A DNA stretch of 64,000 bases, from positions 1,892,110 to 1,956,109 of the forward strand of contig NZ_LNYG01000013.1 of NCBI RefSeq assembly GCF_001467745.1, in the 5' to 3' direction. The notes beneath the pieces were generated by a model, which searched no databases, was not told the DNA's origin, and saw only the letters and a program-made list of their open reading frames with translations. Shown here piece by piece: positions 1 through 64,000 of the stretch; positions within the stretch are counted from its first letter, which is position 1; each line of letters opens with the position of its first letter. Source of the stretch: Legionella jamestowniensis. GTDB taxonomy: Bacteria > Pseudomonadota > Gammaproteobacteria > Legionellales > Legionellaceae. The position numbers were made by a program, and so were the translations under genes.

Positions 1-199
1 AGCAGATAGCTATATCGGTATCTAATGTTGCTCTTTGAGCTTCGTTTTTACCAAAATATTCTAAAAGAATATCTCGAGCTTTAGCTCCAATTAAAAAATA
101 AGTACAATCATTGATAAGGGTAATTTCATTTATCAATTTAAATAAATCAATATTTTCTTCTGAAAAGCTATTCCATTTGTTGTTTAATGAATTTGTCAT
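1..199 (-). CDS. AbiEii-type nucleotidyltransferase toxin, C-terminus outside window
   Basis: Only the first 66 codons are in the window; the gene runs off the left edge. The N-terminal part reads like the AbiEii/AbiGii nucleotidyltransferase family: residues FLIGAKARDIL are followed by ATLDTDIAI, which fits the family's G-S/A-x-x-RD and TxDxD layout for nucleotide and metal binding. The start overlaps the end of the upstream AbiEi-like gene by about 32 bases, the usual antitoxin-toxin coupling. Type IV AbiE toxins are thought to block growth by transferring nucleotides to tRNA; that part is family knowledge. Whether the toxin is intact cannot be seen. Confidence 0.7.
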   Translation of the reverse strand, partial: MTNSLNNKWNSFSEENIDLFKLINEITLINDCTYFLIGAKARDILLEYFGKNEAQRATLDTDIAIC

Positions 200-1148
200 A
201 AATAATTTCCGCGGTTTCTTGGTTGCGTTCATCTGATGAGCTTAATAAATCGGCATAAATCAAAATAAAGGGTACAACATTATGTTTGTATAACTTTGTA
301 TCAAAATTCCAAAATTTTTTTATCAGCTCAATATTCCCATTAATATTTTTCTTTAATCGGTATTTATACTGTAGTAAAGGCAATTCATTATCTGCATACA
401 CTGTAATTATTTGTGGTTTTAGATATTGGGTTAATTTAGCAGCGGCTATTTCTCCTCCCCAAAGAAAATTAAAGTCTATTGGGTTCGTTTCTTTTAATTT
501 CTCAAGATTATCGCTGTTAAATTTTTCAATTATTAATTTGGGGCGTAATTTTTCGTTGTACCCAATACACCATTTGCTTAGTAAATTTTCTTTATTAAGT
601 AAGAATTTTTCGCCATGATTTTTTTCAGTTATATATCCGTATTTTTCTAATATTGAAAAAGTTTTACTTACACTCCCAAGTGCTACATCACTCATTTTTG
701 CAATGTCACGGTAGTTATGGTTTAAGGCACTTTTCATTGTTAATAATGTAAAAATAATTTTTATGCTGGCAACGCTAAGCGTGAAAGAGTTTGTATCTAA
801 TTGGTTTGATTTCTGAGGTGTTTCACCCTTAATAGAGATATAGACTGGGTCAGTATTTATAAACATATTTCCTGAAAAATCTATATATTCAATATTCGCA
901 TTTTGCAATTTTTCAGCAAGATTTTTATTTATGTACTTAGTAATTAGTATGCTTTTTTTATCTAAATGATGCATATGCTGAATTATTGCACCCACGTTTG
1001 TTTGATCAATATTACCAATCATTTCAGGATTAAAATTAAGCTTGGTATGAGGTTTTATATAGATATAAAGCTGATTGATTTTTTCGTCATACTTGCATTG
1101 AAATCCTAGTTTATCTTTAATATTAGATATCAATTGTTGAGTATTCAT
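168..1148 (-). CDS. AbiEi-family antitoxin/transcriptional regulator
   Basis: This 326-residue protein looks like the long AbiEi antitoxin type (AbiEi_2-like). A winged-helix segment lies around residues 125-180 (HNYRDIAKMSDVALGSVSK, then a wing ending KNHGEKFLLN), and the C-terminal half has the family's WGGEIAAAKLTQYLKPQ stretch. It is followed by and overlaps the nucleotidyltransferase gene, so it is the first gene of a toxin-antitoxin operon. Antitoxins of this family repress their own promoter, and an array of TGTTCAT half-sites sits 22-74 bases upstream of its start. It is not closely similar to the second AbiE pair at 14.9-16.3 kb, so this is not a duplication inside the window. Confidence 0.75.
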   Translation of the reverse strand: MNTQQLISNIKDKLGFQCKYDEKINQLYIYIKPHTKLNFNPEMIGNIDQTNVGAIIQHMHHLDKKSILITKYINKNLAEKLQNANIEYIDFSGNMFINTDPVYISIKGETPQKSNQLDTNSFTLSVASIKIIFTLLTMKSALNHNYRDIAKMSDVALGSVSKTFSILEKYGYITEKNHGEKFLLNKENLLSKWCIGYNEKLRPKLIIEKFNSDNLEKLKETNPIDFNFLWGGEIAAAKLTQYLKPQIITVYADNELPLLQYKYRLKKNINGNIELIKKFWNFDTKLYKHNVVPFILIYADLLSSSDERNQETAEIIYDKFIKQQME

Positions 1149-1169
1149 AGCCGTTTACCATTCGCCCTT

Positions 1170-1222
1170 TGTTCATAATTATAGTATGTTCATTAAAAAT
1201 GAACAACATTAAAAAATGAACA
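1170..1222. promoter_or_regulatory. Probable AbiEi operator: four TGTTCAT half-sites
   Basis: The central 19 bases (1187-1205) are a perfect inverted repeat, TGTTCATT-aaa-AATGAACA. A further half-site lies on each side: TGTTCAT at 1170-1176 and AATGAACA at 1215-1222. The array is just upstream of the AbiEi-like gene, where autoregulating AbiEi antitoxins bind. The repeat is seen directly; the binding protein is inferred. Confidence 0.65.
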
Positions 1223-1425
1223 AGCCTGTTAACCAATTGTTTTTAGGTATTTTCGTCTAAAATAACCCCAAGATAAATAATTTAATTCCATGTGGAAATC
1301 CTAGGTTATTAAGCTGTGGAAATCATAGTTTATTGTGTTGCAACGAGAAATTTTATTGATGAGATAAAAATCTTTGGGACTAAGGGGACACAAGTGGGAT
1401 GTTCTCATCATTACTGGACTAGATT

Positions 1426-1456
1426 CGTCCCAGCCTTCTATTGCAACACTGGGACG
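1426..1456. repeat. Hairpin in noncoding stretch 1223-1775
   Basis: CGTCCCAG at 1426-1433 pairs perfectly with CTGGGACG at 1449-1456. It lies in a gene-free stretch (1223-1775) that also holds several GGGAC/GGGACA words and the 32-base palindrome described separately. Apart from these I see no gene there. Function unknown. Confidence 0.4.
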
Positions 1457-1494
1457 CATGGGACATGAGTAATTCTTACATATTGAAGGCTATG

Positions 1495-1526
1495 ATTAAT
1501 TCGCAATTCGCGAATTGCGAATTAAT
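1495..1526. repeat. Perfect 32-base palindrome
   Basis: The arm ATTAATTCGCAATTCG is followed directly by its exact reverse complement with no spacer. It is built of TTCGCAA/TTGCGAA words, so it could be a two-dimer binding site for a regulator. It lies about 250 bases upstream of the small HTH gene at 1776, in otherwise gene-free DNA. A perfect palindrome of this length is very unlikely by chance; its role is unknown. Confidence 0.6.
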
Positions 1527-1775
1527 GACATGGCATGTTTAGTATTTATTTCCAATATCATTCGATACCGTTTATTTGAATTCGATCTTTTTGCTTGACA
1601 AGATTTGAAGGAATACGCAATACTTTTTCCGAGCTTGAAGTTGAAGCTTTCATGGCCAAAAGGCTAGTGAATATCAATTACTTGTCCAAATTTAGTCGGA
1701 TAGGCATTTGAATTCATCTCCAGGGACGGTGCAGGTCGGCATTATGCTGAATGAATAGTCACATGCGGAGTCCCT

Positions 1776-2051
1776 ATGTCTTTACAAAAACCAACACGTT
1801 TACATCTATTAAACGAATTTGAATCTGCGCCACATTCTGCGCTTTTTAATCAACAAACCATCGCTGCGGTATTAAGCTGCTCCACCCAGTTACTTGAACG
1901 TAACCGTTGGTCGGGTGGTGGTGTTCCTTATTTGAAAATCGGTCGCAAGGTGTTGTACCGAAAAAGCGATGTATTGAGTTTTCTCCAACAACAAAAAATT
2001 TATTACTCAACCAGTGACGAAGGTCAGTTACAGCTCGTTGAGAACGCATAA
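1776..2051 (+). CDS. Small helix-turn-helix (AlpA/excisionase-like) protein
   Basis: This 91-residue protein has a MerR/excisionase-type winged helix: residues 27-70 include QTIAAVLSCSTQLLERNRW, then VPYLKIGRKVLYRKSDVLSFL, the pattern in which a DNA-recognition helix is followed by a wing carrying K-I-G-R-x-V-x-Y. Such proteins control replication or excision genes of mobile elements. A GGAG ribosome-binding site is 7 bases before ATG. It lies directly upstream of the broken DUF927 gene, a common arrangement in Legionella and other gammaproteobacterial islands. Confidence 0.7.
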   Translation: MSLQKPTRLHLLNEFESAPHSALFNQQTIAAVLSCSTQLLERNRWSGGGVPYLKIGRKVLYRKSDVLSFLQQQKIYYSTSDEGQLQLVENA

Positions 2052-2117
2052 ATTTAAAATTTGTCAGAATGGATTTGTTTCATTCCGATGGTTTGATTGT
2101 TGTTTGGAGAATATTGT

Positions 2118-3867
2118 ATGTCACAAAATCATGTTATTGAATTAGCAAATACACTAAAGCAGCGCCCCAATTGTATGTGACTATGCTGGTGGTCGCTTCC
2201 GGTTAACTAATGAAGGGCTAACTTTTATCGGTATTGATAAGGATGGAACTCCTTTACCATCTCGATGGATATGTGCACCATTGCATGTCGTTGCCAAAAC
2301 CCAAGATGCTCAGAGCGGTGAATGGGGTCGCTTGCTGGAATGGCAGGATGATGATGGGGTAACTCATCAGTGGGCGATGCCATTGGCTTTATTGCAAGGT
2401 GATGCCTCCGATGTAAGGCGAGCTGGCAAGATTGGGATTGAGTATTTCTCCCAATAGGACTACACGCGATTTGTTGGCCTCCTATTTACAAGTTTTTCCA
2501 GTAGACGCACGTGCCCGATGTGTTGATAAGCTTGGTTGGCATGGGGATATCTTTGTAACAGCTTCTCAATGCATCGGGAATTCAACAGAAAAAATTGTGT
2601 TCCAAAATACAAATGCCATTGAGCCAGCTGTATCCGCGAAGGGCAGTGTTGAAGAATGGCGCGACTCAATAGGTCGTCTGGCTTCCGGCAACTCAAGACT
2701 GGTATTTGCCATTTCTGTAGCACTTGCTCCAGTTTTGGCAAAGATTGCTGGTGAAGATTCAGGAGGTTTTCATTTCAGAGGCGCATCTTCATCAGGCAAA
2801 AGCACTGCATTGAGTCTGGCTGCTTCGGTGTGGGGAAACCCGCAATCCTATTGCCGTTTATGGCGCAGTACTACCAATGGGCTTGAAGGCTTAGCCGCAT
2901 TGCATAATGACGGCTTGCTGATTCTTGATGAACTCAGTCAAATGGATCCCAGGGAAGCAGGGGAGGCCGCTTATTTGCTGGCTAATGGTCAGGGAAAAAC
3001 ACGTGCTTCTCGTACGGGTACAGTAAGGCAATCCTCCCGATGGTCTTTATTTTTCTTATCTGCTGGTGAAGAGTCATTGACGGCACTCATGGCAAAATCA
3101 GGGCAACGCATCAACGCAGGTCAGGAAATCAGGCTTGCTGATATCGAGGTGGATGCGGGCTGTCAGATGGGGATATTTGAAACGATTCATGATCAACTAA
3201 GCCCAGCCAGCATGGCTTTATCGCTAAAGAAATACAGCAGTCGATTCATGGCGCAATCGGCATGGCGTGGCTGAATCAAGTCGTTGCCAATCGACAAACA
3301 ATCAGCCGATTTATCACCGACACCATTCAAACCTTTGTTGATGCAGTCATTCAACCTGACGCAACAGGACAGATAATCCGTGTTGCCAGACGCTTTGCAT
3401 TAGTTGCTGCTGCCGGAGAACTGGCCAGTCAATATGGTCTGACAGGATGGCAAAAAGGTGAATCGTTCCATGCTGCAAAGGCCTGCTTTATTGCATGGCA
3501 AGATGCTTTTGGGATTGATGGCCATCGCGAAGATCGCGCCATTATGGCGCAAGTACGTGCTTTCTTTGAATCTCATGGTGCCAGTCGATTTGATAATGCC
3601 AATTCACCCAACAATGACAAGATTCTCAACCGAGCAGGATTTTATCATACAGATGGCGAAGGCTTTCGAATCTATATGGTATTAACCGAGACGTACAAAA
3701 ATGAACTGTGCAAAGGTTTTGATCAACGGACTGTGACAAGGGTTTTATTACAAGCCGGCTGGTTGAAACCTGCCTCTGATGGCAAAGCCTCACACAAACC
3801 GAGAATCAAAGGAGTTGGCACCCCAAGACTGTATGTTTTTACCGGTAAAATTTGGGGCGGTGAATAA
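2118..3867 (+). pseudogene. DUF927-domain (helicase/primase-like) gene, broken by frameshifts
   Basis: Reading from ATG at 2118, translation stops at codon 21, yet homologous-looking sequence continues in another frame (DYAGGRFRLTNEGLTFIGID), shifts again near 2425 (into LGLSISPNRTTRD) and once more near 3245 (into IHGAIGMAWLNQVVANR), then runs to 3867. The joined product has the DUF927 features: a Walker-A-like FRGASSSGKSTAL near 2775-2813 and the Walker-B-like LLILDELSQMD near 2918-2950. DUF927 proteins are replication or helicase-like proteins of mobile elements. At least three frame breaks mean it is most likely dead, although the fragments are long, so decay looks recent. Sequencing error at all three sites is the main alternative. 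Confidence 0.75.
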
Positions 3868-3892
3868 GAATTGCCTATAAAATTGGTTTTTA

Positions 3893-3975
3893 CGTTGAGC
3901 ACCGAAGGTGCGAATAAGACTCGTGAAGTTTGGCAACCAGCTCGCTGGTTAGCTAACTTCACCTATCTTGCCCTG
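3893..3975 (+). other. oriT: IncP-type origin of transfer (oriT), copy 1
   Basis: This 83-base segment matches the RP4/IncP oriT plan: GTTGAGCACC...GGTGCGAATAAG (a GCACC/GGTGC hairpin), then a large inverted repeat GTGAAGTT...AACTTCAC with an inner AACCAG/CTGGTT, then the nic-like CACCTATCTTGCCC. It differs from the ICE oriT at 20755-20837 (opposite strand) at five positions of 83. No relaxase gene is beside it; only a traK-like gene follows, after an AT-rich stretch rich in TAATTAC-like words. Confidence 0.85.
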
Positions 3976-4195
3976 TATTTTGAAATTTATTTTAGAACCA
4001 TCTTCTGGTAATTATTCGTAATTGTTCGTTATATAACGATTAATTACGAAAATAATCATGAATAAACGGAAATAAATAATAAATTACTGAAAATTACCAA
4101 AAAGGGCTTTGCCAGTTACCGAAAAAGTCGAAAATAAATAGAAATAAACGATAAAACTCAAAGGATTGAATAACCAGTAATATGGAGAGTAAACC

Positions 4196-4561
4196 ATGAA
4201 AAAATCTTTAACAGAAAACATAACGACTTGTAAGCAGGGTCAAAAAAGAACGAATGCCAGAATAAATAAGGTGGAATTTCTAGCTATGCACAAAGACATT
4301 TCCGAAGCCTTGGAAAAGGGGTGGTTGATTACAATCATTTGGGAAACGCTCAGAGATGAGGGAAGTTTCACTGCAACGTATAACACGTTCCGGTTATACG
4401 TATTGAAATACCTGAAAGTTCAGAAGTCTGGATATTCGCCAAAGGAAGACATCGAGCAACGAACTAAGAGACTAGTCGAAAATCTCGCCAAAATGAAAAA
4501 GCCAACAGCTATGCCTTCGTTTACTTTTAATCCAATACCAAATCCAGAGGAATTGTTATGA
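4196..4561 (+). CDS. TraK-like oriT-binding protein, stand-alone
   Basis: This 121-residue basic protein resembles the ICE TraK (20174-20518): both share xKxFLAxxxDIxxALxxGW, then I-WETL--EG-----Y-TF--YV, and both end in FTFNPxPNxEELL. In IncP plasmids TraK binds a bent region next to nic and helps the relaxase. A GGAGAG site precedes the ATG by 8 bases. The gene sits downstream of oriT copy 1, as traK does beside the ICE oriT. Its leader (4160-4178) resembles the traJ leader of the ICE (20871-20889), so the locus looks mosaic. No traL or traM follows. Confidence 0.75.
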   Translation: MKKSLTENITTCKQGQKRTNARINKVEFLAMHKDISEALEKGWLITIIWETLRDEGSFTATYNTFRLYVLKYLKVQKSGYSPKEDIEQRTKRLVENLAKMKKPTAMPSFTFNPIPNPEELL

Positions 4562-4617
4562 TGTGCTGGATTTTTATTGGTGGATATATGATATTTTAAT
4601 GAACTGAGTCCCATATG

Positions 4618-4643
4618 CCCCACCTTCATGACACAAGGTGGGG
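4618..4643. terminator. Strong hairpin after traK-like gene
   Basis: CCCCACCTT at 4618-4626 pairs perfectly with AAGGTGGGG at 4635-4643 around an 8-base loop, 57 bases after the traK-like stop codon. No T-run follows, so it is not a textbook terminator; it could protect the 3' end or act with Rho. The rest of 4644-4850 shows no gene. Confidence 0.4.
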
Positions 4644-4850
4644 ACGGCTAAAACCTAGTAGTGACGTGCTTGCCCCAAATGTCCCATTTGTCCCTGAGAT
4701 ATTGGATAACATGTTTATGTGAATTTACTTTCATGATGATAAAAATGTTAATCAATCGAGTCTGATCCCTAATGATTATGACCCCATTGATTCCTACTGG
4801 TATATTAGCAATTAAGTTATTATATCTTATTTACACGAATTGGTAGAAAA

Positions 4851-6065
4851 ATGTCTCGTTATAATAGGGTTGACAAAGCATATAACTTTCTTATTAATAA
4901 GGAAAAATCTGGTCTATCTTTTTCTATTGAAGAGTTGGCAGATTATGTAGGTTGGAAACCTCAATCATGCAAAACTTATCTTTCAAAACGCTGGTTCCAA
5001 TACATCCAAAAGAAAGAGCACAGGTATGAGGTAATAGGTATTTCCTTCCTTAGTCAAGAGGACTTTCGTAAATTAAACTGTCAAAATTTGGAGAGAGTGA
5101 GCGATTCTTCAGAAAGAGGGATGTTAATTAAGAAAGCTAAGGAGTTTACTCTTATTGCTGTTGCAACCTATAACAATCCTTTTATTGAACTGAAGACCCA
5201 TGGTTTCATTGTCAATATAGTTATTGCCTTTACTGCCCTATTTCACGCCATTTTTGACAAAAACTCAATTGATTTTCTTTATAAAGATAAGCACGGAAAT
5301 CAAATGTTCAAAGATGGTGAAGCTAAGGCTTGGGAACTGAGTAAATGTTGCGAACACTATTGGAGTGGGCAATCGCCAGAAAAGTCTAATTTAAAATTCT
5401 TAATTGGCTTGCGTAACAAAATTGAGCATAGAAGTTTACCTTACTTGGATCTTATAGTCGCTGGATATTGTCAAGCTGCACTGTTAAATTTTGAAGAAAT
5501 ATTAGTTAATGAATTTGGTAATAAACATGCACTAATGGCTAATTTAGCTATGGCAATGCAAATGACTCGAGTCGCTAATGAACAACAAACTGAAGCAATG
5601 AAATGCTTCCAAAGAGAAAATTATAAAGTCATAAGAGAGTATATGCAGACTTTTAGTGATGACTTGAGTAATGAAATTATCGAAAGTCAAAAATATCGTC
5701 TAAATGTATTTCTTGTGCCAAAGATAGGTTCCCGAGCTAGTACGACAGATTTAGCTATAGAGTTTGTAAATGCAACTAATCTAGATGAAGAAGAGCTAAA
5801 AGCTTACAATCACGCCATCGCTTTGATCAAAGGTGTGGAATCACAATATAAGTTGAGGCCAAGAAAAGTTGTTGAGCAAGTTAAAATAAAAATCCCAGAA
5901 TTTAATATGGCTCATCATACTAAACTTTGGAAGAAGTATAAGGCAAGACCTTCCAAAAAAATGCCTAAATATAAAGGCAAATATTCTGGATATGTTGAGG
6001 GATTTGATGGTTATTTATATTCGCAAGATTGGGTAAACTTCATAATTGAAGAATTAAGCCAATAA
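4851..6065 (+). CDS. DUF3644-family protein with HEPN-like motif
   Basis: This 404-residue protein resembles DUF3644. The N-terminus (about residues 1-60) looks like a helix-turn-helix (FSIEELADYVGWKPQSCKTY). The central part has the family's LKTHGFIVNIVIAFTALFHA stretch and, near residue 187, GLRNKIEHRS. The R-N-K-x-E-H pattern fits the RX4-6H motif of HEPN RNases, which are common in defence and toxin systems. DUF3644 genes often lie in defence islands; an RNase role is inference. It stands alone here, with no obvious partner on either side, and no clear ribosome-binding site could be seen. Confidence 0.65.
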   Translation: MSRYNRVDKAYNFLINKEKSGLSFSIEELADYVGWKPQSCKTYLSKRWFQYIQKKEHRYEVIGISFLSQEDFRKLNCQNLERVSDSSERGMLIKKAKEFTLIAVATYNNPFIELKTHGFIVNIVIAFTALFHAIFDKNSIDFLYKDKHGNQMFKDGEAKAWELSKCCEHYWSGQSPEKSNLKFLIGLRNKIEHRSLPYLDLIVAGYCQAALLNFEEILVNEFGNKHALMANLAMAMQMTRVANEQQTEAMKCFQRENYKVIREYMQTFSDDLSNEIIESQKYRLNVFLVPKIGSRASTTDLAIEFVNATNLDEEELKAYNHAIALIKGVESQYKLRPRKVVEQVKIKIPEFNMAHHTKLWKKYKARPSKKMPKYKGKYSGYVEGFDGYLYSQDWVNFIIEELSQ

Positions 6066-6595
6066 AAAATAGAGAAAAGCTGTTATACATATTAATTTGT
6101 ATTCTCGGTACTCCACGCATTATCAATTAATCCATTTTTAATGTATCGATGAATACTCGTAGGGGGCACCCATTAATTCGTGTAATGAAATTGAGTTGGA
6201 CTATCCATGGAGATGAATAATAAGGCTACATAGGCTATATGTAAAAGTTATTTGAAGGTGTGATAAAAACCTTGATTACTCTGTCGCTGCATCAAGGCTA
6301 CGCTGGCTAATTTTTTGTTCTTCAATTTTTGACTTATCCATAATAATCCTGCGGACATTCATTTATTTTGTTTACTTGAATAATGATTATAGACGTATTT
6401 ATTGGATTTATGAGCAAATTGAAGAGGGATACCTTCTTCAAATATTGAGGTTTTTAATACTAAATTTTCAGATGATTTGATTTTGAAAGAATTAAGTTTG
6501 AAGAGTAACAATTAAGGCCAAGGATCGCTAAGAAAAATTTGTAAGGATTTAAATATTCTAATTTAAACCCTCACGGACGCAAATATCCTGCAAGA
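6066..6595. other. Gene-free AT-rich stretch
   Basis: About 530 bases between the DUF3644 gene and the small secreted proteins on the other strand. I found no convincing ORF, RNA or repeat here. It has several stop codons in every frame and looks like decayed or intergenic DNA. Confidence 0.5.
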
Positions 6596-6820
6596 TTACG
6601 ATTTATTCTTTTTTTTATTTGAAGCGATATTTAATGAGTTTTTTGGTTTAGAAGGATAAATAATAGGGCCGTTATCCAGATGGCCGCTCACAGCTCTACC
6701 TTGACTGTCAGCGCCAGTAACTTCCGTTTTATGTTCGAGAATGACCGCTTTATTTGAACTCATAGAGAAAACAGATGATGTTAAAATTAAGGATATAGAG
6801 ATTAAAACTAATTTATTCAT
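6596..6820 (-). CDS. Small secreted protein, paralogue of its neighbour
   Basis: A 74-residue protein with a probable signal peptide (residues 1-19, LVLISISLILTSSVFS). The mature part begins with KAVILEHKTEVTGAD, which matches the same position in the 167-residue neighbour upstream (AEILEHHSWFSGPD); both then have GHxxNxPxxYxS. This one stops soon after that block with a lysine-rich tail (NKKKNKS), so it looks like a shortened or degraded copy. Function unknown; periplasmic or secreted by inference. Confidence 0.55.
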   Translation of the reverse strand: MNKLVLISISLILTSSVFSMSSNKAVILEHKTEVTGADSQGRAVSGHLDNGPIIYPSKPKNSLNIASNKKKNKS

Positions 6821-6856
6821 AATGGTTCCTTATTATAATAATTCTATATTAGCGCA

Positions 6857-7360
6857 TTATTTACTTACAGAAATAGATGCTCGACCGCTTGCATTTGAGG
6901 ACGTGTCTCCTGAAATCGTTGTTGTTGCCTCCAGTGTATAATTTCCGGCATAAGAAAACGAACAGGTTAGATAACTATTTGAGCTGTTTGAGTAAGAGCC
7001 TCCCTTGTAAACACCCACGGTCGTTTGATCATGAAAACAATAGGTAGAATTAGCACATAATTTAATATTTACAGTATAGGTTTGATAGCTTCCTGAGGTG
7101 TTATTTATAGAGAAGCCATGTGAGCCATTCGTATAAATATTGCTGTTCACTGTTCCTCTAGCATTATCTGCGCGTGCGCTAGTTGAAGCGGACGAAAAAT
7201 AAGTATTGGGGTTATTTTCTATATGGCCTGCAATTATAGTGATTTTATTATCAGGGCCACTGAACCAAGAATGATGCTCTAATATTTCAGCATTCTTAAG
7301 TTCCAATGCATAACTAGATGACGTAGCAACAAGTGCTCCGATTAAGACTAATTTTTTCAT
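6857..7360 (-). CDS. Secreted Ser/Thr/Asn-rich protein of unknown function
   Basis: This 167-residue protein starts with a clear Sec signal peptide (MKKLVLIGALVATSSSYA). The mature part is rich in Ser, Thr, Asn and Gly and has three cysteines (LCANSTYCFH and YLTCSF), suggesting a beta-rich extracytoplasmic domain. It shares the N-terminal block ILEHxxxxxGxD with the small protein downstream. I do not recognise the family. An AAGGAAAA site precedes the ATG. It could be a surface or secreted factor, but nothing ties it to the conjugation genes. Confidence 0.6.
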   Translation of the reverse strand: MKKLVLIGALVATSSSYALELKNAEILEHHSWFSGPDNKITIIAGHIENNPNTYFSSASTSARADNARGTVNSNIYTNGSHGFSINNTSGSYQTYTVNIKLCANSTYCFHDQTTVGVYKGGSYSNSSNSYLTCSFSYAGNYTLEATTTISGDTSSNASGRASISVSK

Positions 7361-7446
7361 TATTTTTCCTTTTATTGGACGTCGCTGTATAATCTTTTGT
7401 TACTTAAAATTTGGCTGGATTTTTAACGCCATCAATTCGCACTATT

Positions 7447-8091
7447 TTAACTAAATATTAACTGGGTGTTTATCCAAGTATAACTGTCATCCTTTTCTAC
7501 ACTGAAAGGCTTTATAGAAACCCACCATAAGCTATTTTTATTTTTTATGCACGAATATTTTCCTATTTTCCCCTCACGTATAGCTTTTCTGTAATCTTGG
7601 GCTTCAAATGAGTTATTGGTGACATTGGCATTATGTTTCAGTCTTAAATATTCGTTTTGTGCTGCACTTAAGGCATAATCCTGTTTATTAACATTATAAG
7701 TCTCAGATCCAATCATATTATTAATAGTAATTTGAGACGGCGCAGATGCCTTGGCATTTTTATAGGTGTAAAACACGGCTTGTTTTATATCGTCTTCAGA
7801 AATATATAAACCCGGAGGTGGATTATAATAAGCCTGTTTAATTACTAAATTTCCTCCAAGAGCCTGGCAGAAATTGTTTATATCATCATATGGTCTTTCT
7901 ATTCTACTGGCGAGCAATCGAATATTGATAGAATTTTTGGATGTTTCTTTATTATAAAAGCCTGTAGCGCGACCAAGCTGATCAGTAAAGCGCTCTTTCA
8001 TAAAGTCGGCTAATGAAGTGTTTTTATATTTTAGAGCAGCTTCTTTCGATAAAGGCCTTTGGCAACCGGCACATATTTGGTTATCTATCAT
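7447..8091 (-). CDS. Hypothetical protein next to attL
   Basis: A 214-residue protein I do not recognise. Its N-terminus has CAGCQRPL, a short CxxC. In the same frame upstream there is an open, hydrophobic, Cys-containing stretch (FISSVISSC) but no usable start codon, so the ORF may be the remainder of a lipoprotein-like gene whose beginning was lost. It ends about 190 bases from attL and is the last gene left of the ICE. The C-terminal part (SLWWVSIKPFSVEKDDSYTW) suggests an envelope protein, but this is a guess. Confidence 0.4.
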   Translation of the reverse strand: MIDNQICAGCQRPLSKEAALKYKNTSLADFMKERFTDQLGRATGFYNKETSKNSINIRLLASRIERPYDDINNFCQALGGNLVIKQAYYNPPPGLYISEDDIKQAVFYTYKNAKASAPSQITINNMIGSETYNVNKQDYALSAAQNEYLRLKHNANVTNNSFEAQDYRKAIREGKIGKYSCIKNKNSLWWVSIKPFSVEKDDSYTWINTQLIFS

Positions 8092-8274
8092 TGTGCATGA
8101 AGATATAACAGAGCTTATGAAAGGGCAAGAAACAATTTTTGAAGTTTACTATTTACAGAATACATATTTAACAATCCAAGCTGTCTAAAATTAAATTTAC
8201 TTCCTTAAAGTGTCTACATTGCGTCTACATGGTTTTTTTGAATTTCCTAAAACTACACGTAACTACTTGATTTT

Positions 8275-8321
8275 ATTGGTGGGCCCACTAGGACTTGAAC
8301 CTAGGACCAACGGATTATGAG
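8275..8321. other. attL: ICE left attachment site (attL), tRNA 3' fragment
   Basis: These 47 bases are identical, in the same orientation, to 59824-59870, which forms the 3' half of the intact tRNA gene at the other end. The repeat includes the tRNA CCA end and runs to the anticodon. Beyond it the sequences differ, so this is a displaced tRNA fragment left by integration, not a working tRNA. Together the two copies delimit a 51.6-kb element. Confidence 0.9.
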
Positions 8322-8394
8322 CCCCTCAATCTAAAAATAAGTTATTGATTTTATTACAATATTTATCGCGGGAATCCACTACAAATGTCCTACG

Positions 8395-8435
8395 ATGTAT
8401 AACAGTGTCGTACTCAAATACGCAAATTCCCCACA
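8395..8435. repeat. 41-bp direct repeat, copy 1
   Basis: Forty of 41 bases match 14440-14480 in the same orientation (ATGTATAAC, one mismatch, then GTGTCGTACTCAAATACG...CCCCACA). The two copies bracket the microcin-like gene cluster and the IS remnant. The surrounding stretch 8322-8857 holds no gene I can support, only AT-rich upstream DNA of the peptide gene. Confidence 0.7.
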
Positions 8436-8857
8436 GTCAAATTATGAGGTCTGTTTATCAATCATGGTATAATTTCCCTCAATGAATCAGTCGATGATGT
8501 AAAATCCCCCTGCTTTCGTTAAAAGCTCAGTCTATTTCGCGTTAGATTAGTGATTAATTCGCATACTCAAATTACGAAATGTCCATTTAGAGACTCCCTT
8601 TTAGAAAATCATTTGTGTTTGTCAAACCCAAAACAATTTTAATGTTTATATATGGGGCACTAGGTTTAAATTGATAATATATTTCAATGTGTTGTAATAT
8701 ACTTCGGGTAGGTATAGCAATGGTTATAACTACAAAACTTAAGACTTGATTAGGATATCCCTCGGTTATACTAAGCAAACAAATTAGAAAATAGGATAAT
8801 TTAAATTATTCTTACTAAGTTAATCATTACTATGTATTCAACAAAATGGAGTTATTT

Positions 8858-8956
8858 ATGAAAACATCTACAAAAACCAAAACATTGACCATCTCTAAAG
8901 TTTCAAACGCGACTAAAATTGCTACGAAAGCATCTTTAATCACCGCTGTACCTTAG
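8858..8956 (+). CDS. Candidate microcin-C-like precursor peptide (32 aa)
   Basis: A 32-codon ORF with a good ribosome-binding site (ATGGAG, 8 bases before ATG) lies just upstream of the MccB-like gene, where mccA lies in microcin C operons. The peptide is Lys/Thr/Ser-rich, starts MKTSTKTKTLTI and ends KASLITAVP; it has no acidic residues, signal peptide or cysteine. Known MccA peptides end in Asn, to which MccB attaches a nucleotide. This one ends in Pro, so either the chemistry differs or this is not the substrate. Being short it was found by position and ribosome-binding site, not by similarity. Confidence 0.65.
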   Translation: MKTSTKTKTLTISKVSNATKIATKASLITAVP

Positions 8957-8965
8957 TCTTTATAA

Positions 8966-9028
8966 TCTTAGCTGTAATTTCGCGTTAATTTTAAAATATT
9001 ATTGTTAATGATTCGGTTGCAGCTAAGA
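8966..9028. promoter_or_regulatory. Long-range inverted repeat between peptide and mccB-like gene
   Basis: TCTTAGCTG (8966-8974) is exactly complementary to CAGCTAAGA (9020-9028), leaving a 45-base AT-rich loop. In microcin C operons a structure between mccA and mccB limits read-through and gives much more peptide message than enzyme message. A similar role is plausible here, but there is no T-run. Confidence 0.35.
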
Positions 9029-9050
9029 CTAGCAGAACGCATGGATTTAT

Positions 9051-10115
9051 ATGAAACAGATTAAGTTAAATGATAATCTTTATTTACAACCATATGAAAG
9101 TCAAATAATCATCCACCTACCTGATGATCAATCACTTAAAATAGAAGAAAGAGAGCTTTTCATCGATTTACTCTACGAAATTAAAAGATCAGGATTAAAT
9201 GGCTTGGAGGAGGTCTATAAACAAATCACACTCAACCATGATTTATCTAGAGAAGAGTTTAATGATCTTATCGAAACTCTAAGTGATAATAATATTATAA
9301 AATTTAAAACCGATTATACTCATTCATTATCTGACAAAGAATTAATAAAATATGATCGTCAGATTAAGAGCTTTGCTACACTGCAAAGCAATAATATTGA
9401 CGATGCGATTCATTTTCAGGAGAAAATAAAAAGTTCCAGTGTAGGAATTCTGGGTGTTGGTGGTGTTGGCTCTTATGTATCTTATGGCTTAGCTTCAATG
9501 GGTATTGGCAAATTAACGCTTATTGATCATGATCATATAGAACTTAGTAATACTGCTAGACAAATGCTTTATAATGAAAATGATATAGGTAAGCAGAAAC
9601 TTGAAGTAGCTCAACAAAAATTAAACCTAGTTAATCCCTCCATGGACATTGTTACAATAAATAAAAGAATTACAAGTTCATTGGATTTAGAACCTCACCT
9701 AGATAATCTCGATATTTTAATACTGTGTGCTGATACTCCCCGGGGAAAAATCGTATATATGGTTGACGATGCCTGCCAAAATAAGGGATGTCCCTTTATT
9801 TTTGGTTTGCCATCTTTCAACCAGATTACATGCGGTCCTTTAATTATACCGAATAAAACAAGAAGCTATTCAGAAATTTTTCCAGTGCCAATAGAAATTG
9901 ATATAGCAGATATTTCTGTTTCAGAAAAAGAAAAAACTAACTTAATTAATTCTGGACTCATAGCAACCATTATTGATCCCTACAATGCTATAGCAGGAAA
10001 ATTAGTTGCTCTTGAAGTGATTAAATTTTTAACAGGGTTTCTCCCTTGTCAATTAATCGATCGTGTATTTAATTTTGATACTAATACGCTAAGTTCAAGC
10101 ATTACTGAGGTGTAA
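9051..10115 (+). CDS. MccB-like E1/ThiF-fold peptide adenylating enzyme
   Basis: This 354-residue protein matches MccB in length and plan. Residues 1-100 form the position of the peptide-binding domain; then YDRQIKSF (101-108) and the E1 Rossmann core GILGVGGVGS (132-141), LIDHDHIELSNTARQ (157-171), the Lys of DIGKQK (178-183) and CADTPRG (226-232), whose Asp matches the catalytic, Mg-binding Asp of E1-like enzymes. It should bind ATP and activate the C-terminus of a peptide. The zinc CxxC pairs common in ThiF/MoeB are missing and no ThiS/MoaD-like partner is nearby, which argues against thiamine or molybdopterin synthesis. The start codon ATG has only a weak upstream GGA. The stop is one base before the TTG start of the next gene. 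Confidence 0.8.
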   Translation: MKQIKLNDNLYLQPYESQIIIHLPDDQSLKIEERELFIDLLYEIKRSGLNGLEEVYKQITLNHDLSREEFNDLIETLSDNNIIKFKTDYTHSLSDKELIKYDRQIKSFATLQSNNIDDAIHFQEKIKSSSVGILGVGGVGSYVSYGLASMGIGKLTLIDHDHIELSNTARQMLYNENDIGKQKLEVAQQKLNLVNPSMDIVTINKRITSSLDLEPHLDNLDILILCADTPRGKIVYMVDDACQNKGCPFIFGLPSFNQITCGPLIIPNKTRSYSEIFPVPIEIDIADISVSEKEKTNLINSGLIATIIDPYNAIAGKLVALEVIKFLTGFLPCQLIDRVFNFDTNTLSSSITEV

Positions 10116-10116
10116 T

Positions 10117-11163
10117 TTGTTTTTATCATCTGTCAACTTAAACGAGCTAATCCAACAACTAAACTCGAATAATCGACCAATTAATTTATTTGAAATATTA
10201 TCATTGCTTGAAGCTCAAACTAATATTGTGCTTGATGGCGAGTGGTGCCTTTTCAAAGAAAATAATGATAAAGCAATTTTCAATCAAATTATTCAAGATC
10301 ATGGTCCCAATATTAATTTGCAAAATGCTTTGAACTATTTGTTAGAGTCGGAATCAGTCTATTCTAACCTTATATCTGACTACTTGGTAAAATATCGAGG
10401 TTCTTCTAATAGGGGAAATAATATTCTAGGCCAGTATGGTTATAATCTACTAAGTCTGAAAGAAGAAACCTGCCTTCATAGAGAGCAAGAGCAAGAGCTC
10501 ATAAAAATTTGCCTTACTCGAAATTATAAGAATAATGTCATGTTAATTGGCAGTTCAGGCGTCGGGAAAACATTCTTAATATCCTCCATAGCTCGTCTTA
10601 TGAATCTAGATATTTACTACGTAGATATTAGTAGTATATTGTCAGGATCCAAATATCGTGGCGAATTTGAAAAAAAATTTCATACCCTTCTGAATGAAGC
10701 ATTAAAAAGCAAAACAACCTTGTTCTTCGATGAAGCACATACAATATTAAACACTGGTAATTCTGATGGTGGAATATCTGGCGCAGACATACTAAAACCT
10801 TATTTGATGAATAGTGATTTTCGCATGATTGGAGCCACAACTATTGATGAGGCAGAAGCCTTTACTAAGGACAAAGCATTTTCAAGACGATTCAATTTTC
10901 TAAAACTCGAAGAGTTACCAATAGAAAAAACTAAAGATATTATTAAACGAAAATACACTCAAACATTGAATTGGGATCAGAAAACATTTAATAAAATATT
11001 TACCTATCTTGATAGTGTCTTTCTAAATAGAAATTATCCTGATAAGGCGCTGGACTTTTTTGATTTTTATTTTTCTGGTGAAAGGCTTTCTTTTTTTAAT
11101 ATTAACAATGATATAGAAAAGGTCCTTAATTTATTTACAAAAATGAATACGATAATCGCTTAA
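10117..11163 (+). CDS. Single-ring Clp/Hsp100-type AAA+ ATPase in RiPP cluster
   Basis: A 348-residue protein that resembles only the first ATPase ring (D1) of ClpA/ClpB. Its features are YKNNVMLIGSSGVGKT (Walker A, 137-152), the pore-loop region GSKYRGEFEKKF (177-188), LFFDEAHTI (Walker B, 202-210), GATTIDEA (239-246) and the arginine-finger region FSRRF (255-259). The second ring, the ClpP-binding loop and the middle domain are absent; residues 1-110 are unrelated to the Clp N-domain as far as I can tell. The start is a TTG immediately after the mccB-like stop codon, so the two are translationally coupled. Classical mcc operons lack such a gene. It may remodel the enzyme-peptide complex or drive maturation; this is inference. 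Confidence 0.75.
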   Translation: MFLSSVNLNELIQQLNSNNRPINLFEILSLLEAQTNIVLDGEWCLFKENNDKAIFNQIIQDHGPNINLQNALNYLLESESVYSNLISDYLVKYRGSSNRGNNILGQYGYNLLSLKEETCLHREQEQELIKICLTRNYKNNVMLIGSSGVGKTFLISSIARLMNLDIYYVDISSILSGSKYRGEFEKKFHTLLNEALKSKTTLFFDEAHTILNTGNSDGGISGADILKPYLMNSDFRMIGATTIDEAEAFTKDKAFSRRFNFLKLEELPIEKTKDIIKRKYTQTLNWDQKTFNKIFTYLDSVFLNRNYPDKALDFFDFYFSGERLSFFNINNDIEKVLNLFTKMNTIIA

Positions 11164-11192
11164 AACTCACTCATTAATCATTAAGGTAGAAA

Positions 11193-12410
11193 ATGCCCTT
11201 ATTCTATAGATTATTAACTTATACCATTTTATTTTCTTGTATAAGAATGCTTATAGGTGGATATGCCTCCTTGTATTTAATGCAACATGGGTTTTCTATA
11301 GCTGATATATCTTTTTTAAAAGCATTTCAGAGTCTAGTGATTGTTCTGATTCAAATACCGATAGGATATCTAATTGATAATCGTAGTAATAGATATCCAT
11401 TTATTCTAATTTCTATTTTTTTTGCTGCAATTTGGATGTTTCTAACTGCTGTGGGTAATAATTCCATTTATTTTTTCATAGCAGAATTATTTAATGCACT
11501 ATCTTTGGCAATTTTTAATGCTGTTATGCTTCCTATTTTGGTTGAAACTTATACTTATGAAACAGGTAAAAATGATTACAACTATACGTTGGGAAAGTTT
11601 TTTAAGTATCAGAACTTATTGATGGCGATATCTGTAATACTTGGAAGTGGTTTTGTAAGGATTGATTCAAGATATGTCTGGTTAGTTTCAGCATTTTTAC
11701 TGTTTAGCACAGCTATCTTTTCAATTTTGTCAAAAGATATAAAGAAATTTAATTTCTTGCCCCCATCAAATTCAGAAAGAAAAGTGAAAAAACATTTTAG
11801 ACAAATAATTGAGTTAATAAAAACTGAAAATCTCATGATTTTACTTCTCGTTAATATTGCTCTTACTACAGTTTTTCAAATATTAGCTCAGTTTTGGCAG
11901 GTAATTATTTATTCTTACTTAGATGAAAATACATCATATGCTTTAACTTATGGACTTATATTCTCTGCAATTTTATTGCTACAAGCTGTGGGTTCCCATC
12001 TAGCTGAGAAGAGGAGCTCGTTGAAATTAAGTCTGCTGAGTATGTTGCTTTTTGTTGGAAATACCGCTTATCTAATCTTTTTTAACAACTATTTTATATT
12101 TAAAGTTATTCCTGTTATTTTATTTATAATGTCGTTTATTTTATTTAAATATCCATCGATAATCATTAGCGCGATACTTCATAAAAATATAAATAATAAA
12201 GTAAGGGCAACATTCGATTCAATTATAAGCATGTTAACCATGGTGATTTCCACCATCGTATTTTATTTGATAGGAGTTTTGCTTAATAAATATGGTAATA
12301 ATGTAATTATGCTATCATTAGGTTCTTTATCTTTATTAAGTCTCTTACTTACTTCTGTATATTTATTAAAAAATAAATATACATTAAAAAATAGCTTAGC
12401 AGCAGCTTAG
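11193..12410 (+). CDS. MFS exporter, MccC-like position
   Basis: A 405-residue membrane protein with about 12 hydrophobic segments and the MFS loop-2/3 pattern GYLIDNRSNRYP (residues 60-71). It is the third gene behind the peptide, in the place of the MccC exporter of microcin C operons, so it probably exports the modified peptide and contributes to self-protection. It starts 30 bases after the ATPase gene (AAGGTAGAAA precedes ATG) and belongs to the same operon. The DNA is strongly AT-rich compared with the core genes at the right end, which suggests foreign origin. Substrate is inferred from context only. Confidence 0.75.
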   Translation: MPLFYRLLTYTILFSCIRMLIGGYASLYLMQHGFSIADISFLKAFQSLVIVLIQIPIGYLIDNRSNRYPFILISIFFAAIWMFLTAVGNNSIYFFIAELFNALSLAIFNAVMLPILVETYTYETGKNDYNYTLGKFFKYQNLLMAISVILGSGFVRIDSRYVWLVSAFLLFSTAIFSILSKDIKKFNFLPPSNSERKVKKHFRQIIELIKTENLMILLLVNIALTTVFQILAQFWQVIIYSYLDENTSYALTYGLIFSAILLLQAVGSHLAEKRSSLKLSLLSMLLFVGNTAYLIFFNNYFIFKVIPVILFIMSFILFKYPSIIISAILHKNINNKVRATFDSIISMLTMVISTIVFYLIGVLLNKYGNNVIMLSLGSLSLLSLLLTSVYLLKNKYTLKNSLAAA

Positions 12411-12416
12411 TAAGTA

Positions 12417-13475
12417 TTATAGAACAGCTGTCTCTAATAAGCTTACTGTTTCTTCAAATGGATTTATCTCAGCGAGACACCCATATGGCATTATCCACAT
12501 GGGATCGGAGTGGCCAAAATCCATGTTTATTACTATTGAGGCTCTAGGAATTTCAAACTCATCAAAAACTTCTAAAATTGCTTTGCCATACTCTTTAAAC
12601 TGAGGAAAAAAAACATGAGATCCACCTGGTTTACTGAACAAAACTCCTGCTATTTTTGATAATATCCCTTGAGCAGCTAAATTCCTCAAAATTCTCTTTA
12701 AAGCCAACGGTGTTATTCCCTCCTCAGAGGTTTCAAGGAATAGTATACATCCACTCCAGATATCTAAGGTTGGCCAGATTTCGGTGCCATTAATAAACTG
12801 AAGAACTTCAATACATCCTCCTAGCAAACGTCCTTGAACAATTTTCTGGGTATTACCAATAAATTCCCATTTTTCCGTTTTCTGTAATTTCCTTTTTATG
12901 TTTTGATTTGATGGATCCTTCCAATCTAAATACTCCTTAGTCCAACCCTCAATTGGAGTAGGTATGTTCCCAATAATATTGTCTGTAAATAAAGTTTGCT
13001 TAATACCTTGAACTGTATAGTCATGCATTTCAACATTTTCGGCAAAGCCTGTCATCACTGACGTCCCATAAAAAGTAGCTAGTCCAGCTTTCAGACAAAT
13101 AAAATGTATCACGGTGCTATCAGAGTACCCTAAAACAACTTTTGGATTCTTTCGAATAATCTCAAAATTGATATAAGGTAATAATCTTATAGCATCGTCA
13201 CCACCGATAGTTGAGAAAATTCCTTTAATCGTAGGATCTAAAAATGCCTGCATGAGATCATCAGCACGAGCTTTAGGATTTTGATAAACCCATTCAGAAT
13301 CAGATAAGGCGTGAGGCATTTCAACTACTTCTAAACCAAATACATTTTGAAGACGCTTCTTACCTATTTCATAACGGTATGGAAAAGTACCGGGCCCACC
13401 CCAGGAAGCGCTTATCACAGCAATTTTATCACCAGCACTCAATTTTTTTGGTAAGATTAACTTTTGCATTTCCAC
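12417..13475 (-). CDS. MccF-like S66 serine carboxypeptidase (self-immunity)
   Basis: A 352-residue peptidase of the LD-carboxypeptidase/MccF family. The triad is visible: Ser118 in VLGYSDS, Glu248 in LFLETSEE and His322 in MDFGHSDP. A Trp-containing loop (GWTKEYLDWKDP, 177-188) lies where MccF uses a Trp to stack on the nucleobase, which favours MccF over a cell-wall-recycling LdcA. MccF cleaves the bond between the toxic aminoacyl part and the nucleotide of microcin C, giving immunity. The gene faces the peptide operon, six bases from the exporter's stop. Its own promoter would be right of 13475. Assignment to the family is sure; the immunity role is inferred from context. Confidence 0.8.
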   Translation of the reverse strand: MEMQKLILPKKLSAGDKIAVISASWGGPGTFPYRYEIGKKRLQNVFGLEVVEMPHALSDSEWVYQNPKARADDLMQAFLDPTIKGIFSTIGGDDAIRLLPYINFEIIRKNPKVVLGYSDSTVIHFICLKAGLATFYGTSVMTGFAENVEMHDYTVQGIKQTLFTDNIIGNIPTPIEGWTKEYLDWKDPSNQNIKRKLQKTEKWEFIGNTQKIVQGRLLGGCIEVLQFINGTEIWPTLDIWSGCILFLETSEEGITPLALKRILRNLAAQGILSKIAGVLFSKPGGSHVFFPQFKEYGKAILEVFDEFEIPRASIVINMDFGHSDPMWIMPYGCLAEINPFEETVSLLETAVL

Positions 13476-13563
13476 GCCCCTGTAACTTGTAAGTATTTTA
13501 ATACAGTGTCGCTAATTTATAGCTTATACAGCAATAATCTATAAATTAACTAATATTAAATAC

Positions 13564-14439
13564 TGATCTTGCCTCGGAAAAACGGACACCCCACTAAGCA
13601 ACTTTTTTAACTTCAAACTCATCTGGCGATCGATAGTCTAATCTCGCGTGAAGTCGTTTTCGATTATAGTAAATTTCTATATATTCGAATATATGATTTT
13701 TAGCGACTGACCGAGACACAAATTTTGCTGCAACAGATTCGGTGCTACTGGAAGTTGATGATTGCTATTGGTGGTCGCCTTAAATTTTTTCGACGCTTTG
13801 GCACGCCATCCTTGTTGGCGCATAACCCTCGCAACGCGCTGCTTGCCAACATGCACGCCTTGTTGATGTAAGCGTTTAGTTATTCGGGGTGCTCCTGCAC
13901 GAGATTTTTCCTCATCAAATAGGGCTTTTATCTTTTTAGTAAGCTCTAAATTTTTCTCTGCCTGCCTTGATGGCTTACGGTTAAGCCATGCATAGTATCC
14001 GCTAGCTGAGACGCTCAGCAAGCTACACATTAACTGAACTTTGAATTGATTCGATGCTTCCTTGATCATGGCGTACCTCACTTGGATTCCTTGGCGAAGT
14101 ACGCTGACACTTTTTTTAGGAATGCATTTTCTTCGGCAAGCCGTGAGCACTCACGTCGCAAACGTGCCATATCAGCCTGTTGGAGTTTTTGATTTTCAAG
14201 TGTGTCACCACCTTGGCGTTTCTTCGTCCGCCAACCATATAAAATGGCTTCCGGTATTCCAAGATCTATAGCAACCTGCCTGACACCATCTTTTTCTGCT
14301 CGCTCAACTGCTTGATCTTTAAACTGAGGACTATATTTTTTCTTTCTCTTTGTATTTCTGGTTTAGTATTGTTCATTATTCACCTCTGGTTAAGATTTTA
14401 CTCTCTTAACAAGGTGTCCATCAATTCAAGGCAAGATCA
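13564..14439 (-). mobile_element. IS3-family insertion sequence, internally deleted
   Basis: The ends carry inverted repeats: TGATCTTGCCT...GGACACC at 13564 and its complement ending at 14439. OrfA (read from about 14378 to 14086) has the HTH and leucine-zipper style tail LRRECSRLAEENAFLKKVS but is out of frame near its start. OrfB keeps the N-terminal HTH_21 part (ASGYYAWLNRKPS) and the extreme C-terminus ([19 protein letters not shown]) at 13605-13690, but the DDE catalytic core between them is gone. At 876 bases it is roughly 0.3-0.4 kb shorter than a usual IS3 element. It cannot move by itself. Confidence 0.85.
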
Positions 14440-14480
14440 ATGTATAACTGTGTCGTACTCAAATACGCAAATTCCCCACA
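14440..14480. repeat. 41-bp direct repeat, copy 2
   Basis: Second copy of the repeat at 8395-8435 (one mismatch), starting directly at the outer edge of the IS remnant. It continues into ATGG-TTTT--GGGGT, which resembles the sequence beside attR (59764-59783: CACAATGGTTTTTGAGGGGT). It therefore looks like an old element end. Confidence 0.7.
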
Positions 14481-14499
14481 ATGGATTTTACGGGGTTAT

Positions 14500-14546
14500 T
14501 TTTAATATTAAAACCCATTTAGTGTTTCTGGGTTTTAATATTAAAA
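14500..14546. repeat. 18-bp perfect stem hairpin
   Basis: TTTTAATATTAAAACCCA (14500-14517) pairs perfectly with TGGGTTTTAATATTAAAA (14529-14546) around an 11-base loop. It lies in the gene-free part (14481-14830) between the IS remnant and the AbiE operon. It could be a bidirectional terminator or the remains of a small inverted-repeat element. Confidence 0.5.
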
Positions 14547-14830
14547 TTATAAGTACGAAACTAAATAGATATTATCTGCTAGCAAATATTTGTATTGCTT
14601 TTTCGCCAAGCAAATATTTAGCCATAGTTTCACTTCTTGTGTCCATAGTAAACCAATAGTGAGATTGTCATCTTCCTGTTAATGAGCGATAGTGGAGCCA
14701 ATTTAGATTAAAGCTTAATGATAATTCATTTAAGATTTACCACGCACTGCGTGGTGAATTTCAGAGTTAAAATAAACAAGATATCCTGCTCTAGTTTTTT
14801 TTCTTGTTCTGATAAAATGAAACGTAATTT

Positions 14831-14878
14831 TGATACAAATATTCGTTATTTATTTGTAAGTAACGAAATTATGTATCA
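14831..14878. promoter_or_regulatory. Inverted-repeat operator of AbiE operon 2
   Basis: An imperfect 18-base inverted repeat: TGATACAAATATTCGTTA (14831-14848) against TAACGAAATTATGTATCA (14861-14878), with perfect outer (TGATAC/GTATCA) and inner (TTCGTTA/TAACGAA) parts. It ends 10 bases before the AbiEi start, as expected for AbiEi autorepression. Confidence 0.7.
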
Positions 14879-14888
14879 TAATTTAAAT

Positions 14889-15497
14889 ATGAAGACAAAG
14901 GATAGCTATAAACAAATAGTACTCCAAATGGCTAGAAAAACGGGTGTAATCAAAATGTCCGATCTAACCAAACAGGGGATAACTAGAGCGACCGTTTCAA
15001 GACTTGTTAACGAAAACAAACTTGAAAAACTTGCTCCCGGACTATATTGCCTACCCGAGACTAAGTTTTCTGAAAAGGAAAGCCTGATTATTATAGCAAG
15101 CCGAGTACCTCAAGCCGTGTTTTGTCTGCTAACTGCTTTGCAGATCCATGATCTAACAACACAACTACCTCGAAAAGTATGGATCGCTATGCCAAAGGGA
15201 AGTCATGTGCCAAAAATGGATTATCCGCCGCTAAAAATGGTGCAATATTCAGATGAAGCCTTTAGTGAAGGAATTGAAATTATAGAATCAGATAATATTA
15301 AACTAAGGGTGTATAAATGTGCCAAGACAATTGCAGATTGTTTCAAACATCGCAATAAAATTGGACTTGATGTGGCCATTGAAGCGCTCAAAGAGGCTTA
15401 TACAAAAAATAAAGTAACAGTTGATGAACTATGGCATTATGCGAAAATTTGTCGCGTTGCAAACGTAATGCGTCCTTATATTGAGGCAATTCAATGA
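14889..15497 (+). CDS. abiEi: AbiEi-family antitoxin/autorepressor
   Basis: A 202-residue protein with the AbiEi layout: an N-terminal winged helix (GVIKMSDLTKQGITRATVSRL, then LVNENKLEKLAPGLYCLPE) and a C-terminal domain with VWIAMPKGSHVPK and IKLRVYKCAKTIADCFKHRNKIGLDVAIEAL. It binds its operator and neutralises the AbiEii toxin indirectly (type IV system). I place the start at 14889 (MKTKDSYKQ); an in-frame ATG at 14718 lies upstream of the operator and would add a 57-residue extension unlike the family. The stop overlaps the toxin start by four bases (ATGA). Confidence 0.85.
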   Translation: MKTKDSYKQIVLQMARKTGVIKMSDLTKQGITRATVSRLVNENKLEKLAPGLYCLPETKFSEKESLIIIASRVPQAVFCLLTALQIHDLTTQLPRKVWIAMPKGSHVPKMDYPPLKMVQYSDEAFSEGIEIIESDNIKLRVYKCAKTIADCFKHRNKIGLDVAIEALKEAYTKNKVTVDELWHYAKICRVANVMRPYIEAIQ

Positions 15498-16345
15498 CAA
15501 AAAATATTGGTGAGTCTGTGCGCTCACGTTTGAAGAATATAGCTATAAAAGAAGGGTCTGATTTTAACGCGATATTGACTCGTTACGGACTAGAACGTTT
15601 GTTATATCGGATTGGAGAATCAGAATATTCTAATCAGTTCTTGTTGAAGGGTGCTTTACTTTTTAACCTATGGTATGACATGCCACATCGACCCACTAAA
15701 GATATTGATTTATTGGGGTTTGGTGATAATGATCTAGCGTATATTAAACAAACGTTTAGTAAAATCTGCAGCATCTCCGCAGATGATGGAATAAACTTTT
15801 TATCTGAATCAGTGACGGTAGACACTATAAAAAAAGATGGTGGGTATACTGGAGCAAGAGTTGAATTATTTGGGGAATTAGCTAAAGCAAAGATTAAAAT
15901 ACAAATTGATATTGGTTATGGTGATGCAGTTACACCTGGTCCAATAGATGCCCATTATCCCGTTCTCCTTAATGATCTTCCTGCTCCTAAGATCCGTACT
16001 TATCCAATTTATACGGTAATCGCAGAAAAATTGCATGCTATTGCATTATTGGGCATGGCTAATAGTCGGTTAAAAGACTACTTGGATCTTTATGTGTTAT
16101 TAAGTAATGAGCAGTTAGATAATCAAGTCTTGGCTAAAGCTATACAGGCTACATTTACTCGTCGAGGTATGGCTATTCCTGAAGAGCTGCCTATTGGTCT
16201 GACTGATGAGTTTGCTAATGATCCAAGCAGAGAGTCGATGTGGAAAGCCTTTTTGAGAAAAAATGAACTAGAGCAGAAACCATTAACTGAAGTTATTGCT
16301 GTGATCAGAAATTTGATTCAAGTGCCATATTCTTTGGCAAAGTAA
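15494..16345 (+). CDS. abiEii: AbiEii nucleotidyltransferase toxin
   Basis: A 283-residue AbiEii-family nucleotidyltransferase. Residues 46-75 hold the nucleotide-binding signature: FLLKGALLFNLW, then RPTKDIDLLGFG, in which the DxD aspartates bind metal. Later motifs KIQIDIGYGDAVTPGP and TVIAEKLHAIALLG...RLKDYLDLYVLL are also typical. Such toxins modify tRNA acceptor ends and cause abortive infection or stasis. Here the pair probably stabilises the ICE or guards against phage. ATGA overlap with the antitoxin shows translational coupling. The gene looks intact. Confidence 0.9.
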   Translation: MTKNIGESVRSRLKNIAIKEGSDFNAILTRYGLERLLYRIGESEYSNQFLLKGALLFNLWYDMPHRPTKDIDLLGFGDNDLAYIKQTFSKICSISADDGINFLSESVTVDTIKKDGGYTGARVELFGELAKAKIKIQIDIGYGDAVTPGPIDAHYPVLLNDLPAPKIRTYPIYTVIAEKLHAIALLGMANSRLKDYLDLYVLLSNEQLDNQVLAKAIQATFTRRGMAIPEELPIGLTDEFANDPSRESMWKAFLRKNELEQKPLTEVIAVIRNLIQVPYSLAK

Positions 16346-16424
16346 AATATTATTTTGCTAATGAAAGTCAGATAGCTGCAGCGATAATTGTGCAGATTAA
16401 TTGACGCAACAAATAGATGAATAT

Positions 16425-18365
16425 TTAAGCTTGCAGTATGTCCTGCCATGCCTCAACGATCATTACCATGGCTAATGTATCTAATTCACAGTATCTCAAT
16501 AAAGCATTTCTAAGTTCCTCTCGCTCAGAATCACTCATATTTGTAAACTGTAGCTTTGCATAAGCTATTGTTGCGGCACCACCTTCTTTTAAGTCTTCAC
16601 TATCAAATAAAAGTTGCGCGTCTTCATCAGAGATATCTTTATTAATTGGTGGTAACAAATGATAAGGGTCTTTTATTCGATTATTTTCTTTAACTATCCA
16701 GCATTGATTTATAAAGTTATGGCTTTGAATTCCTTTTACGGCTCCATAGATTGGTTGGCTATATTTTTCTTGTAGGAAATCTGATCGATTTAAAATAGCA
16801 GGAAATACTTGTTTAATTGAATTAGAACCATTAGTTAGAGGATCATAATAAAAACGCTTAACTAATTCCAAAATATCAACCATACAACGGGGTCCTTCCC
16901 ATTTTACCTTGCGATCAGATAGTGATTTTGTGATGGAGCGTATAAAAGAACATAAATCTTCTTTATCATTAGGAGGTTCAATCATTTGTTCTAGTCGTTC
17001 AAGAATAGAGTTGAGATAGGTATTTTCATGATTACTATATCGAAATATTGTCCCATCATCATTTTCTAATTCCTTTTTTAGATGGCGAACAAATTCGATG
17101 CTTGGATCAACTCCAGGCTCAGAATTCAGATACTGACCAACATGAGAAACTTGACAGTTTTCATTAAGTGTATGATGTGAGAATTGAAAGGCGATACCTT
17201 GATAAGGGTGCGAACCCTTATTAAAAGGAATTGGCAGCATAGCTGTTTCAAAGTCTATAAAGTGGAAGGGATATCGCCATGAGTCCATCTCCGCTTTTAG
17301 GTTTTCTTTATCAATCCAGACACTATTATCTTGAGTTTTAACTTTTTCTATCTGAAGCCATTGCCTTTCTGTCCTGGAAATACCAGGTTTATCTGATTCG
17401 GTAATTTTGAATTCTGTTTCGTCAATGTCTTTTAGCTTGATCAGCCCTTGCTGAATGTATTTCGGTTTGTCTCGGAAATCCCATAAAGTGAGAATGGTCG
17501 GCTCATTAAAATCCGCTTCTTTATATCCTAATGATTCACGCCAACATTCTTTAAAACCAGATAGGAATTTATCTGATTCATTTGTCTTAAACTGGCAATC
17601 ACCACATTCGCTTTTTGCTTTAGGGGGAAATTTCTGCCCACTAAAATATATTTTGCTGAAATTGTGAAACTGGTCTTTTACCGTTTGTTCTTCGTCATTT
17701 TTTTCTTGCCAAAATAATTCGATATGATGGTCAACATTTACCTCTCTTAGGATTTTTATCGATAAATCTCCTTCAGTTATTGGTGATGTTAATGTGACAA
17801 TAGCCTTACCGTTTCTATCTTTTTGAACCAGAAACTTTTGATTTAAGCCATCAGTTGGACAGATAGCATCTTTATCGACAAGCATTAAATAACTACTTAT
17901 GTTGAAGGATGGGTAGAGTTGCTGCAGAACCCATTTTTGAAAAGCGATATCAGCAATATATGGCTGCCATTTTTTAGTTGCCATCTTAGATTCATCTTTT
18001 TTACTAATTGATTTTGCTTTAACTTCAATTATTTTGATATGCCCTGGTCTTTTTTGCAGGATATCAGCACGTAGAAAATAGTTTTGATATTGAAAGGAGG
18101 CCTCAAATACAGTTATTGAATCCCGTTGAATTAACTCTTGAGTTTTGTTCAGTGCCTCCGTTGTACTTGAGCTCTCAATTGATATGCCATCTGGAAAATA
18201 ACATCTTGCCAATGCTTCTACTTGAGCGCCACCTTCAGCTAATGCTTTTAGAAAAGAGTCATCATCCAATATATTTGTATATTCATCAGGTCGATCATAA
18301 TACCAGAGCTTAGTTGGGCATTCTAAGGCCATCTTGAACTTTGATTTAGTTAGGAGCTTTGTCAT
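16425..18365 (-). CDS. DUF2779-domain protein, putative nuclease
   Basis: A protein of about 646 residues (start MTKLLTKSKFK at 18365; an ATG 15 bases earlier is possible). The N-terminus MTKLLTKSKFKMALECPTKLWY and the later IKIIEVKAKSISK resemble Cas4-like PD-(D/E)XK folds, and QPKAKSECGDCQF-like cysteines follow (residues ECGDCQFK). The C-terminal half matches DUF2779 with FHFIDFETAM, where the D-x-E resembles an RNase-H/DEDD exonuclease motif. Both parts point to nucleic-acid cleavage, but no activity is known to me for this family. It is convergent with abiEii and alone on its strand, and is probably defence-type cargo. Confidence 0.6.
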   Translation of the reverse strand: MTKLLTKSKFKMALECPTKLWYYDRPDEYTNILDDDSFLKALAEGGAQVEALARCYFPDGISIESSSTTEALNKTQELIQRDSITVFEASFQYQNYFLRADILQKRPGHIKIIEVKAKSISKKDESKMATKKWQPYIADIAFQKWVLQQLYPSFNISSYLMLVDKDAICPTDGLNQKFLVQKDRNGKAIVTLTSPITEGDLSIKILREVNVDHHIELFWQEKNDEEQTVKDQFHNFSKIYFSGQKFPPKAKSECGDCQFKTNESDKFLSGFKECWRESLGYKEADFNEPTILTLWDFRDKPKYIQQGLIKLKDIDETEFKITESDKPGISRTERQWLQIEKVKTQDNSVWIDKENLKAEMDSWRYPFHFIDFETAMLPIPFNKGSHPYQGIAFQFSHHTLNENCQVSHVGQYLNSEPGVDPSIEFVRHLKKELENDDGTIFRYSNHENTYLNSILERLEQMIEPPNDKEDLCSFIRSITKSLSDRKVKWEGPRCMVDILELVKRFYYDPLTNGSNSIKQVFPAILNRSDFLQEKYSQPIYGAVKGIQSHNFINQCWIVKENNRIKDPYHLLPPINKDISDEDAQLLFDSEDLKEGGAATIAYAKLQFTNMSDSEREELRNALLRYCELDTLAMVMIVEAWQDILQA

Positions 18366-18607
18366 CCCTGTCTCTATCAATATTGGGTTTAAATATGTAT
18401 ATTATTAAGTTTAGTTGATAAAATAAGAAGCCCTAATGTGGGCAATAGATAGATTTATAATTCTTTTGAAATGGACCTTATAAAAAAATTCTAAAAAAGC
18501 ATTATCAAAATATGTTGGAAACAACGTGGCTGATGAAACAATTAATTAATCATTCATAGTATTCCCAATCTTTTGGTCAAACAATAATTTCTTAACTTGG
18601 AGTTCTC

Positions 18608-18850
18608 ATGAAATCATTTCTAATCGGTTGCATCCCTGGGATAATCATAATTTTAATCTTGACATTGTTAAACTTGACTCCCAAACCATCACTTTCAGAT
18701 CCTGCTTGGGAAATTGTTCCAACCCCAAATTCAACTTCAGATATTATTAGAACGCGAGTCCCGCATGGATGGTTAGTTGCGTATAGAGCTTATTTCGCAA
18801 GAGGATTGGTATATATTCCTGATGATAAACATGAGTGGAAAGTTAAATGA
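18608..18850 (+). CDS. Small membrane-anchored hypothetical protein
   Basis: An 80-residue protein with one N-terminal membrane segment (residues 3-22, FLIGCIPGIIIILILTLL) and a short exported domain with TRVPHGWLVAYRAYFARGLVYIPD. TTGGAG lies 8 bases before the ATG. I do not recognise a named family. It stands alone between the DUF2779 gene and traM, on the opposite strand to both. Confidence 0.5.
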   Translation: MKSFLIGCIPGIIIILILTLLNLTPKPSLSDPAWEIVPTPNSTSDIIRTRVPHGWLVAYRAYFARGLVYIPDDKHEWKVK

Positions 18851-19011
18851 ACTCTTAAACCCAAGACTGCATGACTATATAATTTTACGATTCGTGCTTT
18901 TTATTCCTATTTTTGCAACTTTATCACTAGTTCATACTTTAATAATATGAACTAGTGATGAAACCAAATTTTTAGTATCCATTAACTCTTTTTGCAGTCT
19001 AAATACAGTAC

Positions 19012-19449
19012 TTATTTACAAAACAATAAGAGAATTATACAAGAGGCAGCAAATAATGAGGCTGATGAAACCAATGCAAATCGACTAAATTTTTGCGTTT
19101 TTTGTGTTAAGGAGTGAGCCTCAATTAATGAGTCTGAGATTAATTTCTTCATAACTTGTACTGATTCTCTAGTAGATTCTTGCAGTAATCTGGCTATAAC
19201 CTCTTTACTACTAGCTAATGCAGCATTGAGAACCTTTTCAGCTTTTTCTTTGGCATCTTCTTCCCATTGAGAGGAAATTCCCTCCATCTCCTCTCGGAAC
19301 TGTACCAGCAAATCCTGTTGGGCTTTTCGATTTTCCTCAATCAGTTGTTCATTCATAGTCTGAAGCATGAGGATTGGATCGTCTTTACCCAAAAGTACAC
19401 CATGTTTGACGGTGATGTCTTGAACGATTTTATCGAGTTTATCCGACAT
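19012..19449 (-). CDS. traM: TraM-like conjugation protein
   Basis: A 145-residue protein with a long charged, coiled-coil-like middle (residues 25-115, EENRKAQQDLLVQFREEMEG...) and one C-terminal membrane segment (FALVSSASLFAASCIILLLF). It ends the traK-traL-traM operon beside oriT, as in IncP plasmids, where TraM contributes to transfer but its exact role is unclear. Its start overlaps the stop of traL. Named from position and general shape. Confidence 0.65.
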   Translation of the reverse strand: MSDKLDKIVQDITVKHGVLLGKDDPILMLQTMNEQLIEENRKAQQDLLVQFREEMEGISSQWEEDAKEKAEKVLNAALASSKEVIARLLQESTRESVQVMKKLISDSLIEAHSLTQKTQKFSRFALVSSASLFAASCIILLLFCK

Positions 19450-20174
19450 TAGATCACCCTGGCGCTATCCAGCTGTCCGAACAGTTGATCGCGAACGATT
19501 TTTAAGCGTTGGCGGGTCATAATGCTTTTTTCTGGCGTACCCAAAACTTCATCGAAGGTCAATTTCTGTTGAAGCATCTCGGTTAGATCCCGGCCATAGG
19601 TTTCTTTTTTCAGATCGGGGATTTGAATTAAGGCTGATATTCTGTCTTTATTATCTCGGTAGGCTTTCAGTTGTTCAAATGCTTTTCCTTCATGTTCGAT
19701 GGCTCCCCAATAGGGATTAAGCCAGACAACAAACTGGGCTTCATTTGCAAACTGGTCAATTAGCTGTGCAAAACCATTAATGGTATCGAATAAGGCTTGG
19801 CCACCGGTGATGACCGTATGAATCACCATTTCATGACCTAATTCCTTTAACAATGCGGGAACTTGGTTGCTGATGAGGTAATGAGATAGTGGTACAAAAG
19901 AACTGGCACCGTTATCAATGACTACATCATTAGTTGTGGAGGCAATTTTTTCGATGAGGGTATCAAAGAGACGGGGGTTAATTTCATCACCGCTCATGAC
20001 TTGAATATGATCGACGTTGAGGGCTTTAAAGCCATGAAAGGTTGAGTTGATGGGGTCGGTGTCAATACACAGCGGAGTATGCCCTTTGTGTTGTTTGTAT
20101 TGAGCAGTTGTTGCTGAAATAAATGATTTGCCAACACCACCTTTTCCCTGCAGTGTGATATGTATTTTTGCCAT
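19449..20174 (-). CDS. traL: TraL-like ParA-family ATPase
   Basis: A 241-residue P-loop protein with the deviant Walker A of the ParA/MinD class, GKGGVGKS (residues 10-17), and the following CIDTDPINSTFHGF, where Asp probably binds magnesium. IncP TraL is a ParA-like ATPase next to traK and traM. It may help place the relaxosome or the mating machinery at the membrane. It overlaps traK by the ATG/TAA junction and traM by one base, so the three form a tight operon. Confidence 0.8.
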   Translation of the reverse strand: MAKIHITLQGKGGVGKSFISATTAQYKQHKGHTPLCIDTDPINSTFHGFKALNVDHIQVMSGDEINPRLFDTLIEKIASTTNDVVIDNGASSFVPLSHYLISNQVPALLKELGHEMVIHTVITGGQALFDTINGFAQLIDQFANEAQFVVWLNPYWGAIEHEGKAFEQLKAYRDNKDRISALIQIPDLKKETYGRDLTEMLQQKLTFDEVLGTPEKSIMTRQRLKIVRDQLFGQLDSARVI

Positions 20175-20518
20175 TACAAGAGTTCCTCCAAGTTGGGTTT
20201 TGGATTAAAAGTAAAGCCGCGAATTTCGGTTTTTGCTTTACTTTTAGCCTTTTCATCATCCTTGGTGTTTTCCTGCATAGATGGCTTTTTTTCTGCAGCA
20301 ATCAAGCGTGCTACATAGCCACAAAAAGTTTTATATGAAAATGAGATTTTGCCTTCCTCGACTAAGGTTTCCCAGACAATCTTTATAGACCAGCCGTCAG
20401 CTAGCGCTGAAGCGATGTCATTTTTTAAAGCAAGAAATGCGGCTTTATTTACAGATTTAGCAGAGGCTTTTCTTACCATTTGCTTTGCTGCGATTCGTTC
20501 GCTGAGGGAGTTTCCCAT
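20174..20518 (-). CDS. traK: TraK oriT-binding protein
   Basis: A 114-residue, strongly basic protein (SLSERIAAKQMVRKASAKSVNK) with the helix pattern FLALKNDIASALADGWSIKIVWETLVEEG, ending in FTFNPKPNLEELL. In RP4, TraK binds and bends DNA next to nic. Here the gene starts about 240 bases from the oriT core, with an AT-rich region between (20519-20754) full of TAATTA/GTAATT words that could be its binding region. A second TraK-like gene is at 4196-4561. Confidence 0.8.
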   Translation of the reverse strand: MGNSLSERIAAKQMVRKASAKSVNKAAFLALKNDIASALADGWSIKIVWETLVEEGKISFSYKTFCGYVARLIAAEKKPSMQENTKDDEKAKSKAKTEIRGFTFNPKPNLEELL

Positions 20519-20754
20519 GTCATACCGTCAACATATTATTGTTCTCTTTCTGATGGTACAAACTATTTTATAGTTATGCAATTGGTTAAGTTATTTTATT
20601 GCCTTTTGGCGTAATTAAGAATCATAATAAACGTATAAATATGTAATTTATCGTAATAATTGGTAATTATTAGAAATTAATTTGGTTTTAAAGCAAATAG
20701 CCTTGAAATTACATAAAATTACCTGATAGTATGCTATTAGATGAACTTAAAACG

Positions 20755-20837
20755 CAGGGCAAGATAGGTGAAGTTAGCTAACCAGCAAGCTGGCTACCAA
20801 ACCTCACAAGTCTTATTCGCACCTTCGGTGCTCAACG
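20755..20837 (-). other. oriT: ICE origin of transfer (oriT)
   Basis: Read on the minus strand this is the IncP-like oriT: GTTGAGCACC/GGTGC hairpin, AATAAG, a GTGA-GTT/AACTTCAC inverted repeat and the nic-like CACCTATCTTGCCC at 20756-20769. It sits between divergent traK and traJ, exactly as in RP4. The relaxase TraI should nick here, with transfer starting from the nic strand. One of two copies in the window. Confidence 0.9.
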
Positions 20838-20911
20838 AAAAACCGGTGTTTTGAGATCAAATTAATACCCAAAGGATTGCATAACCACTTTATTAAGAGG
20901 TCGGCATCCTT

Positions 20912-21265
20912 ATGGACGATAAGCTTAAAACACCCACCAGAAAAAATGGTCGCCATCTTCGTGTACCTGTCTTGCCTTCTGAAGAGATTCAAATTAAATC
21001 GAATGCAGCCACTGCCGGCCTTTCAATTGCTGAATACTTAAGACGGATAAGTCTTGGTTATCAAATTCAAAGTAGTGTTGATAAAGATCATATACTGCAG
21101 CTAGCCAAAATTAATGGGGACTTAGGACGGCTTGGTGGACTGTTAAAACTATGGTTGACTCAGGATAAACGCGTTGCGCATTTTGACCTCCAAACAGTAA
21201 AAACATTATTAAATCGTATTCAAACCATCCAGGATGCAATGTTGGAAGTGGTGAAAAAACTATGA
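20912..21265 (+). CDS. traJ: TraJ-like relaxosome protein
   Basis: A 117-residue protein with a ribbon-helix-helix-like N-terminus (HLRVPVLPSEEIQIKSNAAT) and AGLSIAEYLRR, typical of TraJ/MobC accessory proteins that bind next to nic and recruit the relaxase. AAGAGG precedes the ATG. It overlaps traI by four bases (ATGA). Divergent from traK across oriT, the RP4 order. Confidence 0.8.
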   Translation: MDDKLKTPTRKNGRHLRVPVLPSEEIQIKSNAATAGLSIAEYLRRISLGYQIQSSVDKDHILQLAKINGDLGRLGGLLKLWLTQDKRVAHFDLQTVKTLLNRIQTIQDAMLEVVKKL

Positions 21266-23127
21266 TTATTCGCCATATCCCTATGAAGAAAACTAGACTT
21301 AGTAGTTTTTCGGGTCTTGTTCAATACCTGTGTAATCAACAAAACAAACAGGAGAGAGTGGGAAAAGTCAGATTATCAAACTGTAATAGCCTGGATCCCA
21401 TTTGGGCTGTTCAGGAGGTATTAGCAACACAAGCTAAAAACCAAAGAGCCACTGGAGATAAAACCTACCATATGCTTATTTCTTTTGCTCCAGGAGAAAA
21501 CCTTTCCGCTCAAGTTTTACGTGAAATTGAAGATAGAGTGGCATTGTCGATTGGATTTAAAGAACACCAAAGAATCTCAGTCGTTCATCATGACACAGAC
21601 AATCTTCATATTCATGTTGCGATTAATAAAATTCACCCTCAAACCTTTAATATGATTGAACCTTACAGGGCATATAAGACCTTTGCTGAGGTTGCATCCC
21701 AGCTTGAAATTGAATTAGGTCTTCAAATAACTAATCATCGAACTCGAAAAAACCATTCGGAAAATCTTGCAGACGATATGGAGCGCCATTCAGGAGTTGA
21801 AAGCTTGATTAATTGGATGAAGCGTCACTGTAAAGAAAAAATTGAGGCAGCTAGAAACTGGAAGGAGATTCATAGTATTTTGGCAGAACATGGGTTGATT
21901 ATACGTTCTAAAGCCAATGGTTTTGTTTTCTGCAATGCGCAAGGGATGACTGTTAAAGCTAGTTCTATTTCCAGAAGCTTTTCTAAAAAAAATCTCGAAT
22001 CCAAGCTAGGTGACTTCGTACCATCCTACTCAGAGGACGGTGCACCTGCTTCTAATGTTTACCGTTATGAACCACTAAATAAAAAAGTACTTGGTACGGC
22101 CCTTTATGCCAAATATCTGCATGAAAAGTCACACAATAAACACTTCATTTCAGACAAACTTAAAAACTTGCGAGAGGCCAGAGCCAAACTTATTGAAAAG
22201 GCTAAAAAGCGAGGTCGAATTAAAAGAGCGGCTTTGAAATTAATGAACCTTCCTAAAGTACAGAAAAAGCTCCTATATAGTCACATAAACAAAACGCTGC
22301 TTAATGAAATTGATAACATAAGGAAAAATTACACCAAAGAACGTAGCCGGTTATTAGATTCCTACCAAAATAAAACCTGGGCTGATTGGCTGAAACAAAA
22401 AGCACAAAGTGGTGACCAGGATGCCTTAGTGGCAATGCGTTATAGTAATCGTAAAAATAAGCATGATTACACCATTTCAGGTGCAGACTCATTTTTTACA
22501 CCTTTAAATTTTGGACAAATCGATTCGATTACTAAAGAAGGCACTGAGATTTATAAAAAAGATAACAGTGTTATTAGAGACAATGGAAAGGAAATTATCA
22601 TTTCTAAAGGCGGGTCTATTCCTACGCTTAAAAGAGCCTTGGAAATGGCAAGGCAGCGCTATGGTGACTGTATTTGTGTGAATGGGTCTCCATTATTTAA
22701 AAAGATCATCTTGCAAATTGTTATTCAATATCAAATGCCAATCACTTTTGCTGATTTGGATTTCGAACATCAACGTCAAAAACTAATTTTGGAACAGGAG
22801 AAATTTCATGATCAATCAAGATCAAACCGACAAAGCCATCGAGGAAGAACTTCAGGAGGCCATGAGGCTGCTGGAACAGCCACTGGAAATAGAAGGGGCA
22901 GTACAAAGCCCCACTCTTTCAGCATTAGACAAGGCTCGCCAGCCAAAGATCACCACAGCTTGCGAAACTTGTCCAAATGCGATCTGGTTCAGCTCATCGG
23001 AGGAGGTCAAGTGCTATTGCCGGATAATGCACATGATCACCTGGAGCGGAAAGGATTCAAATTTGATAACCATGTGCGATGGAATGTTTTTGGATTAAAG
23101 CAGAAAGGGAAAAATCGAAAACCATAA
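21262..23127 (+). CDS. traI: TraI relaxase (MOBP, IncP type)
   Basis: A 621-residue relaxase. The catalytic tyrosine is Tyr22 (LVQYLCNQ) and the metal-binding motif is HHDTDNLHIHVAINKIHP with His116 and His118, the same numbering as RP4 TraI. It nicks oriT and stays bound to the 5' end to pilot the strand. An LPD7-like domain follows (about residues 400-510, FTPLNFGQIDSITKEGTEIY ... GGSIPTLKRALEMARQRYGD). The C-terminus is low-complexity (RSNRQSHRGRTSGGHEAAG) because it shares its DNA with a second reading frame. Shorter than RP4 TraI (732). Confidence 0.9.
   Translation: MIIRHIPMKKTRLSSFSGLVQYLCNQQNKQERVGKVRLSNCNSLDPIWAVQEVLATQAKNQRATGDKTYHMLISFAPGENLSAQVLREIEDRVALSIGFKEHQRISVVHHDTDNLHIHVAINKIHPQTFNMIEPYRAYKTFAEVASQLEIELGLQITNHRTRKNHSENLADDMERHSGVESLINWMKRHCKEKIEAARNWKEIHSILAEHGLIIRSKANGFVFCNAQGMTVKASSISRSFSKKNLESKLGDFVPSYSEDGAPASNVYRYEPLNKKVLGTALYAKYLHEKSHNKHFISDKLKNLREARAKLIEKAKKRGRIKRAALKLMNLPKVQKKLLYSHINKTLLNEIDNIRKNYTKERSRLLDSYQNKTWADWLKQKAQSGDQDALVAMRYSNRKNKHDYTISGADSFFTPLNFGQIDSITKEGTEIYKKDNSVIRDNGKEIIISKGGSIPTLKRALEMARQRYGDCICVNGSPLFKKIILQIVIQYQMPITFADLDFEHQRQKLILEQEKFHDQSRSNRQSHRGRTSGGHEAAGTATGNRRGSTKPHSFSIRQGSPAKDHHSLRNLSKCDLVQLIGGGQVLLPDNAHDHLERKGFKFDNHVRWNVFGLKQKGKNRKP
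22808..23098 (+). CDS. TraH-like protein encoded inside traI in another frame
   Basis: A 96-residue ORF lies entirely within the 3' end of traI, in the next frame. It starts after a good ribosome-binding site (GGAACAGGAG, about 10 bases before ATG) and its product is acidic at first (DQTDKAIEEELQEAMRLLEQP) with a Cys cluster later (ACETCPNAIW...KCYCRIMH). In RP4, traH also lies inside traI in another frame and encodes a small acidic relaxosome-stabilising protein. The cysteine pattern CxxCPNAxW with CYC looks selected rather than accidental. Direct evidence of translation is lacking. Confidence 0.65.
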   Translation: MINQDQTDKAIEEELQEAMRLLEQPLEIEGAVQSPTLSALDKARQPKITTACETCPNAIWFSSSEEVKCYCRIMHMITWSGKDSNLITMCDGMFLD

Positions 23128-23192
23128 TATTTGAATATTATTTGTTCATTTTGTATACTTAAACTATCGCCCATATGGAAAAGGGTCAGATT

Positions 23193-24254
23193 ATGATAAA
23201 GCAATGGAATGATATAAGTCACAAATATGAAGGAGCCTCTCTTATTTTAGGCAATGGCGCGAGCATAGCTTTTAGTAATGTGTTCGACTACACCAGGCTA
23301 TATGAAGTGGCGAATGATAACAATTATATCAATCCAAAACTACGTAGTTTATTCAGGAAGTTTGGCACGACAAATTTTGAGCTTGTGTTATACAGACTGT
23401 GGCAAGCAAAAGAAGTATTAAATTTACTTCAAGGAAATACGAATATAGTTGATGAAAATTATTCGCTGTGTAGAAACGCCTTAATCAAAACCGTCAAAGA
23501 TGCTCATATTCAATATGATAAAGACGATGAGGTATTTGTAGACAAATTACAAAATGCATCAAACTTCTTAAAGAATTTTAATATTGTATATTCGCTAAAT
23601 TATGACCTTATTCTTTATTGGGTCATTGCAATGGGTAATCGGGAAGGAACTATCTTTAAAGATTGTTTCTGGGAAAAGTTTCCTGATACAAATTTTAACC
23701 TATTTAATTCCAATTGGAGTTTTTTAAAAAAACCTGTCTGTGGCCAAAAGAAGGCTATTTTAATATTTTATCCTCATGGGAATTTAACTTTAGCAAGGGT
23801 AAAGCAAAAGCACTTAAATGAGATTGATTTAAAAATAGTATCGGCTGCTGAAATGCATTTGGATGCAATAATTGAAACATGGAAAAATGATAATCTTGAA
23901 CCAGTATTTATATCAGAGGGTGATTGTACAGAAAAAAGGAACCGAATTTATGAAAGCCATTATTTGAATAGCGTATATGAGAAGGGATTTGAAGAAATTG
24001 GACAAAAGTTGGTTTTATATGGGTGGAGTATATCTAAAGAGGATAACCATATATTAGAAAGGATTCAAAATATCCAAAAAGAAAGAAAAAAATTAGAAAA
24101 TAACGTCACAAAAAAGCCTATTGAAAGTATAGCTGTGTCTGTTTACCAAAATGGTGATGAACAAAAATTCAAAAATCATGTGAAGGATAAGCTTAAGTAT
24201 ATAGCAACTGATATAGATTTTTTTAATTCAAGCCAAGGTTGTTGGTGTTTTTAG
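23193..24254 (+). CDS. DUF4917 SIR2-like protein
   Basis: A protein of about 353 residues. Near its N-terminus is ASLILGNGASIAFSNVFDYTRLYE, a SIR2-like nucleotide-binding start (GNGxS in place of GAGxS), and in the middle YSLNYDLILYW; both are typical of DUF4917. SIR2-fold proteins in bacterial defence often destroy NAD+ on infection, but that is not shown for this family. I choose ATG at 23193 (AAAAGGG upstream) over 23175. It follows traI on the same strand and faces the primase gene; it is probably cargo at the end of the transfer block. Confidence 0.6.
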   Translation: MIKQWNDISHKYEGASLILGNGASIAFSNVFDYTRLYEVANDNNYINPKLRSLFRKFGTTNFELVLYRLWQAKEVLNLLQGNTNIVDENYSLCRNALIKTVKDAHIQYDKDDEVFVDKLQNASNFLKNFNIVYSLNYDLILYWVIAMGNREGTIFKDCFWEKFPDTNFNLFNSNWSFLKKPVCGQKKAILIFYPHGNLTLARVKQKHLNEIDLKIVSAAEMHLDAIIETWKNDNLEPVFISEGDCTEKRNRIYESHYLNSVYEKGFEEIGQKLVLYGWSISKEDNHILERIQNIQKERKKLENNVTKKPIESIAVSVYQNGDEQKFKNHVKDKLKYIATDIDFFNSSQGCWCF

Positions 24255-24316
24255 TAAGCAGTTAGATGTAAAGCCTCAAAACTTAATCTGAAAGCCTGAA
24301 GCTTTACATATCATAT

Positions 24317-26515
24317 TCAACCATATGAAATATGGACTATATTGCTTCTTTGAGGCTGGCGTAATAGGTTATATCGTTTGGCGATTCTATCAACCTTGGG
24401 TTTTATCTGACGTTTTACGCCTTCAATACCTAGCTTGCTGTGTTTGGCTAAATCATTAAAATCACTGAATTGCCTGGGGTTTAATGATTGTTCACCTGGT
24501 GCAAAGGTTGGTAAAACAATAAAGCCATTGACAGCGTCGGCGGCTTCACCAGCTTTTTCTTTACCGGGGTTGATACCCTTCGATAACTCCAGATGCTTGT
24601 CATCATCAGCTGCCAGGATAACTGGAGTATGCGGGTATTTTTTATGCAATGCTTTAGCTACTGCTTTAAGGTTCCCTGAATCAAAAGCGGAAACTACAGC
24701 AGGCAGCTCACATGCTTCTTTTATTGTTGCAGCAGTAGCATAACCTTCAGCAATTATAATTACAGGTGCATCAGAAAGTTTGTCCATACCGCCCAGAACA
24801 TGAAAGCAGCCCTCTTTTTTTGAGTCTTTTGCAAATCGCTTAGTGCCATCTTCAGAAATATATTGGACAGTCCAAATGCTACCTTCGCAATCTGTTGCTG
24901 GAATACAGGTTAGTTTTCTTTCTTCATCAGTATATATGCCAGAATGAACTTGAATACCTTTGTTCTGCATATAAGGTGTGGGTTCTACAACCTCTATCAT
25001 CATAGATAATTTTTGCTTGAGTCTTAGTGCAGTACTTTTTTGCTTAACTTCAAGCTCACGTTGTCGAGTTTGTTGATGTTCAAGTGCCTCTGCTTTGAGT
25101 GTTGCCTTCTGTTCATCAGTTAAAATGTAACCCTTACATTTCCAATTAAGCTCAGCACCAGTTCGATTATTTTTAATATATCCAGCCGGAATGCCATCTA
25201 AATGGGCTACATAAAATCCTGCCTTTTCACCGTTTTTATCACCCTCTGTGACTATGCGATGAGGTTTACCATCCATAATTGGATGCCCACCTGAAACAAT
25301 AGCACCAAGGCTCATCAATGCAGCCTTAAATTCATCTTCAGGTATAAGTGCTTTATCCTGGGCCTGGGTTAGTATTTGATTTTCAGGAAGCCAGGCTTTG
25401 ATTTTCTCAACAGGAACACCAGGATTTGCATACCAACATTTTCGAACTTTATCCCAGGCAATACCTGGTGTTCCATCAGAGAGTTTTCCTATTGTGGATT
25501 TGGCTATCTCTTTTTGTTTGAAGGGGATGCTTAACCAGACCTTTTCAGAAGTGGTGTTTTCAGACGCCATAAAGACTTCCTCTTTTGGTTGATCATCCTT
25601 GATTTCAATAAGTTCTGTCAGCTGAATGTCTTGGGTTTGCTCTAAGGCGCAGAGGTGATTAATTATTTTCTCTGCATCTGCGGATGCTCTGAATATTTCT
25701 AAGGGCTCATCTTCCAAAACACGAATCCATGATTTGATATATGCAGTGTGTTGCGAGGGATCATGACCTATACCAAGTTCTGCACCTAACAGCATGCTTG
25801 CAATTTCTGCTCGTAATTCTTCTTTAGCATAGGCATCTGAACCAAAAGGATGACCTAAATCTCTATCCAGTCTTGAAGGATGACCACTCCAATGTCCAAG
25901 CTCATGCAGGGCAGTGGCATAGTAGTTCGCTGCGGATTTAAATTGCTCTTTCGGTGGAAGATGAATGCTATCAGTCGATAACCTGTAAAAAGCTCTGTCT
26001 GCTTCAGAATGCTCAATGTTAGCGCCAGAGTTATGTAACAGTTTTTCTGCTCTTTCAATTAAGGACCAATCAGGCTCTTTTGCAATAAGCTCTGGCATAT
26101 TATCAATTTGCGAAGCATGAAATACCGTTGCATAAAACACCTTAGGTCGTTCAATATTCACCTGCACTTTTAATGGGTTACCATGCTCATCGAGCACAGG
26201 TTTTCCAGCATCATCGAGTTTGGTTTGTTCCTCATGAAATTTCCAATATTGGATTGTGGTGCCTTTTTCTCCCTTGCGAACTTGCGCATCCATACTTTGT
26301 GCTTGCTTGTAGGTTAACCAACGATTGTCATCATTTTGGTTCAGCATTAAATACAATGCATTAATTCCGCGATAACGCTTTCCGGTGATCGGATTATAAG
26401 GAACTTGACCATTGCCTATGCCTGGCTCCCATGGTTTCAACCAGGGAGTAGTTCCTGCTTTCAGGCTTTCAATAATTTGATTGGCAACAACTTGATGGTA
26501 GGGCATTTTAGTCAT
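24317..26515 (-). CDS. ArdC-like antirestriction protein fused to Toprim primase domain
   Basis: A protein of about 732 residues with three parts. Residues 1-290 are ArdC-like: PYHQVVANQIIESLKAGTTPW, NPITGKRYRGINALYL and the zincin motif ALHELGHWSGH. A DUF5710-like segment follows (KVWLSIPFKQKEIAK...GIAWDKVRKCWYA). The C-terminal half is a TraC/Toprim-like primase region (GGMDKLSDAPVIIIAEGYA, ILAADDDKH). Such proteins travel with the transferred strand, protect it from restriction and prime synthesis of the second strand. I choose ATG at 26515 because GGAGG lies 7 bases upstream; the longer ORF start at 26557 overlaps the upstream gene. It ends the trb/tra operon. Confidence 0.8.
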   Translation of the reverse strand: MTKMPYHQVVANQIIESLKAGTTPWLKPWEPGIGNGQVPYNPITGKRYRGINALYLMLNQNDDNRWLTYKQAQSMDAQVRKGEKGTTIQYWKFHEEQTKLDDAGKPVLDEHGNPLKVQVNIERPKVFYATVFHASQIDNMPELIAKEPDWSLIERAEKLLHNSGANIEHSEADRAFYRLSTDSIHLPPKEQFKSAANYYATALHELGHWSGHPSRLDRDLGHPFGSDAYAKEELRAEIASMLLGAELGIGHDPSQHTAYIKSWIRVLEDEPLEIFRASADAEKIINHLCALEQTQDIQLTELIEIKDDQPKEEVFMASENTTSEKVWLSIPFKQKEIAKSTIGKLSDGTPGIAWDKVRKCWYANPGVPVEKIKAWLPENQILTQAQDKALIPEDEFKAALMSLGAIVSGGHPIMDGKPHRIVTEGDKNGEKAGFYVAHLDGIPAGYIKNNRTGAELNWKCKGYILTDEQKATLKAEALEHQQTRQRELEVKQKSTALRLKQKLSMMIEVVEPTPYMQNKGIQVHSGIYTDEERKLTCIPATDCEGSIWTVQYISEDGTKRFAKDSKKEGCFHVLGGMDKLSDAPVIIIAEGYATAATIKEACELPAVVSAFDSGNLKAVAKALHKKYPHTPVILAADDDKHLELSKGINPGKEKAGEAADAVNGFIVLPTFAPGEQSLNPRQFSDFNDLAKHSKLGIEGVKRQIKPKVDRIAKRYNLLRQPQRSNIVHISYG

Positions 26516-26672
26516 ACATGGCCTCCATCGCATCTTCTTCATTGAGTGCATCTTCAAAAAATGCGCCCATGATGTCAGCTTCTATCGGACTGACTTCAGC
26601 TAGAAAGCCAGGGATTACTAAATCCTCGTATTTTTCTGAAATCAAATCCATTAACTCGGTTTCATGACTCAT
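26508..26672 (-). CDS. Small acidic protein between traF and primase gene
   Basis: A 54-codon ORF (starts MSHETELMDLISEKYEDL, ends MEAMYD) that exactly fills the gap between traF and the primase gene. Its start overlaps the traF stop by four bases (ATGA) and its stop overlaps the primase start by eight bases; its own end carries the primase ribosome-binding site. The product is very acidic. I do not recognise a family, but the tight packing supports a real gene, possibly a TraD-like small protein. Confidence 0.6.
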   Translation of the reverse strand: MSHETELMDLISEKYEDLVIPGFLAEVSPIEADIMGAFFEDALNEEDAMEAMYD

Positions 26673-27214
26673 GTAGTTTTCTCCCATTTATTAATTACCC
26701 ATATGGGTGTGATCATTCCTTTGATTTGTCTTGTGTGAACAAGACCATAATATCGACCATCAAATGACCATTCGCTTTGGCTGGTCATAGTCATCACTTC
26801 ATCTTTTTGGAGTTGGTAATTCATTACCTGCCATTGGGGTAAGGCGCGTTTCATCCCATCTTGAACTTTTGGTTTTGAATAGGGTATTAGCATTTGATTT
26901 ACAAAAACCCCTTCATTGGTCACAGAGAGGATATCGCCAGATACCGCAACCACTTTTTTCATTAAATAACCATATCCGCCACAATAAAGACCGTGGTCTA
27001 TATAGTCTCTATTCCTTGCTAACCTAAATGACTCTCTGTTATCAGGACAAAAAATCACATAAGTATTTTTGATAGGGGCTGCGCTGGTAATGCGATATAA
27101 ACCTATTGGAATGGATTCAGTCAGGTTTATCCTAAAACCCATGCCATGAAATAGTGCGGCTAAAACAATAAGGCTTATCAAAAATATAGAGATGATGACT
27201 GACAGTTTTTTCAT
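26669..27214 (-). CDS. traF: TraF pilin-processing peptidase (S26 family)
   Basis: A 181-residue membrane-anchored protease (one N-terminal membrane segment, residues 4-22). It has the S26 signatures: catalytic Ser34 in LTESIPIGLY and the Lys in YLMKKVVAVSGD (86/87). In RP4, TraF trims the TrbC pilin and joins its ends into a ring. It lies just behind traG as in RP4 and overlaps both neighbours by four bases. Confidence 0.88.
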   Translation of the reverse strand: MKKLSVIISIFLISLIVLAALFHGMGFRINLTESIPIGLYRITSAAPIKNTYVIFCPDNRESFRLARNRDYIDHGLYCGGYGYLMKKVVAVSGDILSVTNEGVFVNQMLIPYSKPKVQDGMKRALPQWQVMNYQLQKDEVMTMTSQSEWSFDGRYYGLVHTRQIKGMITPIWVINKWEKTT

Positions 27215-29100
27215 AACCTGATGACCTCATCCTCACTTAAACGAGTATGTAAAATATCTGAGTGAACAGGAGCCTCAACGGATGCTCTTGCCTTGAATAT
27301 GGGATCTTTATAATAAAGGGGTTGTTTACCATAAATAGCAGGGAAGCCCGCTGCATAAACAACCATATCCCCAGCTTCAACAATCAAACCATTGGCATCT
27401 TTTTTAGGCCCTGGCATGCGCAGACACTCATCAACCGTTAAAAGTGGTCTTGATATTTCCTGAACTGTTTTTGATATTTGATTTAAGAACGTAGAAAAAC
27501 GTTTACCGCTGGTGGTGATGTGTTCTTTAACAATTGTTGTTTGACCTGTCAGCTTCGAAAGATGTTCTGCGGTTTCAACTCTGTTGGGAGGATAGGCATT
27601 TTGGATATGACAATTTGAAGTGATGGTTTCATCGGGGCCATAGCCTCGTTCACGGCTTTTAAGCTGATTAATGTCCTGACAAATTAAGTAAAACTTTAAA
27701 CCATAACTTGCAACAAAGGCTAATGACTCTTGTAGAATATCGAGTTTTCCAAGGCTTGGAAATTCATCAATCATGCAAAGCAGTCTATGCTTATATGTTT
27801 TTTTAGCACTTACATAAGATAACCCTTTGTCATCAGACACACGCTCAAATTCCATTCTGTCGGCCAATAGCCTCACTATCATATTAATCATGACTCTAAC
27901 CAGAGGTTGAAGCCTAGCCTTGTCATTAGGTTGAGTAACAATATAGAGACTCACAGGATTTTCATGATTCATCAAATCGCGGATGCAAAAATCTGAGGCA
28001 GAGACGTTATGTGCTACCACTGGATCTCGATATAACGCTAAATAAGATTTTAAAGTAGATAATACAGAGCCTGCTTCTTCTTCGGGTCGGTCTATCATGT
28101 CACGCGCAGAGGCCGAAATAACAGGATGGGTTTTGCCTTCAATATGTGGGTATTGCGTCATTTCAATGAGCAGGTCAGCAATATTAATATTGGGATCAAC
28201 CAACATGCGGTCAATGTTGGGAAATGTGGCTGGTTCTCCTTGGGTTTTCAGTTTATAAATCGCATGCAGAATAAAACCAACCAAAAGGGCTTGAGAGGTT
28301 TTTTGCCAGTGCGTCTCCAACCCCTTACCATCGGGATCAACCACAAGCGTTGCCAAATTTTGCACATCACCCACCTCTGATTCTGTACCCACTCTGATTT
28401 CATCCAGAGGGTTCCAGCGTGCGCTTCCTTTTAACGTTGCAGGTTCAAATCGAATGACTTTATTGACGGCATGTTTCTGCCTCCATCCAGAGGTCATTGC
28501 CCAGAGCTCGCCTTTTAAATCGGTAATAACACAGGAATGTTTCCACGAGAGAAGGGTTGGAATCACAAGGCCAACACCTTTCCCTGAGCGCGTTGGTGCA
28601 TAAGTTAAAACATGCTCAGGCCCATTATGGCGTAGATAATGAATTTCTCCTTTGTCATCTTCAAACGCGCCAATATAAACTCCTTCATCATGTCCAATAA
28701 GGCTTGCACTGTTTAAGTCCTCCCAATTAGCCCACCTGGCTGAACCATGGAGGTAATCACTCACATCGTTCTTTTTAAAATACTTGGAAGCCAACACGAT
28801 CATCATTAAAAAGAGACAACCCATCATAACGATGAGACCAAAGGCAGCATTAAAAGAATCTGGGTAATTGGATTGATATTTAATAGCCCAGATAAAAATC
28901 TGCCAAGGCATATAAATATGGGCGAATGAAGCCCCTAGGGCATCAGCATAGTGAAATTGATGCGCAAAAAACTGTGTGCCAATTTGGATGCTGATTAAGA
29001 AAGAACAAACCACTAACAAGACTAAGGTTTTATTTAACTTGCCGTGATTTTTTTCTCTGACTTGAGGACCTATGGCTTTATTAGGCTTGTTTGGGCTCAT
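27211..29100 (-). CDS. traG: TraG/VirD4 coupling protein
   Basis: A 629-residue type IV coupling protein. Two membrane segments lie near residues 25-45 and 85-105. The Walker A is YAPTRSGKGVGL (167-178), followed by CVITDLKGELW; the Walker B region is CMIDEFPSLGKLDILQ. It links the relaxosome to the Trb channel and powers DNA export at the inner membrane. It overlaps traF and trbL by four bases each in the long transfer operon. Confidence 0.92.
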   Translation of the reverse strand: MSPNKPNKAIGPQVREKNHGKLNKTLVLLVVCSFLISIQIGTQFFAHQFHYADALGASFAHIYMPWQIFIWAIKYQSNYPDSFNAAFGLIVMMGCLFLMMIVLASKYFKKNDVSDYLHGSARWANWEDLNSASLIGHDEGVYIGAFEDDKGEIHYLRHNGPEHVLTYAPTRSGKGVGLVIPTLLSWKHSCVITDLKGELWAMTSGWRQKHAVNKVIRFEPATLKGSARWNPLDEIRVGTESEVGDVQNLATLVVDPDGKGLETHWQKTSQALLVGFILHAIYKLKTQGEPATFPNIDRMLVDPNINIADLLIEMTQYPHIEGKTHPVISASARDMIDRPEEEAGSVLSTLKSYLALYRDPVVAHNVSASDFCIRDLMNHENPVSLYIVTQPNDKARLQPLVRVMINMIVRLLADRMEFERVSDDKGLSYVSAKKTYKHRLLCMIDEFPSLGKLDILQESLAFVASYGLKFYLICQDINQLKSRERGYGPDETITSNCHIQNAYPPNRVETAEHLSKLTGQTTIVKEHITTSGKRFSTFLNQISKTVQEISRPLLTVDECLRMPGPKKDANGLIVEAGDMVVYAAGFPAIYGKQPLYYKDPIFKARASVEAPVHSDILHTRLSEDEVIRL

Positions 29101-30479
29101 TGGCTCTCTCCAGATGCCTTTTGGTTTACAAATTGACTCACCTCATCTGATGTCTCAAATTCTGAACTAAGACTACCCGCAGGTGTGCCCATGGATAAAA
29201 TATTTTGCGCGTTGGATTCTTGCGTTTCAGAAGTGGATGAATTCGCCTTGTTTTGGATTGCTTCGGCAATTTTTCCACCCGTTGTGTCAGCGATTTTTTC
29301 AGCAATTGATTCTTTAATCGTGTTCGCTTTCTCACGAGCAACATCCATAGTGCCTGAGGCTAAATGTGATCCAAAAGAGCCTGCAAATTTGGCAGCTGTT
29401 CCCATAGCTTCAGCTAAACCACCAGTTTTGGAGCCTTTATCCATTCCAGACAGTGTACTTGTGTCACCAGAATTGGTTGATTGACTGGCTGCTTTAAACG
29501 CGGCATTAAGTGCGGATAATCCACCACCACTTTGGGCAAGTGCACTGCCTGCTGCACCTGCCATGGCAGCACCTGCAATTCCTGCGGCTCCCATAGCCCC
29601 ACCAAGACCTAGTCCACCGCCACCGCCAGAGCCACCTCCTGACACAATGCCAGCTAAAGCAGGTGGAATTTTATCAATAAGAACCAGCAACAGTACGGCA
29701 ACAACCAGCATGACAAACATTTCTTTGAGCATTATGTTTTCAGACATCGCTGCGTAATATTGATCTACAAAAGATTTACCGATACCAATAATCAAAATCA
29801 TGGCAAAAGCTTGTAATGCAATACCCAACACAGTTTTGTAGTAGTTAATCGCAATATCCTGCGTCCAACGGCCACCACCAAACCCTAATAAAACAATGCC
29901 ACCATAAGTTAAGATCCAGGCGGTGATTAAGATAATGAGCATGTTTATACTGACTAAAGCTAGAATAATCAGAATAACCCCTGCAACGATCAAACCAACT
30001 GTAGTTGCTGCAGGGGACCAGATAGATGAGCTGTCTATAGCTTTTGAGACAATATCAAACCCAACATCCACAATATCAGAAGGAGAGACATGCTCATTAA
30101 TTCCAGAAGCCTTTGCCGCAAGTTGCCGCATGGAGTCTATGATTGCCTTAGCAATTGCAGGTCCATTGTCTAAAATCCAATAGAAAAAACCGACAACTAC
30201 AAAAAAACGTACCGTTTCGCTCAAGAATTCTTGAATGTCTGCTTTCCGCAATGCCATCAAGCCGTAAGTCCATACCATACTGATTAATGCCAAAGACCAG
30301 AAAAGATATCTGGCGTAACTCAACATGGTTTTACTCCAGAGCGCAGAAGTGCTGGCAAAACGCTGCAAAATATTATCCAGTAAGTCACGACTATCCATGC
30401 CATGCCCTTTGGCATGGCAGCAAGCAGAAAACCCAAATAAACCAAACGCAATTACATAGGGAATTATTTTTTTATTCAT
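29097..30479 (-). CDS. trbL: TrbL (VirB6-like) channel protein
   Basis: A 460-residue polytopic membrane protein. It starts with a signal-like segment (MNKKIIPYVIAFGLFGFSAC) and has several membrane helices up to residue 270, with the TrbL motif LTYGGIVLLGFGGGRWTQDIAINYYK. A glycine-rich stretch (GGGSGGGGGLGLGG) leads into a long Ala/Ser-rich cytoplasmic or periplasmic tail. It forms part of the inner-membrane channel. I choose MNKK at 30479; an in-frame ATG at 30659 lies inside the lipoprotein gene. Confidence 0.85.
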   Translation of the reverse strand: MNKKIIPYVIAFGLFGFSACCHAKGHGMDSRDLLDNILQRFASTSALWSKTMLSYARYLFWSLALISMVWTYGLMALRKADIQEFLSETVRFFVVVGFFYWILDNGPAIAKAIIDSMRQLAAKASGINEHVSPSDIVDVGFDIVSKAIDSSSIWSPAATTVGLIVAGVILIILALVSINMLIILITAWILTYGGIVLLGFGGGRWTQDIAINYYKTVLGIALQAFAMILIIGIGKSFVDQYYAAMSENIMLKEMFVMLVVAVLLLVLIDKIPPALAGIVSGGGSGGGGGLGLGGAMGAAGIAGAAMAGAAGSALAQSGGGLSALNAAFKAASQSTNSGDTSTLSGMDKGSKTGGLAEAMGTAAKFAGSFGSHLASGTMDVAREKANTIKESIAEKIADTTGGKIAEAIQNKANSSTSETQESNAQNILSMGTPAGSLSSEFETSDEVSQFVNQKASGESQ

Positions 30480-30483
30480 AGCA

Positions 30484-30696
30484 TTACCACGTCTGTCCAG
30501 AGCTTTTGGAATAACTTCCCCCTCGGAAACACGCATCACCAATAGCTTGTAGTTCTTCTTGAGTTCGACCCTCTCTTGAGCTGCCGCAGGTGAGTGTTGC
30601 CAAGTGCTCAGCCTTTTTATGAGCCTTGGTTTCAGCACTGCCGCAACCTGACAGAACACATGTAATAACCATAATTGATAAACATAACATCTTCAT
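30484..30696 (-). CDS. trbK: TrbK-like lipoprotein (possible entry exclusion)
   Basis: A 70-residue lipoprotein: signal MKMLCLSIMVITCVLSGC with lipobox LSGC, then a short charged domain. GGAGAGGAAA precedes the ATG. It sits between trbJ and trbL, the place of trbK, whose product in RP4 blocks entry of like plasmids. Its last residues (FRGGSYSKSSGQTW) closely resemble the end of the adjacent TrbJ (FRSGKYHKSSGKKW), which suggests that the two interact with, or derive from, the same partner-binding tail. Confidence 0.7.
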   Translation of the reverse strand: MKMLCLSIMVITCVLSGCGSAETKAHKKAEHLATLTCGSSREGRTQEELQAIGDACFRGGSYSKSSGQTW

Positions 30697-30719
30697 TTTC
30701 CTCTCCTTTTTATGATGGA

Positions 30720-31460
30720 TTACCATTTTTTTCCTGAGCTTTTATGGTATTTACCTGATCTAAACTGTTCATCCCCTGCAGTCTGTATCGCTTCCTTGTT
30801 AGCACTCGCTGCATCTTTGACCGCCTGAGCATTCTGCTGTGCTAATAACACGCCTCGGATTTGAAGCAATTGATGGGATTGATTACTAGCTAATTGAGAA
30901 GCGGCTTGAAGAGCCTGTTTTTGGCCTGCAGCATTTTGTGCTTGAGATTGCAAAGTACGCAGCTTTGCAGAATCATTTTTTAAGCTCTGTTGTTGTTTAT
31001 CAATCCCCTTAAGCATGGCATCATTCGAGCGCTTTTCAGCAACAGAAGCTGCTAATCTGCTTTGTTTGATTTTTTTAAGTTCTTCAGGAGAACATTGCCC
31101 ATTGCCATTAAAACAAGGGGTCTTTTGATAGTATTCCTGACTTTGGAATCGGTCCAGGTACCCTTGGAGGCTGCCAGCTTCCTGCTTGTAATAATCAATG
31201 GTATCAGTCGATTCAAGTAAATTATTAATAACTGAGTTAGCATTATCCCATTCAAAGGAAGTGAGTGACTTCGTGTTTTCCAACATATTTCGATACTGAT
31301 CCATCTGATTTTTGTATTGATCGACTTGCGTTTTATACTCGCTAATCTGAGTTGCAATCATTTTTCCATTTTGAATCCAATTCGCAACGTCAAACACAGG
31401 TGCACCACTTGCGAATACTGGCAAAACAGAGAAATAAATAATCATGGATTTAAATTTCAT
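30720..31460 (-). CDS. trbJ: TrbJ (VirB5-like) pilus-associated protein
   Basis: A 246-residue exported protein (signal peptide about residues 1-19, MKFKSMIIYFSVLPVFASG) with long alpha-helical, Gln-rich stretches (KTQVDQYKNQMDQYRNMLEN), typical of TrbJ. It probably sits at the pilus tip or in the periplasm. AAGGAG lies 8 bases before ATG at 31460, so I prefer that start to 31475. A pair of cysteines (PCFNGNGQCSPEE) may form a disulphide. Confidence 0.82.
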   Translation of the reverse strand: MKFKSMIIYFSVLPVFASGAPVFDVANWIQNGKMIATQISEYKTQVDQYKNQMDQYRNMLENTKSLTSFEWDNANSVINNLLESTDTIDYYKQEAGSLQGYLDRFQSQEYYQKTPCFNGNGQCSPEELKKIKQSRLAASVAEKRSNDAMLKGIDKQQQSLKNDSAKLRTLQSQAQNAAGQKQALQAASQLASNQSHQLLQIRGVLLAQQNAQAVKDAASANKEAIQTAGDEQFRSGKYHKSSGKKW

Positions 31461-31474
31461 AATGTTCTCCTTCA

Positions 31475-32719
31475 TTAATAAGCAAATTGCCTATAAGGCT
31501 GTTTAAACGTTAAGTCCTTCACCACGATGATATTGAAACGATAACCTGGGCGAACATTGATGGTGGGAGACACATTCAGGTTTTTTGAAACCAGTTGCGA
31601 AGTGACCTCGCCCAACTGTTGCCCTAAAGCCTGACTCATCACGCTGCCAGCTGTGGGCTGGGCGTAACCCAATTGGTTAGATTGATTGGTATTTTGGCTA
31701 TAAGTAATACCAGCAATAATGCCTGACATTAAAAGCGCTGAACCATAAATTCGCGCATAATGATGATCTACCTGATCGCGAAACCCACCATATCCAGCAC
31801 TATCAGCACCTGGCATAGAGCCGATATCCAGAGCTTTACTGTCTGGAAACACCAAACGTTGCCATGCCACTAATACGGAAGACTGACCAAAAGGGACATC
31901 ACTGGAATAAAGCCCCAATATCTTGGTGCCTTGGGGTATCAAAAGATATTTTCCGGTAGCGGTGTCATATACGTTTTGTGATACTTGAGCGATAATTTGA
32001 CCTGGTAATTCTGAAGAAATACCACTAATCATTACCCCTGGAATCACGCTGCCAGCTCTTAGTTCGTATCGACTGTTTGGATTTTGCAGCGTTGAATTTA
32101 AATGCCAGCGCATTTCATTTTCCTCACCACCTAATGTTTGTGGCATAGGTTTGGCCTGTCTTCCTTGTAATAATGCGAGCTGCTCTTTAAACGTTGATGA
32201 AGGGTCGATGTTTAATGTCATCTCATTGCTATTCATGGACGTTTTGGTAGTGTCGCGATTATTCAATCGTGGGTTATCGACCATTACGGATGACTTAGCT
32301 TTTACAGCCTCTTCAAATTCTTGAGTTTTTTCCTGACGAATACGTTCGATTTCAGCTTCAGATACCTCTTGTGTCAGAGTATCTTCTTGATGAGAAAGTT
32401 GTTCAGGAATGGGCAAAGGACCTGCTTCATTATTAGCTATCGTGTCACTCTGGGGAGGAATCACTGCTGTTTTATGATTTCCTACCACATCATTGGCAAG
32501 GCTCATGGTATTTTTTCTATGGGTTTTAACCTGTACATTGTCTTGCGGCTGGTTTTGCGCATTAGCTCGTTTATTGGCAACTAATGCGATGAGCACCACA
32601 AAAAGTGTTAAAATACCAATTGCAATCATGAGTGGCACATTATTTACTCGTTTTACACCTGTGGTTTCAAGCTTTTTTGGTGAATTGTCTGGTGACAAAT
32701 AATCATTATTTCGATTCAT
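31475..32719 (-). CDS. trbI: TrbI (VirB10-like) channel protein
   Basis: A 414-residue protein with one N-terminal membrane segment (VPLMIAIGILTLFVVLIALVA, residues 29-48 or so), a proline/glutamate-rich linker and the VirB10 C-terminal domain: LRAGSVIPGVMISGISSELPGQI, YLLIPQGTKILGLYSS, and GYRFNIIVVKDLTF. It spans both membranes and couples ATPase energy to the outer-membrane core. Complete. Confidence 0.9.
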   Translation of the reverse strand: MNRNNDYLSPDNSPKKLETTGVKRVNNVPLMIAIGILTLFVVLIALVANKRANAQNQPQDNVQVKTHRKNTMSLANDVVGNHKTAVIPPQSDTIANNEAGPLPIPEQLSHQEDTLTQEVSEAEIERIRQEKTQEFEEAVKAKSSVMVDNPRLNNRDTTKTSMNSNEMTLNIDPSSTFKEQLALLQGRQAKPMPQTLGGEENEMRWHLNSTLQNPNSRYELRAGSVIPGVMISGISSELPGQIIAQVSQNVYDTATGKYLLIPQGTKILGLYSSDVPFGQSSVLVAWQRLVFPDSKALDIGSMPGADSAGYGGFRDQVDHHYARIYGSALLMSGIIAGITYSQNTNQSNQLGYAQPTAGSVMSQALGQQLGEVTSQLVSKNLNVSPTINVRPGYRFNIIVVKDLTFKQPYRQFAY

Positions 32720-32724
32720 TGTTC

Positions 32725-33132
32725 TTACTCCTTATGAGTCCATGCGCTGACAGGAATGATATTTTCATTGTTTTTTGCATACAGACGGCTCAATGTTTGT
32801 ATTCCTACAAAAAGGCTTACTCGATAGCTTTGAGGTTTAAGCTCATCAAGCACGTAGAAAAAATTAGCTTTATTCTTAGGGCATTGATTTTCATTGATGC
32901 CATAACCCTTTTTTCTCAAGTTTTGAATAAGACTTAAGCCAAAGCCATCGTTGACTGCCTGACCAATACAAAATGTATTTTGAGCAGGTGGATAGACTCG
33001 GGTTAATTGAGTGGCTGCATCTGCCGCCAAATAAGCATCTTTGCCCCGAGACATTTGAGTGAAATTGCCATAACGCATGCTGGCACAGCTTGATAACAAG
33101 ACGGCAACCAATAAAACACTTAATTCTTTCAT
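32725..33132 (-). CDS. trbH: TrbH outer-membrane lipoprotein (VirB7-like role)
   Basis: A 135-residue lipoprotein: MKELSVLLVAVLLSSCASMRYG with lipobox LSSC. The rest matches TrbH in plan (YPPAQNTFCIGQAVNDGFGLSLIQNLRKKGYGI). TrbH is thought to anchor the TrbG/TrbI core in the outer membrane. I use the inner ATG at 33132; one three codons upstream overlaps trbG. Confidence 0.75.
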   Translation of the reverse strand: MKELSVLLVAVLLSSCASMRYGNFTQMSRGKDAYLAADAATQLTRVYPPAQNTFCIGQAVNDGFGLSLIQNLRKKGYGINENQCPKNKANFFYVLDELKPQSYRVSLFVGIQTLSRLYAKNNENIIPVSAWTHKE

Positions 33133-33134
33133 CT

Positions 33135-34010
33135 TCAGCACCTTGTAATCGTAATTTTTTCTTGAGAGGAACCGCTGCCGATAACCAATATGGCTTTATC
33201 AAAAACACCATCCACTATGTAACGACAACCCTGAAGGCGATAATTGACCATCACGGACTCTGATTTTTTAAATAGTCCTCGACCTCTTAAAACTAGCAGC
33301 GCAGGTGCTTCACTTTGAGCCATGGTTCTTGGCATCTCAATAATCGTTTTGACACCATTGTTATAAACTCTAACTGGCTTAAATCGGGCATTGCCTTGAA
33401 TTCGATAATTGAAGTTAAGATCGCCTAGATATTCATTGGTTTCTGGTAAGGTATCTACTTTTCGTCTTTCAGCCTGAATGCGTTGTAGTGACTGCCATTT
33501 GGCTTTTGCCTCATCAGGATAAGTAAATGAAATGTAAGGCATAAATTCGGTTCTATCTGACTTTAATCTAAAGTGATACGTTCTTCTGTCTGTGGTGACT
33601 ACCAAAGAAGAATCAAGTCCTACATCTTTAGGTTTTATGAGCAGATGGATTTGTTGCATGCTACCTGCTCCTGTGATGGATGGTTCAACGACAAAGCGTG
33701 GGTCACCAACGTTCATGTCATTAAATTGCTCTCCTGGTTGGAGGGCAATATCACACACTTGTAAAGGCGCACAAACTACCCTGATTTGCCCTGATCCATA
33801 AATAAAACTGACTGAACCATCAGCGGATGCAAAGGGTTTACTTGTTTTTTCTCCTTTTTGTGTACGCTCTGCAATATCTAAACCTTGTTTTTCCTGACTC
33901 GATAGCTTGGGCACAGTATCCGAAAAATAATGCTCGGCTAGAATGGTGTTATCCAATGCAAAACTTGTGAGCGGTGTTAATAAACAAAATAGCTGCATTA
34001 TTCTTTTCAT
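33135..34010 (-). CDS. trbG: TrbG (VirB9-like) core protein
   Basis: A 291-residue periplasmic/outer-membrane core protein with a signal peptide (MKRIMQLFCLLTPLTSFA). It has the VirB9/CagX-type pattern: GQIRVVCAPLQVCDIALQPGEQ, LLIKPKDVGLDSSLVVTTDRRTYHF and, at the end, YRIQGNARFKPVRVYNNGVKT. It forms the outer ring with TrbH and TrbI. Overlaps trbF by four bases. Confidence 0.9.
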   Translation of the reverse strand: MKRIMQLFCLLTPLTSFALDNTILAEHYFSDTVPKLSSQEKQGLDIAERTQKGEKTSKPFASADGSVSFIYGSGQIRVVCAPLQVCDIALQPGEQFNDMNVGDPRFVVEPSITGAGSMQQIHLLIKPKDVGLDSSLVVTTDRRTYHFRLKSDRTEFMPYISFTYPDEAKAKWQSLQRIQAERRKVDTLPETNEYLGDLNFNYRIQGNARFKPVRVYNNGVKTIIEMPRTMAQSEAPALLVLRGRGLFKKSESVMVNYRLQGCRYIVDGVFDKAILVIGSGSSQEKITITRC

Positions 34011-34705
34011 TGCTGTTCTCCATGCTTTAATTCGTAGGACCAGTTAAAATCACGCACATAAATCAGGTGGGGATTTTTCAAAATGGACTCACTGGTGGCA
34101 TCATTGATTTCATTCTCCTGATACATCGTAATCATCGCTTTCATCATGCGAGGCTTTTCTTTAAGCGATCCATCACGATTTCTCACCGTTTCAATCCAGT
34201 CGACTTGCCAAGTCTCATCCGACTCTTGAAGTACTGAGCGAATGTCTATGCTCACAATCTCAAAGGCCGCTCTTTCAAAGGGATTAGATTGCTGTTTGTC
34301 GCTGTAGAACTCTTGAATCTTAGCTAAAGCCGCATCATTGGCATTTAAATAGGAATACACCTGAAAAACCGCTTTCTTTTGCAGTTCTGCATCAAGACTT
34401 ACCATGCGAACGTTTTCAATGAAATGCGCTGCTGCAGCACGATAATCATCGATGCTTGCTTCACCAACCTTATCAGCACGGGTAACAGATAAGGTATTGC
34501 CATTGGCATCTTGTTGAAACACCAAAGGGATAAATTTGGATTGGCTACCTATCGTGATGAGCCCACCAACAGCCGCCAATGCGATTAACAGGCTACCTAA
34601 TCCCACCAATTGCCAAACTTGTAGTGATTTCATAAGTCCTGCGGTATGAACATTCCAAGCGCGTCTGGCGTTGAGGTAGGGGTTATTCGTTATACTTTTT
34701 TTCAT
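34007..34705 (-). CDS. trbF: TrbF (VirB8-like) protein
   Basis: A 232-residue inner-membrane protein. One membrane segment (VGLGSLLIALAAVGGLITIG, residues 35-54) is followed by a VirB8-like periplasmic domain with QVDWIETVRNRDGSLKEKPRMM. I take MKKSITNNPYLNARRAWN at 34705 as the start: its ATG overlaps the trbE stop (ATGA). The longer frame to 34765 lies within trbE. Confidence 0.88.
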   Translation of the reverse strand: MKKSITNNPYLNARRAWNVHTAGLMKSLQVWQLVGLGSLLIALAAVGGLITIGSQSKFIPLVFQQDANGNTLSVTRADKVGEASIDDYRAAAAHFIENVRMVSLDAELQKKAVFQVYSYLNANDAALAKIQEFYSDKQQSNPFERAAFEIVSIDIRSVLQESDETWQVDWIETVRNRDGSLKEKPRMMKAMITMYQENEINDATSESILKNPHLIYVRDFNWSYELKHGEQQ

Positions 34706-37236
34706 GCTGCTTCTCCGTACTGAGCCAAATGAATACCTTTTTCTGAAAGCCATTGAGAGACCCACTCATCTTCATACTTCGACTCTAATTGCTTCATACG
34801 CGCAATCGAATCGGGATCTGTTGCACCTACAAATGCTAAGGCATAAGGGCCTAATGCCAATTGATAAAGGCGCTGCCCTTTTTCACTGACATAGTAGTAA
34901 TCACGTTTAGGTTGAGCAGATGCTATGATGTCTATCTGGCGTGGATTTAAACCCATGCGCTCATAAATGAGGCGGGTTTCAGGATCTCTTGCATACAGAT
35001 TTGGTAAAAAGATTTTGGTGGCGGTTGATTCAACAATAATATCTAAGATTCCAGAGTTGGATGCATGGGATAAATGTTGGGTTGCCATAAACACCACACA
35101 GTTTTTCTTAGCCATGGAATCAAGCCATTCAGCAATCTTGTTTTTAAACACAGGATGCGCCAGCATAAGCCAGGCTTCATCAAGCAGGATTAGAGTGGGG
35201 CGGCCATCTAATGAGGTTTCAATACGTCTAAAGAGGTAAAGCAAAACAGGCAAGGCAAACTTCTCACCCAAACCCATTAAATGCTCAATTTCAAATGTCA
35301 TAAAGGAAGACAAACCAAGCCCATCACTTTCTGCATCCAATAAATGTCCCATTAACCCATCTATGGTGTACTGCTTTAATGTTTCTCGAATGGGTTCATC
35401 TTGAATGGTCATCACAAATTCAGATATGGTTTTAGAGCCACTTTGGTGCATGCTTAAAATGGCATGGCCGATTTCATTGCGCTGAGCTGGTGTGGTATTC
35501 AAACCATTCAAAGCTAGAATTGTATCAATCCACTCCATAGCCCAAGCCCGATCTGCTTTAGTTTCTAAAAACTGCAAGGGCGCAAAGGCAAGGTGTGAAT
35601 CTTTACCTGCGATGGTGAAATGCTCCCCGCCTGTTGCTTTACAGGTTGGATACATAGACATGCCTTTATCAAAAGAATAAATACGGGCATCTTTATATCG
35701 ACGCCAGGATAATGCTAATAAACCAAGATGAGTTGATTTACCAGAGCGTGTGGGACCAAACATTATGCCATGGCCTAAGTCTCTGACATGAAGATTCAAA
35801 CGAAATGGTGCGTTACCGCTGGTGACACAGTGCAGCAAAGGCGGTGATTGAGGAGGAAATAGTGGGCAAGGCGCTTTATTTTCACCAGTCCAAATGCTAG
35901 ATGTTGGCAACAAGTCCGCCAGATTCATGGTATTCATTAGAGGTCGTCTGATGTTTTCAACACCATGGCCTGGTAGGCTGCCCATGTAGGCATCCATGGT
36001 ATTAATGGTTTCTGTCCGTGCGCTAAAGCCTAAAGCGTTGATATTCTTTTCGATAAATAGAGCAGCGTTCTCAACGTTCGCTCTATCCTCATCCATTAAT
36101 ACAACGACAGATGTATAGTAGCCTTGACCCACCATTCCTGAATTGGTTTCGGCAATGGCTGCTTGCGCGTCATTAACCATGCTGAGCGCATCTTCATCAA
36201 CGATACCAGAGCTGGTATTAAACATTTGGTCAAAAAAGCCTCTGACCTTTTGTTTCCACTTTTTACGGAACTTAGTGAAATGAGCTACAGCTTCATGCGG
36301 ATCCATGAATATGAAGCGAGAGTTCCAGCGATATTCCACAGGCAGTTGGGTCAACAGCGTTAAAATACCTGGGTAAGATTCCATGGGGAATCCTTCAATA
36401 GCAACACATTGAATGAACTTTCGGCCAATTTTGGGTGTTATACCTGGAATTAATTCCTGACCGCCTATGAGTGCATCCAGATAAATTGGATTTTTAGGCA
36501 GATTAACGGGATGGTTAATTCCCGTGACACAATATTGGATGTGTCTTAAAAAGTTATCTTGAGTGACTTTATGGTTTTCATTGTTCAATATTTCTGAACC
36601 CAACCTTTCGAGGTGAAGTGCAGCACTCATACGAGACTCAAAGTTTCTGCACGATTGCTTGAAGGTTTCAATCAGTTGATGGGTTTTTGCTTTATGGTTT
36701 AATTTTTCCCCTGAATCATCAAACATCAACTCAACAAAACGTTTTTGCGCCAATACAGGTGGATACCAGGTTAGTGTGATAACAAAATAACCTTCATACA
36801 ATGACCCTATACTTTCAAAGTACTGTCTTCTTTCTTCATCAACAGCTTTTGATACAACATCGGGAAAGTATGAAGCACTCTGCTCACTGTAACCAGGAGC
36901 AGCCCGCCTTATAGCATCGACATGAATCATCCAGCCATTACCCAATGAGGACATTGCCTGATTGATTCGAAAAGCCATCATTTCACGGGCTTCATCTGTA
37001 GTGTTGGCTATGTCTTCACCCTGATACAACCAGGCTGCCATAAAAGAGCCATTTTTACCTACAATAACACCATCATCGACTACTGCTGCGTAATTCAGTA
37101 AATCAACCAGTCCAGCTGTATGACTTCGATGTCTTCTGACATGGTGCTTACGGTTTTTCATTTGTGTGGCGTGAAACAATGTACCTAACAACAAAAGCCC
37201 AGTAATACTGATTAAAAAGGTAATGAATCCAATCAT
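34702..37236 (-). CDS. trbE: TrbE (VirB4) ATPase
   Basis: An 844-residue VirB4-type ATPase with a hydrophobic N-terminus. Walker A is GPTRSGKS (494-501) and Walker B lies in TLILLDEAWLMLAHP. It energises assembly of the channel and pilus on the cytoplasmic side. Complete, with no frame breaks; overlaps trbD and trbF by four bases. Confidence 0.92.
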   Translation of the reverse strand: MIGFITFLISITGLLLLGTLFHATQMKNRKHHVRRHRSHTAGLVDLLNYAAVVDDGVIVGKNGSFMAAWLYQGEDIANTTDEAREMMAFRINQAMSSLGNGWMIHVDAIRRAAPGYSEQSASYFPDVVSKAVDEERRQYFESIGSLYEGYFVITLTWYPPVLAQKRFVELMFDDSGEKLNHKAKTHQLIETFKQSCRNFESRMSAALHLERLGSEILNNENHKVTQDNFLRHIQYCVTGINHPVNLPKNPIYLDALIGGQELIPGITPKIGRKFIQCVAIEGFPMESYPGILTLLTQLPVEYRWNSRFIFMDPHEAVAHFTKFRKKWKQKVRGFFDQMFNTSSGIVDEDALSMVNDAQAAIAETNSGMVGQGYYTSVVVLMDEDRANVENAALFIEKNINALGFSARTETINTMDAYMGSLPGHGVENIRRPLMNTMNLADLLPTSSIWTGENKAPCPLFPPQSPPLLHCVTSGNAPFRLNLHVRDLGHGIMFGPTRSGKSTHLGLLALSWRRYKDARIYSFDKGMSMYPTCKATGGEHFTIAGKDSHLAFAPLQFLETKADRAWAMEWIDTILALNGLNTTPAQRNEIGHAILSMHQSGSKTISEFVMTIQDEPIRETLKQYTIDGLMGHLLDAESDGLGLSSFMTFEIEHLMGLGEKFALPVLLYLFRRIETSLDGRPTLILLDEAWLMLAHPVFKNKIAEWLDSMAKKNCVVFMATQHLSHASNSGILDIIVESTATKIFLPNLYARDPETRLIYERMGLNPRQIDIIASAQPKRDYYYVSEKGQRLYQLALGPYALAFVGATDPDSIARMKQLESKYEDEWVSQWLSEKGIHLAQYGEAA

Positions 37237-37532
37237 AGATAACTCCCTTTATTATTACGAAAAGGGGTAGAACGTGCTGGATAATAAGCCTGATAGCCTC
37301 TTTGTCTCAGATAGACCGCTCTCATATAGGGATCAGCTTTTGCCATGAGCCTTAGACCTTTTAGGGATAAAAACCAAAGGGCAAAGCCAAAAAGTGCAGC
37401 AAGCCAATCCTGAGCTGCAAATATCAAGATTGCTGAGAGTAAACCTGAAAACATAACCAGCTCGCGATCAACACCCATGAAAAGGCTTGGGCGGTTACCA
37501 CATCTGCGTATAGGAATGGTACGGAGGCTCAT
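37233..37532 (-). CDS. trbD: TrbD (VirB3-like) protein
   Basis: A 99-residue protein with two membrane segments (about residues 28-65) and the TrbD start RTIPIRRCGNRPSLFMGVDREL. It is a small inner-membrane partner of VirB4-type ATPases. Overlaps trbC and trbE by four bases. Confidence 0.85.
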   Translation of the reverse strand: MSLRTIPIRRCGNRPSLFMGVDRELVMFSGLLSAILIFAAQDWLAALFGFALWFLSLKGLRLMAKADPYMRAVYLRQRGYQAYYPARSTPFRNNKGSYL

Positions 37533-37906
37533 AGCTGCGACTCCATAGCGCCCGTTAAAACTGAGGGTTTAGCAATTTCAGCTCCCTTGCCTGTAATCGC
37601 TGTCATGGTATTTTGTGCAGCAACCAGGAATGAAAGCACCAACACAATAAAGAGAAGGGTTCGCAAAAAACCATTCATTTCACCACCAAAAATCAGCGTG
37701 GCTCCTGCGCCAACTAAACCAATAATTGCAGCAGTAAAGGCAAATGGGCCAGTAATCGATTTTTGTATTTTGGTTAGATAGGAGTCAAAAGGTAAACCTC
37801 CACCTGCACTAGAAGCACATGCAGGATCTGTTATAAATAGAAGCAATAAAACAATCGCTCCCAACATCCATAGACTTCGATAATTTATATTGACTGCTTG
37901 GTTCAT
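37529..37906 (-). CDS. trbC: TrbC pilin (VirB2-like)
   Basis: A 125-residue pilin precursor: a signal region (WMLGAIVLLLLFITDPACASSAGG), a short periplasmic loop and two hydrophobic segments (FAFTAAIIGLVGAGATLIFG; LLFIVLVLSFLVAAQNTM). In RP4 this protein is cut and circularised by TraF; traF is present in this ICE. Confidence 0.87.
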   Translation of the reverse strand: MNQAVNINYRSLWMLGAIVLLLLFITDPACASSAGGGLPFDSYLTKIQKSITGPFAFTAAIIGLVGAGATLIFGGEMNGFLRTLLFIVLVLSFLVAAQNTMTAITGKGAEIAKPSVLTGAMESQL

Positions 37907-37917
37907 ACCTATTCTCC

Positions 37918-38883
37918 TTAAATAAGTTGTTCGATGTTGAAATGACCGTTTTCATATCCTTTAACTGATATGATTTCTTCAACTCTGCGTCCTTGCGGGG
38001 TTCTTGCGATATGCACCACACAATGAACCGTCTCACCAATCAAAGGTTCAATTTCAGTAGGCGCTGCGGGGTTACGGGTAATGAGTGATTTCAAACGATG
38101 AAGTCCTGCAAGACAGTTATTGGCATGCAAAGTAGCAGCACCACCCTCATGCCCGGTATTCCAGGCATCGAGTAAATCCAGTGCTTCACTTCCTCTAACT
38201 TCACCAACAAGGATTCGGTCTGGCCGCATCCTAAGAGTGGTTTTTAAAAGCTGGGTCATATTGACATCAATAGTGGTGTGATATTGAACGCAGTTCTCAG
38301 CGGCGCATTGAATTTCACCAGTATCTTCAATTATGAAGACGCGCTCGGATGGTGAACTACGAACCATTTCATTGATAATGGCGTTCACTAATGTAGTTTT
38401 CCCAGAACCCGTGCCACCAATAACTAGAATGTTTCGATGTGCAATAACAGCTTTTTTAATCACTGCACATTGTGCTTCCGTCATAATTTCTGATTTTACG
38501 TAGTCGTCCAGTGTAAAAACCGAAATGGCTTTTTTACGAATTGCAAATGTTGGCTTTGAGACCACTGGTGGCAGCTGCCCTGCAAAACGTGATCCATCCA
38601 GTGGCAGCTCACCTTCCAGTATCGGATTAAAACGGGTTATTTCCTTACCATGAAAGCCTGCAACAGTTTTAATGATGGATTCAGCACGAGCGTCATTGAT
38701 ACTACCTATACAACGCATTGTTTCACCAAGACGTTCCTGCCAAAGTTTGCCATCTGCATTGAGCATAATTTCAACGGTTTTAGGATCACTTAGCGCCTGT
38801 TCAATCATGCCACCCAAATCACGCCTTAGCTTTTCACGGGCGCGGTCTTTAACCGTTATTCCTTGTTCTTCTTGTGCTTTCAT
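37918..38883 (-). CDS. trbB: TrbB (VirB11-like) ATPase
   Basis: A 321-residue secretion ATPase with Walker A IGGTGSGKTTL (155-165), IIEDTGEIQCAAEN (Asp box), the conserved RPDRILVGEVRG (Walker B) and the His box AATLHANNC. It forms a hexamer at the inner face of the channel. First of the trb genes, 20 bases after the csrT stop. Confidence 0.92.
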   Translation of the reverse strand: MKAQEEQGITVKDRAREKLRRDLGGMIEQALSDPKTVEIMLNADGKLWQERLGETMRCIGSINDARAESIIKTVAGFHGKEITRFNPILEGELPLDGSRFAGQLPPVVSKPTFAIRKKAISVFTLDDYVKSEIMTEAQCAVIKKAVIAHRNILVIGGTGSGKTTLVNAIINEMVRSSPSERVFIIEDTGEIQCAAENCVQYHTTIDVNMTQLLKTTLRMRPDRILVGEVRGSEALDLLDAWNTGHEGGAATLHANNCLAGLHRLKSLITRNPAAPTEIEPLIGETVHCVVHIARTPQGRRVEEIISVKGYENGHFNIEQLI

Positions 38884-38903
38884 ACGAATAATCCTCGATG
38901 TTT

Positions 38904-39164
38904 TTAAGCTGACTTCAAGCTGTGTTTGAATTTGCTAATTAAACGGTCAACAATGCTTTCCTTATTGGAAGGACAGTCGCTGAACCATTGATCTTTTTGG
39001 CGTTCTCGATAAATACGTCTTTGGATTTCATCACGGTGAACAGGGATCGATTGAGGGGCATCGAAAGCAAGGCGAACTTCACCATCACGATAACCCACTA
39101 CAGTGCAGTAAACTTCCTCACTGATAACAACGGACTCCCCAACTTTTCTTGTTAAAACCAACAT
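38904..39164 (-). CDS. csrT: CsrA-like regulator of the ICE (LvrC/CsrT type)
   Basis: An 86-residue CsrA-family RNA-binding protein: MLVLTRKVGESVVISEEVYC, then VRLAFDAPQSIPVHRDEIQRRIY, keeping Arg in LTRK and VHRDEI, which bind GGA motifs in CsrA. It is longer than CsrA (about 62 residues) because of a charged C-terminal tail (KESIVDRLISKFKHSL). Such csrA-like genes are a signature of Legionella ICEs, where they tune gene expression, including that of conjugation genes. AAGGAGAAG lies upstream of the ATG. I use 39164; the frame is open further upstream but only inside lvrB. Confidence 0.85.
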   Translation of the reverse strand: MLVLTRKVGESVVISEEVYCTVVGYRDGEVRLAFDAPQSIPVHRDEIQRRIYRERQKDQWFSDCPSNKESIVDRLISKFKHSLKSA

Positions 39165-39180
39165 ATTGCTTCTCCTTCTA

Positions 39181-39648
39181 TTATTTAAATAAATAGGCTT
39201 TGCACTGCCTGATATTCTCTTCAACCACTTCTTTGCTGGCTGGTTGGTGTTTCTCTGGTGCGATGTCAAAAGAATTTCGCCTTTTGATATCGCGACAAAA
39301 GCCAATCATTTGCGGTAGGGTAGGAGGCATTTCGCAATGATCACGGCAATCAATAATGACCTGATTCAAAATCTCATCACTGAATTGATTTAGGCCCTCC
39401 AGCCACTCCTTCTTGGCAAACTCTAAAAATCCATCACTCTTGAACTGACTGCGCCACAAATGCCCATAGAAAACTGCAAAGCGTGTAAACAGGTTTTCAA
39501 TACACTTTTTTCTACTGTCGGTAGCATTGCAGGTTGATGACGTTTGATTGCTGATATTCGTCTTCACCGCTGATTGCTGTATCTCCTGCTTCTGGGTTCC
39601 AGAATGGATCAATGGCTCCGCTCTTAGTATTTGTGCCGCACTTCTCAT
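39181..39648 (-). CDS. lvrB: LvrB-like ICE protein
   Basis: A 155-residue protein in the lvrA-lvrB-csrT order seen in Legionella ICEs. The recognisable part runs from about residue 50 (NLFTRFAVFYGHLWRSQFKSDG) to the end, with MPPTLPQMIGFCRDIKRR, a pattern also seen in phage P-like replication proteins. The start at 39648 gives a 137-base overlap with lvrA; a shorter product starting later in lvrA cannot be excluded. Function unknown. Confidence 0.65.
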   Translation of the reverse strand: MRSAAQILRAEPLIHSGTQKQEIQQSAVKTNISNQTSSTCNATDSRKKCIENLFTRFAVFYGHLWRSQFKSDGFLEFAKKEWLEGLNQFSDEILNQVIIDCRDHCEMPPTLPQMIGFCRDIKRRNSFDIAPEKHQPASKEVVEENIRQCKAYLFK

Positions 39649-40396
39649 TCCTTTTCTCCTGCGTTAATTCGACTTTGACTTCATCTTCCCAACATTTTTG
39701 AGACAACCAATTGGCTGGAAATTTCCATGCTGGAACCCATTCCCCATGGGCCTCTTTTGTTGTACGGGTTTTGATTTGTTGATCTAGGGCTTGCAGCATG
39801 CTTTGCAGCAAAGGCTCATCTGGATTGATTTGTTTAAAGATTTCAAAGGCACGTTCACGTGACTTTTTCTCGGGGTACATACGCCAGAAATGGTCGAAGC
39901 GTTGTAATAAATAAATATAATTATTTTCTTTTATTAGAGGTGTGTCGGCTTTTAGGATTTCATCTGTGTCGGCTTTTGCTCCTACACCCTCAGAATACCC
40001 TGTATTTATAGGGAGTTTCGCATGCGGCTTTGTGTCGGCTTGCTGTGTCGGGTTTGTGCCGGGTTTATTTTGGACACAATAATTGATATCCGCTAAAAGA
40101 CATTTTAAAATAAGATGTTTATCGAAAGACTGAATGACAATAAGTCCTGAGCGTTCAAGCCCTTTAACGGCTCTTCGAATTTGCTGACGGCTAGGATTTC
40201 CAGATTCTGTAATGCCTTGATGGGGTTCAATATAAAGCACCTCAGCCAGCGATTGGTAACTAATACGTCGCTTAATCCCTACTATGAAAGTATTGCGATC
40301 CATGTAGGGTCGAATCCCTCTTAAGTAAGTAATTTGCTGGATATATGAAAGCCCACAGAGCGCATCCAATTCCTTGTCATTCACTGTAAAGTACAT
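39512..40396 (-). CDS. lvrA: LvrA-like ICE protein, winged-helix
   Basis: A 294-residue protein. The N-terminal 100 residues look like a winged-helix domain (KRRISYQSLAEVLYIEPHQG ... SRQQIRRAVKGLERSGLIVI). The middle is Pro/Thr/Lys-rich, and the C-terminal part has FDHFWRMYPEKKSRERAFEIFKQI and WVPAWKFPANWLSQKCWED, a pattern common in phage replication or DnaT-like proteins. It heads the long operon lvrA-lvrB-csrT-trb-tra and is divergent from the repressor lvrR, whose sites lie between them. Confidence 0.75.
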   Translation of the reverse strand: MYFTVNDKELDALCGLSYIQQITYLRGIRPYMDRNTFIVGIKRRISYQSLAEVLYIEPHQGITESGNPSRQQIRRAVKGLERSGLIVIQSFDKHLILKCLLADINYCVQNKPGTNPTQQADTKPHAKLPINTGYSEGVGAKADTDEILKADTPLIKENNYIYLLQRFDHFWRMYPEKKSRERAFEIFKQINPDEPLLQSMLQALDQQIKTRTTKEAHGEWVPAWKFPANWLSQKCWEDEVKVELTQEKRNEKCGTNTKSGAIDPFWNPEAGDTAISGEDEYQQSNVINLQCYRQ

Positions 40397-40480
40397 AAAT
40401 AATCCGTTATTCCTTAACTAAAAGTCTTAGCGCCCTAGGAAACTTGTGGTACCATTTTGAGAACTTAAGACGTTAAATAG

Positions 40481-40550
40481 CTCTCAATGAGCTTAACTAC
40501 TCAAAACGAGTATTTTATAGATCTCAAAATAACACAAATTGAGTTATAGT
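40481..40550. promoter_or_regulatory. lvrA/lvrR divergent control region with repressor-like sites
   Basis: Between the divergent genes lie TACTC-aaaac-GAGTA (40498-40512), CTCAA-11-TTGAG (40523-40543) and CTCAATGAG (40483-40491). The first resembles the perfect palindrome in front of the excisionase gene (58327-58347, AAATACTCG-aaa-CGAGTATTT). TTGACT on the minus strand and TATAGT on the plus strand could be promoter parts. These are probably LvrR operators. Confidence 0.65.
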
Positions 40551-40597
40551 CAATATATAAATGGATTAATTTATTAACCAAACACCGTGGAATAGGT

Positions 40598-41281
40598 ATG
40601 AACATCAAAGAGAAAATTGGCCAAAGAATCATGAATGAAAGAAAGGCCAAAGGATTGACTAGAAAAGCATTGGCTGAGTTGACCAGTGAGCTGAAAATTT
40701 CACGTATTAATAATTATGAAAGAGGGGACCGTACCCCTGGCCCAACAGAAATTAAATTGTTGGCAGATGCACTAGAAGTTTCAGCTTCTTATTTGATGTG
40801 TTTAACTGATAACCGTGAAGGGAAGATGACAAAATCTCTTGGCATGGGTGCATTGATTCCTGTCTTAGATTACAAACAAGCTATTGATCCGGCTGTTTTC
40901 ATCCAGAAAATTAAAGAAGATGTTGATAATAAAGTTGAATTTATTCCTGTCAGTACAGCTGTTAGTGATAGCATTGGAAAAAATGCTTTTGCGCTGCATA
41001 TTAAGGATGAAAGCATGATGCCAGAGTTTCGGATTAATGATGTCCTCATTGTAGATCCTGATACTAGTCCTAAGCCTGGCGATTTTATAGTGGCTTTGAT
41101 TGAAGGAGAGCAGGAAGTCATTGTTCGTAAGTATAAGCAATTATCTGTCGCTAAAGAAGTACGGGAATTTGAGTTGATTGCTCTTAATGAGGACTGGGCT
41201 GACATTCGTGTTGGTTCCAACGAAATGCAGGCCCAGATTATTGGATGCGGGGTTGGTTTAGTTCGAGAGTTAAGAGATTAA
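40598..41281 (+). CDS. lvrR: LvrR-like CI/LexA-type repressor (HTH + S24 peptidase)
   Basis: A 227-residue repressor. An XRE-type HTH spans residues 8-65 (LTRKALAELTSELKISRINNYERGDRTPGP). The C-terminal half is an S24 peptidase-like domain with Ser139 (KDESMMPEF) and Lys178 (VIVRKYK), the dyad that lets phage repressors cut themselves when RecA is activated. A clear Ala-Gly or Cys-Gly cleavage site was not found. It faces lvrA and should hold the conjugation operon silent, with DNA damage as a plausible release signal. AATAGGT precedes ATG. Confidence 0.85.
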   Translation: MNIKEKIGQRIMNERKAKGLTRKALAELTSELKISRINNYERGDRTPGPTEIKLLADALEVSASYLMCLTDNREGKMTKSLGMGALIPVLDYKQAIDPAVFIQKIKEDVDNKVEFIPVSTAVSDSIGKNAFALHIKDESMMPEFRINDVLIVDPDTSPKPGDFIVALIEGEQEVIVRKYKQLSVAKEVREFELIALNEDWADIRVGSNEMQAQIIGCGVGLVRELRD

Positions 41282-41328
41282 TTATCCACCACGGTGATAA
41301 TTTGATCGTCAATAATCTCGATTCACCT

Positions 41329-44184
41329 CTATTCCTCATCAAACTCAGAACTACTAAACCGCAGTACATTACAATTTTCTGTTATCGTGCGCTGAAGTGC
41401 TTCATCAAAACCATCCTTAGACTTAGCTTGAATTTCTACGGATATTGAAACTTCAACACCAAGTTTGGCAGTGAACTGCTGCACCACTTCGTCAACGATG
41501 GTGGCGAATTCCATTTTGGCTTTCACAGGGTCTAGCTCAATATTGCCGTAAAACTGTCTTTTTACTGCAGTTTGGATAGGTGGTGGCATTGATGTAGATT
41601 TACTCGGTAACTGTTGTGGATGAAAACCACTAGTTGTTCCTGCTACACCGGTGGTCAAAGGAGTCGGTTTGCCTCCGGTAGATTGTATAAGCTCGGGTTG
41701 GGGTACGGGTTTAGTACGCTCGCGATATTCAGCGGCGGCTTCACGCTCAATCAGCAATGAAGATTCGTCCAATGTTGGCATGGAGTCACAACCAAAAATA
41801 AAACCTAAATAACGGTCGCCATCTTTTCCGGAGGCAAAGCCAAAGTAATCCTCACTATTCAAACCTGAGGTGATGGCATTTTTGAATACCTGATCATTGA
41901 CCAGGCGAGGTAAGTAAAGATAATGGCAGCTGTCTTGCCATACTTTTAATGCGCTCACGTCTTTGACGCCATCTTTAAAATACCATTTCTGTAGAGTGTT
42001 ACGCAGGTGAATAGGACTCCACTCAGAAGTCAACCACTCTTCTTCACGTAGCGTATTTTCAATTTCAGCGATCAGATTTTGTGTCGCAGGTGATACAGAA
42101 ACTGCCTCCCATGTTAATTCTGGTTTACCACGCACGAAATCTTCAACTGGGCAGATAATCCACTTATATGTTTCGCGTACAATTTGCTGTAAGCTTTGTT
42201 CAGCCACTTCCGCATTGCGTATAGCTTGTTTAGACAGCGATACCGTTAAGTCCAGTTTTCCGTCTGTTACATCTGACACTATGCTTTTCCAAGCAAGGTA
42301 TGTTTTTCCCGCATCATTTAAACGACTGACAACATCATAATCTGCGGCAAAGAAAATAAGGCGGTTTTGTTTTTGTCGAGGCTGATCACCACGATTGCGA
42401 AGTATTTCTTCAGCAGCTTCGTAAGTAAGTCTTGCATCACCACGGCTATAGGCTGCGCTGGGTGGCAACACAACTAAACGTGGGCCAAGGGCATAGTCGT
42501 CCGGTATATCAATGGATGGCGTGAATACATGAATCCCGCCAAAACAGTGATTACGGCCAAATATACGAGCGACACTCTCCTTTAATAAAGGGTGCAATTC
42601 TTGTTGCTGATTTATATTTTGTTTGCGACTTTCCATCTCACGACGCAGGTTTGGTCGTGTGTCCAAATAGTAACGTTCTTGCTCTGAGTATAAGTAGTGC
42701 AAACGGTCGCGTAAGCGTTTTAGCACATCCTCAAAAACGCCGATTGTTTGCCGAGGTTGGACACAACCCAATAAGATGTGTTCTTGGTTGAGTCCTTTAA
42801 CACCTTGTGCTGCATTTGAAGGCGCACTACCCAAAAAAATGGTTCGCATTGCACGACGTGCCGCTTGCACACTACCAAATCGCGTATCATGTCCATCAAT
42901 GTCAGCAGGTTCTGAACGCGGCCCATCCACTTCTTTTTCCAGCACGGGTTCCCATCCTTGAGGCAGGTAGTGAATGCTCTTGTTACGCACATTGCTGTCA
43001 TCTAGGGGGATAGAGCCAGGCATAATCAATGCATCTTTATTGTCTGAATTCCAAAGGCGATGAATGACAATCGCCATGTACTGCAAGACACCACGGGTGC
43101 GTTGGAACTTATCAAGTGTCGACCAATCTTCATATAGACGATCAAACACCTCAGGATGAATAGGATAAGATTGACAAAGACGTTCAAAGTAAACATTTGA
43201 TTGAGTTTCTAGGGGAAATTTATCGCTGTGGGTGCGATAAAAATCTGAAAACTGACGGCTAATGCCCTCGATTTCTGCTCTCTCACCGGCTGATTCAAAT
43301 AACCGTCTACGTACAATCTCAAAGGCCTCTGTGCTGGCAACAGGTTTCCAAATTGACTCAACACGGGCAAAGTATTTTTCTAAAGATTCCAGCGAACGCT
43401 GACCCATTATACCCCCTACTTCCAACTCGGATTCTGGCAATGAAGCTAAAAGAATGGCGTTAGGTACGGTTTTCATCGCTTCAGTGAGCGCCTGAATAAA
43501 TGAAATATTGCTATCAAAGGTACCGGCTTTAAATTGTTTACCCAATTCCAGCTGACGAATGAAAGCAACTAACTCGTCAATCAAAATAACGCAAGGCGCG
43601 GCTTTTTCAATCAGCTGGCGTAACACCTCTTTTCCAGGAGAGGTACCATCAGCATCGCTTTGTGCAACCATGGCGTAACCTTCTTCACCTAACAATTGCC
43701 ATGCGAGTTCGCCCCACAAGGTATTCACTACAAGTTTCTGGTTTCCTGTGCCATGTTGTTGTGGCTGGCTAGGGGATAGTTTGATGCCATCGATCACCGC
43801 TACTTTGGCGCTGGGCAAATCTTGAATACCAGCTTTATCTAATATTGGTGGAATGCCTAGCAGTCTATCGGTGCTCACTTGGCGAGATGCCAAGTGTAAA
43901 ACTGCTAACATGGTATGGGTTTTACCACCACCAAAGGCAGTTTGTAGCTGAATGACCGGGTCGCCGCCTTGGCCCACTAAGCGCTGGGCCACCGAAATCA
44001 ACAATAAACGCATACCTTCGGTAATAAAGGTACGGGAGAAGAATTTCTCGGCATCTTGGTATTCATCTGTCGCGGTACCAGAAGCCACTTGAGAAATATC
44101 TGCTGCAAACTCAGATTGCTTAAAAGTGCCTTCTAATACGTCTTTGTGAGGCCGGGCAATTTCACGCCATGGTTTTAAACTCAT
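41329..44184 (-). CDS. DUF499 AAA+ ATPase of defence-type operon
   Basis: A 951-residue DUF499 protein. Walker A is [19 protein letters not shown] (residues 83-101 or so) and Walker B is [15 protein letters not shown]. The rest has the family's mixed helical body; a Pro/Ser/Thr-rich linker (near residue 850) precedes a small C-terminal domain. DUF499 ATPases accompany DUF1156 DNA methylases in phage-defence islands and may act as the motor or switch of the system. Last gene of a four-gene operon; starts 11 bases after the methylase stop. Confidence 0.8.
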
Positions 44185-44195
44185 TCTTTTTTCCC

Positions 44196-47054
44196 CTAAA
44201 ATTCTAATTCAAGTCCTAGCTGGGTACCGCGATGGCCAACTACGTGTGAAGCAGCTATAATGGCATGCCAGGAACCTATCAATTCGTTATAGGCGCGGGC
44301 TTCTTCTGCCCACTTTTTGCGTTCGCACAGCGTATACAAGTGATAAGCCAATTGGCGTATTTGTTCACCTTTCTCAGGCATACGTGCAAGTAGAGCTCCA
44401 GCACTGTCTTCACCGTTTTGATTCATCTCACGAATCATGTGGTGACAAGCTTCCCATATAGGCATGTGGTTATCTGTTTTAGGGTCCCAGTCGGTAGGGT
44501 ATTCATTCCATTTTAGTAACCTTACTTTTCCTGAGCCTGACTTAATCACACCAGACGCATTTACTCTAGGTAGGGAAGTGCCTTTTGCTTGCGCAAGTAT
44601 ATCTGCATCCCCAAAATTACCTGCTGACCAACCTACACTGGTGAACCAGTCTATACAAAAGCCTGTATCAGCATCCTCTGAACCAACACCGCCTAATATT
44701 TCATCTTTGGTCTTATTAATGATTTTGAGTGCATCATGCACACTCATTGATGTACCATCTTGGTTTAGAACTGCCTCATATTTCGAATAGATAGCCATGC
44801 CAGGCCCAATCGCAGATTGCGCTATATCCACTGGTTTAACAACAGACTGACCAAGAGTCCCCCCCATCATGGCATCTAATGCTTCTGGCAGTTGAGAACG
44901 AAGCTCTCGCTGGAATTCCCGTCGAGAAATTGTTCCAGAGCCCGTTTCTCGCCGATGACAAACTAGAACAATCGATGAAGCCAACGCGTTAAAATTCTTC
45001 TTCAGATTTCCAGTTAACTCAGTACGAACTGGCCATGTGCCTGAGATAACAAAACCTGCACGAATCACTGCTTCCAAAAATGTTTCCCAACCAGTGGAAG
45101 ATGTACCGGATTCATTTGTTTCGGACGAGCGGAATGCATAATAAATGGTTACTGGAAACGCAGGATGAGAGTTGACAGCAATTTGATGCATGACATCTGT
45201 CATACCTTTCATGAAAAATTTCTCAGCGTTTTCTCGTCCTCCATGACGCTTTTGGTCAGCTACCAGCTCCTCGTGCTTAGGCACTAACATCGTAGAGTAA
45301 GTATCGGGTAGAAAATTTTTTAAACTACGACGTAGCCAGACATAGAAGAAGTCTGAGAGATCCGCATAAGGTATATTGTCATAATACGGTGGATCTGTAG
45401 ATATCACTTGATTCTTGTAATCAGCAGACTGAGCGTCTTTTTGAAATGCAACACCCTCTTTTCCTTCTGCGGGGAGAGTCGCAATGGAGTTTGCTAAGTA
45501 TTCAATTTGTCCGTAAAAATTTCCAGATGAATTGCTAAAAGGGTTTCCTTCAGCTGTATCCCAAATCATGGGTAAAGCGTGTCGAGCAAAAACTTGCTGT
45601 ATCTTTTCAGCACTGTTTTCCCAGAAAGTATTTGTTGACTGACGGTTAGCTAATCGGCTAATTCCTAAACCGAGGTAAATGCATATTGCATCAGCATAGG
45701 CAGTTGCTCCGTATCCCCCCTCATTGAGTGTGGTGTTGTCATCTTCCATCCCTGCTTTTAATGCATCAGCATGTATCAGCTTATGCATTTCAGTAAGCTT
45801 TTCAGCAAATGTATTCAGAGCTAATGTCTGACGATCCATAAATAGATCAGCCACAACTGAAGGACCATAATTGGTCACACTCATGTACTGAGGGTGGGTA
45901 GACAATGGAAAATCTGGTCGCCAGTTAGGTTTGGCAGACAAACCTATCTCTTCTTGTTCGGGTGTTGCCTCTGCATAAAGTCTACCTTTTTTTCCTTCAG
46001 CCACTATACCCAATAGCTTCCAACCCATACGACCAGCTTTGCCTTCAGCTTTGACGTAATCTGCCGTAATTGGGCTGCCAGTTAAGATGCAGGTAAAGTT
46101 CGCTCCTCTTGCTGACTTTGTGCCGGATTTTATTTCTTCCGGTTTTTCAGGGATTCCTCGGTGAAGTTCAAATTTATACTCAAGGCCATCAACCATGGGC
46201 TTGATATACACTTCTTTTCCTTTTTTCTTGCACAGCCAGAACGTTGATACCAATGGAACATGTTTTCCTTGCGCTGCTGGATTGGGGCTAGCAACTGTTC
46301 TCCCCCAAAGCCAGGCTATAACCGTTGCATCTTCTCCACCAAAGCTTTCATGTACTTTTAATTTCGGATAATAATCTCCAATTGCCTCAAAGGCTTTATC
46401 TGATAAAACTTTTGCATAGCGTCTCACATCTTCAGCAAGACCCGTTGCTAATTTCCAATCCTGAATTGGTATTGTTTTTTGATTCTCTAATTCTGGACCG
46501 ATAGGTGGTTGATTGGCAAAACGTGGTGGAATCTCAATCATTGCTTTATTGATTGTGACAGCTACAGGGTTTAAATCTGTAGAAATGGGCTTAAGGCCAA
46601 GTCGCTGTGCTTCAACAGGTATTGTACCACCTCCTGAAAAGGGATCGTGAAATTCTGGCAAAACATCCGGATCAAAACCGAATTTACCTTCATTAAGTTC
46701 ACAGGTTTCTTTCCAACTTTTAACAATTTCTTGGCGTGCACGATCAAGTAGCTCTTCATTATTGAGGTTTTCCCATTTCACCATTTCGCGGATAATCTCG
46801 AATAACCTTTCACGTTCTAAGTCTGCTTGTTTTTTAGTTTTACCCTTGTACCAGCCTCGGTCACCTCCCGGATCGTTTACCAGTTGTGCAAATAAAATAG
46901 CGCGAGCAGTAGCTAGAGGACGACGAGCCCACCACAAATGCAAGGTTGATGGATGACCTTTTCGAATTGATTTTTCACGAGTCGCTTGCTCGTTAATATC
47001 ATCAAGCGGCAAGGCTACCTCAATCAATTTCTTTGGAATCTTTATTTTGCTCAT
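44196..47054 (-). CDS. DUF1156-type adenine DNA methyltransferase
   Basis: A 952-residue methylase. The DUF1156 N-terminus is clear ([37 protein letters not shown]). The AdoMet motif is [19 protein letters not shown] with [19 protein letters not shown], and the catalytic motif is [19 protein letters not shown] (DPPY), which indicates N6-adenine or N4-cytosine methylation. Its size and partners (DUF3883 helicase and DUF499 ATPase) resemble BREX/DISARM-like systems, in which host DNA is marked and unmarked phage DNA is blocked. The target site is unknown. Confidence 0.85.
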
Positions 47055-47062
47055 TATCTGCC

Positions 47063-50000
47063 CTAAATAGTTTGCTCAGGCGCAATTGCTTTCGACAGCA
47101 GGTCACTGAGGTCATAGTTAATACTTGCTACACAAAAATCTGGCTCGACGGTAAAAGGCTTTTTTATATAAAACGGCCCTTCGAATTCTTCTCCATCGAC
47201 AATGACTATGGCAAGCATAAATTTGTCTGCTTGGTTTAGGCCGTAAATAATTTCGTTACGGCTAACCGTGATGGTGTTTTGACCTTTGGCCCGTCCTTTC
47301 ACTTCAATATGCCTATCTTGTCTTATTGAACCATCTGCATTTGTAGGTGGGCGCGAGGTAACATCCCAACCACATTTTTCGGTACCTACATCCTTTACCT
47401 CAAAGCCAAAACTGCGCTCGGTATCAATCACTGCATTCATTGCGATACTCTCTATTCGAGAACGGAATTCAGCATCGACACTAAATTGCGTTTCGCCTTT
47501 GCGATGAGCCAACAAGCCTTTAGGAATGACTAATGCTCCCCCTATTACCACTGGGGTGCTGGATACCACATTTTTCAGTGCTTCCAGTTCGGCTTTTCGT
47601 TGTTCTAATCGAGCGGTGAGTTCATCTACTCGGCGACGCGCCATTTCGGGTTGCATGCGTGGCTGTTTGCCGGCATTTACATCGTCTTGAAGTTTAATGT
47701 AACGGTCAGACCAATAGTTGATCTCCTTTACCAGTCGTTCATTTACTGCTGCGAGGGTTTTATTGGCCTGGCGTTCGCGACGCTCTTTTACTTCAGTGTA
47801 ATGCTCCGGTACTAACTTTAGTGAAGCGTGGTTTAGTGCCAATGCTTCTAGCTTGTTGTTTAACCAAGGAGCATTCAGAATATCGCTAATCAGGTCATGG
47901 TCGTAATCATCGATAGGCTGTAGATCTAAGTGGGGTGCCCAGCCTGCATTAATGGTATTACCTCTTTCATCAATTTCTATGAACTCTAAACGTCGAGAGG
48001 CGATTTTGATTGAGTTACCGCCTTCTCTTACTGTGTGATCCAACATAAACAGCACTTTGGGGTCTAGGCCATCGTCATTTGGATCAACCAGTACTGCACC
48101 TTGTTTTAGTTTGGAACGGTGGGCTTCTAATACCAAATCGGTTGCAGAATGCATCAATGGGTGCAAAGGGTGAATCATTTCCGCCATGGGTTTGCCTTGC
48201 TGGCGAACATGGTTCTTTTCAAAGCAGATGCGTTCGTACTTGCGTAACACGGGTGTTCTTGTTTCACCAATGATGCGATCACGTTCACGAATGGCAGCAG
48301 GAACATGGCGTATTTCAAAGCGGCCAGGCTCACGATTACGCATCTCTCCACCCAAGATTTGAAAGGCTTCCGTGAAAAAGGCGCGGATAAAGTATGGCTG
48401 AAGTTTACGCGCTTCTGCTTTTTCCATTTCTGCTTTTACCGCATAGAGCTCTTCGAGTCCCATATGCTGCTCAACCAAAGCGTTACGACGAAGGATTTCT
48501 TTTAGGTGTTCGGAATCAAGCGCAGAATCGATCACTTCATTCATCTTGGCCCTAGTTTCTGGTGCCTCGCCGTATCGAATGGCATCAACAAGTAAATCTT
48601 TTAATGAGACATTGTCAAAGGCCTCACCAAGCACGTCGAAAACTTTTCCTCCCAATGCTTCTTTTTCGATTTCTATTTTGTCAAAGAGCTTTTTGAACAC
48701 CTCGCCTTCACGAGTTTCAGAAGCGACAATGTTCCAGAGGTGGCAAACTTCGGTTTGACCAATACGGTGGATACGACCAAAGCGCTGTTCAAGGCGATTG
48801 GGGTTCCAGGGCAGGTCGTAATTGACCATGAGATTGGCGTTTTGTAGGTTAACACCTTCGCCCGCAGCATCGGTGGCGATGAGTACAATTACTTCGGGGT
48901 CGTTGCGGAATTCTTCCTGCACTTTGCGCCGTTCATCTCGATTGGTGCCGCCATAAATGGTGCGAACAGCGTTTTCGTTACCGAGCATGTCTCCAACACG
49001 CTTGGCCAGGTAATTCAGGGTGTCTTTATGTTCTGTAAAGATTATCAGTTTGCGACGAGCACCGCTGGTTGTGAGCATTTCTGGTTTGTCTTGTAAAAGG
49101 TAGGAGAGTTCTTCCCACTTTTTATCGTTACCTGATTGGACGACTTTGAGCGCTTGATTCTCAAGATCCTTCAGGATAAGTATTTCGGCTTCTAGTTCAG
49201 GGATGGTTTCTGATGCAGAAGCTTGGTCGACCACTTGCTCTGAAAGAATCTCATATTCTTCTGCACTTAAATCTTCATCTATTTCATCGAAATTATCAGG
49301 TAAATCAATTTGTTTTTTAAGGTTGTATCCACCTAGTGTTTCGGCAACATTATCCTTTTTAACTGTCTGTCCTCGGGCCATTAGCTTCGTTTCTTCCAGG
49401 CGATCTTCCAAACGTTTACGGCGACGTTTCAGCGATTGATAGATTGCTTCTGGGCTGGACGCGAGCCTCCGTTGCAACATGGTTAATGCAAAACCGACAT
49501 TATTTTTCTTTTTACTGTCGAGGTTGTCGGCGCGGTTCATCTCTTCACGAACATAGGTGGTGACCTGTTCGTAAAGTGACGCCTCCATAGGAGAGAGTTC
49601 ATAGTTGGCGGTATAGGCTCTACGCTCCGGGAAAAGTGGTGTACCGTCAAACTTAAGCAATTCTTCTTTAACCATGCGGCGCATCATATCTGATACGTCA
49701 ACCTTGTGAGCACCTTCTCGGAATTTGCCATAGAAGCGGTCGCCATCCAGTAAGGAAAGCCAAGTTTGGAAATCTTCTTCTTTACCATTGTGCGGAGTTG
49801 CTGTCATCAACAAGAAATGGCGGGTAATTGAGCCGAGCATTTCACCTAGCTGAAAACGTTTGGTCTTGTTGATCTTTGATCCGAAATAACTGGCCGATAG
49901 TTTATGTGCCTCATCAACAATGATTATGTCCCATTCAGTGTTTTTAAGCTTTTCTTGGAGTTCTTCGTTTCGAGACAATTGATCCAAACGACAGATAAGT

Positions 50001-50602
50001 TGGTCGGCTTCATCAAAGTAGTTGCCTGAAGCGCATTGCTCTTGTTTTTCCCGGCTGAAAATATCAAAGGTGACGCCAAACTTTTCTAATAATTCATCTT
50101 GCCACTGTTCGGTTAGAGAGCCAGGTGAAACGATGAGTATACGCTTGGCATCGCCACGCATGATGAGCTCACGAATTAACAGGCCTGCCATAATGGTTTT
50201 ACCGGAACCTGGATCATCTGCCAGCACAAAACGCAGCGGTTGTTTGGGAAGCATGGCCTCGTAAACGGCAGATATCTGATGTGGCAGTGGCTCCACGTTT
50301 GATGTATGTACTGCCATCATAGGGTCAAATAAGGCTGCTTGGCTAATTCGGTAAGCTTCCAGTCCAAGCTTGAATTCCGCTCCCGGGGCGTCAAATGCCC
50401 ATGGCCGGCCAATAGTGGCTAGTTCAAGGCGAGCCTCATCCGAACGAAACAGCATTTGCTCACCGAGATTGCCTTGGCTGTCTTTATAATAGACCGTGAT
50501 AGCTGCATCACCGATTGGCTCTACCTGTACTACGCGCACAATCTCTTCTGCTTGGATGCCGCGAACCTGTGCGTCTTTTTTAATATCTTCTAACTTTAAC
50601 AT
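47063..50602 (-). CDS. SNF2-type helicase with C-terminal DUF3883
   Basis: A 1179-residue superfamily 2 helicase. Walker A is [22 protein letters not shown] (residues 125-146 or so; DDPGSGKT), motif II is [12 protein letters not shown] and motif VI is [13 protein letters not shown]. The C-terminal part has a DUF3883-like domain with [14 protein letters not shown] and IEVKGRAKG, similar to PD-(D/E)XK nuclease folds (E-V-K). It is related in plan to DrmD of DISARM. It probably translocates on foreign DNA. It overlaps the small HTH gene by seven bases. Confidence 0.85.
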
Positions 50603-50784
50603 ATATCAGATTCTTGTTTTGATCCTTTTTTAATCCAACTATCAACCTCATTAATTTTGAATTTCCAAAGGCGCCCAATCTTACTGGCAGGCATGCCTCT
50701 TTCATTAATCCATTTGTAGACAGTATCTCTTTTAACGCCGAGGTACTCGCCAATTTCATCAACAGATAACCATCTATCATTCAT
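50596..50784 (-). CDS. Small HTH protein heading the defence operon
   Basis: A 62-residue excisionase/MerR-type [31 protein letters not shown] followed by the wing [16 protein letters not shown]. It overlaps the helicase gene start by seven bases and so heads the HTH-helicase-methylase-ATPase operon; it probably regulates it. I prefer MNDRW at 50784 over the upstream ATG at 50823. The promoter should lie in 50785-51021, where I see no gene. Confidence 0.75.
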
Positions 50785-51021
50785 TGCTCTTCTCTTATGA
50801 TTATTTTTGCAATATAGAAACAAGTATAGCCAATGAAAAACTAGATTACATTAGGCTAAAGAGGTTTAAATCGGGCTTATATTAATGAGTTTATTTTGAT
50901 CAATCAATTTTAAAGCATAATAATAGTCAAAGTGTGCTAATTTTGATTTATTTGGTGAGTGGATCTGTTCTTTAAGTCTCAAAAACAATAGAACAGATCA
51001 GGCATGATAGAATTAAAAACG

Positions 51022-51264
51022 TTAATGGCTAATCAGCATAGTGAAATAATGAAATAGGCTGTGTGCTTTCGATGGTCCTAAGAATTCTTTTCCAGCCAAT
51101 ACATGACTGAGTACTAAGGGGCTGGATTCAAGTATTTGAGCCAGGTCTTTGCAGTCCAATTTACTGTATGACAGAATATAATCAATCAAATATTTCTGAG
51201 TATCTTTTTTTAGTTGAAACTTAAGATCAATAACAGGTTCTGCAACCTCGATAAAACATTCCAT
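51022..51264 (-). CDS. Small hypothetical protein, possibly HTH
   Basis: An 80-residue protein. Residues 35-70 (KLDCKDLAQILESSPLVLSHVLAGKEFLGPSKAH) have the rhythm of a Cro/XRE helix-turn-helix, but key positions are unusual, so it may be something else. It stands alone between the defence operon and the POT transporter. GCGAGGATG lies upstream of the start codon. Confidence 0.5.
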   Translation of the reverse strand: MECFIEVAEPVIDLKFQLKKDTQKYLIDYILSYSKLDCKDLAQILESSPLVLSHVLAGKEFLGPSKAHSLFHYFTMLISH

Positions 51265-51426
51265 GTAACATCCTCGCTTTCATATTATTACGGCATAGTC
51301 CAGTCGAAAAACAGTAAACCATAGCCACATTATCGATAAAATTAGTTTTTTTACATGGAAAAGATCAGAGGTAAAATGCAATTCTGAACTATTTGTTATC
51401 AATTGTTATTGTTTGATACTCCTTTT

Positions 51427-52908
51427 TTATGCAGCTGTTATCGCTTCCGATAACCCTGAATCTGTTTTTTGGTCAATAACAGGTTTAATTCTTTTGGCAA
51501 TTAAGTAAAGGAAAACAGCGCCCATTAGTGCCCAGAAACCTAGGTGGTTAAAAACCTGCTGATAATCTCCATTGGAAATCAATGGATTCGTGGATTCACC
51601 TTTAGTCATGGCATTGGAAAAGTAATGTGATAATGATGCAGATACTCCTGATACCATCATCCAGGTGCCCATGAGCACGCCTTGTAATTGTGGTGGAGAA
51701 ATTCTGCCGATCATGGCATATCCTACTGGTCCTATCAGTAACTCTGCAATTGCTTGAGTAGTAAAATGGAGCATCACCCAATAAACACTGACATATCCAT
51801 TGTTATCGGCAGAAAGGGTGCCGATGGATAACAAGAAGAAAGATCCTGCGAGTATTAGAAAGGCCCAGATAAATTGTGTGGTTATAGATACATTGTATCC
51901 TTTTGCTTGCAGTCTTGTTAACAGTATTGATAATAATGGGGCACCTATAATAATTACGATGGCATTGATATTCAAAATCCATTGGGTCGCCATTTCATAG
52001 TGGAACAAATGTTTATCGACATTGTTTTTAATGAATAGGGTGACGCCCATTGGGCCAGTGAAGTAGATCATCCAGAACAGGATTGATGTTACAGTTAGGA
52101 TTAGAAAAGTCATAATCTTGTGCTTATCCAAAGTCGATTTTTGCTGGTAGCCAAGGTATAAAATGACAAAAAACATAATAATGCTGAGTCCTACTACAAC
52201 TCCATTGCTGAACTGGGCTTTATGAAAACAAAGTAAGGTAAATGGGATAAGGGCTATTATAATTCCCCAGCCAATAGACTTTTTGATATTCAGTGAAGCC
52301 TTACTTGTAACTTTAATTAAAGGAGTATCGCGATCATTCAAGTTCGACCAATATCCCCACATAAGCAAAAGTGTGATTAAATTTGGAATTATGCTGGCAT
52401 AGAGCAGTGTTTGATATTGATTGGAGTAATCACAAAAGCCGCTTATGATATAGCCAGCGCAAAAGCCTACATTCATGTAGGAATAGCTCAAGAAAAAGGC
52501 TTTATCTCTGCGGTTATCAGCTGGGTCAAAGCGTTGTGTCAGTATACTGTTGTATGCGGTAGTGTTTAGGCCACATCCTACCAGAAATAAACTCAGTCCG
52601 AGAAAAAGCAACGACTTAACTGAAAGTGCCAAAAGTAAAATACCAATCGTTTGTATGGCTGTGGTTATCAAAAATAAGGCTCGGTTGCTTAGATATTGTC
52701 CACCAACCACTCCGCCGAGTAAATGCAGAACATAGTTAAATGCTAGAAATAGCCCAACAATACTGTTTGAAAGGGTATTAGACAATCCTAATTGTTTAGT
52801 GAGAAACAGAGATAATGAGGAATATAGAATTGCGTAGGAAAAGGTTGAAAAAGCCTGTATTAAATACAGTGGCATGATTCCTTTTGGCATTTTTTCTGGT
52901 GACAACAT
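51427..52908 (-). CDS. POT/PTR2-family peptide transporter
   Basis: A 493-residue protein with about 14 hydrophobic segments. The N-terminal part has GVVGGQYLSNRALFLITT and FDPADNRRDKAFFLSYSYMNVGF, which match the POT family (proton-driven di/tripeptide uptake). Legionella feed on amino acids and peptides, so this gene could extend the host's diet. It is a single-gene unit with its own promoter region right of 52908, and has no visible link to the conjugation or peptide-toxin genes. Confidence 0.8.
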   Translation of the reverse strand: MLSPEKMPKGIMPLYLIQAFSTFSYAILYSSLSLFLTKQLGLSNTLSNSIVGLFLAFNYVLHLLGGVVGGQYLSNRALFLITTAIQTIGILLLALSVKSLLFLGLSLFLVGCGLNTTAYNSILTQRFDPADNRRDKAFFLSYSYMNVGFCAGYIISGFCDYSNQYQTLLYASIIPNLITLLLMWGYWSNLNDRDTPLIKVTSKASLNIKKSIGWGIIIALIPFTLLCFHKAQFSNGVVVGLSIIMFFVILYLGYQQKSTLDKHKIMTFLILTVTSILFWMIYFTGPMGVTLFIKNNVDKHLFHYEMATQWILNINAIVIIIGAPLLSILLTRLQAKGYNVSITTQFIWAFLILAGSFFLLSIGTLSADNNGYVSVYWVMLHFTTQAIAELLIGPVGYAMIGRISPPQLQGVLMGTWMMVSGVSASLSHYFSNAMTKGESTNPLISNGDYQQVFNHLGFWALMGAVFLYLIAKRIKPVIDQKTDSGLSEAITAA

Positions 52909-53038
52909 ATTTTTTCCCTAAAACTATTTTGGAAGGTGACTCTACCATTAAAAATGGATAAACTTAATCCCTTTCTGCAATTATCCTGATTTTAAAGGGA
53001 GGATAATTGATATGTAATTGTTGTATGGGTGTTTAGGA

Positions 53039-54343
53039 ATGAACAAAATTATTAGAGTTTCATGGAATGAAATCAAGCATCAAGTAAAGCAAGTCAACGA
53101 ATCGATATATCGTGTTATTGAAGAAATTAAACCCGACCAAAAAATACCATTCTTTGTAGCTCGTTATAAATTTGGTGAACATTTCGGTATTAAAAATCAT
53201 GCTTATCTGCCAACAATTAGTGGCCAAATGGAAAAGATTGACTGTAAGCATACCGATAATGAATTATTCAATCATCTTGGTTATGGCAAAAATAGTCTGC
53301 CTTTGGGCTTAATACTGGATAAGTTTTGCGAGTGGCATTATTTTGGTGAAGATGATCGCCTCTTTCCAGATTGTGTCCAGGGACCTGGTGCAATTTTTAA
53401 TATGCAGGTTATTTTTGATGAGGATCAGACTGTAGATAACAATGTACTTTCTGTCTCATCTGGTGCGCTTTCATCCTTTTTATTACCAAATATCGGTTGC
53501 AAAAGAAAGCATGCAAGAATTCAGAAATATTTTAATGTTGCTGTTCCGGCTCCCAAGTCTCCTTACGAACATTACTTGGTATTCAAGGAGATATTGAAGG
53601 ATAAAAATACCATTGATAACTGGTATAGCGAGATTCTTTATTTTTCCGAGCAGTTTATTAATGAAGTTAAACATAATGATAAATGGCTCAAGCTGAAACT
53701 ATACTTCTCGGAGTCGTTAAGGAAAAAGCTAACGCAAAATACTTACGATGCTTCTTGTAACGATTTATTCCTTAGTGCCAAGAGTATTAATCGTTTCAGA
53801 CCTACTCCATTCATCATGGATACTGCAAAATATATTTTTAATATTTGCATGGGTTCTGGAATCGGTGTGAAGCCAGCAGTTGATGAACAATACTTTCCAG
53901 TTAAAACGATTCAGAAAATTTATAATGAGTGTTATGACTTAGAATACACAGCCACTGTAATGGTGCCGTCGGCTTTGAATAGTCAGTCTGATAGTGTTTA
54001 CTATCCCTTACAGTGTCCCTTTGCCAAGATTAATACTTTTAAAACCAATCAAAGCAACAGTGCTTATAGTGAGCTGGAAATGTTGAAAAATGTACTGTTG
54101 GCTTATCAGTCGGAGTTTACTGCAGATAATAGTTCTGCTTTTGGAAGTCCGCTTTATCATGTAAGCAAACAAACAGAGTTTTCCTTTTACCATTACAAAT
54201 CCTTTAGTAATAAAAACATTAATAGTTCTGAAGAAATAGAGAGTGCAGATAACAGATTTGCTTTTTCTTATTGCAGCGATAAAACGCAATTTGCCAGCGA
54301 TGCGAAGTTGTTTAGAGGGTGTGTAAAATTAAGAAAACAATGA
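53039..54343 (+). CDS. Hypothetical cytoplasmic protein
   Basis: A 434-residue soluble protein that I do not recognise. No membrane segment, signal peptide or clear motif; it is rich in Phe, Tyr, Asn and Lys, and has scattered cysteines. I use ATG at 53039 (MNKIIRVSWNEI), preceded by TTTAGGA; the ORF is open to 53018. It is divergent from the POT transporter and may be separately transcribed from the helicase gene that follows after 83 bases. Confidence 0.5.
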   Translation: MNKIIRVSWNEIKHQVKQVNESIYRVIEEIKPDQKIPFFVARYKFGEHFGIKNHAYLPTISGQMEKIDCKHTDNELFNHLGYGKNSLPLGLILDKFCEWHYFGEDDRLFPDCVQGPGAIFNMQVIFDEDQTVDNNVLSVSSGALSSFLLPNIGCKRKHARIQKYFNVAVPAPKSPYEHYLVFKEILKDKNTIDNWYSEILYFSEQFINEVKHNDKWLKLKLYFSESLRKKLTQNTYDASCNDLFLSAKSINRFRPTPFIMDTAKYIFNICMGSGIGVKPAVDEQYFPVKTIQKIYNECYDLEYTATVMVPSALNSQSDSVYYPLQCPFAKINTFKTNQSNSAYSELEMLKNVLLAYQSEFTADNSSAFGSPLYHVSKQTEFSFYHYKSFSNKNINSSEEIESADNRFAFSYCSDKTQFASDAKLFRGCVKLRKQ

Positions 54344-54426
54344 AGCTATATATTTGAGTATATTGATATGGAACTTTGAATAATTGACTGGTATAGTAGT
54401 GAAAAATACGTTATCAAGGAAAGCTC

Positions 54427-56244
54427 GTGAAGAATAGTCCATTTCAACAAAGAACACCGTTAATAGATGGTAATTCACTGATTCGTATACCGCAGCATGA
54501 AGCTTATAAAGAGCTTGAGAAGTTTGCTAAAAATCCAAATGAACAAGAGAGGGAAGTTGGAATTGTCTTACCTGTTGGTTGTGGTAAATCAGGGTGTATA
54601 ACTTTAGCTCCCTTCGCATTTAGTTCTGCCCGTACACTTGTCATTGCCCCTGGATTGAATATTGCGAAGCAGCTATATAATGATTTTGATCCATCAATTT
54701 CCAGCATGTTTTACATCAAGTGTCGTATCTTAGATGGCCAACCTTACCCAGAGCCAGTTGAAATTCGAGGTAAAACTACTAATCTTGCAGATCTTGAAGA
54801 AGCTGATGTTGTTCTTACAAACATTCAACAACTACAAAGACAAAATAATCATTGGCTGCAAAATCTTCCTCATGACTTTTTTGATCTCATTTTATTCGAT
54901 GAGGGACATCACAGCGTGGCCGATAGTTGGCACACATTAAAGACAAAGTTTCCAAATGCCAGAATTGTCAATTTTAGCGCGACACCTCTTCGTGCGGATG
55001 GTCAGCTTATGGCTGGCCGTATTTTATATTCTTTCCCTATTTATCGAGCGATTCAAGAAGGGTATGTTAAACGCCTTAAAGCTATTGTTCTTAATCCAAA
55101 AACGTTACGTTATGTGCGGCGCGCAGATGCACAAGAAATTGAGGTTAGTCTCGATGAAGTTCGTCAACTGGGTGAGCAGGATGCTGATTTTAGACGCAGC
55201 ATTGTAACATCAAGTGAAACATTAAACACAATTGTTGATGCATCGATTCGAGAGCTTGATAAACTTAGAGAAGGTACAGGTGAAAAACGGTTAAAAATTA
55301 TTGCTTCTGCTCTTAATTATGAACACTGCCGGCAAATTGTTGAGGCATATAATGCTCGAGGGCGGCGTGCTGATTATGTGCATTCCATTGAAGAAAGCAA
55401 TGCTAATAAAAAGGTAATGGATCGTTTAGAAAATCATGAGCTGGATGTCATTGTACAGGTTCGTAAGCTAGGGGAAGGGTTTGATCATCCTTACCTATCA
55501 GTGGCAGCAGTATTCAGTATATTTGCTAATTTATCCCCTTTTGTTCAATTTGTTGGCCGAATAATGCGCGTCATTAAACAAAATGCTCCTAGTGATGTGC
55601 TTAATCAAGGTACAGTCATATTTCATGCTGGTGCAAATGTTGCCCGGAGGTGGGAAGATTTTCAACAATATAGTGAGGCAGATAGAGAGTATTTTGATGC
55701 GCTATTGCCAATGGAGGGGCTTAATTTTAGTTCATCAGATGAGCTTCAGGTTGAGATCCAGCCACAAGTTTTCGAAGATAAATATGGTTGTGAGGTACGT
55801 AGTCAATCAGAGATTCATATAGAAGAAATACCGCTTATTACCAATGATCCCGAAGCGTTAAAAGCTCTTCAGCTCTTAAAAGCTAAAGGTTATTCCTTAG
55901 AGCAAGTCCATGAGGCGTATGAGTTAATCCCAATTCCTGTGACACGGGTTCGACAGCGGCAAGCAAAACGTAATAGTTTAGATACTTGGGCGCGCACAGA
56001 AACAGGCCGAATTTTAGCGGAAAAAAGTTTAAACTCACACGGAAGAGATTTAGATAGAAAACATCTTGGTAAAACAAATTTTGTGGTAATTAAATCCACG
56101 ATTGATCGCCATATTAATGAATTAGTTGGCCATAAGGCAGGTGAAAGGCATGAATTTAATAAGCAAGAACTAGAAAAAATTGAGCAAAATTTTTCTGCTA
56201 TTTTGGATGCTGTTACTAAGGAGATTTTTGATGCCGAGGATTAA
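54427..56244 (+). CDS. Superfamily 2 (ResIII/DEAD-like) helicase
   Basis: A 605-residue helicase, starting at GTG after AAGGAA. Motif I is VGCGKSG (in VLPVGCGKSGCITLAP), a variant lacking the usual Thr; motif II is LFDEGHHS, motif III FSATPLRADG and motif VI QFVGRIMRVI. A C-terminal extension (residues 440-605) has basic, helical character (RVRQRQAKRNSLDTW). It resembles restriction-type helicases. A small Cys protein and a recombinase-like gene follow; together they may be another defence or mobility cassette. Confidence 0.75.
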   Translation: MKNSPFQQRTPLIDGNSLIRIPQHEAYKELEKFAKNPNEQEREVGIVLPVGCGKSGCITLAPFAFSSARTLVIAPGLNIAKQLYNDFDPSISSMFYIKCRILDGQPYPEPVEIRGKTTNLADLEEADVVLTNIQQLQRQNNHWLQNLPHDFFDLILFDEGHHSVADSWHTLKTKFPNARIVNFSATPLRADGQLMAGRILYSFPIYRAIQEGYVKRLKAIVLNPKTLRYVRRADAQEIEVSLDEVRQLGEQDADFRRSIVTSSETLNTIVDASIRELDKLREGTGEKRLKIIASALNYEHCRQIVEAYNARGRRADYVHSIEESNANKKVMDRLENHELDVIVQVRKLGEGFDHPYLSVAAVFSIFANLSPFVQFVGRIMRVIKQNAPSDVLNQGTVIFHAGANVARRWEDFQQYSEADREYFDALLPMEGLNFSSSDELQVEIQPQVFEDKYGCEVRSQSEIHIEEIPLITNDPEALKALQLLKAKGYSLEQVHEAYELIPIPVTRVRQRQAKRNSLDTWARTETGRILAEKSLNSHGRDLDRKHLGKTNFVVIKSTIDRHINELVGHKAGERHEFNKQELEKIEQNFSAILDAVTKEIFDAED

Positions 56245-56449
56245 ATCTCTTATTACTAGGTTTAATATTGATGAGGCTCAGAAAGCCCATAATTGTCAAG
56301 CTAACAACAAACATCGAATAGAGAAGGGAAATAAGCGCCTTAAGGTTAGTAATCAGCGTAGCTGGGATCATTATTGTTTGGATTGTGGAAAAAAGATCGT
56401 GCAACGCGATATAGTTAAACTACAAAAACTTCTTGAGGAACTTAATTAA
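56231..56449 (+). CDS. Small zinc-finger-like protein
   Basis: A 72-residue basic protein whose ATG overlaps the helicase stop region (14 bases). It has NCQANNKHRIEKGNKRLKV and HYCLDCGKKIVQRD: a C-x(n)-H...C-x2-C arrangement like PARP-type or ribbon zinc fingers. Overlap and strand suggest it works with the helicase. I do not know the family. Confidence 0.6.
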   Translation: MPRIKSLITRFNIDEAQKAHNCQANNKHRIEKGNKRLKVSNQRSWDHYCLDCGKKIVQRDIVKLQKLLEELN

Positions 56450-56490
56450 CTAATTAAATTTTATATTTTTATATACAGTTAAGAGAAAAG

Positions 56491-57099
56491 ATGAAAATTG
56501 GTTATGTGAGAATATTTAAAGCTGAAGATAGGCAATTACTCAAGCTACAAATCGATTCACTTATTAAGTATGGAGTTGAACGAGTAAATATTTATCAAGA
56601 TTTAGTTTCTGATAAAAGTGAATATTTTCCAGGATTAGATGCTTGTCTGAGAGCTTTGCATAAAGGTGATATTTTAGTCGTATGGAAATTAGATCGTTTA
56701 GCTCGGGATCTAAATCATTTGATTAATATCGTTCAGGACATTTCTGCACAAGGTGGTGATTTTAAGGTATTAACTGGGTCGAAAGCGATCGACACCTCTA
56801 AGGATTCAGGTAAGTTCATATTTTATATTTTTGCTGCTTTAGCTGAATTTGAACAAGAGGTAATTCAAGAACAGAAAATAATTGGTTTGAAGTTAGCTAG
56901 AGCGAGAGGAAAAAATGGTGGGCGGAAATTTCTACTTACGAAAGAGCAAGTAACGCTTGCACAAGAGTCTATGCAACAAAAAGATACAAACGTTAGTACC
57001 CTGTGTAAAGAACTTGGAATATCTAAACAAACTCTATATCGCTATATTAGTCCAGAAGGCAATCTTCGAGAGTATGGAAAAAATGTTCTGGGTGTCTAA
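56491..57099 (+). CDS. Serine-recombinase-family protein lacking the usual catalytic Ser
   Basis: A 202-residue resolvase/invertase-like protein. The fold is evident: MKIGYVR at the start, GDILVVWKLDRLARD (residues 59-73), FAALAEFEQEVIQE and a C-terminal HTH (VSTLCKELGISKQTLYRYI). In active enzymes the start reads GYxRVSTxDQ with Ser as nucleophile; here it reads GYVRIFKAEDRQ, with Phe in that place. The protein should therefore not cleave DNA and may act as a DNA-binding regulator. It follows the helicase and zinc-finger genes on the same strand. Confidence 0.75.
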   Translation: MKIGYVRIFKAEDRQLLKLQIDSLIKYGVERVNIYQDLVSDKSEYFPGLDACLRALHKGDILVVWKLDRLARDLNHLINIVQDISAQGGDFKVLTGSKAIDTSKDSGKFIFYIFAALAEFEQEVIQEQKIIGLKLARARGKNGGRKFLLTKEQVTLAQESMQQKDTNVSTLCKELGISKQTLYRYISPEGNLREYGKNVLGV

Positions 57100-57266
57100 T
57101 TAATTTTAATAAAGATAAGGCTTTAGCTTATTGATATATGGATAATTTTTTTATCATTATATAGATATATTTTGGATTTAAGTAAGCGGTTGTATTTGAC
57201 TAAACATCATCAGCTAGTTCGATTATTTGTCATCCTATTGTATAGCTTAAAACAATTAGGTATTCA

Positions 57267-58043
57267 TCATTTTAGTATTAAATCATCAACTGTTAGATTT
57301 AGTAGCCTCAAGTACTTGTTGCTTATAGGTTTATTTTCGATTGGTGGAATGTATGCTGTTGTTATTAAGGAAATATCAAATTGATCCATATGACCGAGCT
57401 GTATCCATTCTATCCTAGGAGAGCAAGTGGGGAGGGAAGGTGCCTCATAAAGACAGATTGAGTAGTCTTCTGGATAATAGTCAATTAAATAGTCTTTTAG
57501 AATTGATAAGTTGTTAGTTTTTTTCCCATCAGTTCTACCAAAGTTTGACACTTGCCAAAGTATTAAATGCGCCCGCACATCAATGCACCGTTCAAATAAT
57601 ACCAACTCTGTAGCTTCTATCGAAAAACAACCCTGATCACCTGGGTCAATTTCAAGATCGCTAAACAAGCAGTCCTGGGCTGATACTGCAGGTAAAATAA
57701 TGGCTTCACCACCATTTTTTTTAATTTGTCTTACTGCATTAAGTGCCGAATCTGCAAAGAAAGTAGGATGACCGTAAAAAACAACGCATAAAATTGAAAC
57801 CTTCTTATATTGTTCAATAATGTAATTTGTCAGAGACTGATATGCTTCAATTCTTTTTTCGCTGCTAAAATAGATGGAATCCAATGATTCAGAGTTTTTA
57901 GCTTCTCGTTGAATCCATTGTTTTAGGTTATCTTCATTTACAAGATAAAGTACCTTATCAGCATTTTGGATAACACGTTTTGTTTCTTCGGTTAGATGGG
58001 AAATCGATTTTATTCCCGATCCTACTACTATAAGTTTATGCAT
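57267..58043 (-). CDS. Borosin-type peptide N-methyltransferase (TP-methylase fold)
   Basis: A 258-residue tetrapyrrole-methylase-fold protein. It begins HKLIVVGSGIKSISHLTEET and has YGHPTFFADSALNA (90-103). Family members that methylate peptide backbones (fungal OphMA and bacterial split borosin enzymes) need a Tyr/Arg/Tyr/Tyr set with spacings of 6, 4 and 22; here Tyr58, Arg64, Tyr68 and Tyr90 keep exactly these spacings. Later motifs SAQDCLFSDLEIDPG and APSLPTCSPRIEWI also fit split borosin enzymes. No cobalamin or haem genes are nearby. The upstream 61-codon gene overlaps its start by eight bases and is the likely substrate. Methylation of peptide bonds is inferred. Confidence 0.75.
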   Translation of the reverse strand: MHKLIVVGSGIKSISHLTEETKRVIQNADKVLYLVNEDNLKQWIQREAKNSESLDSIYFSSEKRIEAYQSLTNYIIEQYKKVSILCVVFYGHPTFFADSALNAVRQIKKNGGEAIILPAVSAQDCLFSDLEIDPGDQGCFSIEATELVLFERCIDVRAHLILWQVSNFGRTDGKKTNNLSILKDYLIDYYPEDYSICLYEAPSLPTCSPRIEWIQLGHMDQFDISLITTAYIPPIENKPISNKYLRLLNLTVDDLILK

Positions 58044-58221
58044 TAATTCGTTTTTGATTCTCTATGATATTGCTATCAACTTTGTAGGAATTTTGTATTG
58101 AAACTATTTTATTGGCATTAGCCTGTCTTTGTTTATTTTGATTGATATTTAAGAATAAGTCTTTATTGTTTACTAAATACTCATTCCCTACAGCATATTC
58201 AAGTTTGTCCATTAAACTCAT
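58036..58221 (-). CDS. Candidate borosin precursor peptide (61 aa)
   Basis: A 61-residue protein whose stop overlaps the methylase start. AAGGTGG lies about 8 bases before ATG. Residues 1-28 (MSLMDKLEYAVGNEYLVNN...) look like a short helical domain of the kind that binds the methylase in split borosins; the rest is polar and Asn/Gln-rich and ends in NIIENQKRINA, the possible core. It has no Cys and no signal peptide. No similarity search was possible, so the assignment rests on position, size, overlap and the helical start. Confidence 0.6.
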   Translation of the reverse strand: MSLMDKLEYAVGNEYLVNNKDLFLNINQNKQRQANANKIVSIQNSYKVDSNIIENQKRINA

Positions 58222-58297
58222 TTTGATGCCACCTTATATTAAATTCTGATAGCCATTGTACAAATAAAATTCTTATAGGTATAGCCTAAAAAAATAT

Positions 58298-58347
58298 TTG
58301 CAGTGATGTGCTCAATATGCTCTAATAAATACTCGAAACGAGTATTT
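58298..58347 (+). promoter_or_regulatory. Promoter and operator of excisionase/integrase genes
   Basis: TTGCAG (58298-58303), a 17-base spacer and TCTAAT (58321-58326) make a plausible sigma-70 promoter. Directly after it is a perfect palindrome, AAATACTCG-aaa-CGAGTATTT (58327-58347), placed where a bound repressor would block initiation. The same core (TACTC-5-GAGTA) occurs in the lvrR/lvrA region. The region also lies upstream of the borosin-like pair on the other strand. Confidence 0.7.
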
Positions 58348-58378
58348 TGATTTTATGAGTTACAGGAGTTGAGAAATC

Positions 58379-58747
58379 ATGGGCAATATTCACCTAATCC
58401 CCCGACTAATCCGCTTAAGAGATGCCCCAACCTATGTAGGTATGGATCGCCATCGATTTAATAAAGATGTTAGACCTAACTTGGTTGAAATTCCAATGGG
58501 AGTTCAGGGAGTTGCATTTGATCGACTTGATTTAGACGCCTGGGTGGACGATTATATACAGTGTAGTGGTCGTCCTGCGGTAACCAAGCAGAGGAGTTTG
58601 GAACAATGGGACGAAAAAAATCGCCGGGTCTCTTCAAAAGAGGTGACTATTGGCACATCGATAAAGCGGTCTTTGGATGCAGAATTCGAGAAAGCACTGG
58701 TACGGGCAACCTCGAAGAAGCAGAAAAATACTTTGCAAAACGTTTAG
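58379..58747 (+). CDS. AlpA/excisionase-like DNA-binding protein
   Basis: A 122-residue protein with an excisionase-type HTH in the first 65 residues (RLIRLRDAPTYVGMDRHRFNKDVRPNLVEIPMG...FDRLDLDAWVDDYI). AGGAG lies upstream of ATG. It probably serves as recombination directionality factor for the integrase that follows. Its last 47 codons overlap the integrase start in another frame; this tail is basic and low in pattern and may matter little. Confidence 0.75.
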   Translation: MGNIHLIPRLIRLRDAPTYVGMDRHRFNKDVRPNLVEIPMGVQGVAFDRLDLDAWVDDYIQCSGRPAVTKQRSLEQWDEKNRRVSSKEVTIGTSIKRSLDAEFEKALVRATSKKQKNTLQNV

Positions 58748-59733
58748 AAGAAATAAGGCAAGCGAGTGTGTTTGGGGTAAGACCCAAGCGCACATTTATG
58801 GAAGCTGCTATTAAATTTCTGGATGAAAACCAACATAAGCGCAGCATCAGTGATGATGCAGGGCGTTTACGTGTACTGGTTCAATATATCGGAAAAATGC
58901 CTTTAGACTCTATTCATATGGGAACTTTACAGCCATTTATTGATGGGCGACGTCAGGATCAGGTTAAAACAAGAACGATTAATCATGGTCTAAAAATAGT
59001 GCGTCGTATTTGTAATCTGGCTGCAACCGAGTGGATTGATGAATTTGGGCTAACTTGGTTGTTGAATGCACCCAAAATTAAACTATTGCCAGAAGATGAT
59101 TTGCGAAAGCCCTATCCGCTAAGTTGGGATGAACAACACAGGCTTTTTGCCGAGTTGCCATCGCATTTGGAGCAAATGGCACTATTTGCGGTGAATACGG
59201 GATGCAGAGAGAGTGAAGTATGTCACTTGCAATGGGATTGGGAAATTAAGATCCCTCAATTGTCACACTTAATGGTGTTCATCATTCCGCCTGAAATGGT
59301 TAAAAATGGTGAAGAGCGCTTGGTTGTCTGTAATCAAACGGCAAAATCGGTAGTCGATAACCAAAGAGGAAAACATAAGCAGTTTGTTTTTACCTTTAAG
59401 GGCAATCCGGTTACCCGTATAAATAATACAGGCTGGAAAGAGGCTCGCAAGAAAGCTGGTTTGGAGTTTGTGCGTGTTCATGATCTGAAACACACCTTTG
59501 GCAGACGCTTACGTTCTGTTGGTGTGAGCTTTGAAGACAGGCAAGATCTGCTTGGGCATCGTTCAGGTCGTATTACAACGCATTACTCATCAGCCGAATT
59601 GCAAAATCTATATGAAGCTGGAAACAAGGTTTGCGAAAAGCAACAAAGTGGGGTAGTTCTCACTTTGCTTCGTAATCCAAATAATAGGAAAGAAAAAGAT
59701 ACATCTCATGGGCGTAAGGTAGTTAGTTTATGA
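58606..59733 (+). CDS. int: Tyrosine integrase of the ICE
   Basis: A 375-residue tyrosine recombinase. Catalytic residues: Arg201 (TGCRESEVCHLQW), His292 with Lys295 where Arg is usual (HDLKHTFGRRL), His318 (LLGHRSGR) and Tyr327 (TTHYSSAE). The HDLK variant is found in a large set of gammaproteobacterial integrases, so it is probably active. It cuts at the tRNA 3' end; attR begins 90 bases downstream. The gene overlaps the excisionase gene by 142 bases. It has an AP2-like N-terminal arm-binding region (KRGDYWHIDKAVFGCRIRES). Confidence 0.9.
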   Translation: MGRKKSPGLFKRGDYWHIDKAVFGCRIRESTGTGNLEEAEKYFAKRLEEIRQASVFGVRPKRTFMEAAIKFLDENQHKRSISDDAGRLRVLVQYIGKMPLDSIHMGTLQPFIDGRRQDQVKTRTINHGLKIVRRICNLAATEWIDEFGLTWLLNAPKIKLLPEDDLRKPYPLSWDEQHRLFAELPSHLEQMALFAVNTGCRESEVCHLQWDWEIKIPQLSHLMVFIIPPEMVKNGEERLVVCNQTAKSVVDNQRGKHKQFVFTFKGNPVTRINNTGWKEARKKAGLEFVRVHDLKHTFGRRLRSVGVSFEDRQDLLGHRSGRITTHYSSAELQNLYEAGNKVCEKQQSGVVLTLLRNPNNRKEKDTSHGRKVVSL

Positions 59734-59799
59734 GTTTGTGTCTACTGTGCCCCACAAAATCCCCACAATGGTTTTTGAGGGGTCGGGATAGTCGATTGC

Positions 59800-59814
59800 A
59801 AGTTATTGATTTTA
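59800..59814. repeat. 15-bp repeat near both ICE ends (possible arm site)
   Basis: AAGTTATTGATTTTA is present here and, in the same orientation, at 8339-8353, just inside the other end of the ICE. Such repeats near both att sites can be integrase arm-binding sites. Confidence 0.4.
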
Positions 59815-59823
59815 CTGGTTTTA

Positions 59824-59902
<79 letters not shown>

Positions 59903-59996
59903 GGAGAGTTGCAATTGTAATGGTTATGGTGGTTGAATACCACAAATTTTTTATTTTTTTCTTAAAATTATCTCACTAAGTGTAGCTTATTTTTTT

Positions 59997-60029
59997 GGTT
60001 ATTAAAGAACCATGAATTCTTTAATAACC
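59997..60029 (-). terminator. Hairpin after rpoD
   Basis: GGTTATTAAAGAA (59997-60009) pairs perfectly with TTCTTTAATAACC (60017-60029), 15 bases past the rpoD stop. No T-run follows on the rpoD strand, so it may be a 3'-end stabilising or Rho-linked structure rather than an intrinsic terminator. Confidence 0.45.
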
Positions 60030-60043
60030 AGTAACTAGCTCGA

Positions 60044-61915
60044 TTAGGTATCGTCGCCTTCTAAGAAGCTTCTGAGTTTCTCTGAGCGGGAGGGGTGGCG
60101 CAGTTTGCGTAATGCTTTGGCTTCGATTTGTCGTATACGTTCGCGGGTTACGTCGAATTGTTTACCGACTTCTTCTAAGGTATGGTCGGTGTTCATTTCA
60201 ATACCAAAACGCATACGTAATACCTTAGCTTCCCGAGGGGTTAGTGTCTCAAGGATTTCCAGGGTTGCTTCACGTAAACCTTCAGCTGTTGCGCGTTCAA
60301 TGGGGGATTCGATGTTGGTGTCTTCAATGAACTCACCTAAGTGGGAATCATCGTCGTCACCTACCGGTGTTTCCATTGAAATGGGTTCTTTTGCAATCTT
60401 TAAAACTTTACGGATTTTATCTTCGCTTAAGTCCATTTTAGCTGCCAGTTCTTCAGGAGTAGCTTCACGTCCTGTTTCCTGCATAATCTGACGTGAAATA
60501 CGATTAAGCTTGTTAATAGTCTCAATCATATGTACTGGAATACGAATGGTGCGTGCTTGATCTGCAATAGAGCGGGTGATTGCCTGACGAATCCACCAAG
60601 TTGCATAGGTAGAAAATTTATAACCACGTCGATACTCAAATTTATCGACTGCTTTCATCAAACCGATATTTCCTTCTTGAATCAAATCAAGGAACTGTAA
60701 GCCACGGTTGGTATATTTTTTGGCAATGGAAATTACCAAACGTAAGTTCGCTTCAACCATTTCTTTTTTTGCACGTCGCGCTTTGGCTTCGCCAATGGAC
60801 ATCTTACGGTTAATGTCTTTGATTTCGCTAATAATCAAGCCATATTCTTCTTCAAAACTTGCCAATCTTGCTTGCAGACGTTTTATCTCTTCACGATATT
60901 CGTCGATACGAGTCAAATCAAGCTTCTTAGCATGTTTGCTGATAATGGTTTCTAACCAACTTAGATCAGTTTCCTGACCTGGAAAGGTATCAATAAACAA
61001 TTTACGAGGGATACGCGCTTTTTCAATACAAAGACGCATAATCGTGCGTTCAAATTCACGGATGTGATTTCTTAACTGGCGGAAGTGGCGGGTTAATTTG
61101 TCCACCTGTCTTGAAGTTAGTTTTAACTTCAAAAATGATTCTGACATGGTATCCAATAGAACAACCGTTTTTGGAGCGGTGCGGCCATGTTCCTTTAAGG
61201 CACTCATTGCGTTGTGATAATTTTCACGCAATTCATCAAAATAAATCTTAGCTTGCTCAGGATTAGGTCCTTCATCTGCCTCAGCGAGCCCGTCACCATC
61301 TTCGTCTTCGCCCGTTTCTTCCAGCTCGTCGAGTTCAAGCTCATCTTGTTGGGACTCATCGAGCATCGAACCAATATTGGCTGCAGGTGCTTCTTCTTCA
61401 ACATCCGCAAAGCCACTAATTATTTCACTTAGACGAATTTCTTCAGTCATCACGCGGTCATAATCTTCAAGAACCAACTGTACGGTTTCAGGATAATGAG
61501 CGAGTGCTTTAAGAACCTGATAAATACCTTCCTCAATGCGTTTGGCGATGCGAATTTCACCTTCACGGGTCAAGAGCTCAACGGTTCCCATTTCGCGCAT
61601 GTACATCCGTACAGGGTCGGTGGTTCGTCCAGTCTCTTTATCAACAGAAGCAAGTACAGCTGCGGCTTCTTCGACGTCATCAGCATCAGGAGCATCTTCC
61701 GTGGTACCAAGAAGTGCTAACTCATCTGCGCTAGGAGATACTTCAAATACTTTGATGTTCATGCCTTCCAGCATGCTGATTATTACATCAAAATGTTCGG
61801 TATCAACGATATTGGGTAACAAATCATTGATTTGTGCATAAGTCAGGTAATTTTGTTCTTTACCCAAGCGGATGACTTTAGTGATTTGCGAGTGCTGCTG
61901 TTCTTGATCATTCAT
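60044..61915 (-). CDS. rpoD: Primary sigma factor RpoD (sigma-70)
   Basis: A protein of about 623 residues. Region 1.2 is [22 protein letters not shown], followed by an acidic linker; region 2 is [22 protein letters not shown], then [20 protein letters not shown]; region 4.2 is [21 protein letters not shown]. It directs RNA polymerase to housekeeping promoters. I prefer MNDQEQQHS at 61915; a longer frame begins at GTG 61951. Downstream of dnaG, as in most gammaproteobacteria. Core gene, with higher GC than the ICE cargo. Confidence 0.97.
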
Positions 61916-62004
61916 AGTCGTCATAAGCATTTGTGAGGTTAAGGGAGCCACAAAAAGGTTTTGATTATAAACCTGCTATAGCAAACATGCCAGTAAATTT
62001 TGCG

Positions 62005-63738
62005 TTATTTTTTATCATCAACCGTTTGATGCCGTTGTTTTAACATTTCTTGCAAATTAAGTCTTTCTGATAAAGTTAAGCCCTGATTGCGTGATTTTGC
62101 AATGTATTGATTAATTTTATTCTCCAAATTCTGCTTTTGCAAAAATAAAATAATATCGACAAACTCTTTAACCAGGGCAACTTCAGGGACTTGATGTTCC
62201 CAACTGGCTAATTTTATCAATGCCTCAAAATAGGGGGTATTACGCCATTGTTCAATAAGGGTAGCGGTATTGACTTCAGGGGTTTTGGCGATCTGTTGTA
62301 ATAATTTTTGCAATAGTTCCTGGTCTTTGCCATCCAGTAAAGCGGGATCGATAGCATGCTTGCACTCATTAAAAATTTCAGGGTGCTGTATTAGCAAGGC
62401 GATGGCAAGACGAATAGGGGAGCGGGTAATGGGTTTATGGCTTGTCTTAAGTTGAGGTGCTTTATCACGAAGCAATTGCTCAAGGCGATGGCTTTCAATG
62501 TGAGTTATTCGTGCCAGCTCATCAAGCAAAAGTTGTTTGTAAGGGCCTTCTTGCATTTTGAGTAAATGCGGCTTGGTGACATTAACCAATTGGCTTTTAC
62601 CAGCAACAGACGCAAGGTCAATATTGCGGCTAAGCGTTTCGAAGAAAAATTGATTAAGTGGTTTCGCTTGCTGTAATCGTTCTAAAAATTGTGTGGCCCC
62701 TTCTTCCCGGACAAGACTATCGGGATCCTGACCTTCAGGGAGAAAAATAAAACTGGCATTAAGTCCTATATTTAACTGAGGAAGACAACTTTCTAAAGCA
62801 CGCCAGGCAGCCTGGCGGCCGGCAGTATCGCCATCGAAGCAAAATATGAGATGTTGAGTATGTTTAGTTAATAATTGAATATGATAAGTACTGGTGGCAG
62901 TTCCCAGAGTAGCAACTGCATTGCCAATGCCATGCTGGGCAAGGGCTATCACATCTAAATAACCTTCCACAATAATAATACAATTAATCGTTTTTTGTGT
63001 TTGCAGAACCTGATGTAGTCCATACAGTTCACGGCTTTTTTGAAAAATAACAGTCTCTGGTGAATTCAAATATTTTGGTTTTTGTTGCGCATCAATAGCG
63101 CGCCCACCAAAGCCTATAATGCGTCCATGCCTATCGTGAATGGGGAACATAATTCGATGACGATAGCGGTCATAGGTTTTGCCATCTTCTTTCTGAATGA
63201 GCATACCTGTGGTGATGAGCTCTGCACGATGCCCTCTAAACTGTTTTTCAAGTATTTGCCAATCGGAAATTGCATAACCAAGTTGATAGCGTTTGGCAAT
63301 TTCACCAGTGAGTCCTCGCTGGCGCAAATATGTAATCGCTTGTTGTCCCTGTGTTTTTAATGTTTGTTGATAAAATTGACTGACTTGTTCTAGTAGTTGA
63401 TACAAACTTAAAGAATGCTGATTTTTTTCCGTACGACCTTCTCTTGGTACTTGCAAACCTAGACGGGAAGCCAAGGTTTCTATTGCATCAGTAAACCCTT
63501 GATTGAGATAATTCATTACAAAACTAATGACATTGCCGCTCGCACCGCAACCAAAGCAGTGGTAAAACTGCTTTTTAGCAATGACATTAAAAGAAGGCGT
63601 TTTTTCACTGTGAAAGGGGCAACAAGCTACAAAGGCTTGTCCACTTTTTTTTAAAGGAATATAGCTATCAATCAATTCAACGATATCAGTACGAGTTAGC
63701 AGTTCGTCGATGAATGGCTGCGGAATTAAGCCAGTCAT
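62005..63738 (-). CDS. dnaG: DNA primase DnaG
   Basis: A 577-residue primase. The zinc-binding domain has CCPFHSEK...FYHCFGCGASGN (CHC2 type, residues 40-66), the catalytic core has EGREGRTEKN...GYAISD and the Toprim motif IIVEGYLDVIAL plus FCFDGDTAGRQAA. The C-terminal part would bind the DnaB helicase. It primes Okazaki fragments. It lies between yqeY and rpoD, the usual operon. Confidence 0.97.
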   Translation of the reverse strand: MTGLIPQPFIDELLTRTDIVELIDSYIPLKKSGQAFVACCPFHSEKTPSFNVIAKKQFYHCFGCGASGNVISFVMNYLNQGFTDAIETLASRLGLQVPREGRTEKNQHSLSLYQLLEQVSQFYQQTLKTQGQQAITYLRQRGLTGEIAKRYQLGYAISDWQILEKQFRGHRAELITTGMLIQKEDGKTYDRYRHRIMFPIHDRHGRIIGFGGRAIDAQQKPKYLNSPETVIFQKSRELYGLHQVLQTQKTINCIIIVEGYLDVIALAQHGIGNAVATLGTATSTYHIQLLTKHTQHLIFCFDGDTAGRQAAWRALESCLPQLNIGLNASFIFLPEGQDPDSLVREEGATQFLERLQQAKPLNQFFFETLSRNIDLASVAGKSQLVNVTKPHLLKMQEGPYKQLLLDELARITHIESHRLEQLLRDKAPQLKTSHKPITRSPIRLAIALLIQHPEIFNECKHAIDPALLDGKDQELLQKLLQQIAKTPEVNTATLIEQWRNTPYFEALIKLASWEHQVPEVALVKEFVDIILFLQKQNLENKINQYIAKSRNQGLTLSERLNLQEMLKQRHQTVDDKK

Positions 63739-63747
63739 GATGGGGAG

Positions 63748-64000
63748 TTAACTCAATCTCGCCTTTATTAGCGCACTAACTTGGGTCATATCAGCTCGTC
63801 CTTGAAGTTGAGGCTTTAAAAGAGTCATGACTTTGCCCATATCACTCATTTTTTCAGCACTGGTTTCGGCAATTGCTTTATCAACAAGCGCTTTAATTTC
63901 AGCGTCAGACAATGGAGTAGGAAGATAATTATTAATTATATCCAACTCAAACTGCTCTTGTTCGACCAAATCATTACGATTAGCGGATTTGAATTGAGCA
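63748..64000 (-). CDS. YqeY/GatB-like protein, start outside window
   Basis: The reading frame continues beyond the right edge (SANRNDLVEQEQFELDIINNYLPTPLSDAEI...), so the visible part is the C-terminal half of a YqeY-domain protein (about 147 residues in full). It resembles the tRNA-binding tail of GatB, but its role is unclear. It precedes dnaG by 10 bases, in the same operon. Confidence 0.9.
   Translation of the reverse strand, partial: AQFKSANRNDLVEQEQFELDIINNYLPTPLSDAEIKALVDKAIAETSAEKMSDMGKVMTLLKPQLQGRADMTQVSALIKARLS

What the first reader, a model, noticed from the sequence alone, without database searches (positions are those of the whole stretch)
8858..13475. Microcin-C-like peptide-nucleotide pathway on a Legionella ICE
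A 32-codon peptide gene, an MccB-like adenylating enzyme, a Clp-type ATPase, an MFS exporter and a facing MccF-like peptidase lie together. Seen: the E1 core (GVGGVG, CADTP) in a 354-residue protein, and Ser118/Glu248/His322 plus a Trp loop in the peptidase. Known: MccA-MccB-MccC with MccF makes, exports and gives immunity to microcin C. The peptide ends in AVP, not Asn, and the extra ATPase is not part of classical mcc operons, so the product should differ. Inference: a toxin aimed at competing bacteria or used for ICE maintenance.
Basis: partly seen in the sequence, partly recalled or inferred. Interest (0 to 1): 0.92.

Follow-up and report, generated by a model that had tools for sequence, protein, structure and literature searches.

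The report
Peptide-making operon with Clp-like motor
A mobile DNA element in a Legionella-family bacterium carries a small operon that seems to make, chemically alter, export and neutralise a short peptide, a relative of the antibiotic microcin C but with a longer, differently ended peptide and an extra ATP-driven motor protein that recurs in distant bacteria.

Summary
Observation confirmed. Five genes lie where described: a 32-codon peptide, an MccB-like RRE-ThiF enzyme, a ClpA/B-type AAA ATPase, an MFS exporter and a converging S66 (MccF-type) peptidase, about 0.5 kb inside the left att site of a roughly 51.5-kb ICE. Two other Legionellaceae carry the same five genes; the peptide stays 32 aa under purifying selection. 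The ThiF belongs to a clade of 15 (support 100/97), 14 with the AAA gene alongside, spread over four phyla. All 15 have a 23-35-aa precursor ORF heading the operon; 13 of 13 folded have a hairpin after it. The microcin-C comparison holds for architecture, enzyme fold and probable immunity, not for the precursor: no Shine-Dalgarno-led heptapeptide was found and the peptide ends in Pro, which cannot supply microcin C's Asn nitrogen. Best reading: a ThiF-dependent RiPP pathway in which another nucleophile captures the activated C-terminus; Ser/Thr at position -4 (9 of 12 representatives; found post hoc) suggests a four-residue ring, as IndF makes. Product, activity and the AAA motor's role are unknown. 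A 2025 review already mentions 'ClpA homologs' in microcin-C-type clusters, so this is a new variant of a known kind.

The parts
8858..8956 (+). precursor peptide gene, 32 aa, ends TAVP; first gene of the operon
   Evidence: ORF and SD; 32-aa orthologues in L036 and L037, pN/pS 0.18-0.33
8966..9028 (+). long hairpin between precursor and enzyme gene (possible attenuator or RNA-stability element)
   Evidence: MFE -24.4 kcal/mol for 8957-9050, z -3.15, 0 of 200 shuffles as good; hairpins in all 13 loci folded; not called by the simple terminator scan
9051..10115 (+). RRE-ThiF adenylyltransferase, MccB/PaaA type, 354 aa
10117..11163 (+). stand-alone ClpA/ClpB first-AAA-domain ATPase, 348 aa, TTG start, with helical N-terminal region
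11193..12410 (+). MFS exporter, 405 aa
   Evidence: PF07690 2.2e-16; similar to a Bartonella cluster MFS 1.6e-36, to E. coli MccC only 1e-6
12417..13475 (-). S66 (MccF-type) serine peptidase, probable self-immunity
   Evidence: PF02016/PF17676; Ba3275 structure 4e-105, MccF structures 8e-36 to 5e-31; triad conserved
8395..8435 (.). 41-nt direct repeat, left copy, bounding the cassette
   Evidence: 98% identical copy at 14440-14480
14440..14480 (.). 41-nt direct repeat, right copy
8276..8322 (.). left att site of the ICE (copy of the tRNA-Met 3' end)
   Evidence: exact 40-mers shared with 59824-59870; 96% over 54 nt, 8271-8324
59824..59870 (.). right att site, overlapping tRNA-Met 59826-59902 (-), next to integrase 58606-59733

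Best explanation
The locus is a complete RiPP operon of the ThiF-like adenylyltransferase (TLAT) kind. The 32-aa peptide is made from the head of the operon, probably in excess over the enzyme. Its basic, beta-prone N-terminal part binds the RRE of the MccB-like enzyme. The enzyme adenylates the C-terminal carboxylate (Pro32), and an internal nucleophile captures it; the best candidate is the hydroxyl of Thr29 at position -4, giving a four-residue C-terminal lactone. The trimmed product leaves through the MFS pump. The S66 peptidase protects the producer by hydrolysing the C-terminal linkage. The ClpA/B-type AAA ring uses ATP on the peptide or the enzyme-peptide complex, for example to pull product off the enzyme, present it for trimming, or destroy what stays inside. 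The most likely use is inhibition of competing bacteria. Shown by computation: genes, conservation, operon order, enzyme fold, linkage of AAA and ThiF, selection on the peptide. Inferred: C-terminal activation (from family chemistry), leader binding, the ring, peptidase role, AAA role, bioactivity.
Against: Position -4 is Ala in Exiguobacterium and Lactococcus and Gly in Shimazuella; the column was noticed before it was tested, and representatives are few and not fully independent. C-termini vary widely (Pro, Asn, Arg, Ser, Phe), so one chemistry for all is doubtful. No leader peptidase gene was recognised in the cluster. An MccF-type S66 peptidase is best known for cleaving peptide-nucleotides, which favours a nucleotide product. 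No product, activity or expression is known. Precursor ORFs were chosen by position next to the first gene; some loci hold other SD-led short ORFs further away. The AAA protein's first 97 residues were not tied to any known domain. Fluviispira has the AAA but no MFS among the ORFs listed beside it.
Confidence: 0.66

Rival explanations
1. A true microcin C relative: the enzyme attaches a nucleotide to the peptide C-terminus, the peptide is only a carrier, and the S66 peptidase removes the nucleotide part.
For: The clade groups with MccB in the tree (90/75, weak, midpoint root); S66 converges on the operon end as in the E. coli mcc plasmid; MccF-type triad and Trp residues; three relatives end in Asn (Treponema and C. 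polysaccharolyticum SVCN, Pantoea SLAN).
Against: [quoted passage not shown] 12 of 15 peptides here do not end in Asn and the Legionellaceae ones end in Pro. Precursors are 23-35 aa, against 7 in most microcin C operons (PMC6495379, passages). No SD-led ORF of 4-15 codons upstream in the three Legionellaceae loci; the control found MRTGNAN. The MccB CxxC pair is absent in this branch.
Confidence: 0.2
2. The product is a secreted signal (pheromone-like) peptide rather than a toxin.
For: Enterofaecin, another ThiF-made peptide, is suspected to be a quorum-sensing effector (PMC12250964, passage). Four-residue rings recall cyclic signal peptides (recalled).
Against: I saw no receptor or regulator gene shared by the clusters; genes that could give self-protection are frequent (S66 in Legionellaceae, GNAT in Treponema, GNAT and ATP-grasp in Priestia), though none was tested.
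Confidence: 0.15
3. A Pup-like tagging system: the E1-like enzyme joins the 32-aa peptide by its C-terminus to proteins, and the Clp-type ring threads tagged proteins.
For: E1-like activation plus an ATPase with the Clp pore loop KYRG; short conserved peptide.
Against: An exporter is present in 13 of 14 loci; no E2 or ligase gene recognised; no second AAA domain; peptide C-termini not conserved across the clade; Bartonella AAA has Leu and Fluviispira His at the pore aromatic.
Confidence: 0.04
4. The ThiF gene serves sulfur-carrier or cofactor synthesis.
For: PF00899 family membership.
Against: MccB/PaaA fold including the N-domain; the genome has a second ThiF-family gene that groups with MoeB-like rows (labels mine); no ThiS/MoaD match among 10 neighbouring proteins scanned.
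Confidence: 0.01

Closest known systems
Microcin C (mccABCDEF, E. coli)
   Same: RRE-ThiF enzyme, MFS exporter, converging S66 immunity peptidase, precursor at operon head
   Different: precursor 32 aa ending in Pro instead of 7 aa ending in Asn; added ClpA/B-type AAA; no MccD/MccE; ThiF lacks the two CxxC motifs
Microcin-C-type clusters with 'ClpA homologs' (one sentence in review PMC12250964, citing Bantysh 2014 and Travin 2021, neither held)
   Same: a ClpA-like gene in a microcin-C-type cluster, read there as a possible self-immunity factor
   Different: which clusters are meant could not be checked; long precursors and clade-wide linkage are not described in the parts read
IndF/IndA (S. 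pneumoniae, PMC12150305)
   Same: ThiF-like RRE enzyme acting on a leader-core precursor's C-terminus; ring between position -4 and the C-terminus
   Different: nucleophile there is Trp indole, here at most Ser/Thr; peptidase IndP is M16; no AAA mentioned in the parts read
Pantocin A (PaaPABC)
   Different: PaaA works on an internal Glu pair, with an oxygenase PaaB (review passages); none here
ClpB/ClpA first nucleotide-binding domain
   Same: fold and ATPase motifs, pore loop
   Different: no second AAA domain; dedicated to a peptide operon

Membership tests
ThiF-like adenylyltransferase RiPPs (TLAT) | ThiF domain fused to N-terminal RRE | tested here: met
   MccB (317-332 residues aligned) and PaaA (315) align from residues 2 and 6 of the model; N-terminus is four short strands then three helices. 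RRE role is by analogy.
ThiF-like adenylyltransferase RiPPs (TLAT) | short conserved precursor gene beside the enzyme | tested here: met
   15 of 15 loci examined
ThiF-like adenylyltransferase RiPPs (TLAT) | a carboxylate of the precursor is adenylated | not testable with these tools
   ATP-site residues conserved; needs enzymology
Microcin C family | precursor ends in Asn, usually 7 aa | tested here: not met
   32 aa ending in Pro in 3 of 3 Legionellaceae loci; no SD-led ORF of 4-15 codons upstream (control 127)
Microcin C family | nucleotide joined by N-P bond | not testable with these tools
   needs mass spectrometry
Microcin C family | MFS exporter (MccC) | tested here: met
   MFS present; only weakly like E. 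coli MccC, 1e-6
Microcin C family | MccF-type S66 immunity peptidase | tested here: met
   sequence and triad; activity not tested
IndF-type C-terminal cyclases | Trp at position -4 of the core | tested here: not met
   no Trp in any of the 15 precursors; Thr or Ser at -4 in 12 of 15 rows
Clp/Hsp100 ATPases | AAA core with Walker A/B, pore loop, Arg fingers | tested here: met
Clp/Hsp100 ATPases | two AAA domains (class I) | tested here: not met
   348 aa, one AAA domain
ICE | integrase at tRNA, relaxase, T4SS, att repeats | tested here: met

The most novel reading that the evidence does not exclude
A distinct RiPP class, spread across at least four phyla by horizontal transfer, in which a stand-alone Clp-type ATPase ring is a standing partner of the ThiF synthetase, feeding or stripping the long precursor, and the product is a four-residue C-terminal Ser/Thr macrolactone instead of a peptide-nucleotide.
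Probability: 0.25. Interest if true: 0.82.

Novelty: new variant of a known kind. Interest (0 to 1): 0.62.

Why it matters
If right, it extends ThiF-RiPP chemistry to long, non-Asn precursors, ties a protein-threading motor to peptide maturation, self-protection or export, and gives a compact marker (ThiF next to a one-ring Clp ATPase) with which to mine for such peptides. It would also show an ICE of a Legionella-family bacterium carrying a bacteriocin-like operon as cargo, with a probable immunity gene attached.

Tried and rejected
Cofactor role: rejected. Heptapeptide MccA hidden upstream: no SD-led ORF of 4-15 codons in three loci; in the E. coli control MRTGNAN was one of two SD-led ORFs found. 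Viral copies: none in viral contigs with A3 or A1; 0 of 16 matching phage records covered 80% of the query. PADLOC gave only partial E1 and AAA matches for the ThiF and AAA proteins. No Rfam family in 8200-14500. The AAA search in plasmids listed 25 of 2057 records: Exiguobacterium, one ClpB and 23 ClpL. Kin searches returned as clade members only the query genomes plus one Bartonellaceae genome with an apparently broken copy (L107); in some of these searches only the best 5 to 13 candidates a genome were scored, and one search used a stricter E-value, so misses are possible. Of the 49 loci, 25 were examined for an AAA neighbour, 2 are the Legionellaceae contigs read as L036 and L037, and 22 weaker ones were not examined. 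VIA-align did not tie the AAA protein's residues 1-97 to a known domain. Promoter and terminator scans were no better than shuffles.
Full report
What is there. The peptide is MKTSTKTKTLTISKVSNATKIATKASLITAVP (8858-8956), with GGAG upstream; a longer 36-aa start at 8846 is possible. The enzyme (9051-10115) is a ThiF-family protein. The AAA protein starts with TTG, one base after the ThiF stop codon. The MFS follows, and the S66 peptidase converges on it, with six bases between the two stop codons.

Mobile context. The window holds a relaxase (21262-23127), a coupling protein, VirB4-like and TrbI-like T4SS genes and a tyrosine integrase (58606-59733) next to tRNA-Met (59826-59902), with rpoD-like and dnaG-like genes beyond. 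A copy of the tRNA 3' end lies at 8276 (exact 40-mers; 96% over 54 nt). This defines an element of about 51.5 kb whose first cargo, about 0.5 kb inside, is this operon. A third att-like copy lies about 2.1 kb before the window, so a second element or remnant may sit in tandem. The operon is 31.7% GC against 39.2% for the element. A 41-nt direct repeat (98%) at 8395 and 14440 brackets the operon plus an IS3 remnant.

Orthologues. Among 143 genomes of the window's family searched, its own included, two others carry the close enzyme (77% identity). Both keep all five genes with the converging peptidase, beside different neighbours. Peptides: MKTTTKTKTLTVSKISGATKIALKASLITAVP and MKTATKTKTLTISKIAGVTKVALKASLVTVLP. 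pN/pS is 0.18, 0.33 and 0.24 for the three pairs, so the ORF behaves as a gene.

Wider family. Plasmids gave Priestia, Exiguobacterium and Pantoea ananatis (these were also the only three records at E 1e-15 with the Lactococcus enzyme). The one scan of genome contigs returned 49 loci, of which I examined 25 for an AAA neighbour. In the maximum-likelihood tree of 42 ThiF-type proteins, 14 rows with a neighbouring AAA gene plus Shimazuella (no AAA found) form a clade with support 100/97; the label needs two changes on the tree. Members: Legionellaceae (3), Fluviispira, Treponema, C. polysaccharolyticum, another Clostridia, Priestia, Exiguobacterium, Lactococcus, Pantoea, Bartonella (3), Shimazuella. 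Exiguobacterium (plasmid) and Lactococcus enzymes are 61.5% identical, in line with transfer. The clade looks rare: the only clade member among 397, 295, 42, 195, 58 and 398 sampled genomes was the query genome itself; (151 genomes) there was one more, apparently broken. Searches also returned weaker TLATs in 16, 2 and 2 genomes (21 loci); 14 of these 21 loci were put in the tree and all 14 fall outside the clade. Some searches scored only the best few candidates a genome, so these are lower bounds. No AAA match appeared in these 21 loci (flanks up to 1.5 kb), nor in 9 further loci outside the clade.

Precursors. In all 15 clade loci examined a 23-35-aa ORF heads the operon whatever the order of the other genes. 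Fluviispira's was found by eye and lacks a clear SD site; the other 14 have an SD-like site. They were chosen by position next to the first gene. C-termini: Pro in 6 (Legionellaceae 3, Fluviispira, Priestia, Clostridia L043), Asn in 3, Arg in 2, Ser in 3, Phe in 1. Ser/Thr stands at -4 in 12 of 15 rows, 9 of 12 representatives (permutation P 0.0002 at that column, 0.002 for any column), and 7 of 9 stricter representatives (0.0012 and 0.010). The column was noticed first and tested after. Exceptions: Ala in Exiguobacterium and Lactococcus, Gly in Shimazuella. The RNA between precursor and next gene folds into a hairpin in 13 of 13 loci folded (L047 and L048 not folded); z -1.7 to -6.3, with no equal shuffle in 9 of 13. 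This would suit a precursor made in excess over its enzyme. The simple terminator scan did not call the one in the window.

The peptidase. It is far closer to MccF-type S66 structures (4e-105 to an 'MccC family protein Ba3275', 8e-36 to 5e-31 to entries named MccF) than to the muramoyltetrapeptide carboxypeptidase model (48.9 bits against a cut-off of 378). Ser118, Glu248, His322, Trp178 and Trp185 align with E. coli MccF; the catalytic and base-stacking roles are recalled. In the E. coli plasmid the S66 gene converges on the operon end in the same way. No match to it was found in the other clade loci searched. There, a methyltransferase (Exiguobacterium and Lactococcus, 56% identical), a GNAT (Treponema) or a GNAT and an ATP-grasp ligase (Priestia) lie nearby; their roles are unknown.

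Mechanism. ThiF-like RiPP enzymes adenylate a carboxylate, and the outcome depends on the nucleophile (PMC12150305, parts 1-2 of 3 read). [quoted passage not shown] with Asn changed to Gly the activated peptide can be caught by added thiols (PMC13255007, introduction read). A C-terminal Pro has no such side chain, so the peptide here should be caught by another group. IndF joins the residue at -4 to the C-terminus. Ser/Thr at -4 in most of this clade therefore suggests a four-residue lactone. That is an inference; the relatives ending in Asn may instead make nucleotide products. The AAA motor may strip or feed the long precursor, or clear it from the cell; a 2025 review says that ClpA homologs occur in some microcin-C-type clusters and may degrade toxic precursor (PMC12250964, section 2.4 read).

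Literature seen. PMC12250964: abstract, outline, section 2.4, passages, two of three parts of the reference list, figure legends. PMC12150305: parts 1 and 2 of 3. PMC13255007: one passage and the introduction. PMC6495379, PMC7157772, PMC9239234 and PMC7136475: passages. Bantysh 2014, Travin 2021 and PMC11256085 are not held. Searches, seen as listings, showed no paper on this clade beyond the review's sentence; that is not proof of absence.

Verdict. A conserved, mobile operon of RiPP type; microcin-C-like in plan, not a microcin C by its precursor; new variant of a known kind.

Noticed in passing
window 41329-50602 (-): HmaA, HmaB and HmaC (full-length PADLOC matches) form a complete-looking defence module on the ICE.
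   Followed up: partly
window 14718-16345 and 168-1148: AbiEi/AbiEii-type toxin-antitoxin pair just right of the cassette, and another AbiEi-like gene at the window's left end.
   Followed up: no
window 8395-8435 and 14440-14480: 41-nt direct repeat, 98% identical, bracketing the five-gene cassette plus an IS3 remnant; could be a second recombination site.
   Followed up: partly
L121, about 2.1 kb before window start: Third copy of the tRNA-Met 3' end, hinting at a tandem element or remnant left of the ICE.
   Followed up: partly
window 4851-6065: DUF3644 protein matching the candidate defence family PDC-S19 (E 2e-92).
   Followed up: no
L107 (Bartonellaceae genome G932): ThiF and AAA genes of this clade apparently broken into several frames; described only.
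   Followed up: no
L047 6935-8121: MFS gene of a Bartonella cluster is split into two frames, and its AAA frame is short; could be decay or a sequencing fault.
   Followed up: no
L044 5672-6927: Shimazuella has a 26-aa precursor and ThiF of this clade but no AAA match within about 5.8 kb on either side.
   Followed up: partly
window 6857-8091 (-): Two genes (167 and 214 aa) left of the att site without a Pfam match above cut-off.
   Followed up: no
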